A DNA stretch of 64,000 nucleotides from Cryptosporangium arvum DSM 44712 (lineage in GTDB: Bacteria; Actinomycetota; Actinomycetes; Mycobacteriales; Cryptosporangiaceae): positions 2,666,001-2,730,000 of the forward strand of contig NZ_KK073874.1 of NCBI RefSeq assembly GCF_000585375.1, given 5' to 3'. The translations under genes were made by a program, and so were the position numbers. This document shows, piece after piece, positions 1-64,000 of the stretch. The notes under the pieces were generated by a model. The model was not told where the DNA came from. It saw only the letters and a list, made by a program, of their open reading frames with translations, and made no database searches. How positions within the stretch are numbered: position 1 is the stretch's first letter; each line of letters begins with the position of its first letter.

Positions 1-807
1 ATCGTCGGGCCCGCGCTCTACGGCCTGGTGATGAGCTTCTACGACACCAGCATGGTCAAGTCCGGCCTTTCGACCTTCGCCGGCCTGCAGAACTACATCG
101 ACGCGCTGGGCAGCTCCGACTTCTGGTCGTCGCTGTGGCACACGTTCTGGTTCACGATCCTCACCACGCCGCCGCTGGTGATCCTCGCGCTGGTGCTGGC
201 CCTGCTGGCCAACCGCATCAACCGCGGCCAGTGGTTCTACCGCCTGGCGTTCTTCCTGCCGTACGTGCTGCCCTCCGCGGTCGTCGCGCTGATCTTCATG
301 TGGATCCTGTCGCCCGGCATCGGGCTGCTCGACACCACGCTGGCCAAGATCGGCATCACCGCCCCGAACTGGCTCGGCAGCGAGACGTGGGCGATGCCGG
401 CGCTGGCGATGACGACGGTGTGGTGGACGATCGGCTTCAACTTCGTGCTGTACCTGGCGGGGCTGCAGGAGATCCCGCGTGACCTCTACGAGGCGGCCGC
501 ACTCGACGGCGCCGGCCCCTGGCAGCAGATCCGGCACGTGACGATCCCGCTGCTCGGGCGCACCACGACGCTCGTCGCGGTACTGCAGGTCATCGCCTCG
601 CTGAAGGTGTTCGACCAGATGTACATCATGACCTCGGGCGGGCCGAACTACTCCACCCGCTCGCTCCTGCAGTACGTCTACGACGAGAGCTTCACCAACT
701 ACCGCATCGGTTACGCGTCCGCGGTCTCGATGCTGTTCTTCCTCGTCGTGCTGGCGGTGTCGATCGTCTGGTTCCGGCTCGTCCGTTCGCAGCAGAAGGA
801 GACCTGA
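1..807 (+). CDS. Sugar ABC transporter permease, MalF type (5' end outside window)
   Basis: The reading frame is open from base 1, so the gene is cut by the window edge and 268 codons are visible. The product is an inner-membrane permease of a carbohydrate ABC importer (binding-protein-dependent transport family). Several hydrophobic segments are visible, and the cytoplasmic EAA loop that docks the ATPase reads EAAALDGAGPWQQ (near base 490). Two bases separate its stop from the next permease, and a GH51 arabinofuranosidase follows, so the importer probably takes up arabinose-containing oligosaccharides (inference). The binding protein is presumably upstream, outside the window. Confidence 0.9.
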   Translation: MVGPALYGLVMSFYDTSMVKSGLSTFAGLQNYIDALGSSDFWSSLWHTFWFTILTTPPLVILALVLALLANRINRGQWFYRLAFFLPYVLPSAVVALIFMWILSPGIGLLDTTLAKIGITAPNWLGSETWAMPALAMTTVWWTIGFNFVLYLAGLQEIPRDLYEAAALDGAGPWQQIRHVTIPLLGRTTTLVAVLQVIASLKVFDQMYIMTSGGPNYSTRSLLQYVYDESFTNYRIGYASAVSMLFFLVVLAVSIVWFRLVRSQQKET

Positions 808-809
808 GC

Positions 810-1691
810 ATGGTCACCGAGACGTTGGCGCCGCCCGCGCGGGCCGATCGAACCGTGACGGTCGCGACCGTCGACCGGCGCGTCGCGATCTTCAACCGGA
901 TCTGCGTCGGCGTGCTCATCGCGTTCGCGCTTCTCTGGCTCGTGCCGATCCTGTGGGCGCTGGACACCGCGCTCAAGCCCAACGCCGAGACCGTCAACAC
1001 CACGTGGTGGATCGACAACCCGACGCTCGCCGCGTTCGGCCGCGTCTTCACCGACACCGACATGCTGCAGTGGTGGGCCTCGACGTTCATCGCATCGGCC
1101 CTGTCGGCGGTGCTGACCGTGGCCACCGCGAGCCTGGCCGCGTTCGCGCTGTCCCGGATGCGCTTCAAGTACCGCACGCTGGTGTTCTGGTTCATCCTCG
1201 CGGGCATCATGGTGCCGTCGCAGGTGCTGATGGTGCCGCAGTTCCGGGAGTTCCAGTCGCTCGGCCTGCTGAACACGTTCTGGGCCGTCGCGCTGCCGCA
1301 GGCACCGACCGCGATCGCGGTCTTCATCTTCAAGCAGTTCTTCGACGGCCTGCCGGCCGACTTGGAGGAGGCGGCCCGCGTCGACGGCGCCGGCTTCTTC
1401 CGGGTCTACTGGCAGATCGTGTTACCGCTGGCCCGCCCCGCGGTCGCCGCGGTCTCGATCTTCACGTTCGTCTGGGCGTGGAACAGCCTGCTCTGGCCAC
1501 TGCTGGTACTGACGAACCCCGACCTGATGACGATCCCGGTGGGGTTGGCGACGGTGCAGGGCGCGTTCGGTATCCGCTACGCCGACACGATGGCGACGGC
1601 GGTGTTGGGCGCGGTGCCGCTGGTCGCGGTGTTCCTGCTGTTCCAGCGGAACATCGTCGAAGGCATCGCCGGTACCGGAATCAAGGGGTGA
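810..1691 (+). CDS. Sugar ABC transporter permease, MalG type
   Basis: This 293-residue permease is the second membrane subunit of the same carbohydrate importer. It has an N-terminal cytoplasmic stretch, about six membrane segments, and the EAA loop EEAARVDGAGFF towards the C-terminus, all typical of MalG-type subunits. It starts two bases after the preceding permease stop, with AAGGAG just upstream of the ATG. The GH51 enzyme begins four bases after its stop. No ATPase gene is adjacent; such importers in actinobacteria often share an MsiK-like ATPase encoded elsewhere (family knowledge). Confidence 0.93.
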   Translation: MVTETLAPPARADRTVTVATVDRRVAIFNRICVGVLIAFALLWLVPILWALDTALKPNAETVNTTWWIDNPTLAAFGRVFTDTDMLQWWASTFIASALSAVLTVATASLAAFALSRMRFKYRTLVFWFILAGIMVPSQVLMVPQFREFQSLGLLNTFWAVALPQAPTAIAVFIFKQFFDGLPADLEEAARVDGAGFFRVYWQIVLPLARPAVAAVSIFTFVWAWNSLLWPLLVLTNPDLMTIPVGLATVQGAFGIRYADTMATAVLGAVPLVAVFLLFQRNIVEGIAGTGIKG

Positions 1692-1695
1692 GTTC

Positions 1696-3195
1696 GTGCT
1701 GCAGGCTTCACTGACGATCGATCCGGCGTTCACGGTCGGGGACGTCGATCCGCGGCTTTACGGGTCGTTCGTCGAGCACATGGGGCGGTGCGTGTACACG
1801 GGCATCTACGAGCCCGGGCATCCCCTCGCCGACGAATCCGGCTTCCGGACCGACGTGGCCGACCTGACTCGGGACCTGGGCGTACCGCTGATCCGGTATC
1901 CCGGCGGCAACTTCGTCTCCGGGTACAGGTGGGAGGACGGGATCGGGCCGGTCGACGAGCGGCCCACCCGGCTCGACCTGGCCTGGCGGTCACTGGAGAC
2001 CAACCGGGTGGGCGTCGACGAGTTCCTGCCGTGGGCGCGGTCGGTCGGTGCCGAGACCATGATGGCCGTCAACCTCGGTACCCGGGGCATCGACGCCGCC
2101 CGCGACCTGATCGAGTACTGCAACCTGCCCGGCGGCACGTACCTGTCGGACCTGCGCCGGAAGAACGGTTCCGCGGAACCCCACGGGATCAGGACCTGGT
2201 GCCTGGGCAACGAGATGGACGGGCCCTGGCAGATCGGCCACAAGACCGCGTACGAGTACGGGCGGCTGGCGTCCGAGACCGCGAAGGCGATGCGGCTGGT
2301 CGACCCGTCGATCGAGCTGGTGGCCTGTGGCAGTTCGAACTCCTCGATGCCGACGTTCGGATCGTGGGAGGCGACGATGCTCGGCGAGACGTACGACCAG
2401 GTCGACTACGTCTCGATGCACGCCTACTACGAGCAGCGCGGCGACGACCGGGACAGCTTCCTGGCGTGCGCGGTCGACATGGACCGCTTCATCGACGCGG
2501 TGATCGCCACCGCCGACCACGTGCGTGCGGTGGGGCGCCGCAAGAAGCGGCTGAACATCTCGTTCGACGAGTGGAACGTCTGGTACCTCAAGCGGTTCGA
2601 GGGCGAGGCGAACCTGGCGATCCGGGAGGCGCCGCCGCTGATCGAGGACGTGTACTCGGTTACCGACGCGGTCGTGGTGGGCACGATGCTCAACAGCCTG
2701 CTGCGCCACGCGGACCGGGTGAAGATCGGCTGCCAGGCGCAGCTGGTCAACGTCATCGCACCGATCATGACGACGCCCGGCGGGGCGGCCTGGAAGCAGG
2801 CGACCTACCACCCGTTCGCGCTGACGTCGCGGTACGGGCGAGGCACCGTGCTGCGGGTGGAGCCGGCCTCGCCGCGTCACGAGACGAAGTGGCTGGGCGA
2901 GGTGCCGCTGCTGGACGCGGTGGCGGTGCAGAACGAGGACGGCGTCTCGCTCTTCGCGGTGAACCGGTCGCAGACCTCCCCGATGACCGTCGACGTGGAC
3001 CTGCGGGCCTGGCCGGGCTACCGGGTGGCCTCGCACGTCATGATCGCCGACGACGACCCCGAAGCGGTGAACACCGCGGAGAACCCCGAGCGGGTGGTGC
3101 CGCGTCCGGTCGAGGTCCCCGCGGTGGACGGGGGGCGGGTCGCGCTGGAACTGCCCGCGCTCTCCTGGAGCCTGGTCCGCCTCGAACGCGCCTGA
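1696..3195 (+). CDS. Alpha-L-arabinofuranosidase, GH51
   Basis: This 499-residue enzyme of glycoside hydrolase family 51 releases terminal alpha-L-arabinofuranosyl groups from arabinan or arabinoxylan oligosaccharides. It has the family (beta/alpha)8 barrel followed by a C-terminal beta-sandwich. The acid/base glutamate is E173 in the LGNEMDGPW motif and the nucleophile is E292 in SFDEWNVWY. No signal peptide is seen, so it should be cytoplasmic and act on imported oligomers. The GTG start overlaps a purine-rich site (AAGGGG) at the end of the preceding permease gene. Length is normal for the family. Confidence 0.95.
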   Translation: MLQASLTIDPAFTVGDVDPRLYGSFVEHMGRCVYTGIYEPGHPLADESGFRTDVADLTRDLGVPLIRYPGGNFVSGYRWEDGIGPVDERPTRLDLAWRSLETNRVGVDEFLPWARSVGAETMMAVNLGTRGIDAARDLIEYCNLPGGTYLSDLRRKNGSAEPHGIRTWCLGNEMDGPWQIGHKTAYEYGRLASETAKAMRLVDPSIELVACGSSNSSMPTFGSWEATMLGETYDQVDYVSMHAYYEQRGDDRDSFLACAVDMDRFIDAVIATADHVRAVGRRKKRLNISFDEWNVWYLKRFEGEANLAIREAPPLIEDVYSVTDAVVVGTMLNSLLRHADRVKIGCQAQLVNVIAPIMTTPGGAAWKQATYHPFALTSRYGRGTVLRVEPASPRHETKWLGEVPLLDAVAVQNEDGVSLFAVNRSQTSPMTVDVDLRAWPGYRVASHVMIADDDPEAVNTAENPERVVPRPVEVPAVDGGRVALELPALSWSLVRLERA

Positions 3196-3207
3196 CGCTC
3201 GCCGGTG

Positions 3208-3241
3208 CCGACCGGTCCGGTGTGGACACCGGGCCGGTCGG
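3208..3241. terminator. Bidirectional hairpin between convergent genes
   Basis: Arms at 3208-3223 and 3226-3241 form a 16-bp stem, with one G-T wobble and a 2-base loop. It lies between the converging ends of the arabinofuranosidase gene and the helicase gene. There is no T-run, as is common for actinobacterial terminators. Confidence 0.75.
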
Positions 3242-3264
3242 GCCGGGAGCAGGCAGCCGGGGGG

Positions 3265-4572
3265 CTACCAGCTGACGGTGTGGGGCTCCAGATGAGCGAG
3301 CATCGTCTGGTTGGCGGCCCAGCCGTCCGGGAACTTGACCGGGTCTCCCAGGTGCACCGGTGCGCTGGAGGGGTGGGCGTCGAGCAGGTCGCGGATGCCG
3401 GCGCGGGCCACGATGACGCACGCCTGCCGGTGGCGTGACGCGAGCACGCACAGGCGGCCCGCCTCGAGGTGGAACGCGGTCGCGTCGCGCCGGCCGGAGA
3501 GCGGGTGCAGGAAGACCGTGACGTCGTACTCGCGGCCCTGCAGGCGGTTCGCGGTGTCGACGACGATCTCCGGGTGGTTGAGCGCGGCCCGGATCGCGGC
3601 CACCTGATCGCGGTGGGCGGCGCCGACCGCGATCCGTGACGGGCCGACGGACGTCACCTCGGAGCCGTCCCGGGCGGTGGCGCCCCGCTCCAGCAGCCGC
3701 CGGGCGATCGTGGCGACCGCCTCCACGGCCTCACCGTCGGTGCGCAGCGTGTGCCGCCGGGGCAGCTCCACCAGGCTCCACCCGGTCTTGGCCGCCGTCG
3801 TCAGCACCGCGTCCTCGACGCCGTGTCCGGCGGTGCGGAAGCCCAGTTCGCGCTCGCCCGGCCCGGTGCCGGTACGGAACCCGGTGAACGGGTAGAACGC
3901 TTTCGCCACGACGTCCTGCGCCGAGTACGGCAGCCGCCACGAGACGGGCAGCCGGTGCACCGGAACGGTCGGGTTGTTGCGCAGCAGCACCGAGATCGCG
4001 CTCTGCATCGGATCCCAGGTCAGGCCGCGCCACCGGTCGTTCTCCACGGTGGAGAACGGGTCGAGCTGGCCCGGGTCACCCACGAACAGCGCCCGCTCGA
4101 ACCGGGCCGCGAGCACGAGCAGCGCGTCCGAGCGCATCTGGTAGGCCTCGTCGACGATCGCCCACGGCCACACCGCGTCGCGCACGTGCGCCCACTTGGC
4201 CGCGGTCGCGATCGTCACGAGCGGATCGTTCAGGTCCGCGAGGGCACTGGACACGACGACGTTGGGCAGCGCGGCCAGCCGCGGCGGCGCGACGAACCCG
4301 CCCCGGGACAACCGGCCGATCCGCGCGTCCGGCCGCGCCTCGAACAGCGGCGCCGCGAGGCGCACGATCAGGTCGTCGACCTGCTCGTTGGTCTGCGCGA
4401 CGATCATCAGCCGCTCGCCGGCCCGCGCGAGCTCCAGCGCGGCCCGCACGACGAGCGTCGACTTGCCGGCACCGGGCGGTGAGTCGACGACGATCCCGCG
4501 GTGCGCCCCCGAGCGCAGGTCGGTGAGGATCGCGTCGGTGGTCCGGGCGGCTTCGGCCGCGGGGTCGATCAT
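3265..4572 (-). CDS. SF1 (Upf1/Dna2-like) helicase or ATPase
   Basis: This 435-residue protein carries a full superfamily 1 helicase motif set: Walker A PPGAGKST (32-39), motif Ia QTNEQVDDL, motif II VDEAYQ (140-145), motif III GDPGQLDP (165-172), motif IV SWRLP (211-215), motif V NRLQGREYDV (342-351) and motif VI SRHRQA (379-384). The QGRE form of motif V is characteristic of Upf1/Dna2-like enzymes. It is essentially a bare helicase core: no N-terminal nuclease or zinc domain is fused. The ATG at 4572 overlaps the upstream stop (ATGA), which favours it over the GTG two codons earlier. It is the last gene of a coupled cassette with a Cas4-like nuclease. The substrate (DNA or RNA) is not known. 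Confidence 0.85.
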   Translation of the reverse strand: MIDPAAEAARTTDAILTDLRSGAHRGIVVDSPPGAGKSTLVVRAALELARAGERLMIVAQTNEQVDDLIVRLAAPLFEARPDARIGRLSRGGFVAPPRLAALPNVVVSSALADLNDPLVTIATAAKWAHVRDAVWPWAIVDEAYQMRSDALLVLAARFERALFVGDPGQLDPFSTVENDRWRGLTWDPMQSAISVLLRNNPTVPVHRLPVSWRLPYSAQDVVAKAFYPFTGFRTGTGPGERELGFRTAGHGVEDAVLTTAAKTGWSLVELPRRHTLRTDGEAVEAVATIARRLLERGATARDGSEVTSVGPSRIAVGAAHRDQVAAIRAALNHPEIVVDTANRLQGREYDVTVFLHPLSGRRDATAFHLEAGRLCVLASRHRQACVIVARAGIRDLLDAHPSSAPVHLGDPVKFPDGWAANQTMLAHLEPHTVSW

Positions 4573-6011
4573 TCCCACGTCTCCACGGCGTCCTCGTCGG
4601 TGGGCACGTACGGCTCCGGGGGGCCGCCGTGCGTCCAGGGCGTGTCCTCCACCGGCGGCAGGTTCGGTCCCCGCCCACCGGAGGACAGGACGCTGCTGTA
4701 GGTGAGGTCGTCGCCGACCCGGGGCAGCGCCTCGCGCAGTCCCTTGGCGATCTCGACGGTCACCAGCCCGTCGTCGATCTCCAGCACGCGGCCGGACTGC
4801 TTGGGCCGCGCCGGCGACCCGACGGCGGTGCCCACCGCCAGGTGCACCGGGTCCTCGGTGCGCACGACCACCAGCGGCCGCTTCACCAGGTTGCCGTTCT
4901 CGTTCTCGACGCGGCGCTCGGCGTCCACCTCGGTCACCGTGCCGCGGAACGCCTCACCGGTGACCCGGAAGTCGGCCATCACCCGGGGGTCGTCGAACGA
5001 CCGTGACACCGCGTACTCCTGGTGGGCCCACTCCAGGCGCAGCAGCCGCCGCGCCGCGGCGACGGCACCGTCCCGGCGCGCCTGCGGCAGCCCGTCCTCG
5101 GCCATCCACCGGTGGAAACTCGCGTACTGACGAGCGTCGGCGGCCCACCGGCCCGCGACCGACCCGCCCGGCGTCAGCGTGCGCATCCGGTCGATCGCTC
5201 GCCACACCAGCTCCCAGGTCGGCTGGGTCTGGCCGCGGAGCGCGGATTCGAGACCGGCCAGCGCGCGCCGGCGCAGTGCGGAGCCGTCGGGGGACGAGCC
5301 GTAGGCCGAGATCGCCGGGGAGAGCACCTCGTTGTCGAACGTCGGATCGGTCGACGGGCCGGCCGGCGGCCACCGCAGCGCGTCCTCGGCGTCGCGGGCG
5401 GCCTCGCGGGCGGACCGGCCCGGCGGCGGGTCGATCCAGCCGAGCAGCGCCGCCAGGTTCGCGTCCTCCAGCGCGCTCTGCCCGGTGGCCCAGTGCGCCC
5501 CGAGCACCTCGGTCGCGGCCAGCAGCGTGCTCGCGCCCGGGTACTCCGACCGCTCGGCGAACCAGGTCAGCCACCGCCCGAGCACCGGCACCCCGGGCGC
5601 CACCGGGTAGGGACCGGTGGTGCGGCGGAAGCGCGTCGAGCGTCCGAACAGGCGCAGGAACGCGAACCCGCCGCGGTTGGGCACCCAGAGCTGGGGCGCG
5701 TCGTCGGCGGTGGGCTCGTCGCCCTCGGTGACCGGGAACCCCGACAGGTAGTCCAGAACGACGTCGGCCAGCGACGCGGCGAACGCGAACCGCAGCTGGC
5801 GGTCGCGGGGCTGCGGCACGATCAGCAGGCGGGGCGAGGCCGGGTCGGTGCCGACGAGCGCGGCCAGCGGCGCGTTGGCCTCACCGGCCAGCGCCAGCGG
5901 CACCAGCACCAGCGGGCGCGCCGCGACGTGCACGTGCGCGACCGTCGTGATCGGCTGCGCGACGCCTTCGACGACCGCCAGCGCCCGCGCGTACGCGGCG
6001 ATCGCGCTCAT
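4569..6011 (-). CDS. Unrecognised protein of helicase-nuclease cassette
   Basis: This 480-residue protein matches no family I recognise. It lies between the Fe-S nuclease gene and the SF1 helicase gene and shares 4-base ATGA overlaps with both, so the three are translated together. The first two thirds look alpha-helical and rich in Trp, Arg and Ala. Residues of about 340-425 are rich in alternating hydrophobic and charged residues (FRGTVTEVDAE, RPLVVVRT, SGRVLEIDDGLVTVEI) and look like a small beta-barrel. Upf1-like helicases carry a barrel (domain 1B) in or before their core, so this protein may supply that part in trans (inference). The acidic tail ends DEDAVETWE. Confidence 0.7.
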   Translation of the reverse strand: MSAIAAYARALAVVEGVAQPITTVAHVHVAARPLVLVPLALAGEANAPLAALVGTDPASPRLLIVPQPRDRQLRFAFAASLADVVLDYLSGFPVTEGDEPTADDAPQLWVPNRGGFAFLRLFGRSTRFRRTTGPYPVAPGVPVLGRWLTWFAERSEYPGASTLLAATEVLGAHWATGQSALEDANLAALLGWIDPPPGRSAREAARDAEDALRWPPAGPSTDPTFDNEVLSPAISAYGSSPDGSALRRRALAGLESALRGQTQPTWELVWRAIDRMRTLTPGGSVAGRWAADARQYASFHRWMAEDGLPQARRDGAVAAARRLLRLEWAHQEYAVSRSFDDPRVMADFRVTGEAFRGTVTEVDAERRVENENGNLVKRPLVVVRTEDPVHLAVGTAVGSPARPKQSGRVLEIDDGLVTVEIAKGLREALPRVGDDLTYSSVLSSGGRGPNLPPVEDTPWTHGGPPEPYVPTDEDAVETWE

Positions 6012-7105
6012 GCGCTCTCGGAGAAGACGCGCGCGGTCGTCCGGAGCACCGCCGCGACCTCGGCCTGGTGCTCGTCGCCGGCCCAGGTTCCCTGGGCCAG
6101 CTGCAGCGCCTCGGCGATCGTGTCGACGCCGCCGAGCTGCTCGCGGACGGCGGTGCCGAGCGCGTCGGTGCACCCGGTGGCTTCGTCGCGGCAGAAGAAA
6201 CCGAGCTCGCAGTGGCCCAGGCAGTCGGGGGAGTACCGGGCGGACAACTCGCCGAGCGACGCGGTGAGTTCGGCGACCGGGCGGGTCGGGGTGCCCTCGG
6301 GGTCCGGTGCGAGCCCGAGCGTCAGCCCGGCGGGAAGCGCGCTCAGCAGCGTGTCCACGTCGTCCATCCGGGTGAGCTGGTGGTCGAGCACGAGCAGCTG
6401 CTTGCGGACGTCGACCTTGGTGGCCACCGGCCGGTTGGAGAAGTCCTTCGGGCACACCAGGACGACCTCGTCCGCGACCGCCTCCGGGCGGCCGAGCAAC
6501 TGCCGCAGCGCGTGCACGTAGACGGCCGACTGGATCGCGGCGGCCGCCACCTTGGCCGGGTCGGCCTGCCCGTCGATCACCGCGAACGACTTGATCTCGA
6601 CGACGTGGTACACGCCGTGGTGCTGGAACGCCACCAGGTCGGGCTCCAGGTACACGCTCTGTCCGGCCACCACCAGCCGCAGCAGCGGGTGGTCGAACAG
6701 CGTGTTCTCGTCGCCGTGCGCGAGCCGCTGCTCGGAGTAGGTGTTGCGGGCGTTCTCGGAGACGTTGTCGCCGACGCTCTCCAGGTCGGCGTACGCGACC
6801 TCGGTGAGATCGAGGTCGAGGGTCTCGCGCAGCAGCGTCAGCAGCTCGGCGCAGCCGTCGGCCTTCAGCTGGGCCTCGAAGGCGTTCCCGCGGGTGATCG
6901 CGAACGACGACTGCCCGAACGGGGCCGGGAACTCGAGGTGGCGGGCCAGCGCGTCCTTGTCGATCCCGGCGGTGTCGAGCACCGCACGTCGGACGCAGCC
7001 CGGGTTGGTGGTCAGCGCCGCGATCGTGCGGGCGTTGTGGCGCTTCGGCGGCACGCCACCGCGCAGCTGGTCGAGCCGGGGATCGGGCGGGGGAAGCTTC
7101 GGCAC
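6008..7105 (-). CDS. Cas4/AddB-type PD-(D/E)XK nuclease with Fe-S cysteines
   Basis: This 365-residue protein has the signature of RecB-family nucleases: RGNAFE (72-77), the metal ligand Asp156 in EPDLVAF, E170-I-K172 on the next strand, and the QxxxY motif Q192-Y196. One N-terminal cysteine (Cys37) and three C-terminal ones (Cys295, Cys299 and Cys305; C-x3-C-x5-C) bracket the fold, as in the 4Fe-4S nucleases Cas4, AddB and Dna2. It should cut DNA, probably from ends (family knowledge). The GTG at 7105 is preceded by GAGGA at good spacing. The frame is open further upstream but lacks a better start. It overlaps the next gene by ATGA. Confidence 0.82.
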   Translation of the reverse strand: MPKLPPPDPRLDQLRGGVPPKRHNARTIAALTTNPGCVRRAVLDTAGIDKDALARHLEFPAPFGQSSFAITRGNAFEAQLKADGCAELLTLLRETLDLDLTEVAYADLESVGDNVSENARNTYSEQRLAHGDENTLFDHPLLRLVVAGQSVYLEPDLVAFQHHGVYHVVEIKSFAVIDGQADPAKVAAAAIQSAVYVHALRQLLGRPEAVADEVVLVCPKDFSNRPVATKVDVRKQLLVLDHQLTRMDDVDTLLSALPAGLTLGLAPDPEGTPTRPVAELTASLGELSARYSPDCLGHCELGFFCRDEATGCTDALGTAVREQLGGVDTIAEALQLAQGTWAGDEHQAEVAAVLRTTARVFSESA

Positions 7106-7146
7106 GGAGGTCCTCGGGGAAGGCGTCTCTACGGGAACAGTGTGAC

Positions 7147-7962
7147 TCAGGTGGCGCGGGCGTTGCGGCCGACGACGCCGAACTTGGTTCCGAACAGCTG
7201 CTGGGCCTCGTCCAGGCGGTCGCGCGCGCGGCGGGCGGCTTCGGCGCGTTGCCGCTCGTCGGTGTCGCGGTGCAGTTCGAGTTCGGCGAGCGCGGCGGCG
7301 GCCACCGCCGGTGCGGACGTCTGGTCGGGGCCGGCCGCGACTCCGGGGACGTTCCCGGCTCCGGGGATGTTCGCGGCGAACCGCCAGAGCAGCCGGCGCG
7401 CCGCCGGGCCCGGGTCGGCCAGTCGCTGGACGTGCTCGGCCAGCCGGGCGGCCGCGGTGAGGAAATCGACGCGTGGGCTGAGCGGACCGATGACACGCGC
7501 GGACATCGGCCAGGTGGACACCGCGAGCAGCCCGCGGGCCGGCGCGAGGAGGTCCGCGGTGAGCGCCGCGCACAGGTAGTACGGCCGCATCTGCGGCGCC
7601 GAGCGGAACGACCGCTCCTCGTCGCGCCGCAGGCTGGTCAGCCGGGCCGACGTGAGGCCGCCGGTGGAGAACGCCTCGTGCACCTGGACGATCAGCTTCG
7701 GCGCGGCCGGCGCTCCGAGCATCGTCAGCGCCTGGTGGACCTGCTCACGCAGGGGGAGCAGCGCGGCCGGAGCCGGTGCGGGCCCGGCGGGCTCGGAGTC
7801 CGGCGCCAGCGCTTCGAGGGCGGACTCCCACTCCCGCTCGGTGCGGTGGAGTTCGGTCCGCAGCGTGCGGGCGCGGGCCCGTTCGCCCGCGGTGACGGCC
7901 CGGCGGACCGCGGCGCGCAGGTCGTCGATGCGGCGCTCCAGTGCCTCGGCCGGTCCGGTCAC
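7147..7962 (-). CDS. Hypothetical protein, probable winged-helix first gene of cassette
   Basis: This 271-residue protein has an N-terminal charged coiled coil (about 5-45, ALERRIDDLRAAVRRA). A region of about 70-140 has the pattern of a winged helix (LREQVHQAL, VHEAFSTGGLTSARLTSLRRDEERSF), and the C-terminal part is helical. I do not recognise a named family. The GTG at 7962 has CGGAG five bases upstream and begins where coding character starts. A 41-bp gap separates it from the nuclease gene, so it is probably the first gene of the four-gene operon. It could be the cassette's DNA-binding or regulatory component (inference). Confidence 0.65.
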   Translation of the reverse strand: MTGPAEALERRIDDLRAAVRRAVTAGERARARTLRTELHRTEREWESALEALAPDSEPAGPAPAPAALLPLREQVHQALTMLGAPAAPKLIVQVHEAFSTGGLTSARLTSLRRDEERSFRSAPQMRPYYLCAALTADLLAPARGLLAVSTWPMSARVIGPLSPRVDFLTAAARLAEHVQRLADPGPAARRLLWRFAANIPGAGNVPGVAAGPDQTSAPAVAAAALAELELHRDTDERQRAEAARRARDRLDEAQQLFGTKFGVVGRNARAT

Positions 7963-8093
7963 GGCTCCGAATTTAGCTCGTTCCAGTATTCTCCAGCAAG
8001 ACCCAGTGAATTCCACCCTCCACCACCGCGTTCCCCCGTTGCCGCCGGAGCGGGCATGATAGGAGGGTGTTCGGTTCACAGGAAGGCCAGTCG

Positions 8094-8789
8094 TTGAATA
8101 CGGGTTTCCGGGGCGTCATCGCCGTCGACGGCCCCTCGGGATCGGGCAAATCGAGTGTCTGCCGGGAGGTGGCCCGCACGCTCGGCCTCCGCTACCTCGA
8201 CACCGGCGCGATGTACCGGGCCGTCACCTGGGCCGCGCTCGACCGCGGGCTCGACCTCACCGATCAACCGGCGGTCGCCGCGCTCAGCCGGGCCCTGGTG
8301 CTCGACGTCGCGACCGACCCGGCGTCGCCCCGGATCGCCGTCGACGGCGTCGACGTCACCGCCGCCATCCGGCAGACGCGGATCTCCGAGAACGTCAGCG
8401 CGATCGCGACGAACCTCGACGTCCGGTCCGACCTGATCGCCCGGCAGCGGGCGCTGATCGAGGAGAAGGGCGCGGGGATCGTCGCCGAGGGTCGGGACAT
8501 CACCACGGTCGTCGCGCCCGACGCCGACGTGCGCCTCCTGCTCACCGCGGACGAGAACGCCCGGATCGCCCGTCGCGCCCGCGAGCTGCACGGCAACGAC
8601 GACGCGGCGTCGCTCGCCGCCACCCACGCCCAGATCGCGACCCGCGACGCGCGTGACTCCACCGTCGTGGACTTCCTCGTCGCCGCCGACGGTGTCGTCG
8701 AGATCGACACTTCCCCTTTGACGTTCGAGCAGGTCGTCGCCGCCGTCCTCCGCGTCGTCTCCGAGACCGCAGGAGCCCCGGCCCGATGA
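8094..8789 (+). CDS. cmk: Cytidylate kinase
   Basis: This protein of about 231 residues phosphorylates CMP and dCMP with ATP in pyrimidine nucleotide metabolism. The P-loop is at residues 13-20 (GPSGSGKS). The family features [16 protein letters not shown] and a lid rich in arginine (ARIARRARE) follow in order. I chose TTG at 8094 because AGGAAGG (8080-8086) precedes it at 7 bases. A GTG at 8067 in the same frame has AGGAGG touching it, too close to be ideal. Its stop overlaps the start of der (ATGA), the usual actinobacterial cmk-der pair. Confidence 0.95.
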
Positions 8790-10204
8790 GCGACAACTGG
8801 ACTCAGCTCGCTGAGGAATACGAAATCTCCGACGCCGAGCTGGCCTCGCTGGACTCCGACGAGGGCGGTGACGACGACGTACCGGGCGCACTGCCCGTGC
8901 TCGCGGTCGTCGGCCGGCCCAACGTCGGCAAGTCCACGTTGGTCAACCGTGTCCTCGGCCGCCGCGAAGCGGTGGTCCAGGACGTTCCCGGCGTCACCCG
9001 CGACCGCGTGGCCTACGACGCGCTGTGGAACGGCCGCCGCTTCACGCTCGTCGACACCGGCGGCTGGGAGCCCGACGCCCAGGGCCGTGCCGCGGCGATC
9101 GCCGATCAGGCCCGGTACGCGATGACGGTCGCGGACGCGGTCCTGCTCGTCGTCGACGCGCGGGTCGGCATCACCGAGACCGACGCGGCCGTGGCCCGGG
9201 TGCTGCAGCGCGGCGGCAAGCCGGTGGTGCTCGCGGCCAACAAGGTCGACGACACCAAGGGCGAGGCCGACGTCGCCGAGCTCTGGCGCCTCGGCCTCGG
9301 CGAACCCTGGCCGGTCTCGGCCCTGCACGGCCGCGGCTCCGGTGACCTGCTCGACAAGGTTCTCGAGGTGCTGCCCGAGGCGCCCCAGGAAGGCCGCTTC
9401 GGCACCGGTGGCCCGCGCCGGGTCGCGCTCGTCGGCCGGCCGAACGTCGGCAAGTCGAGCCTGCTCAACGCCGTCACCAAGGAGAACCGCGCGGTCGTCG
9501 ACGCGGTCGCGGGTACCACCGTCGACCCGGTCGACAGCCTGGTCGAGCTGGGCGACGAGGTGTGGCGTTTCGTCGACACCGCGGGCCTGCGCAAGAAGGT
9601 CACGTTCGCCAGCGGCGCCGAGTACTACGCCAGCCTGCGAACCGCGGCCGCGATCGAGGCCGCCGAGGTGGCCGTCGTCCTGCTCGACGCCAGCGAGCCG
9701 CTGAGCGAGCAGGACCAGCGCGTGATCACGACGGTTGTGGAGACCGGCCGCGCGCTCGTGCTGGCGTTCAACAAGTGGGACCTGCTCGACGAGGACCGCC
9801 GCGAGCTGCTCGAGCGCGAGATCGACCGTGACCTGCAGCGGATCCGCTGGGCGCCGCGGGTCAACATCTCCGCGCGCACCCGGCGGGCCGTCGACAAGCT
9901 CGCGCCCGCGCTGCGTACCTCGCTGGAAGGCTGGGAGCAGCGCATCCCCACCGGGCGGCTGAACAGCTGGCTCTCCGAGCTGGTCGCGGCCCACCCGCAC
10001 CCGGTGCGTGGCGGCAAGCAGACCCGCATTCTGTTCGCGACCCAGGCCGGCAGCAAGCCGCCCCGGTTCGTGCTGTTCACCAGCGGCCCCGTCGACGTGG
10101 CCTACACGCGGTACATCGAGCGGCGGCTGCGCGAGGACTACGGGTTCGCCGGCACGCCGATCCAGATCACGGTGCGGATCAAAGAAAAGAGAAAACGTCG
10201 ATGA
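8786..10204 (+). CDS. der: Ribosome assembly GTPase Der (EngA)
   Basis: This 472-residue GTPase has two tandem G domains and helps assemble the 50S ribosomal subunit. The first P-loop, GRPNVGKS, is at 43-50 and the second (GRPNVGKSS) near 217. Both G domains carry the DTGGW/DTAGL switch and the NKVD/NKWD base-recognition motif, and a C-terminal KH-like domain ends in the basic tail KEKRKRR. The N-terminal 30 residues are acidic and specific to actinobacterial orthologues. It is translationally coupled to cmk upstream and overlaps the next gene by 4 bases. Confidence 0.97.
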
Positions 10205-10797
10205 GCGTGATCTCGCCCGGTTTCACCGGACGGCGTCGGCACGACCGGGACTTACCGCCCGGCCAGTACCTCACCGAGGACTTCCCGGTGCTCACCTACG
10301 GCCCCACGCCGCAGGTGGACCTGGAGGAGTGGAACTTCGGCATCGTCACCGAGACCGGCGCGATCCACGGCTGGGGCTGGGAGGCCCTGCAGGCACTCCC
10401 GCGCGAGACGCCGCACGTCGACATCCACTGCGTCACCAAGTGGTCGAAGCTCGACACCGACTGGGAGGGCGTGTCGCTGGACACGCTGTTCGAGAACATC
10501 GAGACCGAGGCCGAGTACGCGAAGGTCTACTCCTACGGCGGGTACTCGACGAACCTGCCGCTGGAGGACCTGCTCGACGGCAAGGCCTGGATCGCGTTCG
10601 GCTTCGACGGCCAGCCGCTCGAACCCGAGCACGGCGGGCCGGCCCGGCTGCTGGTCCCGCACCTCTACTTCTGGAAGAGCGCGAAGTGGGTGCGCGGCAT
10701 CCAGTTGCTGCTCGAGGACGAGCCCGGGTTCTGGGAGGAGAACGGCTACCACAACTACGGCGACCCCTGGCGCGAGCAGCGCTACGAGGGGGACTGA
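10201..10797 (+). CDS. Molybdopterin-dependent sulfite-oxidase-like oxidoreductase
   Basis: This 198-residue protein is a single-domain member of the sulfite oxidase/YuiH molybdopterin family. The conserved cysteine ligand of molybdenum is probably Cys77 in [12 protein letters not shown], and the family tail [14 protein letters not shown] is present. No Tat signal is visible, so it is likely cytoplasmic. It overlaps der by 4 bases, and a flavin-dependent reductase begins one base after its stop; that partner would supply or accept electrons. The substrate is unknown. Confidence 0.88.
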
Positions 10798-10798
10798 G

Positions 10799-11536
10799 GT
10801 GGTCAGGCGGCTGTCCTGGCAGGTGGGTACCGTCGCCGCGGTGCGCGACGAGACGGCCACCGCCCGCACGCTCGTGCTCGACGTTCCGGACTGGCCGGGG
10901 CACCTGGCCGGTCAGCACCTCGACGTGCGACTGACCGCTCCCGACGGGTACTCCACCGAACGGTCGTACTCGATCTCGTCCGCGTCGGCTCCGGGCCGGG
11001 TCGAGATCACCGTGCAGGTCGTGGACGACGGTGAGGTGTCGCCGTACCTGGCGCGGGTGCTCTCGGTCGGTGATCCGCTGGAGCTGCGCGGACCGGTCGG
11101 CGGGTACTTCGTCTGGCGTCCGGGGGCTGAGTCACCGACGGCGGCCGAGCCGGTGCAGCTGATCGCCGGCGGGTCGGGCATCGTGCCGCTGATGGCGATG
11201 GTCAGGGCCCGGGCCCAGGCGGGGTCGGATGCGCCGTTCAAGGTGCTCTACTCCGTGCGGAGCCCGGCCGAAGCGATCTACCCGTCCGAGCTGGCCGAAC
11301 TCGGCGTCGAGGTCACCTACGCCTATACCCGGCGCACCCCGCCGGACTGGCCGCTGCCGCCGGGCCGGGTCGGTGCCGGGCTGCTCGCCGCCCACACCTG
11401 GACCCCCGACGACAAGCCGCGGGTCTACGTGTGCGGGCCGACGCCGTTCGTCGAGACCGTCGCCAACCTGCTCGTCGACGCGGGGCACGATCCGGCGTCG
11501 ATCCGTACCGAGCGCTTCGGTCCTACCGGAAGGTAA
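10799..11536 (+). CDS. Ferredoxin-NADP-reductase-type flavin reductase
   Basis: This 245-residue oxidoreductase of the ferredoxin reductase family has an FAD-binding beta-barrel (RSYSISSASAP, about 56-66) and a C-terminal NAD(P)-binding half (IAGGSGIVPLMAMVR and YVCGPTPFVE). No 2Fe-2S domain is attached. It follows the molybdopterin protein with one base between stop and GTG start, so the two almost certainly form an electron-transfer pair. The role is known only by family. Confidence 0.9.
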   Translation: MVRRLSWQVGTVAAVRDETATARTLVLDVPDWPGHLAGQHLDVRLTAPDGYSTERSYSISSASAPGRVEITVQVVDDGEVSPYLARVLSVGDPLELRGPVGGYFVWRPGAESPTAAEPVQLIAGGSGIVPLMAMVRARAQAGSDAPFKVLYSVRSPAEAIYPSELAELGVEVTYAYTRRTPPDWPLPPGRVGAGLLAAHTWTPDDKPRVYVCGPTPFVETVANLLVDAGHDPASIRTERFGPTGR

Positions 11537-11601
11537 AGCTTCTCCTATCTCAGTACGGTCCGTGCCGGTACCGTCGCACGGGAGTGGTAGCTTCCGCCCC
11601 G

Positions 11602-14499
11602 ATGAGCGCGACGCAGCAACTCACCCCCCGGGCTTCCGAGAGCCCCGCCGAAGAAAAGTCCCCCCGCTGGTGGCGACGCCGACCGGATCCGTTGGTCACG
11701 ATCGTCGTCCTCGCGATCGCCGCGTTCGCGCTCGGCGGCATCGGATCGCCGCTGTGGGGCGGCAGCTCGCTCACCGAGACCGGCCTGCTCGCGCGGGTCG
11801 CGCCGTACACCGACGGTGAGCTGCTCGGCGTCCAGCGCGAGACGCTCGACCTGGGCGACACGGTCGACTCCGCGATCCCGAACGCCGCGCTGTTCGGCGA
11901 TGCGATCCGGTCCGGCGAGTGGGCCAACTGGAACCCGTACGCGCTCGGCGGCGGTTCGCTCGGCGGCACCCCGAACGCCGGGATGGCCTCGCCGGTCGCG
12001 CTGCCGTTCTGGTTCCTGCCGGCCTGGCTGGCGTCGGCGTACATGCTGCTGCTGCAGATCGTCGTCGCGGTCGGCGGCAGTTATCTGTTCCTGCGGCGGC
12101 TGAAGCTGGGGAAACCGGCCGCGCTCCTCGGCGGGCTCGCGTTCGCCACCAGCGCGTTCATGATCGTCTGGGTGAACTGGCCGCAGAGCCGGGTCGCCGC
12201 GTTCGTCCCGGCGGTGTTCTGGGCGCTGGAGTGCGTCGTGCAGAACCGCCGGCCGCGTGACGCGGCGCTGCTCGCGCTCACGTGTGCGGCGATGTGGCTG
12301 GGCGGCTTCCCCGCGGTCACCATGTACGCGCTGGTCACCGGGGCTTTCTACGTGATCGTCCGGTCGGCGGCCGAGCACGGGTGGACCCGGCGCACGCTCG
12401 GCGTCTGGCTGCGTGCCCTGGCCGGGGTCGGCACCGGCGTCGCGCTCGTCGCGATCCAGATCCTGCCCTGGGTGTCGATGATGTCCACGGTGCTGGTGCG
12501 TGGCCGCGAGCAGACACCCGACCAGCACATCCCCACCCAGGTGCTGCTGACCTCGATCGCGCCGTACGTGTTCGGCACCGTGCAGCCACCCGAGGGCCCG
12601 TACTGGTACGAGACGCGGATCTTCCTGGAGGAGGTCGCGTACGTCGGGGCCGGCGTCGCCGTGCTGCTGATCGCCGCGATCGCGCTGTTCCGCCGGGCGC
12701 GGGTGGCGCTGCCGAGGGGCGCGTGGTGGTTCTTCGTGGTGTCCACCGCGGTCTGGGGCGGCATCATCTTCCTCGGCGGGCCGCCGCTGGCGCTGTTGCA
12801 GAAGCTGCCGTACCTGTTCAGCGACAACGCGGTCGAGCGCGCCCGCAGTGTCCTCGGATTCGGCGTCGCGGTGATCGCGGCGGTGGGGTTCCAGCTGCTG
12901 CTCGACCGGGCTCGCGACCACCGGCCGCTGAGCGACAAGCGCCGCGCGGTGTGGGGCGGCGCGGTGTGGGCGGGCGTGGCCGCGTTCGGGGTCGTGCTGT
13001 ACGTGTCGGCGCGCCGGTTCGCGCTGGTGCACGACGCCGAGTGGGGGTTCCCGGGCGGCGGGCCGCACCTCGGGTGGCTCAACCGCGAGCTGGCGATCGG
13101 CCTGATGTTCGTGTGCGCCGCGCTGGGCGCCGCGGGCTGGCTCTGGTTCGCGCCCAGGCACCGCGCGCTGCGCCTGGCCGCCGCCGCGCTGATCCCGCTC
13201 CTCGTCGCCGCGCAGGCGCTGCTGTGGGTGCACAACTACTGGCCGCGGACGCCGGTGAAGAACTTCTACCCGGTCACCGACACCCACCGGTACCTGGAGG
13301 CCAACCTCGGGCACGAGCGGTTCTGGGGTTCCAACGGCGCGGTGCTCGGCGGCGTCCACCAGCTCCACCGGCTGCGGGGGCTGCAGGGCCACTCGTTCGT
13401 CGAGGCCCGGTTCGCCGAGCTGCTCGAGGCGTTGCCCGGCTACCAGTTCAGCCCGCCGCCGAAGCCGGCGACGTTCCTGTGGCCGCAGCCGCTCAACGAC
13501 GGCACGTCACCGACGAACCCGATCCTCGACCGGCTCTCGGTCGCCGAGTACGTCACGCCGGCCACGCAGATCCCGTACGGCGTCGAGAAGAAGGACGCCG
13601 GGGACGCCTCGACGTACACGTTGTCCCCCGGCCGGCCGGTGAGCGTGCCGGTGCCGGTCACCGGGCCGATCCGCGGCATCGGGGTGACGCCGGTGTCGCG
13701 GGACGTCACGGAGACGTACGCGCGGTGGATCGGTGTCGTCCTGCGGGACTCGAGCGGGCGCGAGGTGGCCCGGTCCGAGCGGGTCGACCGCGCCATCGCC
13801 GCCGACCAGCCGTTCTACGTGCCGCTCGCGGCCGAGGACGTGCCGGCCGGCACCCGCCTCACGGCCGAGATCTCGCTCCGGGGGGACGCGCCGCTGCTCG
13901 TGGCCGGTCGGTCCGGGGCGCCGGCGCTCTCGACGGTGGCACGCACCAACGACGGGCTGACGCTGGTGAAGGACGGCGACGCGATCGTCTACCAGCGCGC
14001 GACCGCGCTGCCGCGGGCGCGGTGGGCGTCGAGCGTGGTCGTGGAAAGGTCGTCCGAGCGTCGGCTGGGCCTGCTCGCGGACGGGGCGCTGGCGGCCGAC
14101 GCCGTGGTGCTCGACGCGCCGGGCGGTGCCGCCGAGGGCAAACCGGCCACCGTGCGGTGGGTCGACGACGGTTTCGACGAGATGCGGCTGGCCGTGGACG
14201 CCGAGGGCGCCGGGTACCTGGTGCTCGCCGACGCGATCCAGTCGACGTGGCGGGTGACGGTCGACGGTCGTCCGGCCGACCTCGTCCGCGCGGACCACGG
14301 GCTCGCGGCGGTGCACGTCCCGGCCGGGACGCACACGATCGACTTCTCGTACGCCCCGAAGTACGCCGGCCTCGGCGCCTGGCTCAGTGCGGGCACCGCG
14401 ATCCTGCTGGTCGCGGCGGTCACCGGCGAGTGGTGGTACCTACGCCGCCGGCGTGCGGATCGCGCTGAAGGTGGTGTTCCGGCGAAGGACGAAGCCTAG
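11602..14499 (+). CDS. YfhO-type large membrane protein
   Basis: This 965-residue integral membrane protein of the YfhO family has about 12 hydrophobic segments in the first two thirds and a C-terminal beta-rich extracytoplasmic domain before a last membrane helix. The topology resembles GT-C lipid-linked sugar transferases, and YfhO relatives are linked to glycosylation of cell-wall polymers. I used ATG 11602 (MSATQQ); the frame extends upstream without coding character. The last 60 bases overlap the convergent GNAT gene. Confidence 0.85.
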   Translation: MSATQQLTPRASESPAEEKSPRWWRRRPDPLVTIVVLAIAAFALGGIGSPLWGGSSLTETGLLARVAPYTDGELLGVQRETLDLGDTVDSAIPNAALFGDAIRSGEWANWNPYALGGGSLGGTPNAGMASPVALPFWFLPAWLASAYMLLLQIVVAVGGSYLFLRRLKLGKPAALLGGLAFATSAFMIVWVNWPQSRVAAFVPAVFWALECVVQNRRPRDAALLALTCAAMWLGGFPAVTMYALVTGAFYVIVRSAAEHGWTRRTLGVWLRALAGVGTGVALVAIQILPWVSMMSTVLVRGREQTPDQHIPTQVLLTSIAPYVFGTVQPPEGPYWYETRIFLEEVAYVGAGVAVLLIAAIALFRRARVALPRGAWWFFVVSTAVWGGIIFLGGPPLALLQKLPYLFSDNAVERARSVLGFGVAVIAAVGFQLLLDRARDHRPLSDKRRAVWGGAVWAGVAAFGVVLYVSARRFALVHDAEWGFPGGGPHLGWLNRELAIGLMFVCAALGAAGWLWFAPRHRALRLAAAALIPLLVAAQALLWVHNYWPRTPVKNFYPVTDTHRYLEANLGHERFWGSNGAVLGGVHQLHRLRGLQGHSFVEARFAELLEALPGYQFSPPPKPATFLWPQPLNDGTSPTNPILDRLSVAEYVTPATQIPYGVEKKDAGDASTYTLSPGRPVSVPVPVTGPIRGIGVTPVSRDVTETYARWIGVVLRDSSGREVARSERVDRAIAADQPFYVPLAAEDVPAGTRLTAEISLRGDAPLLVAGRSGAPALSTVARTNDGLTLVKDGDAIVYQRATALPRARWASSVVVERSSERRLGLLADGALAADAVVLDAPGGAAEGKPATVRWVDDGFDEMRLAVDAEGAGYLVLADAIQSTWRVTVDGRPADLVRADHGLAAVHVPAGTHTIDFSYAPKYAGLGAWLSAGTAILLVAAVTGEWWYLRRRRADRAEGGVPAKDEA

Positions 14500-15156
14500 T
14501 TTCTCGTAGAGGGCGATCGCTCCGGTGTTCGTCGCGGCGGCGTGCAGGAACGGCACCTCGCCACGGGCCCGGATGCCGGCCGCGACCGCCAGCACGAGCC
14601 GGCTGCCCAACCCCTGCCCTCGGTGGGCGGGGTCGGTGCACACCGCGCTGATCTCGGTGTGGCCCGGTGGGCGCATCCGCTCACCCGCCATCGCGATCAG
14701 CGCTCCCTCGCGGCGGATCCCGAGGTAGGTGCCGAGCTCGATCGTCCGCCGCGCGAACGGACCGGGCCGGGTCCGTTCGACCAGCTCGAGCATCTCCGGC
14801 ACGTCCGCCGTGGTCAGCCGGATCGCCTCCGGGTCCGTCCGGGCGTCGACGGTCGCGTCGATCAGCTGGACGCCCGGCGCCGAGAACTCGATGCCGAAGC
14901 TCTCCGGCGGGGTGACGTCCAGCGCCGTCAGCGACAGCACCGCGTCCGGGCCCAACAGCGCGATCACGTCGTCCCACACCCGGGCGTCCGCGCCGGGGGC
15001 GAGCACGCCGAGCGGGGACACGTCGGGCAGATAGCGGGCGGCCTGCCCGTGGATCTGCGCCAGGTGCCGGTGCGCACCGGTGAGCGAGGCCCAGGCAGCG
15101 TGGTCGAGCGGGTGCGGCTCGACGGTGGTGCCCGGCGGATTCTGGACGATGCTCAC
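14440..15156 (-). CDS. GNAT family N-acetyltransferase
   Basis: This 238-residue protein carries a C-terminal GNAT fold. Motif A (RGQGLGSRLVLAVA, about 178-191) binds acetyl-CoA and motif B ends in ALYEKLGFVLRR. The first 110 residues form an extension that looks like a second, degenerate GNAT-like half, as in two-domain family members. The substrate is unknown. It converges on and overlaps the YfhO-type gene by 60 bp. Confidence 0.85.
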   Translation of the reverse strand: MSIVQNPPGTTVEPHPLDHAAWASLTGAHRHLAQIHGQAARYLPDVSPLGVLAPGADARVWDDVIALLGPDAVLSLTALDVTPPESFGIEFSAPGVQLIDATVDARTDPEAIRLTTADVPEMLELVERTRPGPFARRTIELGTYLGIRREGALIAMAGERMRPPGHTEISAVCTDPAHRGQGLGSRLVLAVAAGIRARGEVPFLHAAATNTGAIALYEKLGFVLRRNTTFSAIRTPAA

Positions 15157-15208
15157 CGGATGAGCCTACGAGCGCCCGGGCCGATCCGCCCGGCCCGCGT
15201 GGCTCCGG

Positions 15209-16540
15209 TCACCGGGGAGCCAGGCCGAGGTGATCGCGCAGCGTCGTGCCCTCGTACTCGGTGCGGAGGACACCCCGCTCCTGCAGCAGCGGCACGACCG
15301 TGTCGGCGAACTCGTCCAGCCCACCCGGCGTGATGTGCGGGACGAGGATGAACCCGTCGCTGGCGTCCGCCTGCACGAGCGTGTTGATCTGCTCGGCGAT
15401 CGTGGACGCCGAGCCGATGAAGTTCTGCCGCCCGGTCACCTCGATGACCACCTCGCGCAGGGAGAGCTTCTTTTCCGCCGCGAGATCACGCCACTGCCGC
15501 GCCACCGCGAGCGGGTCCCGGAACATCCGCACGCTGGCCCGCCCGCGCGAGATGTGCGAGTCACCGACGACCGGGTCGACGTCGGGCAGCGGACCGTCCG
15601 GGTCGTAACCGGACAGGTCCCGGTTCCAGAGCTGTTCGGCGAACTTGAGCGCGGTCTGGCCGCTCACCTGCTGGCGGCGGATCACCGCGGCCTTCTCCTG
15701 CGCGTCGGCGTCGGTGTCGCCGAGCGTGAACGTCGCCGCGGGCAGGATCACGAGCTGATCCGGCGTGCGCCCGTACCGGGCCAGCCGGCCCTTCACGTCG
15801 GAGTAGAACGCCTGCCCCTCGGCCAGCGTGCCGTACCGGCTGAAGATCGCGTCGGCGGTGGCGGCGGCGAACTCGCGCCCCTCGTCGGAGTCACCGGCCT
15901 GGAGGATCACCGGGCGACCCTGGGGCGACCGCGGCACGTTGAACCGGCCGTGGATGTCGAACTGGTCGCCCTGGTGCCGGAACGTGCCGGCGGCCGGGTC
16001 GCGCAGGAACGCCCCGGAGACCTTGTCGGCGACGATCTCGTCGCCGCGCCAGGAGTCGAACAGCTCGGCGGCGGTCGCGAGGAACTCCTTGGCCCGCGCG
16101 TACCGGTCGGACTGGTCGAGGAACCCGCCGCGGCGGAAGTTCTCGCCGGTGAACGCGTCCCACGAGGTCACGACGTTCCACCCGGCGCGGCCGGCCGACA
16201 GGTGGTCGAGCGACGCGAACTGGCGCGCGACCTCGTACGGCTCGTTGAACGTCGAGTTGATCGTGCCGGTCAGGCCGAGCCGGTCGGTGACCGCGGCCAG
16301 CGCGGCGAGCACGGTGAACGTGTCGGGGCGGCCCACGACGTCGAGGTCGTAGATCCGGCCGCCCTGCTCGCGCAGGCGCAGCCCTTCGGCGAGGAAGAAG
16401 AAGTCGAACTTCGCGCGCTCCGCGGTCTGCGCCAGGTGGACGAACGAGTCGAACTCGATGTGGCTGCCGGCCGCCGGGTCGCTCCAGACCGTGGTGTTGT
16501 TGACGCCGGGGAAGTGAGCGGCCAGGTGGATCTGCTTCAC
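15209..16540 (-). CDS. DszA/NtaA-like flavin monooxygenase
   Basis: This 443-residue luciferase-fold monooxygenase of the NtaA/SnaA/DszA branch uses reduced flavin from a separate reductase. Branch features visible are the start KQIHLAAHFPG, FFFLAEGLRL, the SAGRAGWNVVTSWD motif (about 139-151) and RPVILQAGDSDEGREFAA. Relatives attack nitrilotriacetate, dibenzothiophene sulfone or other organosulfur compounds, but the substrate cannot be read from sequence. The GTG start overlaps the stop of the upstream paralogue (GTGA), so the two are coupled. No flavin reductase lies beside them. Confidence 0.9.
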   Translation of the reverse strand: MKQIHLAAHFPGVNNTTVWSDPAAGSHIEFDSFVHLAQTAERAKFDFFFLAEGLRLREQGGRIYDLDVVGRPDTFTVLAALAAVTDRLGLTGTINSTFNEPYEVARQFASLDHLSAGRAGWNVVTSWDAFTGENFRRGGFLDQSDRYARAKEFLATAAELFDSWRGDEIVADKVSGAFLRDPAAGTFRHQGDQFDIHGRFNVPRSPQGRPVILQAGDSDEGREFAAATADAIFSRYGTLAEGQAFYSDVKGRLARYGRTPDQLVILPAATFTLGDTDADAQEKAAVIRRQQVSGQTALKFAEQLWNRDLSGYDPDGPLPDVDPVVGDSHISRGRASVRMFRDPLAVARQWRDLAAEKKLSLREVVIEVTGRQNFIGSASTIAEQINTLVQADASDGFILVPHITPGGLDEFADTVVPLLQERGVLRTEYEGTTLRDHLGLAPR

Positions 16541-17724
16541 GACTCAGCCCTCGCGTACCGATTGGCGGGACGGGACAACCCCAGCAGGCCCCGGAGCGTG
16601 TCCGCCTCGTAGGCGCGGCGGAACACGCCCCGCTGCTGTAGTTCGGGCACCAGGCCTCGGGTGATTGCTTCCAGGTCGGTCGGGAGCACCCCCGGGCGCA
16701 GGCGGAAGCCCGACAGACCGGCGGCCTGCCACTCGAGCAGCAGGTCGGCCAGCTCGGCGGGTGAGCCGGTGAAGATCAGCGCGTCGGACCGGTACTCCTC
16801 GCCGGCCTGCTCGTCGAGGCGGGCCTTCCGGTCCCGGCCGTCGAGGAACACCACGAGGTCGGCGAAGACGTGCACGGTCTCGCCGGAGCGACCGGCCGCC
16901 TCCTGTTCGGCGCGGACCTCGGCGAGGATCGTCCTCGCTTCCTCGACGTCGTGCGGCGTCACGTAGACGACGTCGCTGCTGCGGGCCCCGAGGCGATACG
17001 GGATCGTCGCGTGCGCGAGTGCGGTGACGAGCGGCTGCCCCTGCGGTGGCCGCGGCGTGATCGACGGACCCTTGACGTCGAAGAACCGGCCTTCGAAGTT
17101 GATGTAGTGCAGTTTGTCGCGGTCGACGAAGCGCCCGGTCGCGGCGTCACGGATCTCCGCGTCGTCCTCCCACGAGTCCCAGAGGCGGCGGAGCACCTCG
17201 ACGTAGTCGGCGGCCTCGTCGAACAGGTCGGCGAGCCGGTCGGAGCGCAGGTCCTCGACGCGCAGCCGCGGGATCTGGCGGCGGCCGAAGTGGTCGGCCT
17301 CGTGGGCGCGTGCGGAGACCTGCACGCGGAGGCCGGCCCGCCCTCGGCTGACGTAGTCGAGCGTCGCGATGGCTTTGGAGAGGTGGAACGGCTCGGTGTG
17401 GGTGACGGTGGCGGTGGGCACCAGCCCGACGTGCCGGGTGCGCGGGGCCACCCGGGACGCGATGAGCACCGCGTCGAGGCGGCCGCGGACCTGGTCGACC
17501 CGGTCGTCCTGGCGGTCGAAGTCGCTGGTCTGCAAGCCGACCGCGTCCTCGATCGTCAGGAAGTCGAGCCGGCCGGCCTCGGCTTCGGCGGCCAGGTCGA
17601 CCCAGTAGCCGGCGGAGAGTAGATCGGCCGGGCGAGCCTCCGGCTCCCGCCAGGCCGCCGGGTGCCACCCGGCGCCGTCGAACGCGACCGCAAGATGTAA
17701 GGGCGCAGACACGTTTCTGACCAT
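16537..17724 (-). CDS. LLM-class flavin-dependent monooxygenase, partner of 15209-16540
   Basis: This protein of about 395 residues shares the luciferase-like fold (LHLAVAFDGAGWHP, FLTIEDAVGLQ, SRGRAGLRVQVSARAHEADHFGRR) and is related to its downstream neighbour but shorter. It probably acts in the same pathway, needing FMNH2 or F420H2. ATG 17724 is used; a GTG four codons later (17712) is possible because neither has a clear ribosome site. The frame continues far upstream only as non-coding shadow. Its stop overlaps the next gene by 4 bases. Confidence 0.87.
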   Translation of the reverse strand: MVRNVSAPLHLAVAFDGAGWHPAAWREPEARPADLLSAGYWVDLAAEAEAGRLDFLTIEDAVGLQTSDFDRQDDRVDQVRGRLDAVLIASRVAPRTRHVGLVPTATVTHTEPFHLSKAIATLDYVSRGRAGLRVQVSARAHEADHFGRRQIPRLRVEDLRSDRLADLFDEAADYVEVLRRLWDSWEDDAEIRDAATGRFVDRDKLHYINFEGRFFDVKGPSITPRPPQGQPLVTALAHATIPYRLGARSSDVVYVTPHDVEEARTILAEVRAEQEAAGRSGETVHVFADLVVFLDGRDRKARLDEQAGEEYRSDALIFTGSPAELADLLLEWQAAGLSGFRLRPGVLPTDLEAITRGLVPELQQRGVFRRAYEADTLRGLLGLSRPANRYARAES

Positions 17725-17844
17725 AACTCGGTACGAGGCTGATCGTCTAATCCCTATCGGGCAACTATGTTTTCGCAGTGGGTTATTTCGACGCGCCGGG
17801 GATATCCGTCCCTCATGATCGGTTCTAGGGTGGAATGAGAGGCG

Positions 17845-18267
17845 ATGAGCGACAAGACCCGATTCACCGAGCGCGGCGTCGAGGAAGATCTCTCCGGGCC
17901 GGAGATCATGGCGACGTTCACCTGGGAGAACACACCGGAACTCCTCCATGTGGGGCTGAGCGACCTCTACTCCGGGGGTATGCAGGGCGGCAAGGTCGCG
18001 ACGGTGTCGACGGTGTGGCTGCCGGCGAACCGGGCGATGGGCGAGGGCATTGCCGAGTACGAGACGCTCGTCAGCGGCCTGGCCGAACACCACGACGACT
18101 TCGGTGGGATCGAGCGCTGGCACTCCCGGGCGGAGGCCGAGGCCGGGCACCGATCGATGGTCGAGGCGACCCGGGACCGGCTGATGGACGCGCACTCCTA
18201 CACCGAGATCCACGTCGTCGACCGCGATCACAAGTACCGCACGGACGGGCCCGAATTCAACGCCTGA
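17845..18267 (+). CDS. Hypothetical protein, 140 aa
   Basis: This is a soluble, acidic protein of 140 residues with no signal peptide or membrane segment. Sequence landmarks are TFTWENTPELLHVGLSDLYSGG and WHSRAEAEAGHRSMVEATRDR. I do not recognise the family. It is divergent from the monooxygenase pair and separated from it by about 120 bp of relatively AT-rich DNA that probably holds two promoters. Codon use is typical of the window, so it is likely a real gene. Confidence 0.65.
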   Translation: MSDKTRFTERGVEEDLSGPEIMATFTWENTPELLHVGLSDLYSGGMQGGKVATVSTVWLPANRAMGEGIAEYETLVSGLAEHHDDFGGIERWHSRAEAEAGHRSMVEATRDRLMDAHSYTEIHVVDRDHKYRTDGPEFNA

Positions 18268-18306
18268 CCTCCGGTCCGGTTGAGGTCCGACGCTTGTGGC
18301 CCGCGG

Positions 18307-18598
18307 ATCATCCAGGCAGCGGAGTGCGGCGGGCCCGAGGTTCTGGTTCCGGTGGAGGTGCCGGAGCCGGTGGGCGCGGTGCGGGCGAGCCGGCCCGGCG
18401 TGAACGCGCCGAGCGCTGCGGCGGCGCCGCACGACGCGGTGACCGCGCTGGCGTCGATCGAGGCCGCGGCGATCCGGCCGGGGGAGCGGGTGCTCGGTGG
18501 AGCCGCTGCCGGCCGGTGCCCACGCGGTCGGGGCCGCGCGCGGGGAACGGAAACTTCGAGCACGTGCGGGCGCTCGGGCCGTCGGGGGGAAGGCGTTG
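18307..18598 (+). pseudogene. Decayed zinc-type quinone oxidoreductase remnant
   Basis: This 330-bp gap has no intact gene but holds recognisable pieces of a medium-chain dehydrogenase. In one frame I read IQAAECGGPEVLVPVEVPEPV (family N-terminus), then HDAVTALASIEAAAIRPGERVL (the segment before the nucleotide-binding loop). The GxGxxG region is disrupted, AGAHAVGAARGER continues in another frame, and NGNFEHVRALG in a third. Deletions and at least two frameshifts are needed to connect them. It lies back-to-tail with an intact homologue (18600-19613) on the other strand, from which it differs clearly. Confidence 0.6.
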
Positions 18599-18599
18599 C

Positions 18600-19613
18600 T
18601 CACGGCACCAGGACGACTTTTCCGGTGACCGTGCCGGACTCGGCCAGGCGCAGGGCGTCGGACGCCTTGGCCAGTGGGACGCGGGCCGCGACCTGGGCGG
18701 TGATCGCACCGTCGGCGAGCAGGCGGAGGACCTGGGTGAGGTCTTCGCGCAGCCGGGCCTGGAACGCGGCGCGGCTCCGGCGTCCGGTCCAGATGTTGTA
18801 GAACATCGTGTGGTGCCCGTTCGGCAGCACGTTCCACCAGGCCAGCCGCGCGAACAGCCGCAGGACCGGTAGCTGGGAGTTGCCGGGGTCGTTCTTCGTC
18901 GAGGCGGTGCCGTACGCGATGAGCGCCCCACCCTTCGCGAGCAGCCGGTAGGAGTCGCGCACGCTCTTGCCGCCGATGTGGTCGAACACCGCGTCGACGC
19001 CGTCCGGCGCGAGTTCGCGGACCCGGGCCGGGACGTCGGAGCGGTAGTCGATCGGCTCGGCGCCGAGCGTGCGCACCGCGTCGTGGTTGCGTGCCGACGC
19101 CGTGCCCAGCACCCGGATCCCGGCGTGCCGGGCCAGCTGCACGAGCGTCGAGCCGACCCCGCCGTTCGCGCCGTGCACGAGGATCGTGCCGCCGGGGCGG
19201 ACCTTCGCGTGCCGGTGCAGCATCTGCCAGGCGGTGACGCCGTTGACGACGACGGTCTCGGCGGCGGCCGCGTCCACCCCGTCCGGCACCGGGACCAGGT
19301 CGCCTTCGTCGACGATCGCGTCGCTGGCCCAGCCGCCGACCTTGATCAGGGCGGCGAACCGCCGGCCACGCAGCGCGGGGTCGACGCCGGGGCCGGTCGC
19401 GTGCACGGTGCCGACCGCGTCGTAGCCCGGGACGAAGGGGAACGGCGGCTGGTCGTAGTACTTGCCGCGGCGCATCTGCTGCTCGGCGAACGAGACGCCG
19501 CTGGCTTCGACGCCGAGGCGCACCTGGCCCGGGCCCGGCTCGGGGAGCGGGCGCCGGGACACGACGAGGCCGTCCGGCTCGACGATGCCGGGAAGGACGA
19601 TTTCAGTCATCAT
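18600..19613 (-). CDS. Zinc-less MDR NADPH:quinone oxidoreductase-like dehydrogenase
   Basis: This medium-chain dehydrogenase/reductase of about 337 residues has an N-terminal GroES-like domain (PFVPGYDAVGTV) and a Rossmann domain with the NADPH loop VHGANGGVGSTLVQLARHAG. The zinc ligands of alcohol dehydrogenases are absent, so it belongs to the quinone reductase/zeta-crystallin type. AAGGAGA lies 5 bases before ATG 19613 (8 before a second ATG at 19610). Palindromes just upstream suggest repressor control. It is divergent from a serine hydrolase gene. Confidence 0.88.
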   Translation of the reverse strand: MMTEIVLPGIVEPDGLVVSRRPLPEPGPGQVRLGVEASGVSFAEQQMRRGKYYDQPPFPFVPGYDAVGTVHATGPGVDPALRGRRFAALIKVGGWASDAIVDEGDLVPVPDGVDAAAAETVVVNGVTAWQMLHRHAKVRPGGTILVHGANGGVGSTLVQLARHAGIRVLGTASARNHDAVRTLGAEPIDYRSDVPARVRELAPDGVDAVFDHIGGKSVRDSYRLLAKGGALIAYGTASTKNDPGNSQLPVLRLFARLAWWNVLPNGHHTMFYNIWTGRRSRAAFQARLREDLTQVLRLLADGAITAQVAARVPLAKASDALRLAESGTVTGKVVLVP

Positions 19614-19629
19614 GGCGGTCTCCTTGTAA

Positions 19630-19671
19630 GAGTGGTCAACCACTCACTCACATAGGAGTGATTGAACACTC
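19630..19671. promoter_or_regulatory. Two operator-like palindromes in divergent promoter
   Basis: GAGTGGTCAACCACTC at 19630-19645 has perfect 7-bp arms. GAGTGATTGAACACTC at 19656-19671 is an imperfect copy, 26 bp further on. Both have the size and shape of TetR-type operators. They lie directly upstream of the quinone oxidoreductase ribosome site, between it and the divergent serine hydrolase gene. No TetR gene is next to them in this window. Confidence 0.6.
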
Positions 19672-19747
19672 ACACCTGAAAGATGTCAACCGGTGGCTCC
19701 CGGCGCCTCCCGGCCGCGAGGATGAAATCCGGCGCCCGGGAGGAAAC

Positions 19748-20983
19748 ATGACGAACGCTGTAGTCGAGGTCGAGCCGCTCGCGGTCGGGTTGGACCCCGG
19801 CCGCCTCTCCCGGCTCGACCGGCACTTCGCCCGCTACGTCGACGACGGGCGGCTGCCGGGCTGGTCGGTACTGGTCAGCCGCCACGGGCAGGTCGCGCAC
19901 ACGAGCAGCTACGGGCTCCGCGACGTCGAGGCCGGGCGGCCGGTCACCGACGACACGCTGTTCCGCATCTACTCGATGACCAAGCCGATCACGTCGGTGG
20001 CGGCGCTGATGCTCTACGAGGAGGGCGCGTTCGAGCTGACCGACCCGGTCAGCCGGTACCTCCCGGCGTTCGCGGAGCAGCGCGTCCTCGTCGGCGGTAC
20101 CGCCGCGAAACCGGTCACGGTGCCGGCGATCGAGCCGGTGCGGATCTGGCACCTGCTCACCCACACCGCCGGGCTCACCTACGGCTTCCACCACGTCGAC
20201 GTGCTCGACGAGATCTACCGCGCGAACGGTTTCGAGTGGGGCACGCCGCGAGGGCTCGACCTGGCCGCGTGCGTCGACGCGTGGGCCGGGCTCCCGCTGG
20301 CGTTCCAGCCCGGGAGCGAGTGGAACTACTCGGTGGCCACCGACGTCCTCGGGCGTCTGGTCGAAGTGGTGTCGGGGCAGACGCTCGACACGTTCTTCGC
20401 CGACCGCATCCTCGGTCCGCTCGGCATGACCGACACCGCGTTCTCCGTGCCCGAACCCGAGGCCGACCGCCTGGCCGCGCTCTACACGCCGTCCCCGGCC
20501 GGTGGGCTGGTACGCAGCGACGCGATGGGGCGGGCGGTGCTCACGCCGCCGCGCTTCCTCTCCGGCGGCGGCGGCCTCGTCTCGACCCGGCACGACTACC
20601 ACCGGTTCGCGCAGATGCTGCTCCGGCGGGGCGAGCTCGACGGCGTCCGCCTGCTCGGCGACCGCACGGTCCGCTTCCTGGGCGCCAACCACCTACCCGG
20701 GGGCGTCGACCTCGAGCAGTTCGGCCGGCCGCTCTTCGCCGAGACCCCGTTCCGCGGCGTCGGGTTCGGGCTCGGCGTCTCGGTGCTCCTCGACCCGGTC
20801 GTGACGCGCACGCTCGGCAGCGCAGGCGAGTTCGGCTGGGGCGGCGCGGCCAGCACCGCGTTCTGGGTCGACCCGGCCGAGGACCTGGTCGTCGTGTTCC
20901 TCACCCAGCTGCTGCCGTCGAGCACCTACCCGATCCGCAGCCAGCTGCGCCAGCTCGTCTACTCGGCGCTCGTCGACCGGTAG
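19748..20983 (+). CDS. Serine hydrolase, class C beta-lactamase/esterase fold
   Basis: This 411-residue protein of the beta-lactamase-related serine hydrolase family has the catalytic pair S76-x-x-K79 (SMTK) and the Tyr motif Y194-S-V in EWNYSVATD, followed by DVLGRLVEVVSG. YSV in place of the beta-lactamase YxN is usual for EstB-like esterases, so an esterase or peptidase role is more likely than drug resistance. No signal peptide is seen. ATG 19748 has GGGAGGAAA at ideal spacing. The C-terminal HxG-like motif reads SAGEFGWGGAAST. The end overlaps the convergent MFS gene by 25 bp. Confidence 0.9.
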   Translation: MTNAVVEVEPLAVGLDPGRLSRLDRHFARYVDDGRLPGWSVLVSRHGQVAHTSSYGLRDVEAGRPVTDDTLFRIYSMTKPITSVAALMLYEEGAFELTDPVSRYLPAFAEQRVLVGGTAAKPVTVPAIEPVRIWHLLTHTAGLTYGFHHVDVLDEIYRANGFEWGTPRGLDLAACVDAWAGLPLAFQPGSEWNYSVATDVLGRLVEVVSGQTLDTFFADRILGPLGMTDTAFSVPEPEADRLAALYTPSPAGGLVRSDAMGRAVLTPPRFLSGGGGLVSTRHDYHRFAQMLLRRGELDGVRLLGDRTVRFLGANHLPGGVDLEQFGRPLFAETPFRGVGFGLGVSVLLDPVVTRTLGSAGEFGWGGAASTAFWVDPAEDLVVVFLTQLLPSSTYPIRSQLRQLVYSALVDR

Positions 20984-22170
20984 CTTTCCTGGCCGCCGGG
21001 CGGGCGCCACCGCGCCCGCCCGATCCCGGCGGCCACACCCACCGGCACGATCAGCACCGTCGCCACCGCGAACACCGAGCCGTACTCACCCCGGCCGGCC
21101 GGCCCGGAGGCCAGCAGCGCCGCCACCGCGCTCCCGGTGAACAGCGCCCCGGCGAACAGCGACACCACGGTCGCCCGCACCGCGGGCAGCACCTCGGTGA
21201 CCCAGGTCTGCAGCGTCGAGTGCAGCCACGCCCAGGCCAGCCCGAGCAGCAGCGCCACCACGATCGCGGCGACCGGGGTCTGCGTCACCGCGACCAGGGC
21301 GCAGCCGACGAACGCGGCGAGCGCCCCGAGGGACGGCAGCTGCCACCGCCCGAGCCGCCGCGACAGGCTTCCGGCCACCCGCGCGAACACCAACATGCCC
21401 AGCCCGTAGAACGCCGTCACCGAGCCCGACAGGGCCGCCCCCGTCCCGGCCGCCTCCACCGCCGCCGGCAGCAACGTGAGGACGCCGAGCAGCACCACGC
21501 CGTCGCCGAACGCCAGCAGCAGCACCAGCAGCGCCCACCGCGACCGGGCGACCTGCCCGAGGGCCGCGCCCAGCCGCTGGCCCTGCCGGTCGCGCGGCGG
21601 CGGCGTCAACCAGCGCAACCCGAGCACCAGCACGAACGCGAACACCGAGGTGATCAGGAACGTCACCCGCCAGCTCGCGAGCTGAGCGACGATGCCGGCC
21701 CCGGAGGCCCCCAGCGCCGTACCGATCGCGCTGCCCGACATGAGGTTGGTGATCTCGCGCTGCCGGTCGGCCGGCGGCACGGTGTCACCGAGGTACACCA
21801 GCCCGGCGGGGATCCCGGCGCTGAACGTTCCGCCCGCGACGCCCCGCGCCAGCGCGAGCGATAACGGGCCGGCCACCAGCGCGGACACCGCGGTCGCCAG
21901 GCCGGCGATCAGCAGCGCGAACCGCATCGTGCGCACCAGCCCGACCCGGTCGGAGATCAGCCCCCACACCGGCTGCATGAGCCCGTAGGCCAGGAAGTAG
22001 ACGCTCGCGGCCTGGACGATCCGCGCGAGCGGCGCGTCGAGATCACGCGCGATCGCGATCAGCATCGGCGGCATCGCGAACCGGTCGAGCGTGCTGACCA
22101 GCGCGGTGGCCTGCAGCAGACGCCGATCCCCGGTGACGCGGGACGGACGCCGAATCCCGACTTTGAGCAC
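20959..22170 (-). CDS. MFS transporter
   Basis: This 403-residue major facilitator has about 12 hydrophobic segments. The loop after the second segment reads GLISDRVGLVRTMR, a form of the family motif GxxxDRxGRR. It resembles drug or metabolite efflux members, but the substrate cannot be inferred. It is convergent with the serine hydrolase. The ATG (MLKVGIRR) is the first start in a short upstream region shared with the small membrane protein behind it. Confidence 0.85.
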   Translation of the reverse strand: MLKVGIRRPSRVTGDRRLLQATALVSTLDRFAMPPMLIAIARDLDAPLARIVQAASVYFLAYGLMQPVWGLISDRVGLVRTMRFALLIAGLATAVSALVAGPLSLALARGVAGGTFSAGIPAGLVYLGDTVPPADRQREITNLMSGSAIGTALGASGAGIVAQLASWRVTFLITSVFAFVLVLGLRWLTPPPRDRQGQRLGAALGQVARSRWALLVLLLAFGDGVVLLGVLTLLPAAVEAAGTGAALSGSVTAFYGLGMLVFARVAGSLSRRLGRWQLPSLGALAAFVGCALVAVTQTPVAAIVVALLLGLAWAWLHSTLQTWVTEVLPAVRATVVSLFAGALFTGSAVAALLASGPAGRGEYGSVFAVATVLIVPVGVAAGIGRARWRPPGGQESYRSTSAE

Positions 22171-22216
22171 GATCAGTACGTTACCCGCACCCGGATCGTG
22201 CGAATGAATAGTGTTC

Positions 22217-22657
22217 TCAGCATTCCGCGCGGGCGATTACCAATTGCCTATTCGCGGCCGTGGTATCGAGTTCGGTGCTCGACAGATACACCCGGCGGGT
22301 GGCGTCGGCCAGGCTGCGGTACCGCTCGTCGCCGGCCGCGGCGGCTGCGCTCAGTTCTCCGGCCGTGCGAAGCTCCGCGCTCTCCGAGCGCAGCACGCGT
22401 TCGGCCGTGAACGCCGGCAGGTCGCCGAGGATGCGGCAGGCCGCGGCCGCGTCGTCGGCCGGGCCCGGTGCGGGTGGGTTGAGCAGGGACGTTCCGAACC
22501 AGGCGCCGCCGACGACGAGCGCTCCGCAGACCAGGCCGAGCGCGGCGGCGAGGTAGGGGCGGCGCCGGCGCGGGGGTGCCGGGGCGGGCGGCCAGCTGAT
22601 CGGTGGGGGAGGCGACCACGTCTCGGTGGGGGCGTGATCGATCGTGTCGAGGCCCAT
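22217..22657 (-). CDS. Small single-pass membrane protein, hypothetical
   Basis: This 146-residue protein has a proline-rich cytoplasmic N-terminus (PPPPISWPPAPAPP), a basic stop (RRRRP), one membrane helix at about 35-57 and an extracytoplasmic part of about 85 residues with two cysteines (ACRIL and the C-terminal AEC). Such proteins are common in actinobacteria and have no known function. ATG 22657 has GGGAGGA five bases upstream, and it was preferred over the ATG nine codons earlier for that reason. Confidence 0.65.
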   Translation of the reverse strand: MGLDTIDHAPTETWSPPPPISWPPAPAPPRRRRPYLAAALGLVCGALVVGGAWFGTSLLNPPAPGPADDAAAACRILGDLPAFTAERVLRSESAELRTAGELSAAAAAGDERYRSLADATRRVYLSSTELDTTAANRQLVIARAEC

Positions 22658-22804
22658 CGCCGTCCTCCCTCGTCGATTGACCATGCGTTGTTCAGAATAG
22701 GAATTCAGTACGAGGGAAAGGGCTATTCGGTTCGTTACTTAAGCTTCCTTTAATGCACTGCGACGCCACGTTGAATAAGGTTCAAAACGCCATTCAAGGA
22801 GGTT

Positions 22805-22834
22805 CCGGGGGCAGCCCGGTCGAGCCGCCCCCGG
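22805..22834 (-). terminator. Hairpin downstream of F420-type oxidoreductase gene
   Basis: CCGGGGGC (22805-22812) pairs with GCCCCCGG (22827-22834) across a 14-base loop, just after the stop of the gene at 22840-23619. There is no T-run. Confidence 0.5.
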
Positions 22835-22839
22835 GGTGG

Positions 22840-23619
22840 TCAGCCGTTGCGCTCGTCGCGCCAGGCCACCCATTCGCGCAGTGCGGACAGGTCGTAATCG
22901 GGGCCGCCGACCCCGATCGTGAAGAGCCGGACGCCCAGGTCGTAGAGGGTGTCGCCGGCGTCGGCGGGCTTGCCCTCGGCGGCCGTGGAGATCTCGATCT
23001 CGGCCGGGTCGCGCCCCACGTCGGCGCAGTGCTGACGCAGGATGCCGATCTTGCGCTCGATCGTCGGGGCGTCGCCGAAGCTGTGCCAGATGTCGGCGTG
23101 CTCGGCGACCAGGCGCAGCGTCTTCTTCTCGCCCCCACCGCCGATCAGCTTCGGGATGTCCCGGGTGGGCGCCGGGTTCAGCCGGCCGAGGCGCGACTCG
23201 ATCCGCGGCAGCGCCTGGGCGAGGTCGGCCAGCCGCCCGCCCGCGGTGCCGAACTCGTAGCCGTACTCGTCGTAGTCCCGCTCGAACCAGCCCGCTCCGA
23301 GGCCCAGGATCAGGCGGCCGTCGCTGATGTGGTCGACGGTGCGCGCCATGTCGGCGAGCAGCTCCGGGTTGCGGTAGCTGTTGCAGGTGACCAGGGCGCC
23401 GATCTCGGCGCGCGAGGTCTGCTCGGCCCAGGCGGCGAGGATCGACCAGCACTCGAAGTGCTTGCCGTCGGGCTCGCCGTAGAGCGGATAGAAGTGGTCC
23501 CAGTTGAACAGGATGTCGGCGCCGATCTCTTCCGCCTCGGCGGCGGCCCGGCGGATGGACTGGTAGTCGGCGTGCTGGGGCTGGATCTGCACCCCGACGC
23601 GAATGGCACTGGTGCTCAT
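22840..23619 (-). CDS. LLM-class, probably F420-dependent oxidoreductase
   Basis: This 259-residue luciferase-like protein is of the short type that usually uses coenzyme F420 in actinobacteria. Family landmarks are RVGVQIQPQHADYQ at the start, DILFNWDHFYPLYG, GLGAGWFERDYDEYG (about 105-119) and PKLIGGGGEKKTLRLVAEHADIWH. It is distinct from the two large DszA-like monooxygenases at 15-18 kb. It appears to be a single-gene transcript. The substrate is unknown. Confidence 0.85.
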   Translation of the reverse strand: MSTSAIRVGVQIQPQHADYQSIRRAAAEAEEIGADILFNWDHFYPLYGEPDGKHFECWSILAAWAEQTSRAEIGALVTCNSYRNPELLADMARTVDHISDGRLILGLGAGWFERDYDEYGYEFGTAGGRLADLAQALPRIESRLGRLNPAPTRDIPKLIGGGGEKKTLRLVAEHADIWHSFGDAPTIERKIGILRQHCADVGRDPAEIEISTAAEGKPADAGDTLYDLGVRLFTIGVGGPDYDLSALREWVAWRDERNG

Positions 23620-23675
23620 CCCCTGAGCCTAATTCGATCCTCGATGTCCGGTTCGGGCGCCCGTGGCGCGGCGCG

Positions 23676-24746
23676 TCAGGGGATCGTGGCCGGCCCGCGC
23701 AGCGGATCGCGGCGTTGGCGCCGGCGGATGAGCAGCCACACGATCCACCCGGCCGTGATGATGAACCCGAGGCTGACGATCCGGTAGAGCACGACCGCCG
23801 CGATCGCCGTGCTCGTCACCAGCCCTCCGGCGACCAGACCGACGATGAGCGCGCCGTCGACGACGCCGAGGTTGCCCGGTACCAGCGGGATGCTGGCCGC
23901 CGCCATGCCGGCGCAGTAGGCCAGTACCAGCGCGACCACGGTGATGTGCGGCGCCCCGACCGCCCGGCAGCACAGCCACAGGCAGAGCGCGTCGAGCAGC
24001 CAGTTCGCCAGCGCGAAGTACGACGCGACCGCGAGGTCGAACGGCCGGATGCGCACGGAGGTGAGTTCGTCGACGAGCGCGACGAGACGCCCGCTCCGGC
24101 CGCCCGGCCGGTGCCGGACCCGGGCGGCCACGGACTCGATCGCACCGGCCACCGTCGTCAGCCACTGCGGGTGCCGGGCCATCGCCCGGACCGCCAGCGC
24201 CAGCGCCAGCCCGACGACCAGGTACGTCATCAGCGTGGACAGGCCGCCACCGCTCCCGGCCAGCAGCGCGCCCGCGGCGCCGATCAACACCAGCGCGACG
24301 CTCGAGAGCACGCCGCTGAGCGCGATGCACCAGGAGGCCGCGGCGGCCGAAGCGCCGTACCGCCGCATCTGCTGGAAGTTGTAGCGGGTCGAGAACAGGG
24401 GCCCGCCGGGCAGGCTCACCGACAGCGAGTGTGCGGCGAACGCCAGCGCGACGTGCCGCCCGAGGTGCACGGTGGTGCCGGCCGAGCGGAGCAGCCGGCG
24501 CTGCATCCGGGCGTAACCGCCCATCGAGACGAGCTCGGCGACGACGGCGAGCGTGACCCAGCCCCAGTGCGGGGTGTGCAGCTCGTCGAACGCGGCGGTC
24601 AGCGACGACCAGCCGACGATCGCCTCGACCACCAGGATCGCCGCGACGACCACGATCGGCACGGTTCGCCGCACCGACATCCGCCGCGCACCGCCCGGTT
24701 CGGCCCGGGTGGAGGCGAGGGAGGTCGTGTCGCCGTTCATCGGCAT
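23676..24746 (-). CDS. Flippase-like membrane protein (LPG synthase TM region family)
   Basis: This 356-residue integral membrane protein of the UPF0104/AglD family has about eight hydrophobic segments. Family marks are SLPGGPLFSTRYNFQQMRRYGAS (about 110-132) and the later SIPLVPGNLGVVDGALI. Relatives correspond to the membrane half of MprF and may move or modify lipids, but the activity of stand-alone members is not established. A GAGGGGA site lies upstream of two in-frame ATG codons (24746 and 24740); either could be used. Confidence 0.8.
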   Translation of the reverse strand: MPMNGDTTSLASTRAEPGGARRMSVRRTVPIVVVAAILVVEAIVGWSSLTAAFDELHTPHWGWVTLAVVAELVSMGGYARMQRRLLRSAGTTVHLGRHVALAFAAHSLSVSLPGGPLFSTRYNFQQMRRYGASAAAASWCIALSGVLSSVALVLIGAAGALLAGSGGGLSTLMTYLVVGLALALAVRAMARHPQWLTTVAGAIESVAARVRHRPGGRSGRLVALVDELTSVRIRPFDLAVASYFALANWLLDALCLWLCCRAVGAPHITVVALVLAYCAGMAAASIPLVPGNLGVVDGALIVGLVAGGLVTSTAIAAVVLYRIVSLGFIITAGWIVWLLIRRRQRRDPLRGPATIP

Positions 24747-24828
24747 CGGCTCCCCTCGGACGTATTCCGACTATCTACGTTAATCGCCCACCGCGGCGAG
24801 CGGCCGCGAGGCTGGCACGGCAGGTTTC

Positions 24829-24897
24829 TCAACGGCTGTTGATTTAAGCACGACGCGGGTCTACCGTCGTGGTGATTCAAAAATCCACAGCTGTTGA
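24829..24897 (+). promoter_or_regulatory. Pair of 14-bp palindromes upstream of membrane protein/TetR operon
   Basis: TCAACGGCTGTTGA (24829-24842) and TCCACAGCTGTTGA (24884-24897) are two near-copies of the palindrome TCAACAGCTGTTGA, 55 bp apart. The second sits 21 bp before the start codon at 24919. They are the only AT-richer stretch here and are good candidate operators for the TetR regulator at 25952. Confidence 0.6.
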
Positions 24898-24918
24898 ATT
24901 AGACGAGGAGGAGCGGTC

Positions 24919-25920
24919 ATGGAGACCGTCCGGAACCGGCGGGTAGGGGTGGAGGCGGCCGGCATCGTGCTCGGGCTCGCGCTCGTCGTCGGCCTGATGC
25001 TCGTGGCCTTCGGGTTGCCCGCGGTGAACGGCGGGCCGCACGACGTCCCGATCGGTGTCGTCGCCCCACCGGCCGGCGCGACGGCCGTCGAGCAGGCGCT
25101 GGACCGGGCGGCCCCGGGCGGGTTCGCGCCCCGCCGGTACGGCGACGAGCGGGCGCTGCGGGCCGCGATCGCCGACCGCGACGTGTACGGCGGACTCGTG
25201 CTCGGCTCCGGCGGTGTCACGGTGCTCACCGCGAGCGCCGCCAGCCCGGCGATCGCCCAGGGCCTCGGCAGCCTCGGCACCGCACTGGCCGGCCGCTCGG
25301 GTTCCACCGCGACCACCGTCGACGTCCGCCCCCTGCCCGCCGACGACGCCCGTGGGGCCGGGCTCGCCGCAGTCGGGTTGCCGCTGGTGCTCGGCGGGAT
25401 CCTGCCGGCGCTGGTGCTCACCCGGCGGTTCCCCGGGCGCCCGTGGATGCGGGTGGGGGCGGCGCTGGCGTTCGCGCTCGTCGAAGGAGCCCTCGTCGCG
25501 TCGGTGCTGACCTGGTGGTTCGGGTCGGTCGACGCGAACTTCGCACCGGTGGCGCTCGGACTGGCGTTCGGGATGGCTGCGGTCTCGCTCACCGTGCTGG
25601 GGCTGGAGGCGCTGCTCGGCGTCGCCGGGTTCGGGCTCGGGGCGGCGACGTTCGTGCTGGTGGGCAACCCGCTGTCCGGGCTCGCGTCCGGGCCGGAGTT
25701 CCTGCCGTCCGGCTGGAGCACGCTCGGTCAGCTGTTGCCGCCCGGGGCCGGCGCGACGCTGCTGCGCGGCAACGCCTACTTCGACGGCGCCGGTACCGCC
25801 ACCGCGCTGGCCGTGCTGACCGGCTGGGTCACCGTCGCCCTCCTGCTCAACGCCGTCGCCGCGTGGCGGACGCGAGCCGAGCCGCCGGCACCGGTCCCCG
25901 CGGACGCGTTGCCGGTCTGA
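24919..25920 (+). CDS. ABC-2/YhgE-like membrane protein
   Basis: This 333-residue protein has one N-terminal membrane helix (about 13-35), an extracytoplasmic domain of about 110 residues (PIGVVAPPAGATAVEQAL, then ADRDVYGGLVLG) and about five further helices. This layout resembles the YhgE/Pip and ABC-2 permease-like proteins found beside TetR regulators; no ATPase is adjacent. GAGGAGGAG lies just upstream of ATG 24919. It probably forms an operon with the TetR gene 31 bp downstream. The substrate is unknown. Confidence 0.75.
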   Translation: METVRNRRVGVEAAGIVLGLALVVGLMLVAFGLPAVNGGPHDVPIGVVAPPAGATAVEQALDRAAPGGFAPRRYGDERALRAAIADRDVYGGLVLGSGGVTVLTASAASPAIAQGLGSLGTALAGRSGSTATTVDVRPLPADDARGAGLAAVGLPLVLGGILPALVLTRRFPGRPWMRVGAALAFALVEGALVASVLTWWFGSVDANFAPVALGLAFGMAAVSLTVLGLEALLGVAGFGLGAATFVLVGNPLSGLASGPEFLPSGWSTLGQLLPPGAGATLLRGNAYFDGAGTATALAVLTGWVTVALLLNAVAAWRTRAEPPAPVPADALPV

Positions 25921-25951
25921 CCGGGACGGGGGAGTGGGCTATGTTTCGGCA

Positions 25952-26611
25952 ATGGACGAGCCGGGCGGCGGGGGTGGCCGCCGGCGGGGGAGACGGCCGG
26001 GGTCGCCGAACACCCGGGAGGCCGTCCTGGCCGCGGCACGGTCGGCGTTCGCCACGCACGGCTACGGGAAAGCGACGATCCGCTCGATCGCCCGCGACGC
26101 CGGCGTGGACCCCTCGCTGGTCATTCAGTTCTTCACCAGCAAGGAAGATCTCTTCCGCGCCAGCCTCGAGCTGATCGTCGGCCCGCCCGAGGACGTCGCC
26201 GCGAGTGTCGCCGCGGCCGAGGGCACGCTCGGCACCCGGATGGCCACCTTCTACTTCGGTCTCTGGGAGCGCTCCGAGACCCGGCCCGCGCTCACCGCGA
26301 TGGCGCTGAGCGCGGCGTCCGAGCCGGAAGCGCGCAACGCGATCCGGCAGTTGATGGGGCGCCAGTTCATCGGGCCGATCGCCGAGCACATCGGCGCGGA
26401 GCGCGCCGCGCGCCGAGTGCCGCTGGCCGCGACGCAGCTGCTCGGGATGGCGTTCCTGCGCTACGTGGTGCCGACCGACCCGATGGCGAGCATGCCGGTG
26501 GCGGACGTGATTCAGGTGGTCGCTCCGGTGATCGACCGTTACCTCACCGGCGACCTCGACGCGGTCCTCACCGCTGAGCTTCGCCCGTTCGGCGCCGCGG
26601 GGCCCGGGTGA
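25952..26611 (+). CDS. TetR family regulator
   Basis: This TetR-type repressor has about 219 residues. The helix-turn-helix is at about 35-65 (ATIRSIARDAGVDPSLVIQFFTSKEDLF), preceded by a basic glycine-rich N-terminus (RRRGRRPGSPNTR). The C-terminal ligand domain matches the TetR_C family with a PVIDRYL end. ATG 25952 is used; GTG 25934 in the same frame has a better ribosome site and would add six residues. It probably controls the preceding membrane protein gene and itself. Confidence 0.88.
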   Translation: MDEPGGGGGRRRGRRPGSPNTREAVLAAARSAFATHGYGKATIRSIARDAGVDPSLVIQFFTSKEDLFRASLELIVGPPEDVAASVAAAEGTLGTRMATFYFGLWERSETRPALTAMALSAASEPEARNAIRQLMGRQFIGPIAEHIGAERAARRVPLAATQLLGMAFLRYVVPTDPMASMPVADVIQVVAPVIDRYLTGDLDAVLTAELRPFGAAGPG

Positions 26612-26830
26612 ACCGGCGAGCCGCGCGAGACATGCCGCGGAGTGCGGCGGCGATGCAGAAACGTGACTTGTGGCCGTAAATCGGTACGAAATAGCATGAT
26701 GCCCGGAAGGCCGGGTACTTCCTGTTTACGGGTTGATCAGATATTGGGGTGGCGCAAGGGGCGAAAAGGTCGATATTTATCGGCCACGGCTGTCGACCGC
26801 GCTGCGGGTCTCGGTGGGGGGAGGTCCACG

Positions 26831-27622
26831 ATGGACCATGCAATCTCCGGTTCGGTGGCGACGAGGCCGAGCGGCCGAACGTCCGGTAAGCCCGGCGCGG
26901 CGACGCGTCCGGGGCCCGGCCGGCCCCCGATCGCCCGCACCGGTCAGTCCCGCCCCGCGCAGCGCCTGAGTCTGGTGCCCGGCACCACCCGTCCGGCGCC
27001 CTGCGCCACCCCGCTGACCGAACCGCGGCCCACGTCGGCGGCAGCGCGGAACCGGCCCTGGGCGTTCGCGGCCGAGCGGCTGGCCGTCGCCCCGCAGACC
27101 CACGCGTCGATCGAGGTCGCGGTGCTGGCGTTCCTCCGGGGCCGGACGCCGTCCGCGGCTGCGCCGCGCCGCCGGAGAGGGTTCGTGGGTACCCGCGTGG
27201 CCGAGTTCGTCCTCGCCGGAACCGTCGGCGTGCTGGCCGTGCTCGTCGCGCTGGTCGCGGTCGCCACGCTGCTTCCGGGGGCCGCCGGAGCCGGTGCGGT
27301 CGGGCTGGTGTTCCTCGCCGCGACCGGCGGTCTCGCCGGCTACGCGTCGTGGCGCTGGGTGCGCTGGATGCGTGACCGCGCCGAGCGTCTGCACTGGTCG
27401 GTGATCGCGGCGGCGGGAGCGGCGACGACGGCCGCGGAACTCTACGCGGCGGCGGCGATCGTCGCCTCGCACTCCGGCTTCCTGGAGCGGATCGCCGCAT
27501 TCGGCGGACTCGGTTTCGTGGCCGCGCTGACCATCGCGATCACCGGTGCGGCCACCCTGACGAGCTACCACCGTTCGGTGACGGATGCCCAGCTCATCCA
27601 CTCGGCCCGGCGTTTCGCCTAA
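26831..27622 (+). CDS. Hypothetical membrane protein
   Basis: This 263-residue protein begins with about 100 residues of low-complexity Arg/Pro/Thr-rich sequence. Three or four hydrophobic segments follow (about 124-148, 153-170, 186-205 and 215-236). A motif of the form RPWAFAAERLAVAPQTHASIEVAV (about 74-97) before the membrane part resembles the Rv-like conserved proteins with N-terminal peptides, but I do not recognise a family. GGGGGGAGG precedes ATG 26831. The 220 bp upstream contain no gene. Confidence 0.65.
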   Translation: MDHAISGSVATRPSGRTSGKPGAATRPGPGRPPIARTGQSRPAQRLSLVPGTTRPAPCATPLTEPRPTSAAARNRPWAFAAERLAVAPQTHASIEVAVLAFLRGRTPSAAAPRRRRGFVGTRVAEFVLAGTVGVLAVLVALVAVATLLPGAAGAGAVGLVFLAATGGLAGYASWRWVRWMRDRAERLHWSVIAAAGAATTAAELYAAAAIVASHSGFLERIAAFGGLGFVAALTIAITGAATLTSYHRSVTDAQLIHSARRFA

Positions 27623-27638
27623 GGGCCGAATACTCGAC

Positions 27639-27664
27639 GGGCCGGCCTCCGTGGAGGCCGGCCC
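27639..27664. terminator. Strong hairpin between convergent genes
   Basis: Perfect 12-bp arms (27639-27650 and 27653-27664) lie 17 bp after the hypothetical membrane protein gene and 83 bp from the convergent end of lsr2. It probably acts in both directions. The T-run is absent. Confidence 0.75.
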
Positions 27665-27746
27665 GGGGAGAAATGCTCGATGCGCGATGCAGCGCCTGAA
27701 TGGAAATCCGCCGTCCCCATCCCCACGAAATTACGGCGGAAAACCC

Positions 27747-28094
27747 TCAGGCAGCGGCGTGGTACTTCTCGATGATCTCGGCCGGGATCCGGCCGCGCTC
27801 ACTCACTTGCAGTCCGTTTCGCTTGGCCCAGTCGCGAATCGCCTGGTTCTGTGCGCGGTCGGCACTCGGTGACGGCTTTGCGGGGCCGGCGGCCCGGCCG
27901 GTTTTACCCGTGCCACCACGACCGGCCTTTCGGGCGGATTCCACGTACTTCGCCAAGGACTCCCGAAACGCGGTGGCGTTCGTCGTGGACAGATCGATTT
28001 CGTAGTTCGCGCCGTCGAGACCGAACGACACGGTTTCGTCAGCAGTGCTGCCGTCGACGTCATCGACGAGGAGAACTTGCACCTTGCGAGCCAT
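27747..28094 (-). CDS. lsr2: Nucleoid-associated protein Lsr2
   Basis: This 115-residue Lsr2 protein is the actinobacterial functional analogue of H-NS, bridging DNA and silencing AT-rich genes. The N-terminal dimerisation domain starts [15 protein letters not shown] and holds the EIDLS strand. A flexible Gly/Lys-rich linker follows, then the C-terminal DNA-binding domain [10 protein letters not shown]...SERGRIP, whose RGR-type loop enters the minor groove. Length and order are canonical. It is monocistronic. Confidence 0.97.
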
Positions 28095-28219
28095 TGTTAC
28101 CTCATGGAAAGAGAGGGGGACTTAAGCGCGGGGCCCACAATACTCTACGTGTTCAGCGCTAAGAGACTTCTCCCCGGTCCGCGCGTGGCGCAATTAGCCG
28201 AAGAAATTCCGCGCAATAT

Positions 28220-29422
28220 TCAGGCGCGCTCGCGGGCGGCCGGGGTCGCGAAGCCGGCGACGATGATCAGCGCGAACACCAGCAGCAGCGCGTGGAGAAG
28301 GCCGACGCCGTCGCCCAGGAAACCGATCGAGGGCGGCCCGACCAGGAACGCGAAGTAACCGATCGTCGCGACGACGCTGACCCGGGCCGTCGCCGTGCGG
28401 CTGTCGTCGGCGGCCGCCGACATGCCGACCGGGAACCCGAGCGAGGCGCCGAGCCCCCACAGCACGACGCCCGCCGTCGCGAGGCCGGCCCACGGGGCGA
28501 AGATCACGATGAGCAACCCACCGGCGGCCAGCACGGTGGTCGTCCACAGCACCGGGACCCGTCCGTACCGGTCGAGGAAGAAGACGCCGGCGACCCGGCC
28601 GACGGTCATCGCGGTCACGAACACGCCGTAGACGACGGCGCCGGTCGAGTTGCTCACGTCGTGACCGTCGACCATGGCCAGCGCCAGCCAGTCGTTGGCC
28701 GACCCCTCGGCGAACGCCATGCCCAGCACGATCAGCCCGATCAGCAGCGTGCGCCGGTCGGCCCACATGCTCAGCCGCTCGCGCCAGCCCGGGTGCGCGG
28801 CGTCGTCACCGGCGCCGGCGAAGCCCTGGGCGTCCAGATGAAGGAACCGCACCGAGACGCCGAGCGCGGCCACCGACGCGACCGCGATCGCGCCGAAGTG
28901 CACGGCGGTGGAGACGTCGGCCCACTCGGCCAGCGCACCGAGGGCGGCACCGGCGATCGTGCCGCCGCTGAACGCGGCGTGGAACAGCGGCATCACCGTG
29001 CGGCCGAGCTCGCGCTCGGCCGCCGCGCCCTCCACGTTCATGGCGACGTCGCACATCCCCATGCCGCAGCCCAGCAGCGCCAGCCCGACCACGACGAACA
29101 CCCCGTGCGTGGAGAGCGTCGAGCCGAGCCCCACCACCGAGAGACCGACGCAGCCCACGACGACGGCGGCGGCGATCGTCCGGCGCGAGCCGACCCAGGC
29201 CAGCACGTGGCTGGCCGAGGAGAGCCCGACGATCGACCCGGCGGCGATGCTGAAGACCACCCAGCCCATCTCGGCGGTCGAGGCGCCCAGGGCGTCCCGG
29301 ACGGCGGGAACCCGGGACATCCAGGTCGCCAGCGCGAACCCGTTGATCGCGAACACCGCGAACACCGCGTTGCGCCAGGCGACGACGACCGACCGGGAGA
29401 CGGCGGGGGCTTCTGCAGACAT
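28220..29422 (-). CDS. MFS transporter
   Basis: This 400-residue major facilitator has about 12 membrane segments. It shows the fucose-permease/YbjJ-like pattern NGFALATWMSRVPAVRDALG near the N-terminus and a GCGMGMCDVAMNVEG segment at about 125-139. Members move sugars or export small molecules; no substrate is evident. ATG 29422 (MSAEAPAV) is used, as the frame extends upstream only over antisense DNA of the GH1 gene. A 47-bp gap follows the GH1 gene on the same strand, so co-transcription with the sugar operon is possible. Confidence 0.85.
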   Translation of the reverse strand: MSAEAPAVSRSVVVAWRNAVFAVFAINGFALATWMSRVPAVRDALGASTAEMGWVVFSIAAGSIVGLSSASHVLAWVGSRRTIAAAVVVGCVGLSVVGLGSTLSTHGVFVVVGLALLGCGMGMCDVAMNVEGAAAERELGRTVMPLFHAAFSGGTIAGAALGALAEWADVSTAVHFGAIAVASVAALGVSVRFLHLDAQGFAGAGDDAAHPGWRERLSMWADRRTLLIGLIVLGMAFAEGSANDWLALAMVDGHDVSNSTGAVVYGVFVTAMTVGRVAGVFFLDRYGRVPVLWTTTVLAAGGLLIVIFAPWAGLATAGVVLWGLGASLGFPVGMSAAADDSRTATARVSVVATIGYFAFLVGPPSIGFLGDGVGLLHALLLVFALIIVAGFATPAARERA

Positions 29423-29469
29423 GGTGAAACCATTCAATCGGGGACCGCAGAACGGTAACCCGGGGACGT

Positions 29470-30819
29470 TTACCCCCGTGCGGCCCGGTGCTCCCGAACG
29501 ATCTCCGCGTAGCGGCGCCCGCTGGCCTTCATCGTGCGCTGCTGGGTGGCGTAGTCGACGTGGACCAGCCCGAAGCGCTTGTCGTAGCCGTAGGCCCACT
29601 CGAGGTTGTCCAGCAGCGACCAGACGAAGTAGCCGGCGAGCGGCACGCCGGCGTCGACCGCCGCGTTGATGGCCTCGAGGTGTTGTTCGAGGTAGTCGAT
29701 GCGGTCCTTGTCGGCGATCGACCCGTCCGGCTCCACGACGTCGGGCCAGGCCGAACCCTGCTCGGTGACGAAGATCCGCTCGGGGGCGTAGTCGGCGGCG
29801 ATGCGCGTCAGGATCCGGGCCAGGCCGCCCGGATTGACCTCCCAGCCCATCGCGGTGTGCCGGCCGGACACCTCGACCTGCTTGGCGTAGGGCGCCGGGC
29901 CGGACGGATCGTCGGCCACCACGGCCCGGAAGTAGTAGTTCACGCCGAGGTAGTCGGTGGGCGTCGCGATCGTCTCGAGGTCGCCGTCGAGCACCGGCGG
30001 CTCGTACCCGTACGTCTCGACCATGTCCCGCGGGTACCCGCGCCCGTAGAGCGGGTCGAGCCACCAGCGGTTCGTGTGCCCGTCGGCGCGCACGGCGGCC
30101 GCGGCGTCCTCCGGTCGGTCGGTCGCGGCGTCGGCCGGGCTCGGGTTCAGCACGATGCCGACGTCGGCGCGCGCGCTCGCCGCCGCGCGGATCGCCTGCG
30201 TCGCCAGGCCGTGCCCGAGCAGCACGTGGTGCGAGGCGTCGATGGCGCGGTGCAGGTCACGCAGGCCGGGCGCCATCGTGCCCTCGAGGTGCCCGATCCA
30301 GGCGACGCAGAGCGGCTCGTTGACCGTGGTCCAGTCGGTGACCCGGTCGCCGAGCGCGCCCGCGACCACCGCGGCGTAGTCCGCGAACGCTTCCGCGGTG
30401 TGGCGGGCCGGCCAGCCGCCCTTGTCCTGCAGCACCTGCGGCAGGTCCCAGTGGTAGAGCGTGACGAACGGCCGGATCCCGGCGGCGAGCAACTCGTCGA
30501 CGAGCCGGTCGTAGAACGCCAGGCCCTTCGCGTTGACCGCGCCGGTGCCGGTCGGGATCACGCGCGGCCAGGCCACCGAGAACCGGTACGCGTCGACCCC
30601 GAGCTCGCGGATCAGCCCGAGGTCCTCCGGCCACCGGTGGTAGTGGTCGCAGGCCACGTCGCCGGTGTCACCGTTGGCGATCGCGCCCGGAACGCGCCCG
30701 AAGGTGTCCCAGATCGAGGGCGAGCGGCCGTCGACGTCGACCGCCCCCTCGATCTGGTACGCCGCCGTCGCGACACCCCACACGAAATCCTGGGGAAGGT
30801 GGTGCACAGTAACCCTCAC
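29470..30819 (-). CDS. Beta-glucosidase, GH1
   Basis: This 449-residue family 1 glycoside hydrolase cleaves beta-linked glucosides such as cellobiose, most likely in the cytoplasm because no signal peptide is present. The acid/base glutamate is E168 in TVNEP. The nucleophile is E353 in FVTEQG, a variant of the usual TENG. The N-terminal family signature [15 protein letters not shown] is intact. The GTG start overlaps the upstream permease stop by 4 bases. The order binding protein, permease, permease, beta-glucosidase is like the ceb/bgl operons of streptomycetes, suggesting cello-oligosaccharides (inference). Confidence 0.95.
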
Positions 30820-31655
30820 TTAACCGCGCCGGCGGTCAGACCCGCCACGAAGTACTTCTGCAGGAACAGGAATGCCGCGACGACCGGAACGCTGACGACG
30901 AGCGACGCCGCCATGATCTGGTTCCAATAGACGTCGTACTGCGTCGAATAGCCGGACAGGCCGACCGCGACCGTGCGTGTCGTCTCGTCGGTCATGACCG
31001 AGGCGAACAGCACTTCACCCCAGGCGGTCATGAACGCGTAGACCGTGACCGCGAGAATGCCCGGCACGGCCGTCGGGATCAGGACCCGGAACAAAATGCG
31101 CATCGGTCCGGCGCCGTCCACCGCTGCGGCCTCGTCCAGTTCCTTGGGAATCGCGTCGAAATAGCCGACGAGCATCCAGATCGAGAACGGCAACGAGAAC
31201 GTCAGATAGGTGATGACCAGACCGGTCCGGCTCGCGTAGAGCTCGATTCCGGTGGCCCGGCCGACGTTGACGTAGATCAGGAACAGCGGCAGCAGGAACA
31301 GGATGCCCGGGAACATCTGGGTGGACAGCGCGCTGGCGAGGAACAACCCGCGGCCGCGGAAGCGCCAACGGCTCGTCGCGTAGGCGGCGAGGATCGCGAT
31401 CGCGACCGAGAGCACCGCCGCCGCGGTCGACACGATCAGGCTGTTGACCAGGTACTGCCCGAGCGGAACGGTGTCCCACATGTCGACGAACGCTTCGAAC
31501 GACAGCCGCTTCGGCAGCCACGTGAACGCGTCCCGGACGTCGCTGAGCGGCTTGACCGCCGTCGACAGCATGACGTAGAGCGGGACGAGCACGAACAGCG
31601 TGAGCAGCGTCAGGACGATCCGGCGCGACCAGCGCTCGGCGGTGGTCTCACGCAT
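30816..31655 (-). CDS. Sugar ABC transporter permease, MalG type
   Basis: This 279-residue permease has about six membrane helices and the EAA loop [18 protein letters not shown] that contacts the ATPase. It overlaps the preceding permease by 8 bp and the GH1 gene by 4 bp, so the operon is translationally coupled. It is probably the second membrane subunit of an oligosaccharide importer feeding the beta-glucosidase. No ATPase is encoded nearby, consistent with a shared MsiK-like ATPase (family knowledge). Confidence 0.93.
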
Positions 31656-32616
31656 CGGCGCGCGCCTTCCTCGTCAGGAACAGGTAGATCCCCGAGACGA
31701 CGCTCAGGAAGAGCAGCAACGCGACCGACATCGCCGAGCCGAGACCGAAGTTCCAGGTCACGAACGAACTCTCATAGATGTGGATCGAGATCAGGTCGGC
31801 CTGGTCCGGAGCTGCCTTACCGAACAGGACGTACGGGGTGTTGAAGTCGTTGAAGGTCCAGAGGAACAGCACCAGGAGCAGCACCTGGTTGACCGGGCCG
31901 AGCATCGGCAGCGTCACCGCGCGCAGCCGGCGCCAGAAGCCCGCACCGTCCATGTACGCGGCCTCGTAGAGGTCCTGCGGAATGCCCTGCAGCCCCGCCA
32001 TCAGGCAGAGGAACGCGAACGGCCAGTGCCGCCAGACCATGACGATCACCAGCGACCAGAAGCTGTTGCCGCCGATCAGCCAGAACGGCCGGTCGTCGAC
32101 GACGTGCAACTGGTCGACGAGAATGTGGTTGAGCGCTCCGGTGTCCCGCTGCAGCAGGAAGCTCCAGATGATCACCCCGGCGTAGACCGGCAGCGCGTAG
32201 GGCGTCAGGAACAGTGTCCGGAGGAGCGCCCGGCCGCGGAACGGGCGCTGCAGGAGCACCGCGGCGGCCAGACCGAGTCCGTACGACAGCCCGACGACCA
32301 GGATCGTGCAGAGGGCCGTCACCCAGAACGAGTGCAGCAGTTCCTTGCCGGTGGCGCTGTTGAAGTCCAGCGCGACCTTGTAGTTGTCGAGACCGATGAA
32401 CGGTGCGCCGCTCCAGTCCCGGATGTGGAACTGGGTCAGCTCCTTCAGGCTCATCCAGATGCCGGTGAGCATCGGGATCACGTGCACCGCCAGCTCCAGC
32501 ACGATCGCCGGAATCAGCAGTAAATAGGGGAGGGCCGGCGTTCGGCGCCGTTTGCGGCGGGGTGGTGAGCCGGGGTCGGGGGGCGCCTCGTCGGGCGCCG
32601 TGATCGTCGTTGCCAT
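31648..32616 (-). CDS. Sugar ABC transporter permease, MalF type
   Basis: This 322-residue permease has an Arg-rich cytoplasmic N-terminus (RRKRRRTPA), six or so hydrophobic segments and the EAA loop YEAAYMDGAGFWRRLRAV. It pairs with the MalG-type subunit that follows. It lies 61 bp after a binding-protein gene, with a hairpin in that gap that probably lowers read-through. Confidence 0.93.
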   Translation of the reverse strand: MATTITAPDEAPPDPGSPPRRKRRRTPALPYLLLIPAIVLELAVHVIPMLTGIWMSLKELTQFHIRDWSGAPFIGLDNYKVALDFNSATGKELLHSFWVTALCTILVVGLSYGLGLAAAVLLQRPFRGRALLRTLFLTPYALPVYAGVIIWSFLLQRDTGALNHILVDQLHVVDDRPFWLIGGNSFWSLVIVMVWRHWPFAFLCLMAGLQGIPQDLYEAAYMDGAGFWRRLRAVTLPMLGPVNQVLLLVLFLWTFNDFNTPYVLFGKAAPDQADLISIHIYESSFVTWNFGLGSAMSVALLLFLSVVSGIYLFLTRKARADA

Positions 32617-32638
32617 GCGGGATGTCCTTTCCCGACGA

Positions 32639-32664
32639 GGGCCCGGGAGGTGAGTCCCGGACCC
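32639..32664 (-). terminator. Intra-operon hairpin after binding-protein gene
   Basis: Arms 32639-32648 and 32655-32664 form a 10-bp stem with one mismatch and a 6-base loop. It lies just downstream of the binding-protein gene and before the permease gene. Such partial terminators usually give more binding protein than permease (known from other ABC operons). Confidence 0.6.
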
Positions 32665-32677
32665 TGGTCGCGGCGCC

Positions 32678-33970
32678 TTACTTGACCTGCTCCTCGGCTG
32701 TCTTCAGCTTCTTCTCGATGTCGGCGACCGACGGGGACTTGCCCTTGGCGGCTTCGGCGAAAAGGTCGTTCATGACGTTGCCGACGAGCGTTTCGTACTG
32801 GCTCTCCTCCGGCACCTGCGGCAGCGGGGCGGCCGTGGTGGCGAGCGTCTCCGCGATCACCTTCTGCTCGGGACCGGAGAACGCCGGGTCGTCGGAGACC
32901 GTGGTGACCGACGGCAGCGAGCCGTAAGCCTTGTTGAGGGCGATCTGCTCCTCGTCACTGGTCATGAACTTCACGAAGTCCAGAGCACCCTCCTGGTTCT
33001 TGGAGTGCTTGAAGATCGCGATGTTGATGCCGGCGACCATGCTGTTGACCTTCTTGCCCCCGGCCGGAGCGGTGGCCGGGAACGGAACCGGAGCGACGCC
33101 CCACTGCTCGGGCTTCATGCCGTGCAGGGCCAGCTGGTTGCCGGCCGCCTGCCAGAGCAGCATCGCGGCCTTGCCGTTGGCGAAGTCGTTCACCGACTCG
33201 TTCTGCGCGTACTCGGCGTTACCCGGGTTCGTGATCTTGTCGGCCGCCAGGAAGTCGACGTACCGCTTGATCGCCTGGGCGTTCTGCGGGGTGCCGAACG
33301 TCGGCTTGCCCGATTTGTCGAACCACTCGCCGCCGTACTGCTGCGAGAACGTGAACGCGTGGTGCGAGTGCGCCGAGATGTGCGCGCCCTCCTGCGCCAG
33401 GCCCCACTTGCCGCCCTTGCTCAGCTTCTTGCCGTCGGCGACGAGCTCCTCCCACGTCGCCGGAGGCTTGGCGATGCCGGCGTCGGCGAACATCTTCTTG
33501 TTGTAGTAGAGCGAGTAGGCCAGGGAGTAGATCGGCACCGCCGTCGGGGGCTTGCCCTCGGCGCCCGCCGCGGCCAGCGCGGACGGGACGAAGCGGCTCT
33601 TGCCGCCGACCTTCTCGATCGTGGCGTCGTCGAACGGCACGAACGCGTCGGTGGCCTGCAAGGACGCCGACCACGTGTTACCGATGTTGACGACGTCCGG
33701 GCCCTGGCCGCTGGTGGCGGCGGCGAGCAACCGATTGAGCAGATCCGACCACGGAACGACCTCGAACTTGACCTTGATACCGGTCTGCTTCTCGAACTTC
33801 GCGAGCTCCGGCTTCAGGATCTCGGCGTCCTTGTCGAGGCTGATGCTCTGATTGCTGGCCCAGTAGGTGAGGGTCTTGGCGTCGCTGCCCGAGTCACCCC
33901 CGCCACAGGCCGCCAAAGTGGATGCCAGTAAGCCGGCGGCGGCTACCGCGGCGATTCGTCGCTTGAACAC
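32678..33970 (-). CDS. Sugar-binding lipoprotein, copy 1
   Basis: This 430-residue extracytoplasmic solute-binding protein (family 1) has a lipoprotein signal peptide ending LAAC, with Cys22 as the lipid-modified residue. The body carries the usual VPWSDLLNRLLAAATSGQGPDVVNIGNTW and YYNKKMFADAG patterns of oligosaccharide-binding proteins. It is the first gene of the permease/GH1 operon. A paralogue of identical length and very similar sequence lies 241 bp upstream in tandem. The GTG start is preceded by AAAGGAC. Confidence 0.93.
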   Translation of the reverse strand: MFKRRIAAVAAAGLLASTLAACGGGDSGSDAKTLTYWASNQSISLDKDAEILKPELAKFEKQTGIKVKFEVVPWSDLLNRLLAAATSGQGPDVVNIGNTWSASLQATDAFVPFDDATIEKVGGKSRFVPSALAAAGAEGKPPTAVPIYSLAYSLYYNKKMFADAGIAKPPATWEELVADGKKLSKGGKWGLAQEGAHISAHSHHAFTFSQQYGGEWFDKSGKPTFGTPQNAQAIKRYVDFLAADKITNPGNAEYAQNESVNDFANGKAAMLLWQAAGNQLALHGMKPEQWGVAPVPFPATAPAGGKKVNSMVAGINIAIFKHSKNQEGALDFVKFMTSDEEQIALNKAYGSLPSVTTVSDDPAFSGPEQKVIAETLATTAAPLPQVPEESQYETLVGNVMNDLFAEAAKGKSPSVADIEKKLKTAEEQVK

Positions 33971-34154
33971 ACGCTGTCCTTTCCAGAGACGCCGGCCTAC
34001 TCGGCTAAGGAGTCCTGGGTTCGAGGCGCGCGGAACCTAGGCCGAGTGACCAGCAGGTTTTGGAGCGGCGGAGTCCAAAGCGTAGGGATATTTCGACATT
34101 GTGTTCGTTGTGTTGCGGATCGGAGCGACGAACGGACGGTTACGAGCGCCGAAG

Positions 34155-34168
34155 TGTAAGCGCTTTCC
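34155..34168. promoter_or_regulatory. cre/LacI-like operator upstream of binding-protein copy 1
   Basis: TGTAAGCGCTTTCC resembles the LacI/CcpA-class operator TGnAAnCGnTTnCA, with only the last base pairs off. It sits about 185 bp upstream of copy 1, beside the terminator of copy 2. Which regulator binds is not clear; the nearest regulator gene is of the ROK family. Confidence 0.4.
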
Positions 34169-34174
34169 TGTGAA

Positions 34175-34199
34175 CGGCCCGGGGCGCACACCCGGGCCG
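34175..34199 (-). terminator. Hairpin terminator of binding-protein copy 2
   Basis: CGGCCCGGG (34175-34183) and CCCGGGCCG (34191-34199) form a perfect 9-bp stem with a 7-base loop, 13 bp after the stop of copy 2. This suggests copy 2 is transcribed separately from the operon that follows. Confidence 0.7.
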
Positions 34200-34211
34200 C
34201 TCCGCAGCGTC

Positions 34212-35504
34212 CTACTTCACTTGCTCCTGAGCCTTCTTCAACTTCTCCTGGATCTCCGCGACCGACGGGGACTTGCCCTTGGCGGCTTCGGCGAACAGGT
34301 CCTTCATGAGCCCGCCGACGAGCGTCTCGAACTGGCTCTCCTGGGCGACCTGCGGCAGCGGGGCCGCGCTGGTGGCCAGCGTGTCCTGAATGGTCTTCTG
34401 CTCCGGCTTCGCGAACGCCGGGTCGTCGGAGACCGTGGTGACCGACGGCAGCGAGCCGTAGGTCTTGTTGAGCAGGGCCTGCTCCTCGTCGCTGGTCATG
34501 AACTTCACGAAGTCCAGAGCACCCTCCTGGTTCTTGGAGTGCTTGAAGATCGCGATGTTGATGCCGGCGACCATGCTGTTGACCTTCTTGCCGTTGGCCG
34601 GCGGGCTGGCCAGGAACGGCACGGGCGCGACGCCCCAGTCGTCGGCCGGCATGTTGCGCAGCGTGAGCTGCGATCCGACGGCCTGCCAGAGCAGCATCGC
34701 GGCCTTGCCGCTGGCGAAGTCGGCCACCGACTGGTTCTGCGCGTACTCGGCGTTACCCGGGTTGGAGATCTTGTCGACCGCGATGAAGTCGATGTAGCGC
34801 TTGATCGCCTGCGCGTTCTCCGGGCTGTCGAACGTCGCCTTGCCCGATTTGTCGAACCACTCGCCGCCGTACTGCTGCGAGAAGGCGAACGCGTGGTGCG
34901 AGTTCTCGGAGATGTGGGCGCCTTCGATCGCCAGGCCCCACTTGCCGCCCGTGGTCAGCTTCTTCCCGTAGGTGACCAGTTCTTCCCAGGTCGTCGGCGG
35001 GTTCGCGATGCCGGCCTCGGCGAACATCTTCTTGTTGTAGTAGAGCGAGTAGGCCAGGGAGTAGATCGGCACCGCCGTCGGGGGCTTGCCCTCGGCGCCG
35101 GCCGCGGCGAGAGCGGCGGGCACGAAGCGGCTCTTGCCGCCGATCTTCTCCAGCGTCGCGTCGTCGAACGGCACGAACGCGTCGGTGGCCTGCAGGGACG
35201 CCGACCAGGTGTTACCGATGTTGACCACGTCGGGGCCCTGGCCGCTGGTGGCGGCGGCGAGCAGGCGGTTGAGCAGATCCGACCAGGGAACGACCTCGAG
35301 CTTGACCTTGATACCGGTCTGCTTCTCGAACTTCGCGAGCTCCGGCTTCAGGATCTCGGCGTCCTTCTCCAGGCTGGTGCTCTGGTTGCTGGCCCAGTAG
35401 GTGAGGGTCTTGGTGTCTCCACCGGAGTCACCCCCGCCACACGCCGCCAAAGTGGACGCCAGCAACGTTCCGACGGCAACGGCGGCTAATCGTCGCTTGA
35501 ACAC
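34212..35504 (-). CDS. Sugar-binding lipoprotein, copy 2 (tandem paralogue)
   Basis: This 430-residue solute-binding lipoprotein (LAAC lipobox, Cys22) is nearly superimposable on copy 1 over its whole length. Differences are scattered, for example in the segment after AAMLLWQA and at the C-terminus. GTG 35504 is chosen by homology with copy 1 (both begin FKRR) and by AAAGGAC upstream. Its own terminator follows, so it is probably a one-gene transcript. It is divergent from the ROK regulator. Likely roles are extra binding protein for the shared permease or a changed sugar preference. Confidence 0.92.
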   Translation of the reverse strand: MFKRRLAAVAVGTLLASTLAACGGGDSGGDTKTLTYWASNQSTSLEKDAEILKPELAKFEKQTGIKVKLEVVPWSDLLNRLLAAATSGQGPDVVNIGNTWSASLQATDAFVPFDDATLEKIGGKSRFVPAALAAAGAEGKPPTAVPIYSLAYSLYYNKKMFAEAGIANPPTTWEELVTYGKKLTTGGKWGLAIEGAHISENSHHAFAFSQQYGGEWFDKSGKATFDSPENAQAIKRYIDFIAVDKISNPGNAEYAQNQSVADFASGKAAMLLWQAVGSQLTLRNMPADDWGVAPVPFLASPPANGKKVNSMVAGINIAIFKHSKNQEGALDFVKFMTSDEEQALLNKTYGSLPSVTTVSDDPAFAKPEQKTIQDTLATSAAPLPQVAQESQFETLVGGLMKDLFAEAAKGKSPSVAEIQEKLKKAQEQVK

Positions 35505-35713
35505 ACGTTGTCCTTTCAGTTCGGCCAGCACGGCCGAGGGACGCCGGGCGGCTCGGCGTGCGCTCCGGGCTCGGTGTGCGAGCGGAACCCGGGCCGAGCG
35601 GCCCAGAGGTTTGGTGCAGCGGAGCCTAAAGTGTTTTCGCGCACTTCGTTCACGACTTAATTCAAGGTGTTATTAAAGTGTTGCCGTAAGGTCGATCGAG
35701 GGGGAGCTCACCG

Positions 35714-36877
35714 GTGGACGTGCTGTCAGGCAGAACGACGAACCGAGCGCTGCGGCGGCAGAACCGCGCGACGCTGCTCTCGGCGCTCTTCCTCGACGGC
35801 CCGCTGAGCCGCCAGGACCTGACCGCGCGGTACGGGCTGAGCCAGGCCGCGGTCAGCAACGTCATCGCCGACCTGATGGACGACGGGCTTGTCGTCGAGG
35901 CCGGGGCGCTGGAGTCCGACGGCGGGCGCCCGCGGATCCTGCTGCGGGTGTCCCCCGACTACGCGTCGGTGATCGGCGTCGACGTCGGGGAGACGCGGGT
36001 GCGCGTCGAACTGTTCGATCTCGCGATGACACCGCTGGCGAAGGCGGACTACCCGCTGGAGGACCTCGATCCGCGCTCGGTGGTGCGTCACGTCCGCCAC
36101 GGGATCGAGTCGGTGGCCGGCGGGAACGTGCTCGGCGTCGGCGTCGGGGTGTCCGGGCTGGTGGAGCAGGGTGACCAGGCCGTCGTGCACGCCCAGACGC
36201 TCGGCTGGGACGCGGTACCGCTGGAGCGCATGCTGCGTGAGGGCACCGACCTGCCGCTGCACCTGGACAACGGCGCCAAGACCTGGGCGCAGGCCGAGCA
36301 CTGGTTCGGCGCCGGACGCGGAGCCCGCCACGCGGCGTTCGCGCTCGTGGGGTCCGGGGTGGGGGCGGCGATCGTCGCGGACGGACAGTCGTACCGCGGG
36401 GCGTCGAGCAGCGCGGGGGAGTGGGGACACACGACGCTGGTGTACGGCGGTCGGGCCTGCCGCTGCGGCGCGCGGGGATGCCTGGAGGCGTACGTCGGCG
36501 CGGAGTCGATCATCGCCCGCGCGCTCGAGGCCGGTGTGCGCGTCGAAGGGCCGGACGAGGAGACGCAGGTGGCGTCGGTGCTGGCCGATCCGGCCGCGGC
36601 GGGCGTGCTCGCCGAGACGGCCGCGTACCTCGGGGCCGGGGTGGCGAACCTGATCAACCTGTTCAACCCGGAGCGGGTCGTGATCGGCGGGTGGGCCGGG
36701 ATCGCGCTGGGGCCGTTGCTGCCCCAGGTGCGCGAGGCGGCCGCCGCCCAGGCGATGCGGCGGCCGTTCGCGCAGGCGTCGATCGAGCTGTGCGCGCTCG
36801 GGACGGATGCGGTGGCGCTGGGGGCAGCGACGTTGCCGGTGGCGCGCCTGCTCGCCGCGGGGGGCGTCCGCGACTGA
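35714..36877 (+). CDS. ROK family transcriptional regulator
   Basis: This 387-residue ROK (repressor, ORF, kinase) regulator has an N-terminal winged helix-turn-helix at about 15-70 (LSRQDLTARYGLSQAAVSNVIADL), then an actin-like sugar-binding domain (VIGVDVGETRVRVELFD). The zinc-binding signature CRCGARGCLEAY is intact at about 253-264. It probably senses a sugar and controls the divergent binding-protein gene and the GH1 operon. The GTG at 35714 has GGGGGAG upstream. Its end is 4 bp from the convergent FAD oxidoreductase gene. Confidence 0.93.
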   Translation: MDVLSGRTTNRALRRQNRATLLSALFLDGPLSRQDLTARYGLSQAAVSNVIADLMDDGLVVEAGALESDGGRPRILLRVSPDYASVIGVDVGETRVRVELFDLAMTPLAKADYPLEDLDPRSVVRHVRHGIESVAGGNVLGVGVGVSGLVEQGDQAVVHAQTLGWDAVPLERMLREGTDLPLHLDNGAKTWAQAEHWFGAGRGARHAAFALVGSGVGAAIVADGQSYRGASSSAGEWGHTTLVYGGRACRCGARGCLEAYVGAESIIARALEAGVRVEGPDEETQVASVLADPAAAGVLAETAAYLGAGVANLINLFNPERVVIGGWAGIALGPLLPQVREAAAAQAMRRPFAQASIELCALGTDAVALGAATLPVARLLAAGGVRD

Positions 36878-36881
36878 CGGG

Positions 36882-38225
36882 TCAGCTGTCGAACCCCAGG
36901 CCCAGGGCGTCCAGGGTGCGGAGCCAGTGGTTGCGCCGGCCCTGGTTGCGGTCGGCGGCGGCCAGCGACCGGCGGGTGAGCTCCACCCCCGCGAAGCGCA
37001 CCGGCTCGGGCGGGAACGGGACGGGCTTCGTCCGCACCATCCGCGGGCGGGTGCGCGGGGTGTCCTCCCCGCTCAGCAGGTCGAGCATCACCTCGGCCCC
37101 GAACCGGGTCGCGCCGACCCCGAGGCCGGTGTAGCCCGCCGCGTACGCCACCCGGCCGCCGTGCGCGGTGCCGAAGAACGCCGAGAACCGCGTGCAGGTG
37201 TCGATCGCACCACCCCAGGCGTTGGTGAAGCGCACCCCTTCCAGCTGGGGGAACGTCGTGAAGAAATGGTCGGCGAGCGTCTCGTACGTCGACGGGCGGG
37301 CGTCGTAGCGGTCCCGCACCCGGCCCCCGAAGTGGTAGATCGCGTCGTAACCGCCCCAGAGGATCCGGTTGTCCGCGGTCAGCCGGTAGTAGTGGAACTG
37401 GTTGGCCGAGTCGCCCACCCCCTGCCGGTTGCGCCAGCCGAGCTCACCGAGCGAGGCGTCGGAGAGCGGCTCGGTCACCAGCGCGTAGTCGTACACCGGG
37501 ATCACGTACGGGCGCACCCGGACCAGCGGGGACGGGTACGCGTTCGTGCCCAGCGCCACCGTCCGGGCACGCACCCGCGCCTTCGGGGTGCGTAACTCGG
37601 TGCCGCGCAGCGACAGCACCGGAGTGTGCTCGTGCATCCGCACCCCGAGCCGCCGGCACACCGCCGCCAGCCCCCACACCAGCTTGGCCGGGTGCACCAT
37701 CGCGACGCCACGCCGGTTCCACGTGCCGCCGAGGTACGTCGGCGAGTTCACCTCCGCGCGCACGGCGTCGCGGTCGAGGAAGTCGGGGCCGTGCAGGCCG
37801 GCCAGCTGGTACTCCTCGGTCGCCACGTCCAGCTCGCCGGTGCGCTCCCACTCGGCGTCGATCCCGTACCGGACCAGCGTGTCCTCGATCGCCTGCAGGT
37901 TCTCCATCCCCAGCCGCTCGAGCTCGGCGAACTCCGACGGCCAGCGCGCGAGCCCGTTCCCGGCGCCGTGCGTCAGCGACGAAGCGCAGAAGCCGCCGTT
38001 GCGCCCGGAGGCCGCGTGCCCGATCCGCGCGCCCTCGAGCAGGACGACGTCGAGCGACGGGTCGCGCTCCTTCGCGATCAGCGCCGTCCACAGGCCCGAG
38101 TAGCCCCCGCCGACCACGGCCAGGTCGCAGGTCGTGTCGGCGGTCAGCGGGGGCGTCGCCGCCGGTCGGCCCGGGTCCTCGAGCCAGAACGATCCGTGCT
38201 CGACGTCGGCCAGGGACTTGTGCAT
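36882..38225 (-). CDS. FAD-dependent amine/amino-acid oxidoreductase (DAO family)
   Basis: This 447-residue flavoprotein has the FAD-binding Rossmann motif VVGGGYSGLWTALIAKE at about 34-50. The family features GRNGGFCASS (about 74-83) and GYTGLGVGATRFGAE near the C-terminus match gamma-glutamylputrescine oxidase-like (PuuB) and related DAO enzymes. It probably oxidises a secondary or primary amine with O2. It follows the amidohydrolase gene by 3 bp on the same strand, so the two form an operon. Confidence 0.9.
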   Translation of the reverse strand: MHKSLADVEHGSFWLEDPGRPAATPPLTADTTCDLAVVGGGYSGLWTALIAKERDPSLDVVLLEGARIGHAASGRNGGFCASSLTHGAGNGLARWPSEFAELERLGMENLQAIEDTLVRYGIDAEWERTGELDVATEEYQLAGLHGPDFLDRDAVRAEVNSPTYLGGTWNRRGVAMVHPAKLVWGLAAVCRRLGVRMHEHTPVLSLRGTELRTPKARVRARTVALGTNAYPSPLVRVRPYVIPVYDYALVTEPLSDASLGELGWRNRQGVGDSANQFHYYRLTADNRILWGGYDAIYHFGGRVRDRYDARPSTYETLADHFFTTFPQLEGVRFTNAWGGAIDTCTRFSAFFGTAHGGRVAYAAGYTGLGVGATRFGAEVMLDLLSGEDTPRTRPRMVRTKPVPFPPEPVRFAGVELTRRSLAAADRNQGRRNHWLRTLDALGLGFDS

Positions 38226-38228
38226 CGG

Positions 38229-39863
38229 TCATCCCTCGTAGACAAGCGTTCCGTCGACGTAGGTCAACGCCACGCTCGTGGCGCCGATCTCGTCGGCGGG
38301 GTGATCGAACGGATCACGGTCGAGGACGACGAGGTCGGCGCGGTTGCCCACGCGCAGCGTGCCGGTGTCGTCGAGGTGGTTCACGTAGGCGCTGCCCGCG
38401 GTGTACGCGGCCAGCGCGGTGCCCAGGTCGAGCCGCTGCTCGGGAAGGAACGGCGGCCGCTCCGACCCGGGCAGCCGCCGGTTCACCGCCACGTGCACGG
38501 CCTGGAGCGGGTCGGCGGTCGTGACCGGCCAGTCGCTCCCGGCGACCAGCGTCGCCCCGGCACGCAGCAGGTCACCGAACGGGTACTGGTGCGTGGCGAG
38601 GTCGCCGCCGAGGAACGGGATCGTCAGATCGTCCATCTGGGGTTCGTGGGCGGCCCAGAGCGCCTGCAGGTTCGCCGACGCGCCCAGGCGGCGGAACCGC
38701 GGAACGTCGTCGGGGTGGACGACCTGCAGATGGGCGAGGTGCGGCCGGGTGTCGCGGTAGCCGTTGGCCGTCCGGGCGGCCTCGACCGCGTCCAGCGCCT
38801 CGCGGACGGCTCGATCGCCGAGCGCGTGGAAGTGGACCTGGAAGCCCAGGGCGTCCAGCTCGGTCACGTACCCGCGCAGGGCGATCGGGTCGACGAAGCT
38901 CAGGCCGGCGTTCGTCGTCGTGCCCCCGCAGGCGTCGCGGTACGGGGCGGTCATGCCGGCGGTGAAGTTCTCGGCCACGCCGTCCTGCATGATCTTGATG
39001 CTTCCGCAGCGCAGGCGCCCGACCGTGTAGCGCTCGCGTTTCTCGACCAGACCCGGGATCTGCGACGCGTCGCCGTCGCGGTCCCACCACAGCGCGCCGA
39101 CCACGGACGCGGTGAGCAGCCCCTCGCGCGCCGCGGTCAGGTACGCGTCGGCGATGTCGGGGTAGCCGTTCGTCGCGCCGACCATCGCGTCCTGCCAGGC
39201 CGTGACTCCGAACGAGTGCAGAAGGGCCTGGGCGCGCAGCAGGCCGGCGAGCCGGTCGGCCGCGGTGACGTCCGGGAGCAGCGCGCCGACCAGCGCCATC
39301 GCGCCTTCCTGCAGCGCGCCGACCGGGTTGCCGCCGACGTCCCGGTTGATCACGCCGTCGGACGGGTCGGGGGTGTCGCGGGTGATGCCGGCCCGTTCCA
39401 GCGCAGGGGTGTTGACCCAGGCGCCGTGGTGGTCCTTGTTCGTCAGGTAGACCGGCCGGTCGGCGACGATCCGGTCGAGGATCTCCGCCGTCGGGACGCC
39501 ACCCGGGAAGCTCTCCATCGCCCAGCCGCCGCCCACGATCCACTCCGCGCCGGGGTTCGCGTCGGCGTACGCGCGGATCCGCCGGGCGTACTCGTCGCGG
39601 TCGGTGGTTCCGGTGAGGTCGCACAGACCGAGTTCGAGGCCGCCGAACACCGCGTGCACGTGGGCGTCCTGGAAGCCGGGGAGCAGCAGCCGGCCGTTCA
39701 GGTCGACGATTTCGGTTTTCGGGCCGCGGAGGGCGTGCGCGTCCGGACCGAGGGCCACGATGCGGCCGGCCCGCACGGCCAGCGATCGCGACCGGCTGCG
39801 GGCCGGGTCGGTGGTGAGTACCGGTCCGCCGGTGAACAGCAGGTCAGCGGGGGCTTCGCTCAT
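38229..39863 (-). CDS. YtcJ-type metal-dependent amidohydrolase
   Basis: This 544-residue enzyme of the amidohydrolase-3 family has an N-terminal beta-sandwich, then a TIM barrel with metal ligands in LPGFQDAHVHA (about 62-72), FHALGDRAV, HLQVVHPDD and GSDWPV. The substrate is probably an amide, a cyclic amide or an N-acyl compound. ATG 39863 (MSEAPADLL) is the start; the same frame stays open for another 1.4 kb upstream only because the antisense repeats there contain no stops. It is coupled to the FAD oxidoreductase gene. Confidence 0.92.
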   Translation of the reverse strand: MSEAPADLLFTGGPVLTTDPARSRSRSLAVRAGRIVALGPDAHALRGPKTEIVDLNGRLLLPGFQDAHVHAVFGGLELGLCDLTGTTDRDEYARRIRAYADANPGAEWIVGGGWAMESFPGGVPTAEILDRIVADRPVYLTNKDHHGAWVNTPALERAGITRDTPDPSDGVINRDVGGNPVGALQEGAMALVGALLPDVTAADRLAGLLRAQALLHSFGVTAWQDAMVGATNGYPDIADAYLTAAREGLLTASVVGALWWDRDGDASQIPGLVEKRERYTVGRLRCGSIKIMQDGVAENFTAGMTAPYRDACGGTTTNAGLSFVDPIALRGYVTELDALGFQVHFHALGDRAVREALDAVEAARTANGYRDTRPHLAHLQVVHPDDVPRFRRLGASANLQALWAAHEPQMDDLTIPFLGGDLATHQYPFGDLLRAGATLVAGSDWPVTTADPLQAVHVAVNRRLPGSERPPFLPEQRLDLGTALAAYTAGSAYVNHLDDTGTLRVGNRADLVVLDRDPFDHPADEIGATSVALTYVDGTLVYEG

Positions 39864-39921
39864 GCGACGATCGAATCGGCAGCGGCGCCGAGAGTCAATG
39901 GTGTTGTCGTAAAGGGTGCCC

Positions 39922-41319
39922 ATGCTGGTGGTGGCGGTCGCGCAGCCGGTGGTTCGGTCGTTGGACGTGGTGGCGAACGTCCGCGCACACGCGGAGGTGG
40001 TGCGCCGCGCGGCGGGAGCACGGGTCGTGGTGTTTCCCGAAATGTCGCTGACCGGGTACGAGTTCGCGGCGCCGGTGTTGTCGCCGGAGGACGCCCGGTT
40101 GGCGCCGCTGGTCGAGGCGTGCCGGGAGACGGGGGCGATCGTGTTGGCGGGAGCCCCGGTCGGCTTCCCGGCCGGTCTTCCGGCCGGTTCTCCGGTCGGT
40201 TCTCCGGCCGGTTCTCCGGACGGTTTTTCGGTCGGTTCTCCGGTCGGTTCTCCGGACGGTTTTTCGGTCGGTGGTTCGGCCGCGGTGTTTTCGTGCTGTG
40301 GGGCCGGGGTGCCTGCGCTTGGTGGGGGCGGAGCGCGTTCGCTTGCCGCGGATGGGGCGGGGGTGCCTGGGCTTGGAGCTGGCGAGGTGACTCGGTCTAG
40401 TGCTGGCGAGGTGTCCGCGCCCGAGGGTGGAGTGCCTTCCCTGGGGGAGGGTGGGGCGCTTCGCCTTGGTGCAGGTGAGGTGTGTGTGCCTGGCGGGGAC
40501 GAGGTTGCTGGGCCTGGTGCGGGCGAGATGCCCGTGCGCGAGATACCCATGCCTGGTGTGAGCGAGATGCCCGTGCCTGGTGTGAGCGGGGTGTGTGTGC
40601 CTGGCGGGGACGGGGTGGCTGGGCCTGGTGCGGGAGAGAGGCCCATGCCCGGCGCGAGCGAGATGCCTGTACGCGAGGTGCCCGTACCTGGTGTGAGTGG
40701 GGTGCCCGTGCCTGGTGTGAGCGGGGTGTATGTGCCTGGCGTGCGCGGGGCTGGTGGGGACGGTGCGGGTGGGCCTGGTGCGGGTGGGCCTGGTGCGGGT
40801 GGGCCTGGTGCGGGTGGGCCTGGTGCGGGTGTGGAGTTCGTGGCCGGTGCGGGGGAGCCGGGTGCAGGCGGGGTGACGCGGTCGATCGGGATGTTGGTGG
40901 TGGACGGGACCGGGGCGCGGGTCGGGTACCGGAAGCAGTACCTCGGTGGGGGCGAGGGGGCGGTGTTCACGGCGGGGACGGGGCCGGCCGTGATCGAGGT
41001 CGACGGGTGGCGGCTCGGGCTGGCGATCTGCAAGGACACCGGCGTGGAGCAGCACGCCGCCGACACCGCCGCGCTCGGCATCGACGTGTACGTCGCCGGT
41101 GTCCTGGAGACCGCCGAGGACTTCGACGTGCCCGCCGAACGCGCGGCCCGCATCGCCCGGGCGCACGGCGTGCCGGTCGCGATCGCGAGCTTCGCCGGAT
41201 CCAGCGGCGAAGGCTTCGCCCGGGCCGCCGGCGGCTCGGGGGTGTGGGCCGCCGACGGCTCGCTACTCGCCCGCGCGGGTACCCGCACCGGCGAGATCGT
41301 TCAGGTCACGTTCGCCTGA
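39922..41319 (+). CDS. Nitrilase-superfamily carbon-nitrogen hydrolase with repeat insertion
   Basis: This 465-residue protein has all three catalytic residues of the nitrilase superfamily: Glu40 (VVFPEMSLTGYE), Lys338 (GYRKQYLGGGEG) and Cys370 (LAICKDTG). The domain should be only about 230 residues; the extra 235 or so (about 80-317) form one block between the strand IVLAGAP and the strand RSIGMLVVDG. The block is low-complexity and repetitive: nine G-[SFL]-[PS]-x tetrapeptides, Met/Pro/Val-Pro-Gly-Val-Ser units, and four GPGAG units. The reading frame runs cleanly through it. ATG 39922 has AAAGGG upstream; GTG 39916 is possible. The likely substrate is an amide or N-carbamoyl compound. Confidence 0.85.
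   Translation: MLVVAVAQPVVRSLDVVANVRAHAEVVRRAAGARVVVFPEMSLTGYEFAAPVLSPEDARLAPLVEACRETGAIVLAGAPVGFPAGLPAGSPVGSPAGSPDGFSVGSPVGSPDGFSVGGSAAVFSCCGAGVPALGGGGARSLAADGAGVPGLGAGEVTRSSAGEVSAPEGGVPSLGEGGALRLGAGEVCVPGGDEVAGPGAGEMPVREIPMPGVSEMPVPGVSGVCVPGGDGVAGPGAGERPMPGASEMPVREVPVPGVSGVPVPGVSGVYVPGVRGAGGDGAGGPGAGGPGAGGPGAGGPGAGVEFVAGAGEPGAGGVTRSIGMLVVDGTGARVGYRKQYLGGGEGAVFTAGTGPAVIEVDGWRLGLAICKDTGVEQHAADTAALGIDVYVAGVLETAEDFDVPAERAARIARAHGVPVAIASFAGSSGEGFARAAGGSGVWAADGSLLARAGTRTGEIVQVTFA
40162..40269 (+). repeat. Nine 12-bp tandem units inside the hydrolase gene
   Basis: Nine units of 12 bp encode G-[SFL]-[PS]-[AVD]. A 36-bp super-unit (GSPV-GSPD-GFSV type) is present twice. All units keep the frame. 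Confidence 0.85.
40480..40750 (+). repeat. Degenerate 111-bp duplication inside the hydrolase gene
   Basis: A block starting VCVPGGD at 40480 recurs at 40591, including PGAGE, MPVRE and PGVSG elements. The second copy has an extra PMPGASE unit, and further PVPGVSG copies follow to about 40750. Confidence 0.8.
40771..40830 (+). repeat. Four exact 15-bp tandem units (GPGAG) inside the hydrolase gene
   Basis: Four identical 15-bp units encode GPGAG and keep frame. Such an array could expand or contract by slippage without a frameshift. Confidence 0.9.
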
Positions 41320-41983
41320 GCCTATCGCGCAACACCGCGTTCTCAAGCGTTGTCCACAGTGTGCTCGTGAGCAGGTAGAGCACCGCCGCCAGCGGTACCG
41401 TGATCGCGAACACCACCGACACGTACGGCGCGAACCCCAGCCAGGCCGGCTGCCCCAGCCGGCGCAACCGCCGCGCACCCACGGTGGCGAGCACGAGGAA
41501 CAGCCCGAACAACACCACAAAAACCACACTGTGGACGCCGAGCAGCGAGCCGTCGAGCCAATGGTCACCGAGCGGCACGCCGCCGAGTTCGTGCCCGAGC
41601 AGCCCGTTGGGCGCGCCGCCCACGGTGGGGAGGCGGAACAACGAGAACAACGTGAGGAAGAACGGGGCCTGGAGCACCAGCGGGCCCATCGTGGTGAGCG
41701 TGCCGACACCCTCGTCGCGATAGAGCGCCGACACTTCGGTCAGCGCACGAAGCGGATCGTCGGCGTGCCGGTCGCGGAGTTTCTGCACCCGCGGTGCGAG
41801 AGCGGCGCGACGCCGTTCCACCGCGATCTGCCGGAAGGTGAGCGGGAGCAGCAGGAGCCGCACCCCGAGCGTGGCGAGCACGATGGCGACGGCGGTCGCG
41901 GCACTCCCAGCCAGCGGTGTGAGCAGAGCACTACCCCACTCCACGGCGGCATGAGCGTACAAAATGGGCAGGTCGAACGGCAT
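41306..41983 (-). CDS. yidC: YidC/Oxa1-type membrane protein insertase, short paralogue
   Basis: This 225-residue member of the YidC/Oxa1/Alb3 family places proteins in the membrane. It shows the family topology of five segments, with the cytoplasmic hairpin RRAALAPRVQKLRDRHADDPLRALTEV after the second segment and the TTMGPLVLQAPFFLTLFSLFRLP region. A hydrophilic-groove Arg is visible in GVRLLLLPLTFRQ. It lacks the long C-terminal tail of the housekeeping copy, so it is probably a second, specialised YidC. It overlaps the convergent hydrolase gene by 14 bp. Confidence 0.88.
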   Translation of the reverse strand: MPFDLPILYAHAAVEWGSALLTPLAGSAATAVAIVLATLGVRLLLLPLTFRQIAVERRRAALAPRVQKLRDRHADDPLRALTEVSALYRDEGVGTLTTMGPLVLQAPFFLTLFSLFRLPTVGGAPNGLLGHELGGVPLGDHWLDGSLLGVHSVVFVVLFGLFLVLATVGARRLRRLGQPAWLGFAPYVSVVFAITVPLAAVLYLLTSTLWTTLENAVLRDRLRRT

Positions 41984-42167
41984 GAGACCCTCCGGGGTCG
42001 AGAACGGATCGGTCACCGGAAAGCCGCGTAGCGCTACCCGGGCACCCGTCCGCACCAGTCGCCCCCGGCCCACGGCGGCCGTGAATCGGACAGGGGTCAC
42101 CGAGCGAACCGACCCGCTCTGTGAACAAGCTGGTCGCCGAGCGTGGCGCGCGGATCCGATAGGGCCT

Positions 42168-42272
42168 GCCACCAGTCCGAACACAAGCCACCGACTGCAC
42201 GCGACCCGCTTCACGGCCGGGTTGCTCGCAGGACGTGGCGAGGGCCCGTCATGGCCCGCCACCAGTCCGAAC
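42168..42272. repeat. 90-bp-spaced imperfect direct repeat
   Basis: GCCACCAGTCCGAAC occurs at 42168-42182 and at 42258-42272. The following 45 bases are also similar (ACGCGACCCGCTTCACGGCC against ACGCTCGACCCGCTCCACGACC). No gene overlaps it convincingly. Confidence 0.7.
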
Positions 42273-42579
42273 CCATGCCATCGGCCACGCTCGACCCGCT
42301 CCACGACCAAGTCGGACGGAGGAATCGAGCGGGCTCGAAGCACTCTGCGACCGGAGTGGTCAGAGGCGGTGCGAGTCCGATCTGGTCCGCGGCCGGGCTG
42401 GGGGCCGGGCGCGCGGTGCGGGGTCAGGCACAGTCCGTACCGGGTGGGCGCAGGCCGTTGGCGGTCCTGATGCGGTCCGCGGCCCCGCCCGGATGCGACC
42501 GGCCCAACTTGGGACGGCTGGCAGGCGGCCCGCGGTAGTGCCTTCCTCGCGACCGATCAGGGCGGTGTTGGCCCTTGAG

Positions 42580-42790
42580 GGTGCCTCGGCCGATGGCGGT
42601 GCCTAGCCGGTGCCGGTGCTTGGGCGGTATCGGTGCCTAGCCGCTGGCGGTGCTTGGGCGGTGCGGGTGCCTGGCCGGTGCCGGTGCCTGGCCGGTGCTT
42701 GGGCGGTGCCTAGCCGATGGCGGGTGCCTAGCCGATGGCGGGCGCCTGGGCGTTGCGGGTGCCTGGGCGTTGCCGGTGGTTCGGGCGGAC
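42580..42790. repeat. Mosaic tandem repeat downstream of small membrane-protein gene
   Basis: About 200 bp consist of variants of GGTGCCTAGCCGG, GGTGCTTGGGC and GGTGCCTGGCC. An exact 18-bp unit is repeated at 42705-42722 and 42723-42740. The array stops close to the end of the gene at 42827. Confidence 0.8.
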
Positions 42791-42826
42791 GGCGGCGGGC
42801 CTGGTGGGGCGGGCTCGGTGGGTGCG

Positions 42827-43105
42827 CTACGCGGCTAGGAGGGTGGTGGGCGCTCGGGGGCGGGAGTGGCCGCGGGCGTCGGGGTCTCGGTGGCGAGGGG
42901 CGCCTCGGGAGGCGGCGCGGCGGGCGCCGGCGGCGAGGCGGGGTGGGGTCAAGGTCGGGAGTTGGATGCCGACCCGGCGCAGAGCCAATGCCGCGAGAAG
43001 GGCGACGGCCACGAAGGCCAGCACGCCGGTGTTGGGCTGGAAGAGCACCAGTAGGCCGGCGAGTGCCCAGAGCGTGACCACCGCACGGGACCAAGGGCTG
43101 ACCAT
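42827..43105 (-). CDS. Small two-helix membrane protein (DUF6412-like)
   Basis: This 92-residue protein has two short hydrophobic helices (about 9-22 and 26-43) with NTG between them, followed by a basic, Arg/Pro-rich tail of about 45 residues. Its size, two-helix hairpin and position upstream of a YidC gene on the same strand fit the DUF6412 proteins of actinobacteria. I name that family from memory of context rather than from a match. The function is unknown; it may assist the insertase. Confidence 0.6.
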   Translation of the reverse strand: MVSPWSRAVVTLWALAGLLVLFQPNTGVLAFVAVALLAALALRRVGIQLPTLTPPRLAAGARRAASRGAPRHRDPDARGHSRPRAPTTLLAA

Positions 43106-43664
43106 GCCGTCAGCTTACGGCCGCCTCGCTACCCCGCCGTCGATATCCACAGCCTCGGATCCGATCGCTGCCGACTCTCCGCTTCGCGTCTCGCGCCACC
43201 CCGCGTTCCCAACCGCGTTGCGTACGCGTGCCGCGCCCCGTGCTGCGTACGCGCGCCGCGCCCCGTCCCGCGCTGTTACGCGTCCCGCGCCTCGCGTCCC
43301 GCGCCTCGCGTCCCGCGCTGTTACGCGTCCCGCGCCTCCGTCCCGCGCTGTTACGCGTCCCGCGCCTCCGTCCCGCGCTGTTACGCGTCCCGCGCTGCGT
43401 CCCGCATCTCGCGTCCGCGCCGCCTACGCGCTCGTGCCGCTACGCGCCTCGCGCCCGTTGACGCACCCCGCGTCCGGCACCCTTCATACGCCCTGTGTCG
43501 CGAACACGTCCCGCACCCGCAGACCACACACACAGTCCGAGCCCGATCCCAGCCCGACCACCCCCGAGCGGCCCCGAGCCGACAAACCCCACCCACACCC
43601 CACACCCCGCGAAAACTCCCGCGCACCCCCGAAATACCCGGCCCCTCTCCGGGGTTCCCGCGGT
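43106..43664. other. 559-bp non-coding region with 30-bp tandem repeats
   Basis: No gene is supported here. The middle (about 43220-43410) is built from TGTTACGCGTCCCGCGC and related words. The right part is an unusually C-rich strand of CCCCGA/CCACACC words before the PPOX gene. Confidence 0.6.
43276..43400. repeat. 30-bp tandem repeat, two exact copies plus partial ones
   Basis: A 30-bp unit beginning TTACGCGTCCCGCGC is exact at 43321-43350 and 43351-43380, with partial or diverged copies before and after. It contains the MluI-like palindrome ACGCGT in each copy. Confidence 0.85.
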
Positions 43665-44099
43665 ATGAGCGACGACACAGGGTTCGACCTGCACGGCCTC
43701 CTTGCCTCGGCTCGGCTCGGGGTACTCGCCACGATCAAATCCGACGGACGCCCCCAACTCTCCCCGGTGACCCCCTATTACGACCGTGAGAACGACACCA
43801 TCTACGTGTCGATGACCGAGGGACGGGCGAAGACCGTCAACCTCCGGCGTGACCCTCGGGCCTCGCTCGAGGTCACCGCCGAGGACGGGTGGGCCTGGGC
43901 CACGGCCGAGGGCACCGGCACGCTCGTGGGGCCGGGTACCGACCCGGACGGGCCCGAGGTGGAGGCGCTCGTCGACTACTACCGCGCGGCCGCCGGGGAG
44001 CACCCGGATTGGGACGAGTACCGGTCGGTGATGGTGTCGGACCGACGCGTCCTGCTGAAGCTCCGGGTCGAGAAAGTCTACGGCGCCAAGATTAGGTGA
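43665..44099 (+). CDS. PPOX-class, probably F420-dependent, FMN-split-barrel protein
   Basis: This 144-residue protein of the pyridoxamine 5'-phosphate oxidase-like split-barrel fold matches the actinobacterial group that usually binds F420. Family marks are the N-terminal ARLGVLATIKSDGRPQLSPV and SMTEGRAKTVNLRRDPRASLEV (about 50-71). It may reduce an unsaturated substrate or act in a redox side path. No other gene is close on the left, so it starts its own transcript. A 9-bp hairpin follows its stop. Confidence 0.88.
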   Translation: MSDDTGFDLHGLLASARLGVLATIKSDGRPQLSPVTPYYDRENDTIYVSMTEGRAKTVNLRRDPRASLEVTAEDGWAWATAEGTGTLVGPGTDPDGPEVEALVDYYRAAAGEHPDWDEYRSVMVSDRRVLLKLRVEKVYGAKIR

Positions 44100-44107
44100 G
44101 TAACCTA

Positions 44108-44137
44108 CTCGATTGGGTACAAAACCTACCAATCGAG
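44108..44137. promoter_or_regulatory. Inverted repeat before histidine kinase gene
   Basis: CTCGATTGG (44108-44116) pairs with CCAATCGAG (44129-44137) around a 12-base loop. AACCTAC is also repeated at 44102 and 44123. It lies 8 bp after the PPOX gene stop and 13 bp before the kinase GTG, so it could be a terminator or an operator/attenuator. Confidence 0.5.
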
Positions 44138-44150
44138 AAGGAGTGAGGCC

Positions 44151-46193
<2,043 letters not shown>

Positions 46194-46244
46194 CCCGGTC
46201 CGACGTGGGACATTTATCGATGCATAGCGCAACTAGGAGGGCCG

Positions 46245-46991
46245 ATGGGCGCCAGGTCAGTGCAGATCCCCACCCCCGACGGCGTCGCCGACGCGTTCGT
46301 GGCCCAGCCCGACGGTGACGGTCCGTGGCCGGCGGTGCTCTTCTACATGGACGCGTTCGGCGTCCGGGAAGTGCTCACCGACATGGCCCGCACGATCGCC
46401 GACGACGGGTTCGTGGTCCTGCTGCCGAACCTCTTCTACCGCAGCGGCACCGCACCGCTCTTCGACACGTCCGGGCTGGCCACGCCGGAGGGCCGGAGGG
46501 AGGTCTTCGGGTCGGCCCGGCCGATGATCGCCGCGCTGACCGCGGAGGCCGTCAAGGGCGACGCGGCCGCCTATCTGGACTTTCTCGCCGCGGAGCCGTC
46601 GGTGAAGCCGGGCCCGGTCGGGGTCACCGGCTACTGCATGGGCGGCCGGTTGGCGGTGCGTACCGCGATCGCGTTCCCCGACCGGGTCGGCGCGGTGGCG
46701 AGCTTCCACGCCGGTGGGCTGGTCACCGACGAACCCGACAGCCCGCACCGGCAGGTCACCGGCGCCGGCGTCGAGTACTACTTCGCGCACGCCGAGAACG
46801 ACCACTCGATGACGCCGGCGAACGTGACCGCGCTCAACGACGCGCTGGACGCCGCCGGTGTCCGGTTCAAGTCGGAGATCTACGAGGGCACCGAGCACGG
46901 CTTCACGATGTCCGACAGCGACGTCTACGACCCGATGAGCCTGGAGCGCCACTGGCGCAACCTGCTGGAACTGTTCGAGCGACGGCTCTAG
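46245..46991 (+). CDS. Dienelactone hydrolase family protein
   Basis: This 248-residue alpha/beta-hydrolase of the dienelactone hydrolase family uses a cysteine nucleophile in GYCMGG (about 127-132), with the Asp and His of the triad towards the C-terminus (ENDHSM and GTEHGFTM). It probably hydrolyses a lactone or ester. AGGAGG (46235-46240) precedes ATG 46245. It converges with the LacI gene and overlaps it by 4 bp. Confidence 0.93.
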   Translation: MGARSVQIPTPDGVADAFVAQPDGDGPWPAVLFYMDAFGVREVLTDMARTIADDGFVVLLPNLFYRSGTAPLFDTSGLATPEGRREVFGSARPMIAALTAEAVKGDAAAYLDFLAAEPSVKPGPVGVTGYCMGGRLAVRTAIAFPDRVGAVASFHAGGLVTDEPDSPHRQVTGAGVEYYFAHAENDHSMTPANVTALNDALDAAGVRFKSEIYEGTEHGFTMSDSDVYDPMSLERHWRNLLELFERRL

Positions 46992-48058
46992 GACGGTGGC
47001 CCGGTGCTGCCGCGCACGGTCAGCGTCGGCTCCAGCAGCACGCTCCCGTCGTTCCGCCCGGCCGGGGCGTCCTCGCGGAGCTGGTCGAGCAGCACCTCGA
47101 GGCTGCGCCGGCCGAGCTCCGCGAAGTCCTGCCGGACGGTGGTGAGCGGCGGCAGGAAGTAGCCGGCTTCCGGGACGTCGTCGAAGCCGACCACGCTGAC
47201 GTCGTCCGGTACCCGGCGGCCGGCCTCGTGCATCGCGCGCAGCACCCCCAGCGCGACCGGGTCGTTCGCGCAGAACACCGCGGTCACCGACGGGTCGCGG
47301 GCCAGCGCCGCGCCGATCTCGTAGCCGGAGTCGGCGGTCCAGGCGCCGAACTCGGCCTCGGGCACCACGCGGTCGTTGGCGTAGAGCGTGGCCCGCCAGC
47401 CCTCGATGCGATCGCGGGCCTCCGGCCAGTCCGACGGACCGCCCACGTGGTGCACGGTCGCGTGCCCCAGATCGAGCAGGTGCTGCGTCGCCAGCGCCGC
47501 GCCGGCCCGGTTGTCGAACCGGACGCTGGCCACGCCGCTCTCGCCCGCCCCGCCGACGCCGACGGCGCCCAGCCCGTCGGGCACCTCGGCCAGCGCGTTC
47601 GCGGCCGACTCCTTGGGCGCGATCGCGACGATGCCCTCCACCGCCTGTGCGCACAGCCGGTCGATCGCCTCCAGCACCGCGGTGCGTTCGAGCGAGCGCA
47701 CGGTGACCACGCTGACGAAATACCCGGCGGCGCGGGCCGCGTCCTCGATGCCGTACAACATGGACGCCGGCCCGTAGAGCGTGCTCTCGAACCCGACCAG
47801 GCCGAGGATCCCGGAGCGGCGGGTGGCCAGCGTGCGCGCGGCCAGGTTGCGTCGGTAGTTGAGCGCCCGCATGGCCTCCAGCACCCGCGCGCGGGTCTCC
47901 TCCCGCACGCTCGGATGCTCGTTCAGCACCCGGGAGACGGTCTGGTGGCTCACGCCCGCGAGGCGGGCGACGTCACGCATGATCGACGTCCGGGGACGCT
48001 CGGACGGCCTCTCGGGTGCGGACAAAGGACCCTCCAGTCGTGCCCTGTGATCGCTCAC
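46988..48058 (-). CDS. LacI family repressor, probable arabinose regulator
   Basis: This LacI/GalR-type repressor has up to 356 residues. The helix-turn-helix is MRDVARLAGVSHQTVSRVLNEHP, followed by the hinge LNYRRNLAARTLATRRS and a periplasmic-binding-protein-like sugar domain. I used GTG 48058 (N-terminal tail SDHRARLEGP) because the helix-turn-helix usually has some residues before it. ATG 47980, starting at MRDVA, is also possible and gives 330 residues. A palindrome overlaps the GTG. The gene is divergent from the ABC importer and shares its operator motif, so autoregulation and control of arabinose genes are likely. Confidence 0.9.
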   Translation of the reverse strand: MSDHRARLEGPLSAPERPSERPRTSIMRDVARLAGVSHQTVSRVLNEHPSVREETRARVLEAMRALNYRRNLAARTLATRRSGILGLVGFESTLYGPASMLYGIEDAARAAGYFVSVVTVRSLERTAVLEAIDRLCAQAVEGIVAIAPKESAANALAEVPDGLGAVGVGGAGESGVASVRFDNRAGAALATQHLLDLGHATVHHVGGPSDWPEARDRIEGWRATLYANDRVVPEAEFGAWTADSGYEIGAALARDPSVTAVFCANDPVALGVLRAMHEAGRRVPDDVSVVGFDDVPEAGYFLPPLTTVRQDFAELGRRSLEVLLDQLREDAPAGRNDGSVLLEPTLTVRGSTGPPS

Positions 48059-48059
48059 A
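48046..48059. promoter_or_regulatory. LacI-type operator overlapping the repressor start
   Basis: TGTGATCGCTCACA matches TGTGAnCGnTCACA, with one pair off perfect symmetry. It covers the GTG codon at 48056-48058. Confidence 0.7.
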
Positions 48060-48213
48060 TCGTAACTATGCGGGTCGGCGGAGCTGGATCGTACCGGAGC
48101 GCCAACGGCTGTTCCGGCCGGATATCCACTGGACACGTCCGGTTGTGACCTGGTTGGGTGCCGCTTCGCAACAAGCCGGTAACGCAGGGTCGGATAGCTC
48201 TTGACGCGACGAA

Positions 48214-48227
48214 TGAGAGCGGTAACA
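48214..48227. promoter_or_regulatory. LacI-type operator, importer promoter
   Basis: TGAGAGCGGTAACA fits TGTGAnCGnTCACA except at two symmetric-half positions. It lies 8 bp after a TTGACG box. Confidence 0.6.
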
Positions 48228-48350
48228 CTCTCGGAACACGGCCGCGTGACCCGCGCCACACCGAGTTCCACCGCGATCCCGGACACCGCTCGGGGGCTTC
48301 TCCGCAAGGGATCCGGCTGCTCGACCAAGCTAGACCACCGACCGCTCGGG

Positions 48351-48364
48351 CTTGAGCGGTAACA
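48351..48364. promoter_or_regulatory. LacI-type operator, importer leader
   Basis: CTTGAGCGGTAACA fits the consensus core TGAnCGnTnACA. It is 19 bp from the next site. Confidence 0.55.
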
Positions 48365-48369
48365 AGCGA

Positions 48370-48383
48370 TGTTAGCGGTCACA
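48370..48383. promoter_or_regulatory. LacI-type operator, importer leader
   Basis: TGTTAGCGGTCACA fits TGTGAnCGnTCACA with one mismatch. It lies 38 bp before the importer start codon. Confidence 0.65.
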
Positions 48384-48421
48384 TCGCTCGGGGCGTTTCT
48401 CGTTCGACTCGGGAGGACGAA

Positions 48422-49402
48422 GTGATCAGGAGAGTGTCCGCGGCGATTGCCGCCGGGTTACTCGTCGCCGCCGGCCTGGCCGGCTGCGGTGGCGACAGCG
48501 GAAGCGGAAGCGGCAACGACGACGGCAAGATCACGATGGGCTTCGCGCAGGTCGGCGCGGAGAGCGGCTGGCGCACGGCGAACACCAAGTCGATCCAGGA
48601 GTCGGCCAAGGCCGCCGGTATCGAGCTGAAGTTCTCCGACGCGCAGCAGAAGCAGGAAAACCAGATCAAGGCGATCCGCAGCTACATCGCCCAGAAGGTC
48701 GATGTCATCGCGTTCTCGCCGGTCATCGAGTCCGGATGGGACCAGGTCCTCAAGGAGGCGAAGGACGCGGAGATCCCGGTCATCCTGACCGACCGCGCCG
48801 TCGACTCCAAGGACACCTCCCTCTACGAGACCTTCATCGGCTCGGACTTCGTGCTCGAGGGCAAGAAGGCCGGCGAGTGGCTGGTCGAGGACTCGAAGGC
48901 CGCCAAGGGCCCGGTGAACGTCATCCAGCTCGAGGGCACCACCGGTGCCGCGCCGGCCAACGACCGCAAGTCCGGCTTCGCCGACGCCATCAAGGCCGAC
49001 CCGAAGATCAAGGTCGTCGCGTCCCAGGACGGTGACTTCACCCGCGCCAAGGGCAAGGAGGTCATGGAGGCCCTGCTCAAGGCGCACCCCGAGACCAACG
49101 TGCTCTACGCCCACAACGACGACATGGGGCTCGGCGCGATCGAGGCGATCGAGGCGGCCGGCAAGAAGCCGGGCGTCGACATCAAGATCGTCACGGTCGA
49201 CGCGGTCAAGGACGGCATGACCGCGCTGTCCGAGGGCAAGATCAACTTCATCGTCGAGTGCAGTCCGCTCCTCGGCCCGCAGCTGATGGACCTGGCCAAG
49301 CAGGTCGTCGACGGTAAGAAGGTGGAGAAGCGCATCCTCACCGAGGAGACCACCTTCACCCAGGAGCAGGCCAAGGCCGCTCTGCCCGAGCGCAAGTACT
49401 GA
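48422..49402 (+). CDS. Sugar-binding lipoprotein of arabinose-type ABC importer
   Basis: This 326-residue periplasmic-binding protein of the ribose/galactofuranose (family 4, YtfQ-like) type has a lipoprotein signal peptide ending LAGC (Cys22). A Ser/Gly linker follows, then the two-lobe fold with KITMGFAQVGAESGWRTANT and LYAHNDDMGLGAIEAIEAAG. Context (araA downstream, two permeases, LacI repressor) suggests L-arabinose or a related pentose or hexofuranose. The GTG start has GGGAGGA upstream. A strong hairpin follows before the ATPase gene. Confidence 0.93.
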   Translation: MIRRVSAAIAAGLLVAAGLAGCGGDSGSGSGNDDGKITMGFAQVGAESGWRTANTKSIQESAKAAGIELKFSDAQQKQENQIKAIRSYIAQKVDVIAFSPVIESGWDQVLKEAKDAEIPVILTDRAVDSKDTSLYETFIGSDFVLEGKKAGEWLVEDSKAAKGPVNVIQLEGTTGAAPANDRKSGFADAIKADPKIKVVASQDGDFTRAKGKEVMEALLKAHPETNVLYAHNDDMGLGAIEAIEAAGKKPGVDIKIVTVDAVKDGMTALSEGKINFIVECSPLLGPQLMDLAKQVVDGKKVEKRILTEETTFTQEQAKAALPERKY

Positions 49403-49410
49403 GTCATCCA

Positions 49411-49441
49411 CCCGGGTGGGCCGCACCGCGGCCCACCCGGG
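49411..49441 (+). terminator. Perfect 14-bp hairpin after binding-protein gene
   Basis: Arms 49411-49424 and 49428-49441 are exact complements with a 3-base loop. It lies between the binding-protein and ATPase genes and probably acts as a partial terminator and mRNA stabiliser. Confidence 0.85.
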
Positions 49442-49464
49442 GCTTTGCGTGGAATGGAGAGGTG

Positions 49465-51015
49465 ATGGGGGAGCCCACACCGGCGGAGAAGCCGATTCTG
49501 GAGATGACCGGCGTCGGGAAGGTGTTTCCCGGCGTGGTCGCGCTCGCCGACGTGGATCTCCGCCTCTACCCGGGCGAGGTCCACGCGTTGATGGGGGAGA
49601 ACGGCGCCGGGAAGTCGACCCTGATCAAGGTGCTCACCGGCGTCTACGGCATCGACGCGGGCTCGATCCGGCTGGGCGGTGAGGACGTCCGGTTCACCGG
49701 GCCGCTGCAGGCCCAGCGGGCCGGGATCAGCACCGTGTACCAGGAGGTCAACCTCTGCCCGAACCTGTCGGTCGCGGAGAACATCTTCATCGGACGTGAG
49801 CCACGCCGGTTGGGCGCGATCCAGTGGCGCCGGATGCGCCGCCGCTCCGCCGAACTGCTGCGCGGGCTCGACCTCGATCTCGACGTCACCGCGCTGCTGG
49901 GCAGCTACTCGATCGCGATCCAGCAGATGGTGGCGATCGCGCGGGCGGTGGACATCTCCGCGAAGGTGCTGATCCTCGACGAGCCGACGTCCAGCCTGGA
50001 CGCCTCCGAAGTGGAGCAGCTGTTCGCGGTGATGCGCCGGCTCAAGCGCGAAGGCCTGGCGATCGTCTTCGTCTCGCACTTCCTCGACCAGGTCTACGAC
50101 ATCGCCGACCGGATGACCGTGCTGCGCAACGGCAGGCGCGTCGGCGAGTACCGGGTCGAAGAGCTCCCGCAGTCCCAGCTGGTCAGCAAGATGATCGGCA
50201 AGGAACTCGCGGTGCTGGAGGAGCTCGAGGAGCAGCAGAAGCCCTCGACCGCGGCGCTGGAGCAGGGCCAGCCGGTGCTCGCCGCCACCGGCGTCGCCCG
50301 CAAGGGCGCGATCGAACCGTTCTCGCTCACCATCCACCAGGGTGAGGTCGTCGGGCTGGCCGGGCTGCTCGGCTCCGGCCGCACGGAGCTGGCGCGGCTC
50401 ATGTTCGCCGCCGACAAGGCCGACCAGGGCACGTTCTCGTTCGGCGGTGACACCGTGCCGATGCGTGGCCCGCGCACCGCGATGGAGCACGGCGTCGCGT
50501 TCAGCTCGGAGAACCGGCGCACCGAGGGTGTCGTCGGCGAGCTGACCGTGCGCGAGAACATCGTCCTCGCGCTGCAGGCCTCCCGCGGCTGGGCCCGGCC
50601 GATCCCGCGCGGGCGTCAGGACGAGCTGGTCGCCAAGTACATCAAGGCGCTCGACATCCGACCGGCGAACCCCGACACCCAGGTGCGCAACCTCTCCGGC
50701 GGCAACCAGCAGAAGGTGCTGCTCGCCCGGTGGCTGATCACCGAGCCGAAGCTGCTCATCGTCGACGAGCCCACCCGCGGCATCGACGTCGGTGCCAAGG
50801 CCGAGATCCAGCGGCTGCTCGCGCAGCTCTCCGGCGACGGCATGGCGGTGCTGTTTATCAGCGCCGAGCTCGAAGAGGTCTTACGCCTGTCGCACAAGAT
50901 CGCGGTGCTCCGCGACCGGCGGCTGGTCGAACAGCTCGACAACACCGACGACGTGGACGTCGACCGGATCCTCGCGACGATCGCGAGCGGGTCGGCCACC
51001 GGGGAGGCCTCATGA
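49465..51015 (+). CDS. Sugar ABC transporter ATP-binding protein, duplicated NBD
   Basis: This 516-residue ATPase of the ribose/galactose (RbsA/YtfR) type has two fused nucleotide-binding domains. The first has Walker A GENGAGKST (about 46-54) and DEPTSSLD. The second has the degenerate P-loop GLLGSGRTE and the usual LSGGNQQKVLLARWL and DEPTRGIDVGAK. It powers the importer with the following two permeases. ATG 49465 follows GGAGAGG; a GTG one codon earlier is in frame. It overlaps the permease by ATGA. Confidence 0.95.
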   Translation: MGEPTPAEKPILEMTGVGKVFPGVVALADVDLRLYPGEVHALMGENGAGKSTLIKVLTGVYGIDAGSIRLGGEDVRFTGPLQAQRAGISTVYQEVNLCPNLSVAENIFIGREPRRLGAIQWRRMRRRSAELLRGLDLDLDVTALLGSYSIAIQQMVAIARAVDISAKVLILDEPTSSLDASEVEQLFAVMRRLKREGLAIVFVSHFLDQVYDIADRMTVLRNGRRVGEYRVEELPQSQLVSKMIGKELAVLEELEEQQKPSTAALEQGQPVLAATGVARKGAIEPFSLTIHQGEVVGLAGLLGSGRTELARLMFAADKADQGTFSFGGDTVPMRGPRTAMEHGVAFSSENRRTEGVVGELTVRENIVLALQASRGWARPIPRGRQDELVAKYIKALDIRPANPDTQVRNLSGGNQQKVLLARWLITEPKLLIVDEPTRGIDVGAKAEIQRLLAQLSGDGMAVLFISAELEEVLRLSHKIAVLRDRRLVEQLDNTDDVDVDRILATIASGSATGEAS

Positions 51016-52079
51016 CTCGGCTGTCGCCGATCGTCCGGCATCGGCTTTTCTGGCCCGCCGCGGCGCTCGTGCTCCTGCTGGTCAGCAATCTGTTCTTCAG
51101 CACCGACTTCTTCGCCGTCCGGATCAAGGACGGCCACCTCTACGGCTCGCTCATCGACATCCTCCGCGGCAGCACCCCGTTGGTGCTGGTCGCGCTGGGC
51201 ATGACGCTCGTCATCGCCACCGCGGGCATCGACCTCTCGGTCGGCTCGGTGATCGCGATCGTCGGCGCGGTGGCCTGTCTGCGGGTGAGCGAGCTCGACG
51301 ACCAGAACAGCGTCACCGGAGTGCTCGCGGCGGTCGCCGTCGCGGTCGTGCTCTCGCTGGTGCTCGGGCTCTGGAACGGCGTCCTGGTCGCGGCGGTGGG
51401 CATCCAGCCGATCATCGCGACGCTGATCCTGCTGGTCGGCGGCCGGGGCATCGCGCAGCTGATCACCGACGGGCAGATCATCAACGTCCGCTCCTCGCCG
51501 TACCGCACGATCGGCGCCGGCTACGCGCTGACGATCCCGGTCGCGGTGATCATCGCGGCCGCGGTCGTCGCGGTCGCGGTGCTGCTCACCCGGCGCACCG
51601 CGCTCGGCCTGCTGATCGAGTCGGTCGGCAGCAGCCCCACGGCCAGCCGGCTGGCCGGCATCCAGGCCCGGCGGCTCACGCTCATCGTGTACGTGTTCTC
51701 GGGTTTCTGCGCCGGCGTCGCCGGGCTGATCTACAGCTCGAACATCTCCAGCGCCGACGGCAACAACGCCGGCAGCCTGATCGAGCTGGACGCGATCCTC
51801 GCGGTCGTCATCGGCGGAACGGCGCTGACCGGTGGCCGGTTCTCGATCGCCGGCAGCGTGCTCGGGGCCGTGCTCATCCAGACGCTGAACATCACCATCT
51901 ACACCGCGGGCGTACCGGGACGGTTCACCCTGCTCTTCAAGGCGGTCGTCGTGGTCGTCCTCTGCCTGGCGCAGTCCCCGACGTTCCGGGCCAAGGTGTT
52001 CGGGCGGTGGCGCCGTTCGAAGCCACCGACGGCCGGGCCGACCCCGGGCGCACCGGCCCCCGCGGAGGTGGCGGCATGA
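51012..52079 (+). CDS. Sugar ABC transporter permease, YtfT type
   Basis: This 355-residue permease of the ribose-type (branched) family has about ten hydrophobic segments. The conserved cytoplasmic-side motif GMTLVIATAGIDLSVGSV is at about 62-79 and LDAILAVVIGGTALTGGRFSIAGS near the C-terminus. It forms the channel with the next permease. It overlaps the ATPase gene and the next gene by 4 bases each. Confidence 0.93.
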   Translation: MTRLSPIVRHRLFWPAAALVLLLVSNLFFSTDFFAVRIKDGHLYGSLIDILRGSTPLVLVALGMTLVIATAGIDLSVGSVIAIVGAVACLRVSELDDQNSVTGVLAAVAVAVVLSLVLGLWNGVLVAAVGIQPIIATLILLVGGRGIAQLITDGQIINVRSSPYRTIGAGYALTIPVAVIIAAAVVAVAVLLTRRTALGLLIESVGSSPTASRLAGIQARRLTLIVYVFSGFCAGVAGLIYSSNISSADGNNAGSLIELDAILAVVIGGTALTGGRFSIAGSVLGAVLIQTLNITIYTAGVPGRFTLLFKAVVVVVLCLAQSPTFRAKVFGRWRRSKPPTAGPTPGAPAPAEVAA

Positions 52080-53095
52080 CCACGATGACCACCCAGTCCC
52101 CGTCGCCGGTCGAGCGGCCGAAGGTGGCCCGCGCCCGCCGGTACGGCCTCAACACCCGGTACGTCCCGGTGCTGGCCACGCTCGTGCTGTTCGGCCTGAT
52201 GTACGGCATCGGCATCGCGAACTACGAGGGCTTCAGCGACACCCAGGTGCTGCTCAACGTCTTCATCGACAACGCTCACCTGCTGACGGTCGCGATCGGG
52301 ATGACGTTCGTGATCCTGTCCGGGGGCATCGACCTGTCGGTCGGGTCGGTCCTCGCGCTCGGCACGGTGATCGCGGCCACGCTGCTGAAGGCCGGCTGGA
52401 ACCCGTTCGTGGTCATCCTGATCGTGCTCGTCGTCGGCGCGCTGATCGGGCTGGCGCAGGGCGCGATCATCCACTTCTTCGACATCCAGCCGTTCATCGC
52501 GACGCTGGCGGGGCTGTTCCTCGCCCGCGGGATCGCCCAGCTGATCAGCACCAAGGCGGTCGGGATCACCGACGAGTTCTGGACGACGACCGCCACCGAG
52601 CGCATTCATTTCGGGGGATTCCGGCTCTCGCCGAGCGCGGTGATCGCGATCGTGCTGGCGATCGCCGCGGCGCTCGCGCTGGCCTACACCCGGTTCGGGC
52701 GCAACACCTACGCGGTGGGCGGGAACGCGCAGTCGGCCGAGCTGATGGGCCTTCCGGTCGCGCGGACCCGGGTGCTCGTCTACACGCTCTCGGGGCTGTG
52801 CGCGGCGCTCGGCGGCGTGCTCTACAGCTTCGAGACGCCGACCGGCAACAGCCTGACCGGGACCGGCATGGAGCTGGACGCGATCGCCGCGGTGGTCATC
52901 GGCGGAACGCTGCTGACCGGCGGTTCCGGCTTCCTGGCCGGCACCGTGCTCGGCGTGCTCGTGCTCGGCCTGATCCAGACGATGATCACCTTCCAGGGCA
53001 CGCTGAGCTCCTGGTGGACGCGGATCTTCATCGCCGGCCTGCTGTTCGCGTTCATCCTCTTGCAGCGGATCGTCACCCGCCGAGAGCCGACCTAG
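52076..53095 (+). CDS. Sugar ABC transporter permease, YjfF type
   Basis: This 339-residue permease is the second membrane subunit of the same importer, with GMTFVILSGGIDLSVGSV and LDAIAAVVIGGTLLTGGSGFLAGT. Four-gene importers with two different permeases (YtfQRT-YjfF) are typical for galactofuranose and arabinose-like sugars. The ATG overlaps the previous stop. araA follows 74 bp later behind its own operator. Confidence 0.93.
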   Translation: MTTMTTQSPSPVERPKVARARRYGLNTRYVPVLATLVLFGLMYGIGIANYEGFSDTQVLLNVFIDNAHLLTVAIGMTFVILSGGIDLSVGSVLALGTVIAATLLKAGWNPFVVILIVLVVGALIGLAQGAIIHFFDIQPFIATLAGLFLARGIAQLISTKAVGITDEFWTTTATERIHFGGFRLSPSAVIAIVLAIAAALALAYTRFGRNTYAVGGNAQSAELMGLPVARTRVLVYTLSGLCAALGGVLYSFETPTGNSLTGTGMELDAIAAVVIGGTLLTGGSGFLAGTVLGVLVLGLIQTMITFQGTLSSWWTRIFIAGLLFAFILLQRIVTRREPT

Positions 53096-53133
53096 GCCCC
53101 CACCGCACCGGCGAAAGCGGGTGCGGCGCAGAA

Positions 53134-53147
53134 TGTGAACGTTCACA
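53134..53147 (+). promoter_or_regulatory. Perfect LacI-type operator before araA
   Basis: TGTGAACGTTCACA is a perfect 14-bp palindrome and the best match in the window to the operators around the LacI gene. It lies 22 bp before the araA start codon. Confidence 0.8.
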
Positions 53148-53169
53148 AGCGTCGTAGGAGGTACGTCGT

Positions 53170-54648
53170 ATGGGCGAGATCTGGTTCCTGACCGGTAGCC
53201 AGGGGCTGTACGGCCCGGAAACGCTGGACCAGGTCGCCGAGCAGTCGCGGCGGATCGCCGACCAGCTCGGGGACGGCGACCTGCCGGTCTCGGTGGTCTG
53301 GAAGCCCGTCCTGACCGACTCGGCCGCGATCCTCCGGATCTGCCAGGAGGCCGACGCCAACCCGGACGTGGTCGGCCTGGTGGCGTGGATGCACACGTTC
53401 TCACCGGCCAAGATGTGGATCGCCGGCCTCGACGCCCTGCGCAAGCCGCTGCTGCACCTGCACACGCAGGCGAACGTCGCGCTGCCGTGGGCCGAGATCG
53501 ACATGGACTTCATGAACCTGAACCAGGCCGCCCACGGCGACCGCGAGTTCGGCTTCATCCAGGCGCGCCTCGGCGTCTCCCGCAAGACCGTCGCCGGGCA
53601 CGTCAGCGACCCCCGCGTCGGCCGCCGGGTGGCCGCCTGGGCGCGGGCCGCGCTGGGCTACGCCGAGATGCGGACGCTGCGCCTCGCGCGGTTCGGCGAC
53701 AACATGCGTGACGTCGCGGTCACCGAGGGCGACAAGGTCGAGGCACAGCTGCGCTTCGGCGTCTCGGTGAACACCTACGGCGTCAACGACCTGGTCGAGG
53801 CGGTCGACGCGTCCTCCGACGCCGAGGTCGACAAGCTCGTCGCGGAGTACGAGGAGCGCTACCAGGTCGTCCCGGAGCTGCGCGCCGGCGGCGAGCGGCA
53901 CGAGTCGCTGCGCTACGGCGCGCGGATCGAGCTCGGCCTGCGCTCGTTCCTGGAGGCCGGCGGCTTCCGCGCGTTCACCACGAACTTCGAGGACCTCGGT
54001 GGCCTGCGTCAGCTGCCCGGGCTCGCGGTGCAGCGCCTGATGGGCGACGGCTACGGGTTCGGCGGCGAGGGTGACTGGAAGACCTCGGTGCTGTTGCGGA
54101 CGCTGAAGGCGATGGCGCCCGGCGGCACGTCGTTCATGGAGGACTACACCTACGACCTGACGCCCGGCTCGGAGCGCATCCTCGGCGCGCACATGCTCGA
54201 GGTGTGCCCGAGCATCGCGTCGGAGACCCCGAAGCTGGAGATCCACCCGTTGGGCATCGGCGGGCGCGAGGACCCGGTGCGACTGGTGTTCGACGCCACG
54301 CCCGGCCCCGCGGTCGTCATCGGCATGGCCGACCTGGGCGAGCGGTTCCGGCTGGTCGCCAACGAGATCGAGGTCGTCTCGCCGAGCGAGCCGCTGCCGA
54401 AGCTGCCGGTCGCGCGGGCGGTCTGGAAGCCGGCGCCCGACCTGGCGACGTCGGCCGAGTCGTGGCTGACCGCGGGCGGGCCGCACCACACCGTGCTCTC
54501 GGCGGCGGTCGGCGTCGAGGAGCTCACCGACCTCGCCGAGATGGTATCGACCGAGTTGGTCGTGATCGACGCGGACACCACGCCGCGGCGGCTCGCGAAC
54601 GAGCTCCGGTGGAACCAGGCGTACTACCGCCTCGCCCGGGGGTTCTGA
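53170..54648 (+). CDS. araA: L-arabinose isomerase
   Basis: This 492-residue enzyme converts L-arabinose to L-ribulose, the first step of arabinose catabolism, and needs Mn2+. Family marks are [15 protein letters not shown] at the N-terminus, [12 protein letters not shown] (about 76-87), [15 protein letters not shown] and the catalytic region [16 protein letters not shown] with MEDYTYDL. Length is normal. GTAGGAGG lies at good spacing. araB and araD are not in the window. The operator before it indicates control by the nearby LacI protein. Confidence 0.97.
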
Positions 54649-54733
54649 GTTCCTCATATTTCACCCCTTATGCCCGATATTGGGAGCAGTCCGGGTGCTG
54701 CTCGGGCGTACCAGGGGTGGAGAGAGGATCCGC

Positions 54734-56371
54734 ATGGCGAGTTACCAGGCCGCCGGTTCGAGCACGGCAGCGCGGCGTAATCCCCTGGTGCGCTGGCTGG
54801 CCGACCGGCCGGTCAAGGTGAAGCTGATCATCGCGCTGGGCGTGCTGGCGGTGATCGCGATCGCGGTGGGGCTCGTCGGCATCCGCTCGCTGGCCGAGAC
54901 GAACAAGGACTCGCAGCACCTCTACAACGAGAACGTGATCTCGATGATCGCGCTCGGCCGGGTCCACCAGGAAGAGCTGAAGACTCGCATGCTCGTCAAC
55001 GGGCATGCGAGTGCCCTGGACGCGAAGACGATGGCCGAGTGGGAGACCAAGATCCAGGAGAGCGACGCCGAACTCGCCAAGTGGGAAGCGGAGTACGAGA
55101 AGGCGGGTCCGGAGGACCAGGCCACCTGGAACGAGTTCAAGGTGGCCTGGAAGAAGTGGCAGGACTACCGGGACAGCACGCTGCTGCCGCTGAGCCGCAC
55201 CAACCAGAACGAGGCGTTCAACACCGCGCTCACCGGTACCTCCGCAGACCTCACCGGTGCCGCCGCCGACCTGCTCGACGAGCTCGAGGCCTACGACTCC
55301 GGCCTGGCCAAGCAGACCGCGGACAAGGCCGGTGACGCCTACCGCAGCGCCCGGATCGCGGTGATCTCGCTGCTGGTCATCGGGCTGCTCGTCGCCGGAG
55401 CGCTCAGCCTGGTGATCACCAAGCTGATCGTGGCGCCGCTGCGCCGGGTCTCCGGCGTGCTCGACGCGATGGCCGCCGGCGACCTCACCCAGAACGCGCA
55501 GGTGCACTCCAAGGACGAGGTCGGCCAGATGGCCGCCTCGCTGGTCCGGGCCCAGGACGGCGTCCGGCAGGCGATCACCGCGCTGGCGCAGAGCGCGGAG
55601 ACGCTCGCCGGCAGCGCCGACGAACTCACGAACGTCAGCCAGCAGATCGCCGACACCGCGCAGGACGCGTCCAGCCAGGCCGGGGTGGTCTCCGAGGCCT
55701 CCGAAGAGGTCTCGCGCAACGTCCAGACCGTCGCCGCCGGTAGCGAGGAGATGGGCGCGGCGATCCGGGAGATCTCGCAGTCGGCCAACGACGCGGCGGG
55801 CGTCGCGTCGCAGGCGGTGTCGGCGGCCGCGGCGACGAACGCGACGGTCGCGAAGCTCGGTGAGTCGTCGGTGGAGATCGGCAACGTGGTGAAGGTGATC
55901 ACTTCGATCGCCGAGCAGACCAACCTGTTGGCGCTCAACGCCACGATCGAGGCGGCGCGGGCCGGTGAGGCCGGTAAGGGGTTCGCGGTGGTCGCGAACG
56001 AGGTCAAGGATCTGGCGCAGGAGACCGCGCAGGCGACCGAGAACATTTCGAAGCGGGTGGAGGCGATCCAGGCCGACACCGATTCGGCGGTGGCGGCGAT
56101 CGAGCAGATCTCGGGGATCATCGCGCAGATCAACGACTACCAGATGACGATCGCGTCGGCGGTGGAGGAGCAGACCGCCACCACCAACGAGATGAACCGC
56201 AGCATCAGCGAGGCGGCGATGAGTTCGTCGCAGATCGCCGCGAACATCTCCGGCGTGGCCGAGGCGACCCAGCAGACCAGCGGCAACGCCGGTGACGCCA
56301 AGGCGGCCGCCGAGCGGCTCAACGCGATGTCGGCCGACCTGCGTGCCCTGGTCGGACGCTTCCGATTCTGA
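54734..56371 (+). CDS. Methyl-accepting chemotaxis protein
   Basis: This 545-residue chemoreceptor has TM1 at about 33-55, a four-helix-bundle type ligand domain (about 56-215, [23 protein letters not shown]), TM2 at about 220-242, a HAMP domain, then a long signalling coiled coil. The tip [23 protein letters not shown] is intact, so it should couple to CheA/CheW. No CheA or CheW gene is near. GAGAGAGGA precedes ATG 54734. Its position after araA could link it to sugar sensing (inference only). Confidence 0.93.
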
Positions 56372-56424
56372 CTCTCTAGGGTTGGCCCGCCAGCGTGTCC
56401 GAATCGGATTTGTGGCGGGGTGCC

Positions 56425-58731
56425 ATGCCGAAGGTCGTCGAACTACTCGTCCACGGGGTCGGCGGGGCGACGCCGATCGAACAGCTCGACGATCCGTCGC
56501 CGGCCCGGGTGTCCGGTGACCAGACGGTCGGCTTCTACCGGCACAAGAGCCCGCCGCCCGGCCTCATCCCGCCCGACGTGCTGCCGGGAACCGGCGCCGA
56601 CGCCCCGGGCGAGCGCAGCGCCGCCGTGCGCTCCGAGCTCGTTCAGGAGGCGTACTGCTGGAGCGGGCTGACGTCGGCCTCCGCGAGTCGTGCGGCCTGG
56701 CTGATCCTGCTGCCGTTCACGCTGGTCAACGCGGCCGCCTGGATGCGTCCGACCGGCCCTCCCGGCCGCGCGGGCCGGATCGGCCGCGCCACCAACGACG
56801 CGGTGGCACGGCTGCTCGCGTTATCGCTCACCGGCACGTTCCTGCTGGCCGCCGGCGGCGTCGGCATCGATCTGATCGGCTGGCAGTGCGCGGCGCGGCC
56901 GCAGTGCGGCAGCCACTGGTCGGTGCTGGCGTTCCTGGCCGCGCCCGACTCCTGGGCCCACCCGGCCGGGCGGCGGCTCGCGCTGACCGCGCTGGTGCCG
57001 CTGGTGCTGCTCGGCCTGCTCTGGTTCCTGGCCCGGCGCAGCTGGGTGGCGTACGAGAGCGTGCGCTTCCGGGTCGACGTGGCCGAGGGTGACGGGGGGC
57101 TGTCCGAGCCGGGCTTCTGGGAGGGCGAGTTCCAGGTCGGCCGGCTGCGCACCCTGCACGTCTCGCTCGGGGTGGTCACGGTCGCGCTGATGCTGACCGT
57201 GCCCGCGCTCACCGTCGACGGCGACAGCACGTGGGGGCGCGTCCTGCTGGGCGTCGTCCTGGCGGTGTTGCTGTGGGTGGTGGCGGCCACGGCCGCGCAG
57301 AGCGGCACCCGCGCGGTCCCGGGGCTGGCCCTCCTGCGGCTGGCGGCGTTCGCGGTGCTGGTCGCGGCGGTGGTCTACGTGCTCGCGCCGCACGACTGGC
57401 CGGGCCCCGGCCACCGCCTACCCGGGTACGGGTCGCTGCTGATGCTCTGGGTGGCCGGTCAGATCGTCCTGCTCCTCGCGTCGGTCGTGGCGGTCGCGCT
57501 GATCGGCCGGGGCAGCAGCGGGCAGATGCTGCGCGGGTTCATCACGCCGGTGTTCGCCGCGCTCGCGTTGTTCCTCGGCATCGCGTACTCGGCGGCGGTG
57601 CTCACCCGCGTGTCGGACTGGCTCGGACACGTGGAGGGCACCGCGGTGCTGCTGGCCCGGCCACCCGCCGTGGTGTCGTGGGCGGCGGTGGCGTTCGGGC
57701 TGGAGATCGTGCTCGTCGTGCTGCTGGTGCTGTACCTGGTGGTGCGGGTGAGCTGGCGCGTCCGCCGGGGCTGGCGCGCGGTGCTCACCGAGTACGACGC
57801 GGTGCCCACCGCGCCCCACACACCCGGCAGCGGCCCGGTTCCGGAGGTCTCCAGCCGGGCCCGGGGGCAGGCGAAGAAGATCGTGCGGATGCGCGCGATC
57901 GCGACGCTCACCGAGAGCGCGGGCCGCTACCTGGCCGTCCTGGTCTCCCCGCTGGTCCTGCTCGCGTCCTACGGTGTCGTCACGACGCTCACCGACTGGG
58001 TGACACCACCGACGCCGCGCACGTACGCCACCCAGTACGTCAACCCGGTGCCGGGGATCGTCACGCTGCTCTACAACGCCGGCTCGTGGGTGGTGGGGCT
58101 GACCGCGGTGGGGCTGGTGACGCTGGTCTGGCAGGCCTACCGCAACGAGGCGCTGCGCAAGGTCGTCGGCGTGCTCTGGGATCTGGGCACGTTCTGGCCG
58201 CGGGCCGCGCATCCGCTCGCGCCGCCGTGTTACGGCGAGCGGTGCGTGCCCGAGCTCGTCGCGCGCATCACCCAGCTGACCGAGCAGGGACACGGGGTGG
58301 TCGTGTCCGGCCACTCGCAGGGAAGCGTGCTGGCCGCGGCCACGCTGCTGAAGTTGCCCGCCGAGCGCGCGTCCCGGGTCGCGCTGCTCACCCATGGCTC
58401 GCCGCTGCAGCGGCTCTACGGGCGGTTCTTCCCGGCCTACTTCGACGCCGGGCAGCTGGGCGTGCTGGCCGCGCGGTTACCGCGCTGGCGGAACCTGTGG
58501 CGGCTGACCGACCCGATCGGCGGCCCGATCGACCCGGTGGAGCGCCACGAGCCGCTCCGCGACCCGGTGCGGTTCTTCCCGACCGTGCACGAGGTGGCGT
58601 ACCCGCCGGTGCGGTGGCACCTCGACTACCCGCTGGATTCCGCGTACGGCGACGAACTGGCCGCCGCCGCGGATGCGGTGGGGTCCGGCGAACCCCTCAG
58701 ACGGACATCGCCAGGGCCGAATAGCGACTAG
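56425..58731 (+). CDS. Membrane protein with lipase-like alpha/beta-hydrolase motif
   Basis: This protein of about 768 residues starts PKVVELLVHGVGGATP, an oxyanion-type HGxGG strand-loop seen in lipases. It then has about eight hydrophobic segments, and near the C-terminus VVVSGHSQGSVLAA, a GxSxG nucleophile elbow. The hydrolase halves are therefore split by a membrane region of about 550 residues. The start is ATG 56425; GTG 56395 is also open. The function is unknown, perhaps lipid turnover. The stop overlaps the start of the diguanylate cyclase by one base. Confidence 0.75.
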   Translation: MPKVVELLVHGVGGATPIEQLDDPSPARVSGDQTVGFYRHKSPPPGLIPPDVLPGTGADAPGERSAAVRSELVQEAYCWSGLTSASASRAAWLILLPFTLVNAAAWMRPTGPPGRAGRIGRATNDAVARLLALSLTGTFLLAAGGVGIDLIGWQCAARPQCGSHWSVLAFLAAPDSWAHPAGRRLALTALVPLVLLGLLWFLARRSWVAYESVRFRVDVAEGDGGLSEPGFWEGEFQVGRLRTLHVSLGVVTVALMLTVPALTVDGDSTWGRVLLGVVLAVLLWVVAATAAQSGTRAVPGLALLRLAAFAVLVAAVVYVLAPHDWPGPGHRLPGYGSLLMLWVAGQIVLLLASVVAVALIGRGSSGQMLRGFITPVFAALALFLGIAYSAAVLTRVSDWLGHVEGTAVLLARPPAVVSWAAVAFGLEIVLVVLLVLYLVVRVSWRVRRGWRAVLTEYDAVPTAPHTPGSGPVPEVSSRARGQAKKIVRMRAIATLTESAGRYLAVLVSPLVLLASYGVVTTLTDWVTPPTPRTYATQYVNPVPGIVTLLYNAGSWVVGLTAVGLVTLVWQAYRNEALRKVVGVLWDLGTFWPRAAHPLAPPCYGERCVPELVARITQLTEQGHGVVVSGHSQGSVLAAATLLKLPAERASRVALLTHGSPLQRLYGRFFPAYFDAGQLGVLAARLPRWRNLWRLTDPIGGPIDPVERHEPLRDPVRFFPTVHEVAYPPVRWHLDYPLDSAYGDELAAAADAVGSGEPLRRTSPGPNSD

Positions 58732-60206
58732 TGGGACGTGAACGCCGGCACCTGTGGGTCGCGATCACAGGCCTGGCGATGGCCGGGTACCTGGTCGTGC
58801 CGGACCACCCCGCACTGAACGGCTGGCTGGTCACCGGCTACAAGACGGTGTTCGGCTGCGTCGCCGGCGGAGCCCTGGTGGCCGGGGCGCTCGCACGTCG
58901 GCCACGCGCGCTGGCCGGCTGGCTGATCTTCGGCGTCGGGATCATCGCCAACTCCCTCGGCGCGCTCATCTCCGACGTCTACACCAAGGCGCTCGGTCAG
59001 GTCGGCTACCCGAACATCGCCGACCTGTTCTGGCTGACCCTCTATCCGAGTCTGTTCCTGGGCCTGGCCGTGCTGATCCGGGCCCGCGGTACCGCCCGGG
59101 ACTGGGCCAGCATGGTCGACGCGCTGATCCTGGCCTGCGGCCTCGGGCTGCTCTCCTGGGTGTTCCTCATGGTGCCGGTGCGCTCGGACCACACCCTGCA
59201 CACCATCGGCCAGGTCATCGTGCTGGCGTATCCGGTCGGCGACATCATGGTGCTGGTCATGCTGCTGCACCTGGTGCTGTCGGGCGGCGTGCGCAACGCG
59301 TCGTTCTGGCTGGTCTGCTCGTCGATGGGGCTCTTCCTGGCGGGCGACCTGAGCTGGGCGACGCTGTCCCAGCTGAGCCTGGTGCCGTCGGACTTCACCA
59401 GCCGACTGCTCGACCTGATCTTCCTGCTGGCCTACACGACGTTTGCCTTCGCGGCGTGGCATCCGTCGATGGGCGCGCTCAGCCGGCTGGGCACGGTGAA
59501 GCCGCCTCGGCTCACCCTGCTCCAGCTGGCTCTGCTGACGGCGGCGACGATGATCGCCCCCACCGTGCTCGCCTTTCAGGTGGCCCACGGAGAGGTGACC
59601 AACGGCGTCGCGATCGTGATCGGGTCGGTCGCGTCCTTCTCCCTCGTCGTCGCCCGGATGACCCAGCTGGTCCGGCAGGTCGAGCGCCAGGCCGACGAGC
59701 TGACCGCGCTGGCCCGCCGCGACCCGCTGACCGGCTTGCCGAACCGGCGCGCGTGGTTCGACGACCTGCCCGACGCGCTGGCCCGGTCGGCCCGGGGCGC
59801 CGAACCGGTAACGGTGGCGATGCTCGACCTCGACCACTTCAAGGCGTACAACGACGGCCATGGTCACCAAGCCGGTGACCAGCTGCTGAAGGGTGCGGCC
59901 TCGGCGTGGAGCGGTGAGCTCCGCGCGGTCGACCACCTCGCACGCTACGGCGGCGAGGAATTCATCGTGTTCCTCCCGGGTACCGGGGCCGACCGGGCGG
60001 CCGAGGCGATCGAGCGGCTACGCGCGGTCACTCCGAGCGGCCAGACCTTCTCGGCCGGCCTCGCCGTCTGGGACGGCCTGGAGACGTCGGACGAGCTGAT
60101 CGGCCGCGCCGACCGGGCCCTCTACGCCGCGAAGGCAAACGGTCGGAACCGCACCGAGCTGTCCGGCGAAACGTCGGCGTCGGTCGACATCGGTGCGTCC
60201 CGGTAA
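58731..60206 (+). CDS. Membrane diguanylate cyclase (GGDEF)
   Basis: This 491-residue protein has about nine hydrophobic segments (about 10-320) and a C-terminal GGDEF domain (about 330-475) with RRDPLTGLPNRRAW and the active-site motif GGEEF. It should make cyclic di-GMP. The RxxD inhibitory site is not evident. No EAL domain is fused. It begins at the last base of the upstream lipase-like gene. Confidence 0.93.
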   Translation: MGRERRHLWVAITGLAMAGYLVVPDHPALNGWLVTGYKTVFGCVAGGALVAGALARRPRALAGWLIFGVGIIANSLGALISDVYTKALGQVGYPNIADLFWLTLYPSLFLGLAVLIRARGTARDWASMVDALILACGLGLLSWVFLMVPVRSDHTLHTIGQVIVLAYPVGDIMVLVMLLHLVLSGGVRNASFWLVCSSMGLFLAGDLSWATLSQLSLVPSDFTSRLLDLIFLLAYTTFAFAAWHPSMGALSRLGTVKPPRLTLLQLALLTAATMIAPTVLAFQVAHGEVTNGVAIVIGSVASFSLVVARMTQLVRQVERQADELTALARRDPLTGLPNRRAWFDDLPDALARSARGAEPVTVAMLDLDHFKAYNDGHGHQAGDQLLKGAASAWSGELRAVDHLARYGGEEFIVFLPGTGADRAAEAIERLRAVTPSGQTFSAGLAVWDGLETSDELIGRADRALYAAKANGRNRTELSGETSASVDIGASR

Positions 60207-60285
60207 TGCCAAACACTTCTCGTCGCGGGCGGCACTGGAGAATGCTGTGATGCGGTAGCCGTCCGCGACGAAGGGGACCGAAGCG

Positions 60286-61407
60286 ATGTCCGCACGAGTT
60301 CGTCCGCCGTTCCGCGCCGATCACGTCGGGAGCCTGCTGCGTCCGCCGCAGCTGCTCACCGCGCGGGCCGACTTCGCGGCCGGGAGAATTCCCGCCGAGG
60401 AACTGCGTGCCGTCGAGGACGACGCGATCCGCACCGTCGTTCGCGAACAGGAGAACGTCGGGCTGCGCAGCGCGACCGACGGGGAGTTCCGGCGCACGTC
60501 CTGGCACATGGACTTCATCTACCAGCTCGGCGGGGTGCACCGCGCCGACGAGCAGCTGACGGTGAAGTTCCGCAACGCGGAGGGCGGGATCGAGTTCACG
60601 TCCGCGGCGCTGCGTGTCGACGGCAAGGTCACGTTGCCCTCGCCGATCTTCGCGGACGCGTTCACGTTCCTGAAGGACCAGGTGGGCTCGGCGACGCCGA
60701 AGCTCACGATCCCGTCGCCGAGCATGGTGCACTACCGGGGCGGGCGGGCCGCGATCGACGAGTCGATCTACCCCGACCTGGACGAGTTCTGGGCCGACCT
60801 CTCCGCGGCCTACGCCGCCCAGGTCCGGGCGATCGCGGATCTCGGCTGCACCTACCTGCAGCTCGACGACACCAGCCTGGCGTACCTCAACGACCCGGCG
60901 CAGCGGGAGTTCATGGCCTCCCAGGGCGGCGACGCCGAGCACCAGCACGAGCGCTACATCGCCCAGATCAACACCGCGCTGGCCGGGCGTCCGGAGGGGC
61001 TGGCCGTGACGACGCACATGTGCCGGGGCAACTTCCGGTCGTCGTGGGCGGCCGAGGGCGGCTACGACTTCGTCGCCGAGGCGCTGTTCACGCAGCTCGA
61101 CGTCGACGGGTTCTTCCTCGAGTACGACGACGAGCGGTCGGGGGACTTCTCGCCGCTGCGGTTCGTGCCGCCGGGCAAGCAGGTGGTGCTGGGCCTGGTG
61201 ACGACCAAGCGCGGGGCGCTGGAGAGCAAGGAGACGCTCAAGCGGCGCCTGGAGGAGGCCTCGAAGTACGTCGACCTGGAGCAGGTCTGCCTGTCGCCGC
61301 AGTGCGGGTTCTCCTCCACCGTGGAGGGCAACGCGCTCACGGCCGAGGAGCAGTGGGCGAAGCTGCGCCTGATCGTCGAGGTCGCGGAAGAGGTCTGGGG
61401 CGTCTAA
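60286..61407 (+). CDS. MetE C-terminal-like methyltransferase family protein
   Basis: This 373-residue protein resembles the C-terminal catalytic half of cobalamin-independent methionine synthase and its stand-alone relatives. Zinc-ligand motifs are HMCRGNFRSSWA (His/Cys), EYDDERSGDF and LSPQCGFSS. It starts FRADHVGSLLRPP, a common start in this group. Lacking the N-terminal MetE domain, it is unlikely to use folate as MetE does; the methyl donor is unknown. It converges on mftF, overlapping by 4 bp. Confidence 0.85.
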   Translation: MSARVRPPFRADHVGSLLRPPQLLTARADFAAGRIPAEELRAVEDDAIRTVVREQENVGLRSATDGEFRRTSWHMDFIYQLGGVHRADEQLTVKFRNAEGGIEFTSAALRVDGKVTLPSPIFADAFTFLKDQVGSATPKLTIPSPSMVHYRGGRAAIDESIYPDLDEFWADLSAAYAAQVRAIADLGCTYLQLDDTSLAYLNDPAQREFMASQGGDAEHQHERYIAQINTALAGRPEGLAVTTHMCRGNFRSSWAAEGGYDFVAEALFTQLDVDGFFLEYDDERSGDFSPLRFVPPGKQVVLGLVTTKRGALESKETLKRRLEEASKYVDLEQVCLSPQCGFSSTVEGNALTAEEQWAKLRLIVEVAEEVWGV

Positions 61408-62813
61408 CCGCGCCGGGTGCCGGCGGGGAGGAGGGGGCCTGCGGTTCCGGCGCGGAGGCTCCCCTCCCAGGTGCCCGCGGTGCTGACCACGTCGTCCAGG
61501 AGCCGGGCCGCGAGGAAACGGTCGAGGCGGGGCCGGCGGCCCGCGTTCCACCAGTCGGAGAGCACCGGCGCGGCCAGCGCGGCGACCAGCGGGGCACGCA
61601 GCCGCGGGACCGCGACCGCCGCGGGCACGGCGAGCGGCCACCAGACCCGCCCGACCGCCCGGGCCAGGCCCATCGCGGTGACCGGGAGGCCGTTCGCCAC
61701 CAGGCCGGCGGCCTCGGTCACCGGGTCGGGCACGACCGGTCGCAGCTGGCGGGCCAGCAGCCCGACCCCCACCGCGGCGGCCGCGGCCGCCACGACCGGG
61801 CGCCGCGTGGCCAGGGCCAGCGCCGTCGCGGCCAGCGCCGGGCTCACCCGGGCCGCCGGCAGCGAGCCCGGGTGACGTCGTTCGAGGAGGCCGATCGAGC
61901 GGGCGTACAGCCGGCGGCGGGCGACGAACGGGCGCAGGCGGGTGCGGTGCTCGTGGCCGATCGTCACGCTCGGGACGTAGTGGACGTTCCAGCCGGCGTC
62001 GACGAGCTGCCACTCGAAGTCGACGTCCTCACCGATCGGCAGGTCGGTGTCGAACGTGCGGCCGCGCACCGCGTCCATGCGGACGAGCAGCGTCGCGGTG
62101 GGCACGTACGGCACCAGCGCCCCGGCGCGGACCAGGCCGGGGGACGCTCCCATGTCGAGCGGGGAGTGCGCCGACTCGTACTCGCCGAGCCAGCCGCTCC
62201 CGTCGCCGTGGCCGGTGACCCGGGGCGCGACCGCTGCGGCCTTCTCGTCGCCGAAGTAGGGGCGCAGCGCGTGCAGCCAGCCGTCCGGAACCACCACATC
62301 GGAGTCGACGAGCGCCGCGAACGGGGTCTCGACCGCGGCCAGGCCGGTGTTGCGGGCGGCGGAGGGACCGCGGTTCCCGGCGTGCGACACCAGCCGGGCG
62401 CCGAACCGGGCGGCGATCCCGGCGATCCCGGCGTCGGCCGGCGACCCGTCGTCGACGACCAGGACCGGGACCCCGGGGGCGGTGCGCCGGACCGCTTCCA
62501 GGCAGCGGGCCAGCTCCACCGGCCGGGCGTAGGTCGGGACGACGACCGTGACGTCCTCGACGTTCTCCGCGGGGGCCCAGACGGGGTGGGCCATCCCGGC
62601 GTCGAGGAGGCGGCGGGCGAGCGCGCGGTGCGAGTCCGCGGCCCCGACCGCGGCGCCGTCGCGCCACTCCCGGATCAGCGGTACCGCCGCTTCCGCCACC
62701 CGCAGCAGCCGCCCCGGTGAACCCCCGAGCAGGGTCCGGCCGTCCGGGCTGATCCGGAGCGCCTCGTCCAGCCGGAGCCGGATCCCGGCCGGCGCGAGCT
62801 CCCGCCCGCTCAC
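61404..62813 (-). CDS. mftF: Mycofactocin glycosyltransferase MftF
   Basis: This 469-residue GT2 glycosyltransferase has the N-terminal nucleotide-sugar domain VTVVVPTYARPVELARCLEAV and the metal-binding DSDVVVPDG motif (DxD type). Hydrophobic segments of the C-terminal third fit MftF. It adds glucose residues to the mycofactocin precursor (family knowledge). The GTG start overlaps the mftR stop (GTGA), so the two are one operon, oriented away from mftA. The N-terminal extension SGRELAPAGIRLRLDEAL is typical. Confidence 0.9.
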   Translation of the reverse strand: MSGRELAPAGIRLRLDEALRISPDGRTLLGGSPGRLLRVAEAAVPLIREWRDGAAVGAADSHRALARRLLDAGMAHPVWAPAENVEDVTVVVPTYARPVELARCLEAVRRTAPGVPVLVVDDGSPADAGIAGIAARFGARLVSHAGNRGPSAARNTGLAAVETPFAALVDSDVVVPDGWLHALRPYFGDEKAAAVAPRVTGHGDGSGWLGEYESAHSPLDMGASPGLVRAGALVPYVPTATLLVRMDAVRGRTFDTDLPIGEDVDFEWQLVDAGWNVHYVPSVTIGHEHRTRLRPFVARRRLYARSIGLLERRHPGSLPAARVSPALAATALALATRRPVVAAAAAAVGVGLLARQLRPVVPDPVTEAAGLVANGLPVTAMGLARAVGRVWWPLAVPAAVAVPRLRAPLVAALAAPVLSDWWNAGRRPRLDRFLAARLLDDVVSTAGTWEGSLRAGTAGPLLPAGTRRG

Positions 62814-63481
62814 GGCGCGTCGGCCGGGGCGGTCCCGTGGTCGGTGAACCCGGCGGCGGTCTCGGAGCCGGCGCGCTTCTCGTGGCCGGCGAAGCCGGTG
62901 GCGAGCTCGGCGATCGCCTCGTCGAGCAGCGGCTCGAGGTCGGCGTCCTCGTGGTGCAGCCAGTCGGTGTAGGCGGCGATCGCGCACCCCAGCGCGGCGT
63001 GCGCGACGAGCTGGGGGAGCAGGGCGCCGCTCGGCCGCCCGACCCGCACACCGACGAACTCCGCGATCACGTCCCGCCAGCCGGTGAACCGCAGCGTGGA
63101 GTGCGCGAACAGGCTCGGCACCCCCAGGATCAGCGCCATCCGGCGGCGGTGCAGCGCGACGTGGGCGGCGTCGACCCGGTTGAACGCGACCACCGCCTCG
63201 CGCAGCGCCGCCATCATCGGAACGCTCGGCGGGGTGGCGGCGAGGCGCTCACGTAGCCGGGACAATTCCGCGTCGAAATCCCCCCAGACAAGATCATTCT
63301 TGGACGTGTAGTAACGAAAGAACGTCCGACGGCTGATTCCCGCGGCCCCGGCGATCTCGTCGATCGTCGTCTCTTCGAACCCGCGGGTGGTGAAGAGTTC
63401 CAGCCCGATCCGCTCCAACTCGTCGTGCGACGTCGCCGGTGGCCGGCCCATTCGCACTGCTGGAACGGGGTCGTTCGCCAT
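62810..63481 (-). CDS. mftR: Mycofactocin TetR-type regulator MftR
   Basis: This 223-residue TetR repressor matches MftR. The helix-turn-helix is TTIDEIAGAAGISRRTFFRYYTSKNDLVWGDFD (about 38-70), followed by FNRVDAAHVALHRRRM and a ligand domain. MftR is known to bind the mftA upstream region and respond to acyl-CoA. It is divergent from mftA with 104 bp between them and precedes mftF. The ATG at 63481 has GAGGAGA upstream. Confidence 0.92.
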   Translation of the reverse strand: MANDPVPAVRMGRPPATSHDELERIGLELFTTRGFEETTIDEIAGAAGISRRTFFRYYTSKNDLVWGDFDAELSRLRERLAATPPSVPMMAALREAVVAFNRVDAAHVALHRRRMALILGVPSLFAHSTLRFTGWRDVIAEFVGVRVGRPSGALLPQLVAHAALGCAIAAYTDWLHHEDADLEPLLDEAIAELATGFAGHEKRAGSETAAGFTDHGTAPADAP

Positions 63482-63585
63482 CTCCTCTTCCTTTCTGCAT
63501 CCAGTGTCATTAGTGTTGTGCCTGTTCCGGAGATGATGCCCGCTGTTTCAACGGCGAGCTCCCCATCAGCGCAAAGGAGCTTTTC
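63482..63585. promoter_or_regulatory. Divergent mftR/mftA promoter region
   Basis: The 104-bp gap carries a direct repeat AGTGT-CATT-AGTGT (about 63505-63518), which may be part of the MftR site. AAAGGAG lies before mftA. No other motif is clear. Confidence 0.45.
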
Positions 63586-63702
63586 ATGCCTGTCGAGACT
63601 CTGGAGAGCACGGCTGCGACCGAGACTGTCGAGGTCGACCTGGTGGAGGAAGACCTGCTGGTCGAGGACGTTTCGATCGACGGTATGTGCGGCGTCTACT
63701 GA
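63586..63702 (+). CDS. mftA: Mycofactocin precursor peptide MftA
   Basis: This 38-residue peptide ends in the invariant core IDGMCGVY. The radical-SAM enzyme MftC works on the terminal Val-Tyr to build the redox cofactor mycofactocin. The leader is acidic (EVDLVEEDLLVEDVS), as usual. AAAGGAG lies six bases before ATG 63586. It is followed by mftB 12 bp later and faces away from mftR. Confidence 0.97.
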   Translation: MPVETLESTAATETVEVDLVEEDLLVEDVSIDGMCGVY

Positions 63703-63714
63703 GCCGGTGACGTC

Positions 63715-64000
63715 ATGACGGCCGTACCGGAAAGCCCTGCGGCCCTGACGAGCTTCGACCTGGACCGCGCCTGGGGGGTCCACCCCTCGGTCGCGGTCCG
63801 GCCGGAGCCGTTCGGCGCCCTGCTCTACCACTTCGGCACCCGCCGGCTCTCCTTCCTCAAGGACCCGACGCTGCTCTCCGTGGTCACCACGCTGGCGGAC
63901 CACCCGTCGGCCCGCGCCGCCCTCGCGGCGAGCGGCGCCGACGTGACGCAGCAGCGACGCCTCGCCCGTGCGCTGGCGACGCTCGCCTCGACCGAGATGA
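63715..64000 (+). CDS. mftB: Mycofactocin chaperone MftB (3' end outside window)
   Basis: This frame runs to the window edge, showing 95 codons. The sequence DLDRAWGVHPSVAVRPEPFGALLYHFGTRRLSFLK is the RiPP-recognition-type signature of MftB, which binds the MftA leader and presents it to MftC. It begins 12 bp after mftA. The window ends near ATGA, which may be the start of mftC, but too little is visible to be sure. Confidence 0.93.
   Translation, partial: MTAVPESPAALTSFDLDRAWGVHPSVAVRPEPFGALLYHFGTRRLSFLKDPTLLSVVTTLADHPSARAALAASGADVTQQRRLARALATLASTEM

Follow-up and report, generated by a model that had tools for sequence, protein, structure and literature searches.

A conserved three-gene set of actinomycetes that probably encodes a DNA2/Bad-type helicase-nuclease in separate subunits

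Introduction

In Dna2, an Fe-S nuclease and an SF1 helicase of the Upf1/Dna2 type are one polypeptide. In the 64,000-nt stretch of the Cryptosporangium arvum DSM 44712 genome that we analyzed (the window; contig NZ_KK073874.1, positions 2,666,001 to 2,730,000), proteins of these two types are encoded by separate genes, with a further gene lying between them. Do these genes encode independent proteins or one enzyme in pieces, and would such an enzyme act in defence or in genome maintenance? The original prediction rightly noted the separation, which extends to the intervening gene as the candidate carrier of a helicase stalk and 1B barrel.

Results

Gene order, coordinates and minus strand had all been given correctly. 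Gene A (7962-7147) encodes 271 aa with a GTG start and a charged N-terminal stretch, belongs to no recognised family and is an optional partner of the others. Gene B (7105-6008, GTG start) encodes a 365-aa Cas4/RecB-type PD-(D/E)XK nuclease with four Fe-S-type cysteines, gene C (6011-4569) a 480-aa protein in which an N-terminal part is followed by long helices, a C-terminal beta-barrel and a PWTHGGPP tail, and gene D (4572-3265) a 435-aa Upf1/DNA2-type SF1 helicase core with two RecA domains. The ATGA overlaps claimed for the last three genes are both present in the sequence, joining the stop of B to the start of C (6008-6011) and the stop of C to the start of D (4569-4572). Among related loci, an NTGA overlap between B and C is found in 24/26 loci that carry A versus 19/71 that do not, and one between C and D in 21/26 versus 56/64.

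The assignment of D to the Upf1/Dna2-like SF1 helicases stands, with Pfam matches to AAA_11 (2.5e-9) and AAA_12 (3.1e-8) and PDB profile matches to SMUBP-2 (4e-11), DNA2 (3e-10, or 1.5e-13 in another profile comparison) and UPF1 (8.8e-7). Thus D has an SF1B helicase core of the Upf1/DNA2 type and resembles DNA2 and SMUBP-2 no less closely than it does Upf1. Its Walker A motif (PPGAGKS, 4459-4479, minus strand) retains the GK in 96 of 97 homologue rows, the remaining row having a gap, and its match to the PADLOC MkoA profile (2e-11) runs through the helicase core alone.

Gene B has no match in Pfam, NCBIfam or PHROGs and a marginal one in PADLOC (CARF_PDDEXK, E 0.054), but its predicted fold (pLDDT 90.7), its four cysteines and its RecB/Cas4-type D, ExK and Q-Y motifs agree with the Cas4-type Fe-S nuclease that had been proposed. 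The best structural match, and the sole one below 0.001, is RecE (1.4e-4), followed by the Cas4, AdnAB, MGME1 and DNA2 nucleases, mostly at large rmsd. Conservation of the nuclease active site, named beforehand as decisive for the original prediction, was found in an alignment of 97 homologue rows (96 distinct): in the core from EPD to EIK (6590-6640, minus strand), D156 is kept in 97/97 rows and E170 and K172 in 93/97, both being gone in four related loci (L055, L059, L061 and L063), and Q192 and Y196 are invariant (97/97). The C-terminal cysteines C295, C299 and C305 (C-x3-C-x5-C, 6191-6223) are present in all 97 rows, and the fourth, C37 (6995-6997), in 96 with one X. Like DNA2 and Bad, B therefore has four conserved cysteines across its nuclease domain, a pattern that would suit an Fe-S cluster.

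Gene C was called unrecognised, and so it is: no hit in four family libraries is better than E 0.3, and PDB sequences give none up to E 10. In the AlphaFold2 model, residues 223-439 (4695-5345, minus strand; pLDDT 91.4) form long helices and then a beta-barrel. Foldseek searches with the model placed ModE first and DNA2 (5ean) second, the latter with an E-value of 0.017 and an rmsd of 19; the close fits, at 2.5-2.8 Å, are the N-terminal barrels of F1-ATPases, so that a barrel is likely and a helicase barrel unproven. The C profile also weakly matches the region just upstream of the helicase core in a fused relative (E 0.026, probability 1.9%). Gene D has no domain before its Walker A motif at residue 32, where Upf1 and DNA2 hold a stalk and barrel, and residues 223-439 of C seem, judging from the model, to be the stalk and 1B barrel of a helicase of this type. 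If C does supply them, nuclease, helicase core and accessory domains are spread over three proteins.

Do the three genes belong together? Related loci were found by B alone, and we analyzed the 80 best of at least 506; of these 80, 59 (L033-L091) come from Streptomyces, Kitasatospora, Actinacidiphila or Yinghuangia. In this set C adjoins B in 80/80 loci, and D adjoins in 75 of the 79 that could be tested. Among 200 genomes of the order, B occurs in 25 and strong matches to D (575 bits or more) in exactly those 25, with 28 copies of each; presence and copy number agree even in Micromonospora-like genomes, in which D lies 10-104 kb away from B-C. Searches with B and with C, run apart, led to the same three plasmid records, and in a distant member of the phylum, where identity falls to 21-35%, the three genes keep their B-C-D order and overlap as GTGA. 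The pairwise distances computed for B, C and D are correlated at 0.97. This co-occurrence across loci and genomes rules out a chance cluster or an operon of a single genome. B, C and D are thus a real unit, widespread in actinomycetes, many of them soil dwellers, and their conservation together, the other property named beforehand as decisive, is borne out. The proposed conserved four-gene order holds for the B-C-D core; A is optional, so there is no fixed four-gene cassette.

A two-gene form also exists, in which a protein of ~900 aa is encoded next to a D homologue. B matches the N-terminal third of this protein at E 4.1e-6 with a probability of 87%, against 0.087 for a reversed control. C matched its middle at E 0.0039 with two sequences and at E 0.02 with ten rows from five genomes, for which the reversed control gave 0.013.

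Pfam, NCBIfam, PADLOC and PHROGs offer nothing better than E 0.6 for gene A, and its best PDB match is a short coiled-coil chain (E 0.008); the winged-helix-like character proposed for it is thereby neither backed nor contradicted. In the best 80 of at least 506 loci, A adjoins B in 15 of 79 testable cases, counting locus L012, which has a fragment of A; it occurs in 9 of the 200 genomes of the order, and all nine have B. Within the same best 80, SbcCD genes are present in 5/15 A-bearing versus 0/64 A-less loci, and an SMC-type ATPase of either kind in 8/15 versus 0/64; with L012 treated as A-less, the counts become 4/14 versus 1/65 and 7/14 versus 1/65. We also considered that A might have an SMC-type partner at another place in this genome and rejected the idea, the search yielding just one 64-residue match (E 2.8e-6).

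Many A-bearing loci lie among Wadjet, Hachiman, Hma, pPIWI_RE or restriction genes, in contrast to the sampled A-less copies, which do not lie among defence genes. The PADLOC scan of neighbours used 97 of 136 called proteins from the A-bearing set, nine of them from a locus without A (L126), and 144 of 155 from the A-less control, leaving out 11 of L098. Omitted from the A-bearing set were all 16 proteins of L133 and eight of L093 (ordinary-looking chromosomal genes), four of L059 (which repeat L055), six of L099, four SbcCD repeats and one mis-called gene; these omissions sharpen the contrast in defence genes beyond what a full count would give. The window's copy lies outside any defence island and, like those of its genus relatives and of Nonomuraea, is surrounded by ordinary-looking genes. 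A phage-borne module was rejected as an explanation: C is absent from the phage collection searched, and the 33 and 21 pattern matches of B and C in IMG/VR include none confirmed as a relative. Membership in a known defence system was likewise discarded, as no model of PADLOC, Pfam, NCBIfam or PHROGs matches A or C better than E 0.3 and the PADLOC match of B is marginal.

In a midpoint-rooted tree of 46 rows, which has one very long outlier and in which the A-less L033-L091 rows were thinned to one in five, the first-branching A-bearing rows (L127, L094, L131, L173, L032, L025, L022 and L026) all have SbcD and SbcC, and L132 has remnants of both. Rows labelled A-less include L029, at a contig end, and the identical L012 and L171, with an A fragment. 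Gene A is optional and probably ancestral.

Discussion

The conservation of B, C and D as a unit, the catalytic and cysteine residues of B, and a putative stalk and barrel in C that D is without make the three proteins read as a split DNA2-like enzyme. We consider it likely that they are subunits of a single ATP-driven DNA helicase-nuclease of the DNA2/Bad type. The motor would be D, with its two RecA domains; C would dock onto D through stalk and barrel and add a domain of unknown fold; and B, as the Fe-S nuclease, would cleave the strand during threading or unwinding. If it behaves as DNA2 and Bad do, the complex would translocate 5'-3' along single strands and cleave flaps or resected ends.

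The ancestral form may have been A-B-C-D, often with SbcC-SbcD (homologues of Rad50-Mre11) or another SMC-type ATPase, working in defence islands against DNA ends that are foreign or damaged; A would then be a specificity or control protein coupling the enzyme to such ends or to its partners. The neighbours of many A-bearing copies hint at a defence role, and the A-less resident copies would fit genome maintenance. In Streptomyces, Micromonospora and Frankia the common copy would have lost A, leaving B-C-D as a resident machine, probably for genome maintenance. The full scenario, a six-gene machine against mobile elements (A-B-C-D plus SbcC-SbcD) on plasmids and islands that on several occasions shed A and SbcCD as it was domesticated to a resident enzyme for DNA processing in these three genera, is put forward tentatively.

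Somewhat unlikely, in our judgement, is a vertically inherited housekeeping complex for end resection or flap processing with no role in defence, the islands merely collecting genes. About 50 sampled Streptomycetaceae loci do carry an A-less copy in one fixed neighbourhood, the 144 neighbours of 15 A-less loci match just kinase-type PADLOC models at 1e-40, B and D occur in 4/4 genomes of the window's genus, and B and C in seven genomes of one large-genome family among the phylum-sample matches listed. However, the spread is patchy (25/200 genomes of the order), the Streptomyces copies take three positions in the tree, and plasmid copies are flanked by SbcCD and Wadjet genes; a recombinase (Pfam) lies near the L173 copy and an integrase, by our reading of the locus, near the L126 copy.

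A restriction-like system that senses DNA modification, with specificity provided by A or a neighbouring methyltransferase, appears improbable. Such a role was suggested for Bad by its authors, and in the available text of their report Bad adjoins a type III-like methyltransferase in Geobacilli (PMC7430649). Here, a type III methyltransferase is the second gene downstream of D in L055, and in L174 a GmrSD_N-type gene separates C from D, with type I methyltransferase genes lying downstream. In most loci, however, the cassette has no conserved methyltransferase, and L055 is a member of the clade in which B no longer has E and K.

We regard it as improbable too, and slightly more so, that the proteins are co-expressed but work separately, with B a free nuclease, D a free helicase and C a regulator. 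According to the accessible part of its report, a Dda-type helicase as large as D needs no partner (PMC12724130), so D might not need C, and in the Micromonospora-like genomes D does lie apart from B-C. Against this, B and D remain matched in presence and number when apart, and D lacks a domain before Walker A of the kind that C seems to have. An RNA-directed helicase-nuclease is very improbable: Upf1-type helicases act on RNA, and Upf1 and the MkoA profile are among D's relatives, but the fold of B is that of the DNA nucleases Cas4, RecE, AdnAB and MGME1, the partners are SbcCD and other DNA systems, and D is no nearer to Upf1 than to DNA2 and SMUBP-2.

If the proposed split DNA2/Bad-type enzyme is real, a large antibiotic-producing group of bacteria carries an unnamed multi-subunit member of this type, accompanied at some loci by Mre11-Rad50 homologues of its own. 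With the subunits separate, nuclease, motor and barrel of a DNA2-like enzyme could each be examined singly, and the mobile copies with A and resident copies without it would represent a testable step from immune system to genome-maintenance enzyme.

Comparison with known systems

The original prediction held that the set fits no named system. No PADLOC system matches, and we found no description of B-C-D in the open-licence literature, but a published single-chain bacterial relative, Bad, exists. Several other enzymes share parts. In archaeal HerA-NurA, as far as our source describes it, a motor and a nuclease cooperate with Mre11-Rad50 to resect ends; HerA and NurA belong to other families, the motor here being SF1 and the nuclease Cas4-like. 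AddAB and AdnAB also combine a helicase with an AddB-type Fe-S nuclease domain, and AdnAB is among the fold matches of B; their motor is a UvrD-type helicase to which the nuclease is fused, whereas D is of the AAA_11/AAA_12 type and B a separate gene. Mokosh (MkoA) shares the Upf1-type helicase core with D. Mokosh has kinase and PLD parts, and family-library searches found neither component in the four genes.

Fused homologues of D form one class of 18 proteins of ~1,140 aa from the same taxonomic order as C. arvum, which we take to be TM0106-type nuclease-helicases. Their helicase core is clearly homologous to D (profile E 4e-24), and their nuclease and middle parts match B and C weakly (E 0.06), for which reason they were rejected as a fused B-C-D chain. 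They are single chains; the four genes here are separate and do not match the TM0106-type NCBIfam model. LfDda (PDB 9kwf), a 434-residue SF1 5'-3' helicase that unwinds DNA without a partner, is a weak match of the D profile (4.3e-6); it is a Dda-family homodimer with pin and tower domains, for which the text at hand describes no nuclease partner (PMC12724130).

DNA2 shares with B-C-D the combination of nuclease and Upf1-type helicase and appears among the weak fold matches of both the B and the C model. It is a single chain; in the window, as in the B-C-D loci that we examined, each of the three proteins has its own gene. Eukaryotic DNA2 is ubiquitous, essential and without the central domain of Bad, according to the portion of the Bad report available (PMC7430649). 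By the same partial account, Bad, from Geobacillus stearothermophilus, is a DNA2-like helicase-nuclease of 1,245 aa in one chain, composed of an Fe-S RecB/Cas4-type nuclease, a central domain of unknown structure and an SF1B helicase (PMC7430649). Compared by this description, B, C and D add up to 1,280 aa in an agreeing order, with C a possible counterpart of the central domain by position alone (PMC7430649). Both Bad and B-C-D are sporadic and have a suspected restriction-like link, as far as the account goes, but Bad is a single polypeptide, and here three genes are involved, joined optionally by A and at some loci by SMC-type partners (PMC7430649).

B, C and D are maintained as one unit

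Four minus-strand genes wholly take up nucleotides 3265–7962 and are transcribed in the order A (7962–7147, 271 aa), B (7105–6008, 365 aa), C (6011–4569, 480 aa) and D (4572–3265, 435 aa). Both the B/C and C/D junctions are ATGA overlaps, so that coordinates and junctions agree with the original prediction of a four-gene order whose last three genes overlap. On the plus strand, the cassette is flanked by genes identified by reading, a putative arabinofuranosidase gene (1696–3195) and, on the other side, putative cmk and der genes (8067–10204). The genome, one 9.2 Mb contig, contains a single D match at E 0.001.

Searches with B alone as query yielded 80 loci from named genomes, which are the top 80 among at least 506 (L numbers denote such related loci, with locus-internal coordinates). 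Among these best 80, C directly follows B in every case (80/80), and D follows C in 74 by our script rule and in L019, missed only for an overlapping reading frame; one locus ends too early to test for D, and four from Micromonospora and Spirilliplanes (L021, L023, L024, L030) have no D next door. A adjoins B in only 15 of the 79 testable loci of this best 80, with a mere fragment in L012. Thus, of the proposed conserved four-gene order, B-C-D is kept and A is optional.

In a 200-genome sample of the order Mycobacteriales, B occurs in 25 genomes (28 copies). D matches of at least 575 bits fall in exactly these 25, again with 28 copies; the genomes are related, which makes a p-value meaningless, but the pattern itself is plain. 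Another 50 genomes match D at no more than 189 bits, and these matches represent other helicases, often within reading frames of ∼1,150 aa. In family f15 (19 B/D-positive genomes, Micromonospora-like as judged by neighbor genes), a single B copy and a single D copy are separated by 10–104 kb or placed on different contigs, and no genome has B without D or D without B. L170, L172, L175 and L176 represent such D genes standing away from B-C in Micromonospora-like genomes, yet kept together in the genome.

In a sample of 246 genomes from the phylum, searches with C detected 10 genomes and those with B these 10 and, as a distant match, one more. The latter is a full B-C-D operon with GTGA overlaps (identities of 24–28% for B, 21–27% for C and 32–35% for D), with a putative integrase gene nearby (by reading) and an adjoining UvrD_C/PDDEXK protein. 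An NTGA overlap joins C and D in 77/90 loci, and B and C in 24/26 A-bearing versus 19/71 A-less loci. Pairwise distances show correlations of 0.97 among B, C and D, and of 0.88–0.90 between A and these three.

Predicted nuclease, helicase core and a possible stalk-barrel protein

A, B and C gave no match beyond marginal scores in Pfam, NCBIfam, PADLOC and PHROGs. The predicted fold of B (pLDDT 90.7) matched RecE (E 1.4e-4) and Cas4 SSO0001 (1.9e-3) in Foldseek, and further AdnAB, MGME1, Cas4 of type I-C, DNA2 and EXO5, with a large rmsd for most matches. In the 97 homologue rows (96 distinct) analyzed for B and D, residues D156, Q192, Y196, C295, C299 and C305 of B are present in 97/97, E170 and K172 in 93/97, and C37 in 96/97 with an X in the remaining one. 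By its predicted fold, B is a Cas4/RecB-type PD-(D/E)XK nuclease; the earlier assignment to Cas4/AddB-type Fe-S nucleases agrees with the fold matches to Cas4, RecE and AdnAB, the four cysteines and the conserved active-site residues.

The four rows lacking E170 and K172 form one Streptomyces clade in the B+C+D tree (L055, L059, L061, L063). In these A-bearing copies (around 600–17000), B reads LIR instead of EIK, with loss of the catalytic E and K, and the copy lies divergent from components of pPIWI_RE, which have a PD-(D/E)XK nuclease of their own (as scanned in L059); the copy is followed by an SNF2-type helicase gene (L059) or a type III methyltransferase gene (L055). These loci may represent a merged system, the other nuclease having taken over.

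Pfam and a profile search of PDB sequences (top matches SMUBP-2, DNA2 and UPF1) identify D as an Upf1/IGHMBP2/DNA2-type SF1 helicase core, as originally predicted, and its Walker A lysine and DE box are present in 96/97 rows, with a gap in one. D-like helicases without B or C occur in L167 (6318–7541, 196 bits) and L168 (6857–8203, 164 bits), seemingly near a similar gene pair (encoding an AAA ATPase-like protein and one of ∼445 aa) and a ∼380–390 aa protein of unknown kind.

The model of C (pLDDT 91.4) comprises an N-terminal part (∼1–210), long helices (223–350), a beta-barrel (354–439) and a conserved PWTHGGPP tail. Foldseek gave no match to C below E 0.001; ModE ranked first and DNA2 (5ean) second, the latter at E 0.017 with no rigid superposition, whereas the matches that fitted closely were to F1-ATPase N-terminal barrels. 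The best match of the barrel profile within a fused nuclease-helicase family from this order falls immediately upstream of the helicase core (E 0.026 and probability 1.9%, against 0.69 for the reversed control). Helices and barrel may correspond to the stalk and 1B barrel of an Upf1/DNA2-type helicase. Counting against a need of D for C, the 434-residue helicase LfDda works without a partner protein (PMC12724130). PWTHGGPP, near the C end (window 4569–4700), is nearly invariant though model confidence is lower there, and is perhaps a docking peptide for D.

Gene A and the genomic neighborhood

A is found in 9/200 genomes of the order, all B-positive and one with a fragment only. On the B+C+D tree (46 rows, quick search, no bootstrap), its presence changes seven times, possibly too high a count given three doubtful A-less rows. 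Since the first-branching rows, a distant outlier aside, carry A, it was probably ancestral and lost several times.

SbcD and SbcC genes are present in 5/15 A-bearing versus 0/64 A-less loci (4/14 versus 1/65 with L012 counted as A-less), and an SMC_N-type ATPase in another three of the A-bearing loci but in none of the A-less ones; L022/L025/L026 are closely related to one another, as are L013/L017/L018, leaving few independent cases. SbcCD also adjoins the copies in L094, L127, L131 and L173; L132 retains remnants of it, and at the edge of L174 lies a fragment of the SMC_N-type ATPase. In L099, from a relative in the window's genus, A and cmk are separated by genes for an 843 aa SMC_N-type ATPase and a protein of 124 aa (9319–12290); the window lacks both, and no close ATPase copy was found in its genome.

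Genes near other A-bearing copies include Hachiman HamB in L025, Wadjet genes in L017 (JetA/JetB/JetC, together with HmaA) and L014 (JetC, together with a type IV restriction gene), three components of pPIWI_RE in L059, and restriction or modification genes in L013 (type I restriction), L055 (type III methyltransferase) and L174 (GmrSD_N and type I methyltransferases). In L174, C and D are separated by the GmrSD_N-type gene (3761–6103), with the methyltransferase genes downstream. On the L131 plasmid, four genes come after A-B-C-D, annotated DUF3375, DUF4194, ATP-binding protein and Wadjet JetD domain, the first three of which also follow it in L132; DUF3375 and DUF4194 correspond to JetA and JetB of Wadjet.

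PADLOC models (E 1e-40) matched in 65 families among 97 neighbors from 14 loci, versus 8 families, all kinase-type with one protein each, among 144 neighbors from 15 A-less loci, a contrast favored by the neighbors dropped before counting. The 25 listed of the 65 comprise 17 kinase-type models and 8 others (JetA, JetC, JetD, HmaA, HamB, PprDinG or methyltransferase). Counter to a defence setting, a Nonomuraea copy lies among ordinary-looking genes; copies of the window and its genus stand, as read, beside cmk and sugar-use genes. Downstream of D at the fixed Streptomycetaceae locus, two proteins are conserved, one of 122 aa and one with a Prim-Pol match (1.8e-5, scanned in L056), in clusters of 52 and 50 loci (L056 13016–13606 and L087 12465–12833).

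Proposed mechanism and relation to DNA2 and Bad

Most likely, D and C would form a 5′–3′ motor and B would cut the translocated or displaced strand at ends or flaps. Within islands the module would act on foreign DNA, and in its resident A-less form on damaged or stalled host DNA. This polarity and substrate, the assembly of B-C-D into a complex and any role in defence are inferred. Paired with SbcCD, the module would correspond in bacteria to Mre11-Rad50 plus DNA2, and would have a functional parallel in archaeal HerA-NurA with Mre11-Rad50.

The Bad study describes this bacterial DNA2-like protein of Geobacillus stearothermophilus as a 1,245 aa chain of Fe-S nuclease, central domain of unknown structure and SF1B helicase, with 5′–3′ helicase and ssDNA endonuclease activities, sporadic distribution and, in the Geobacilli examined, an adjoining type III-like methyltransferase (PMC7430649). 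B, C and D follow the same order and total 1,280 residues.

A two-gene form occurs in five genomes of one genus of the order (L169 5351–9560, L202 2358–6628, L199, L200, L201), where a ∼900 aa protein, spread over two frames in one genome, precedes a D homologue of ∼470–500 aa (E 2.5e-32). With ten rows from five genomes, the first third of the ∼900 aa protein matches B at E 4.1e-6 and a probability of 87%, against 0.087 for the reversed control, and its middle part does not match C beyond the control. The N-terminal nuclease part is Fe-S-type, with VAKDY for EIK and the catalytic glutamate seemingly absent. With this B-like first third and D homologue, and with single-chain Bad, it is likely that one-, two- and three-chain forms of similar layout exist, the window having the three-chain form.

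In contrast to DNA2 and Bad, for which a single chain is a defining feature, nuclease and helicase are here on separate chains, and B-C-D therefore stands outside DNA2/Bad in the strict sense. The A/B/C/D module is real, widespread and unnamed, a variant of the DNA2/Bad kind rather than a kind of its own.
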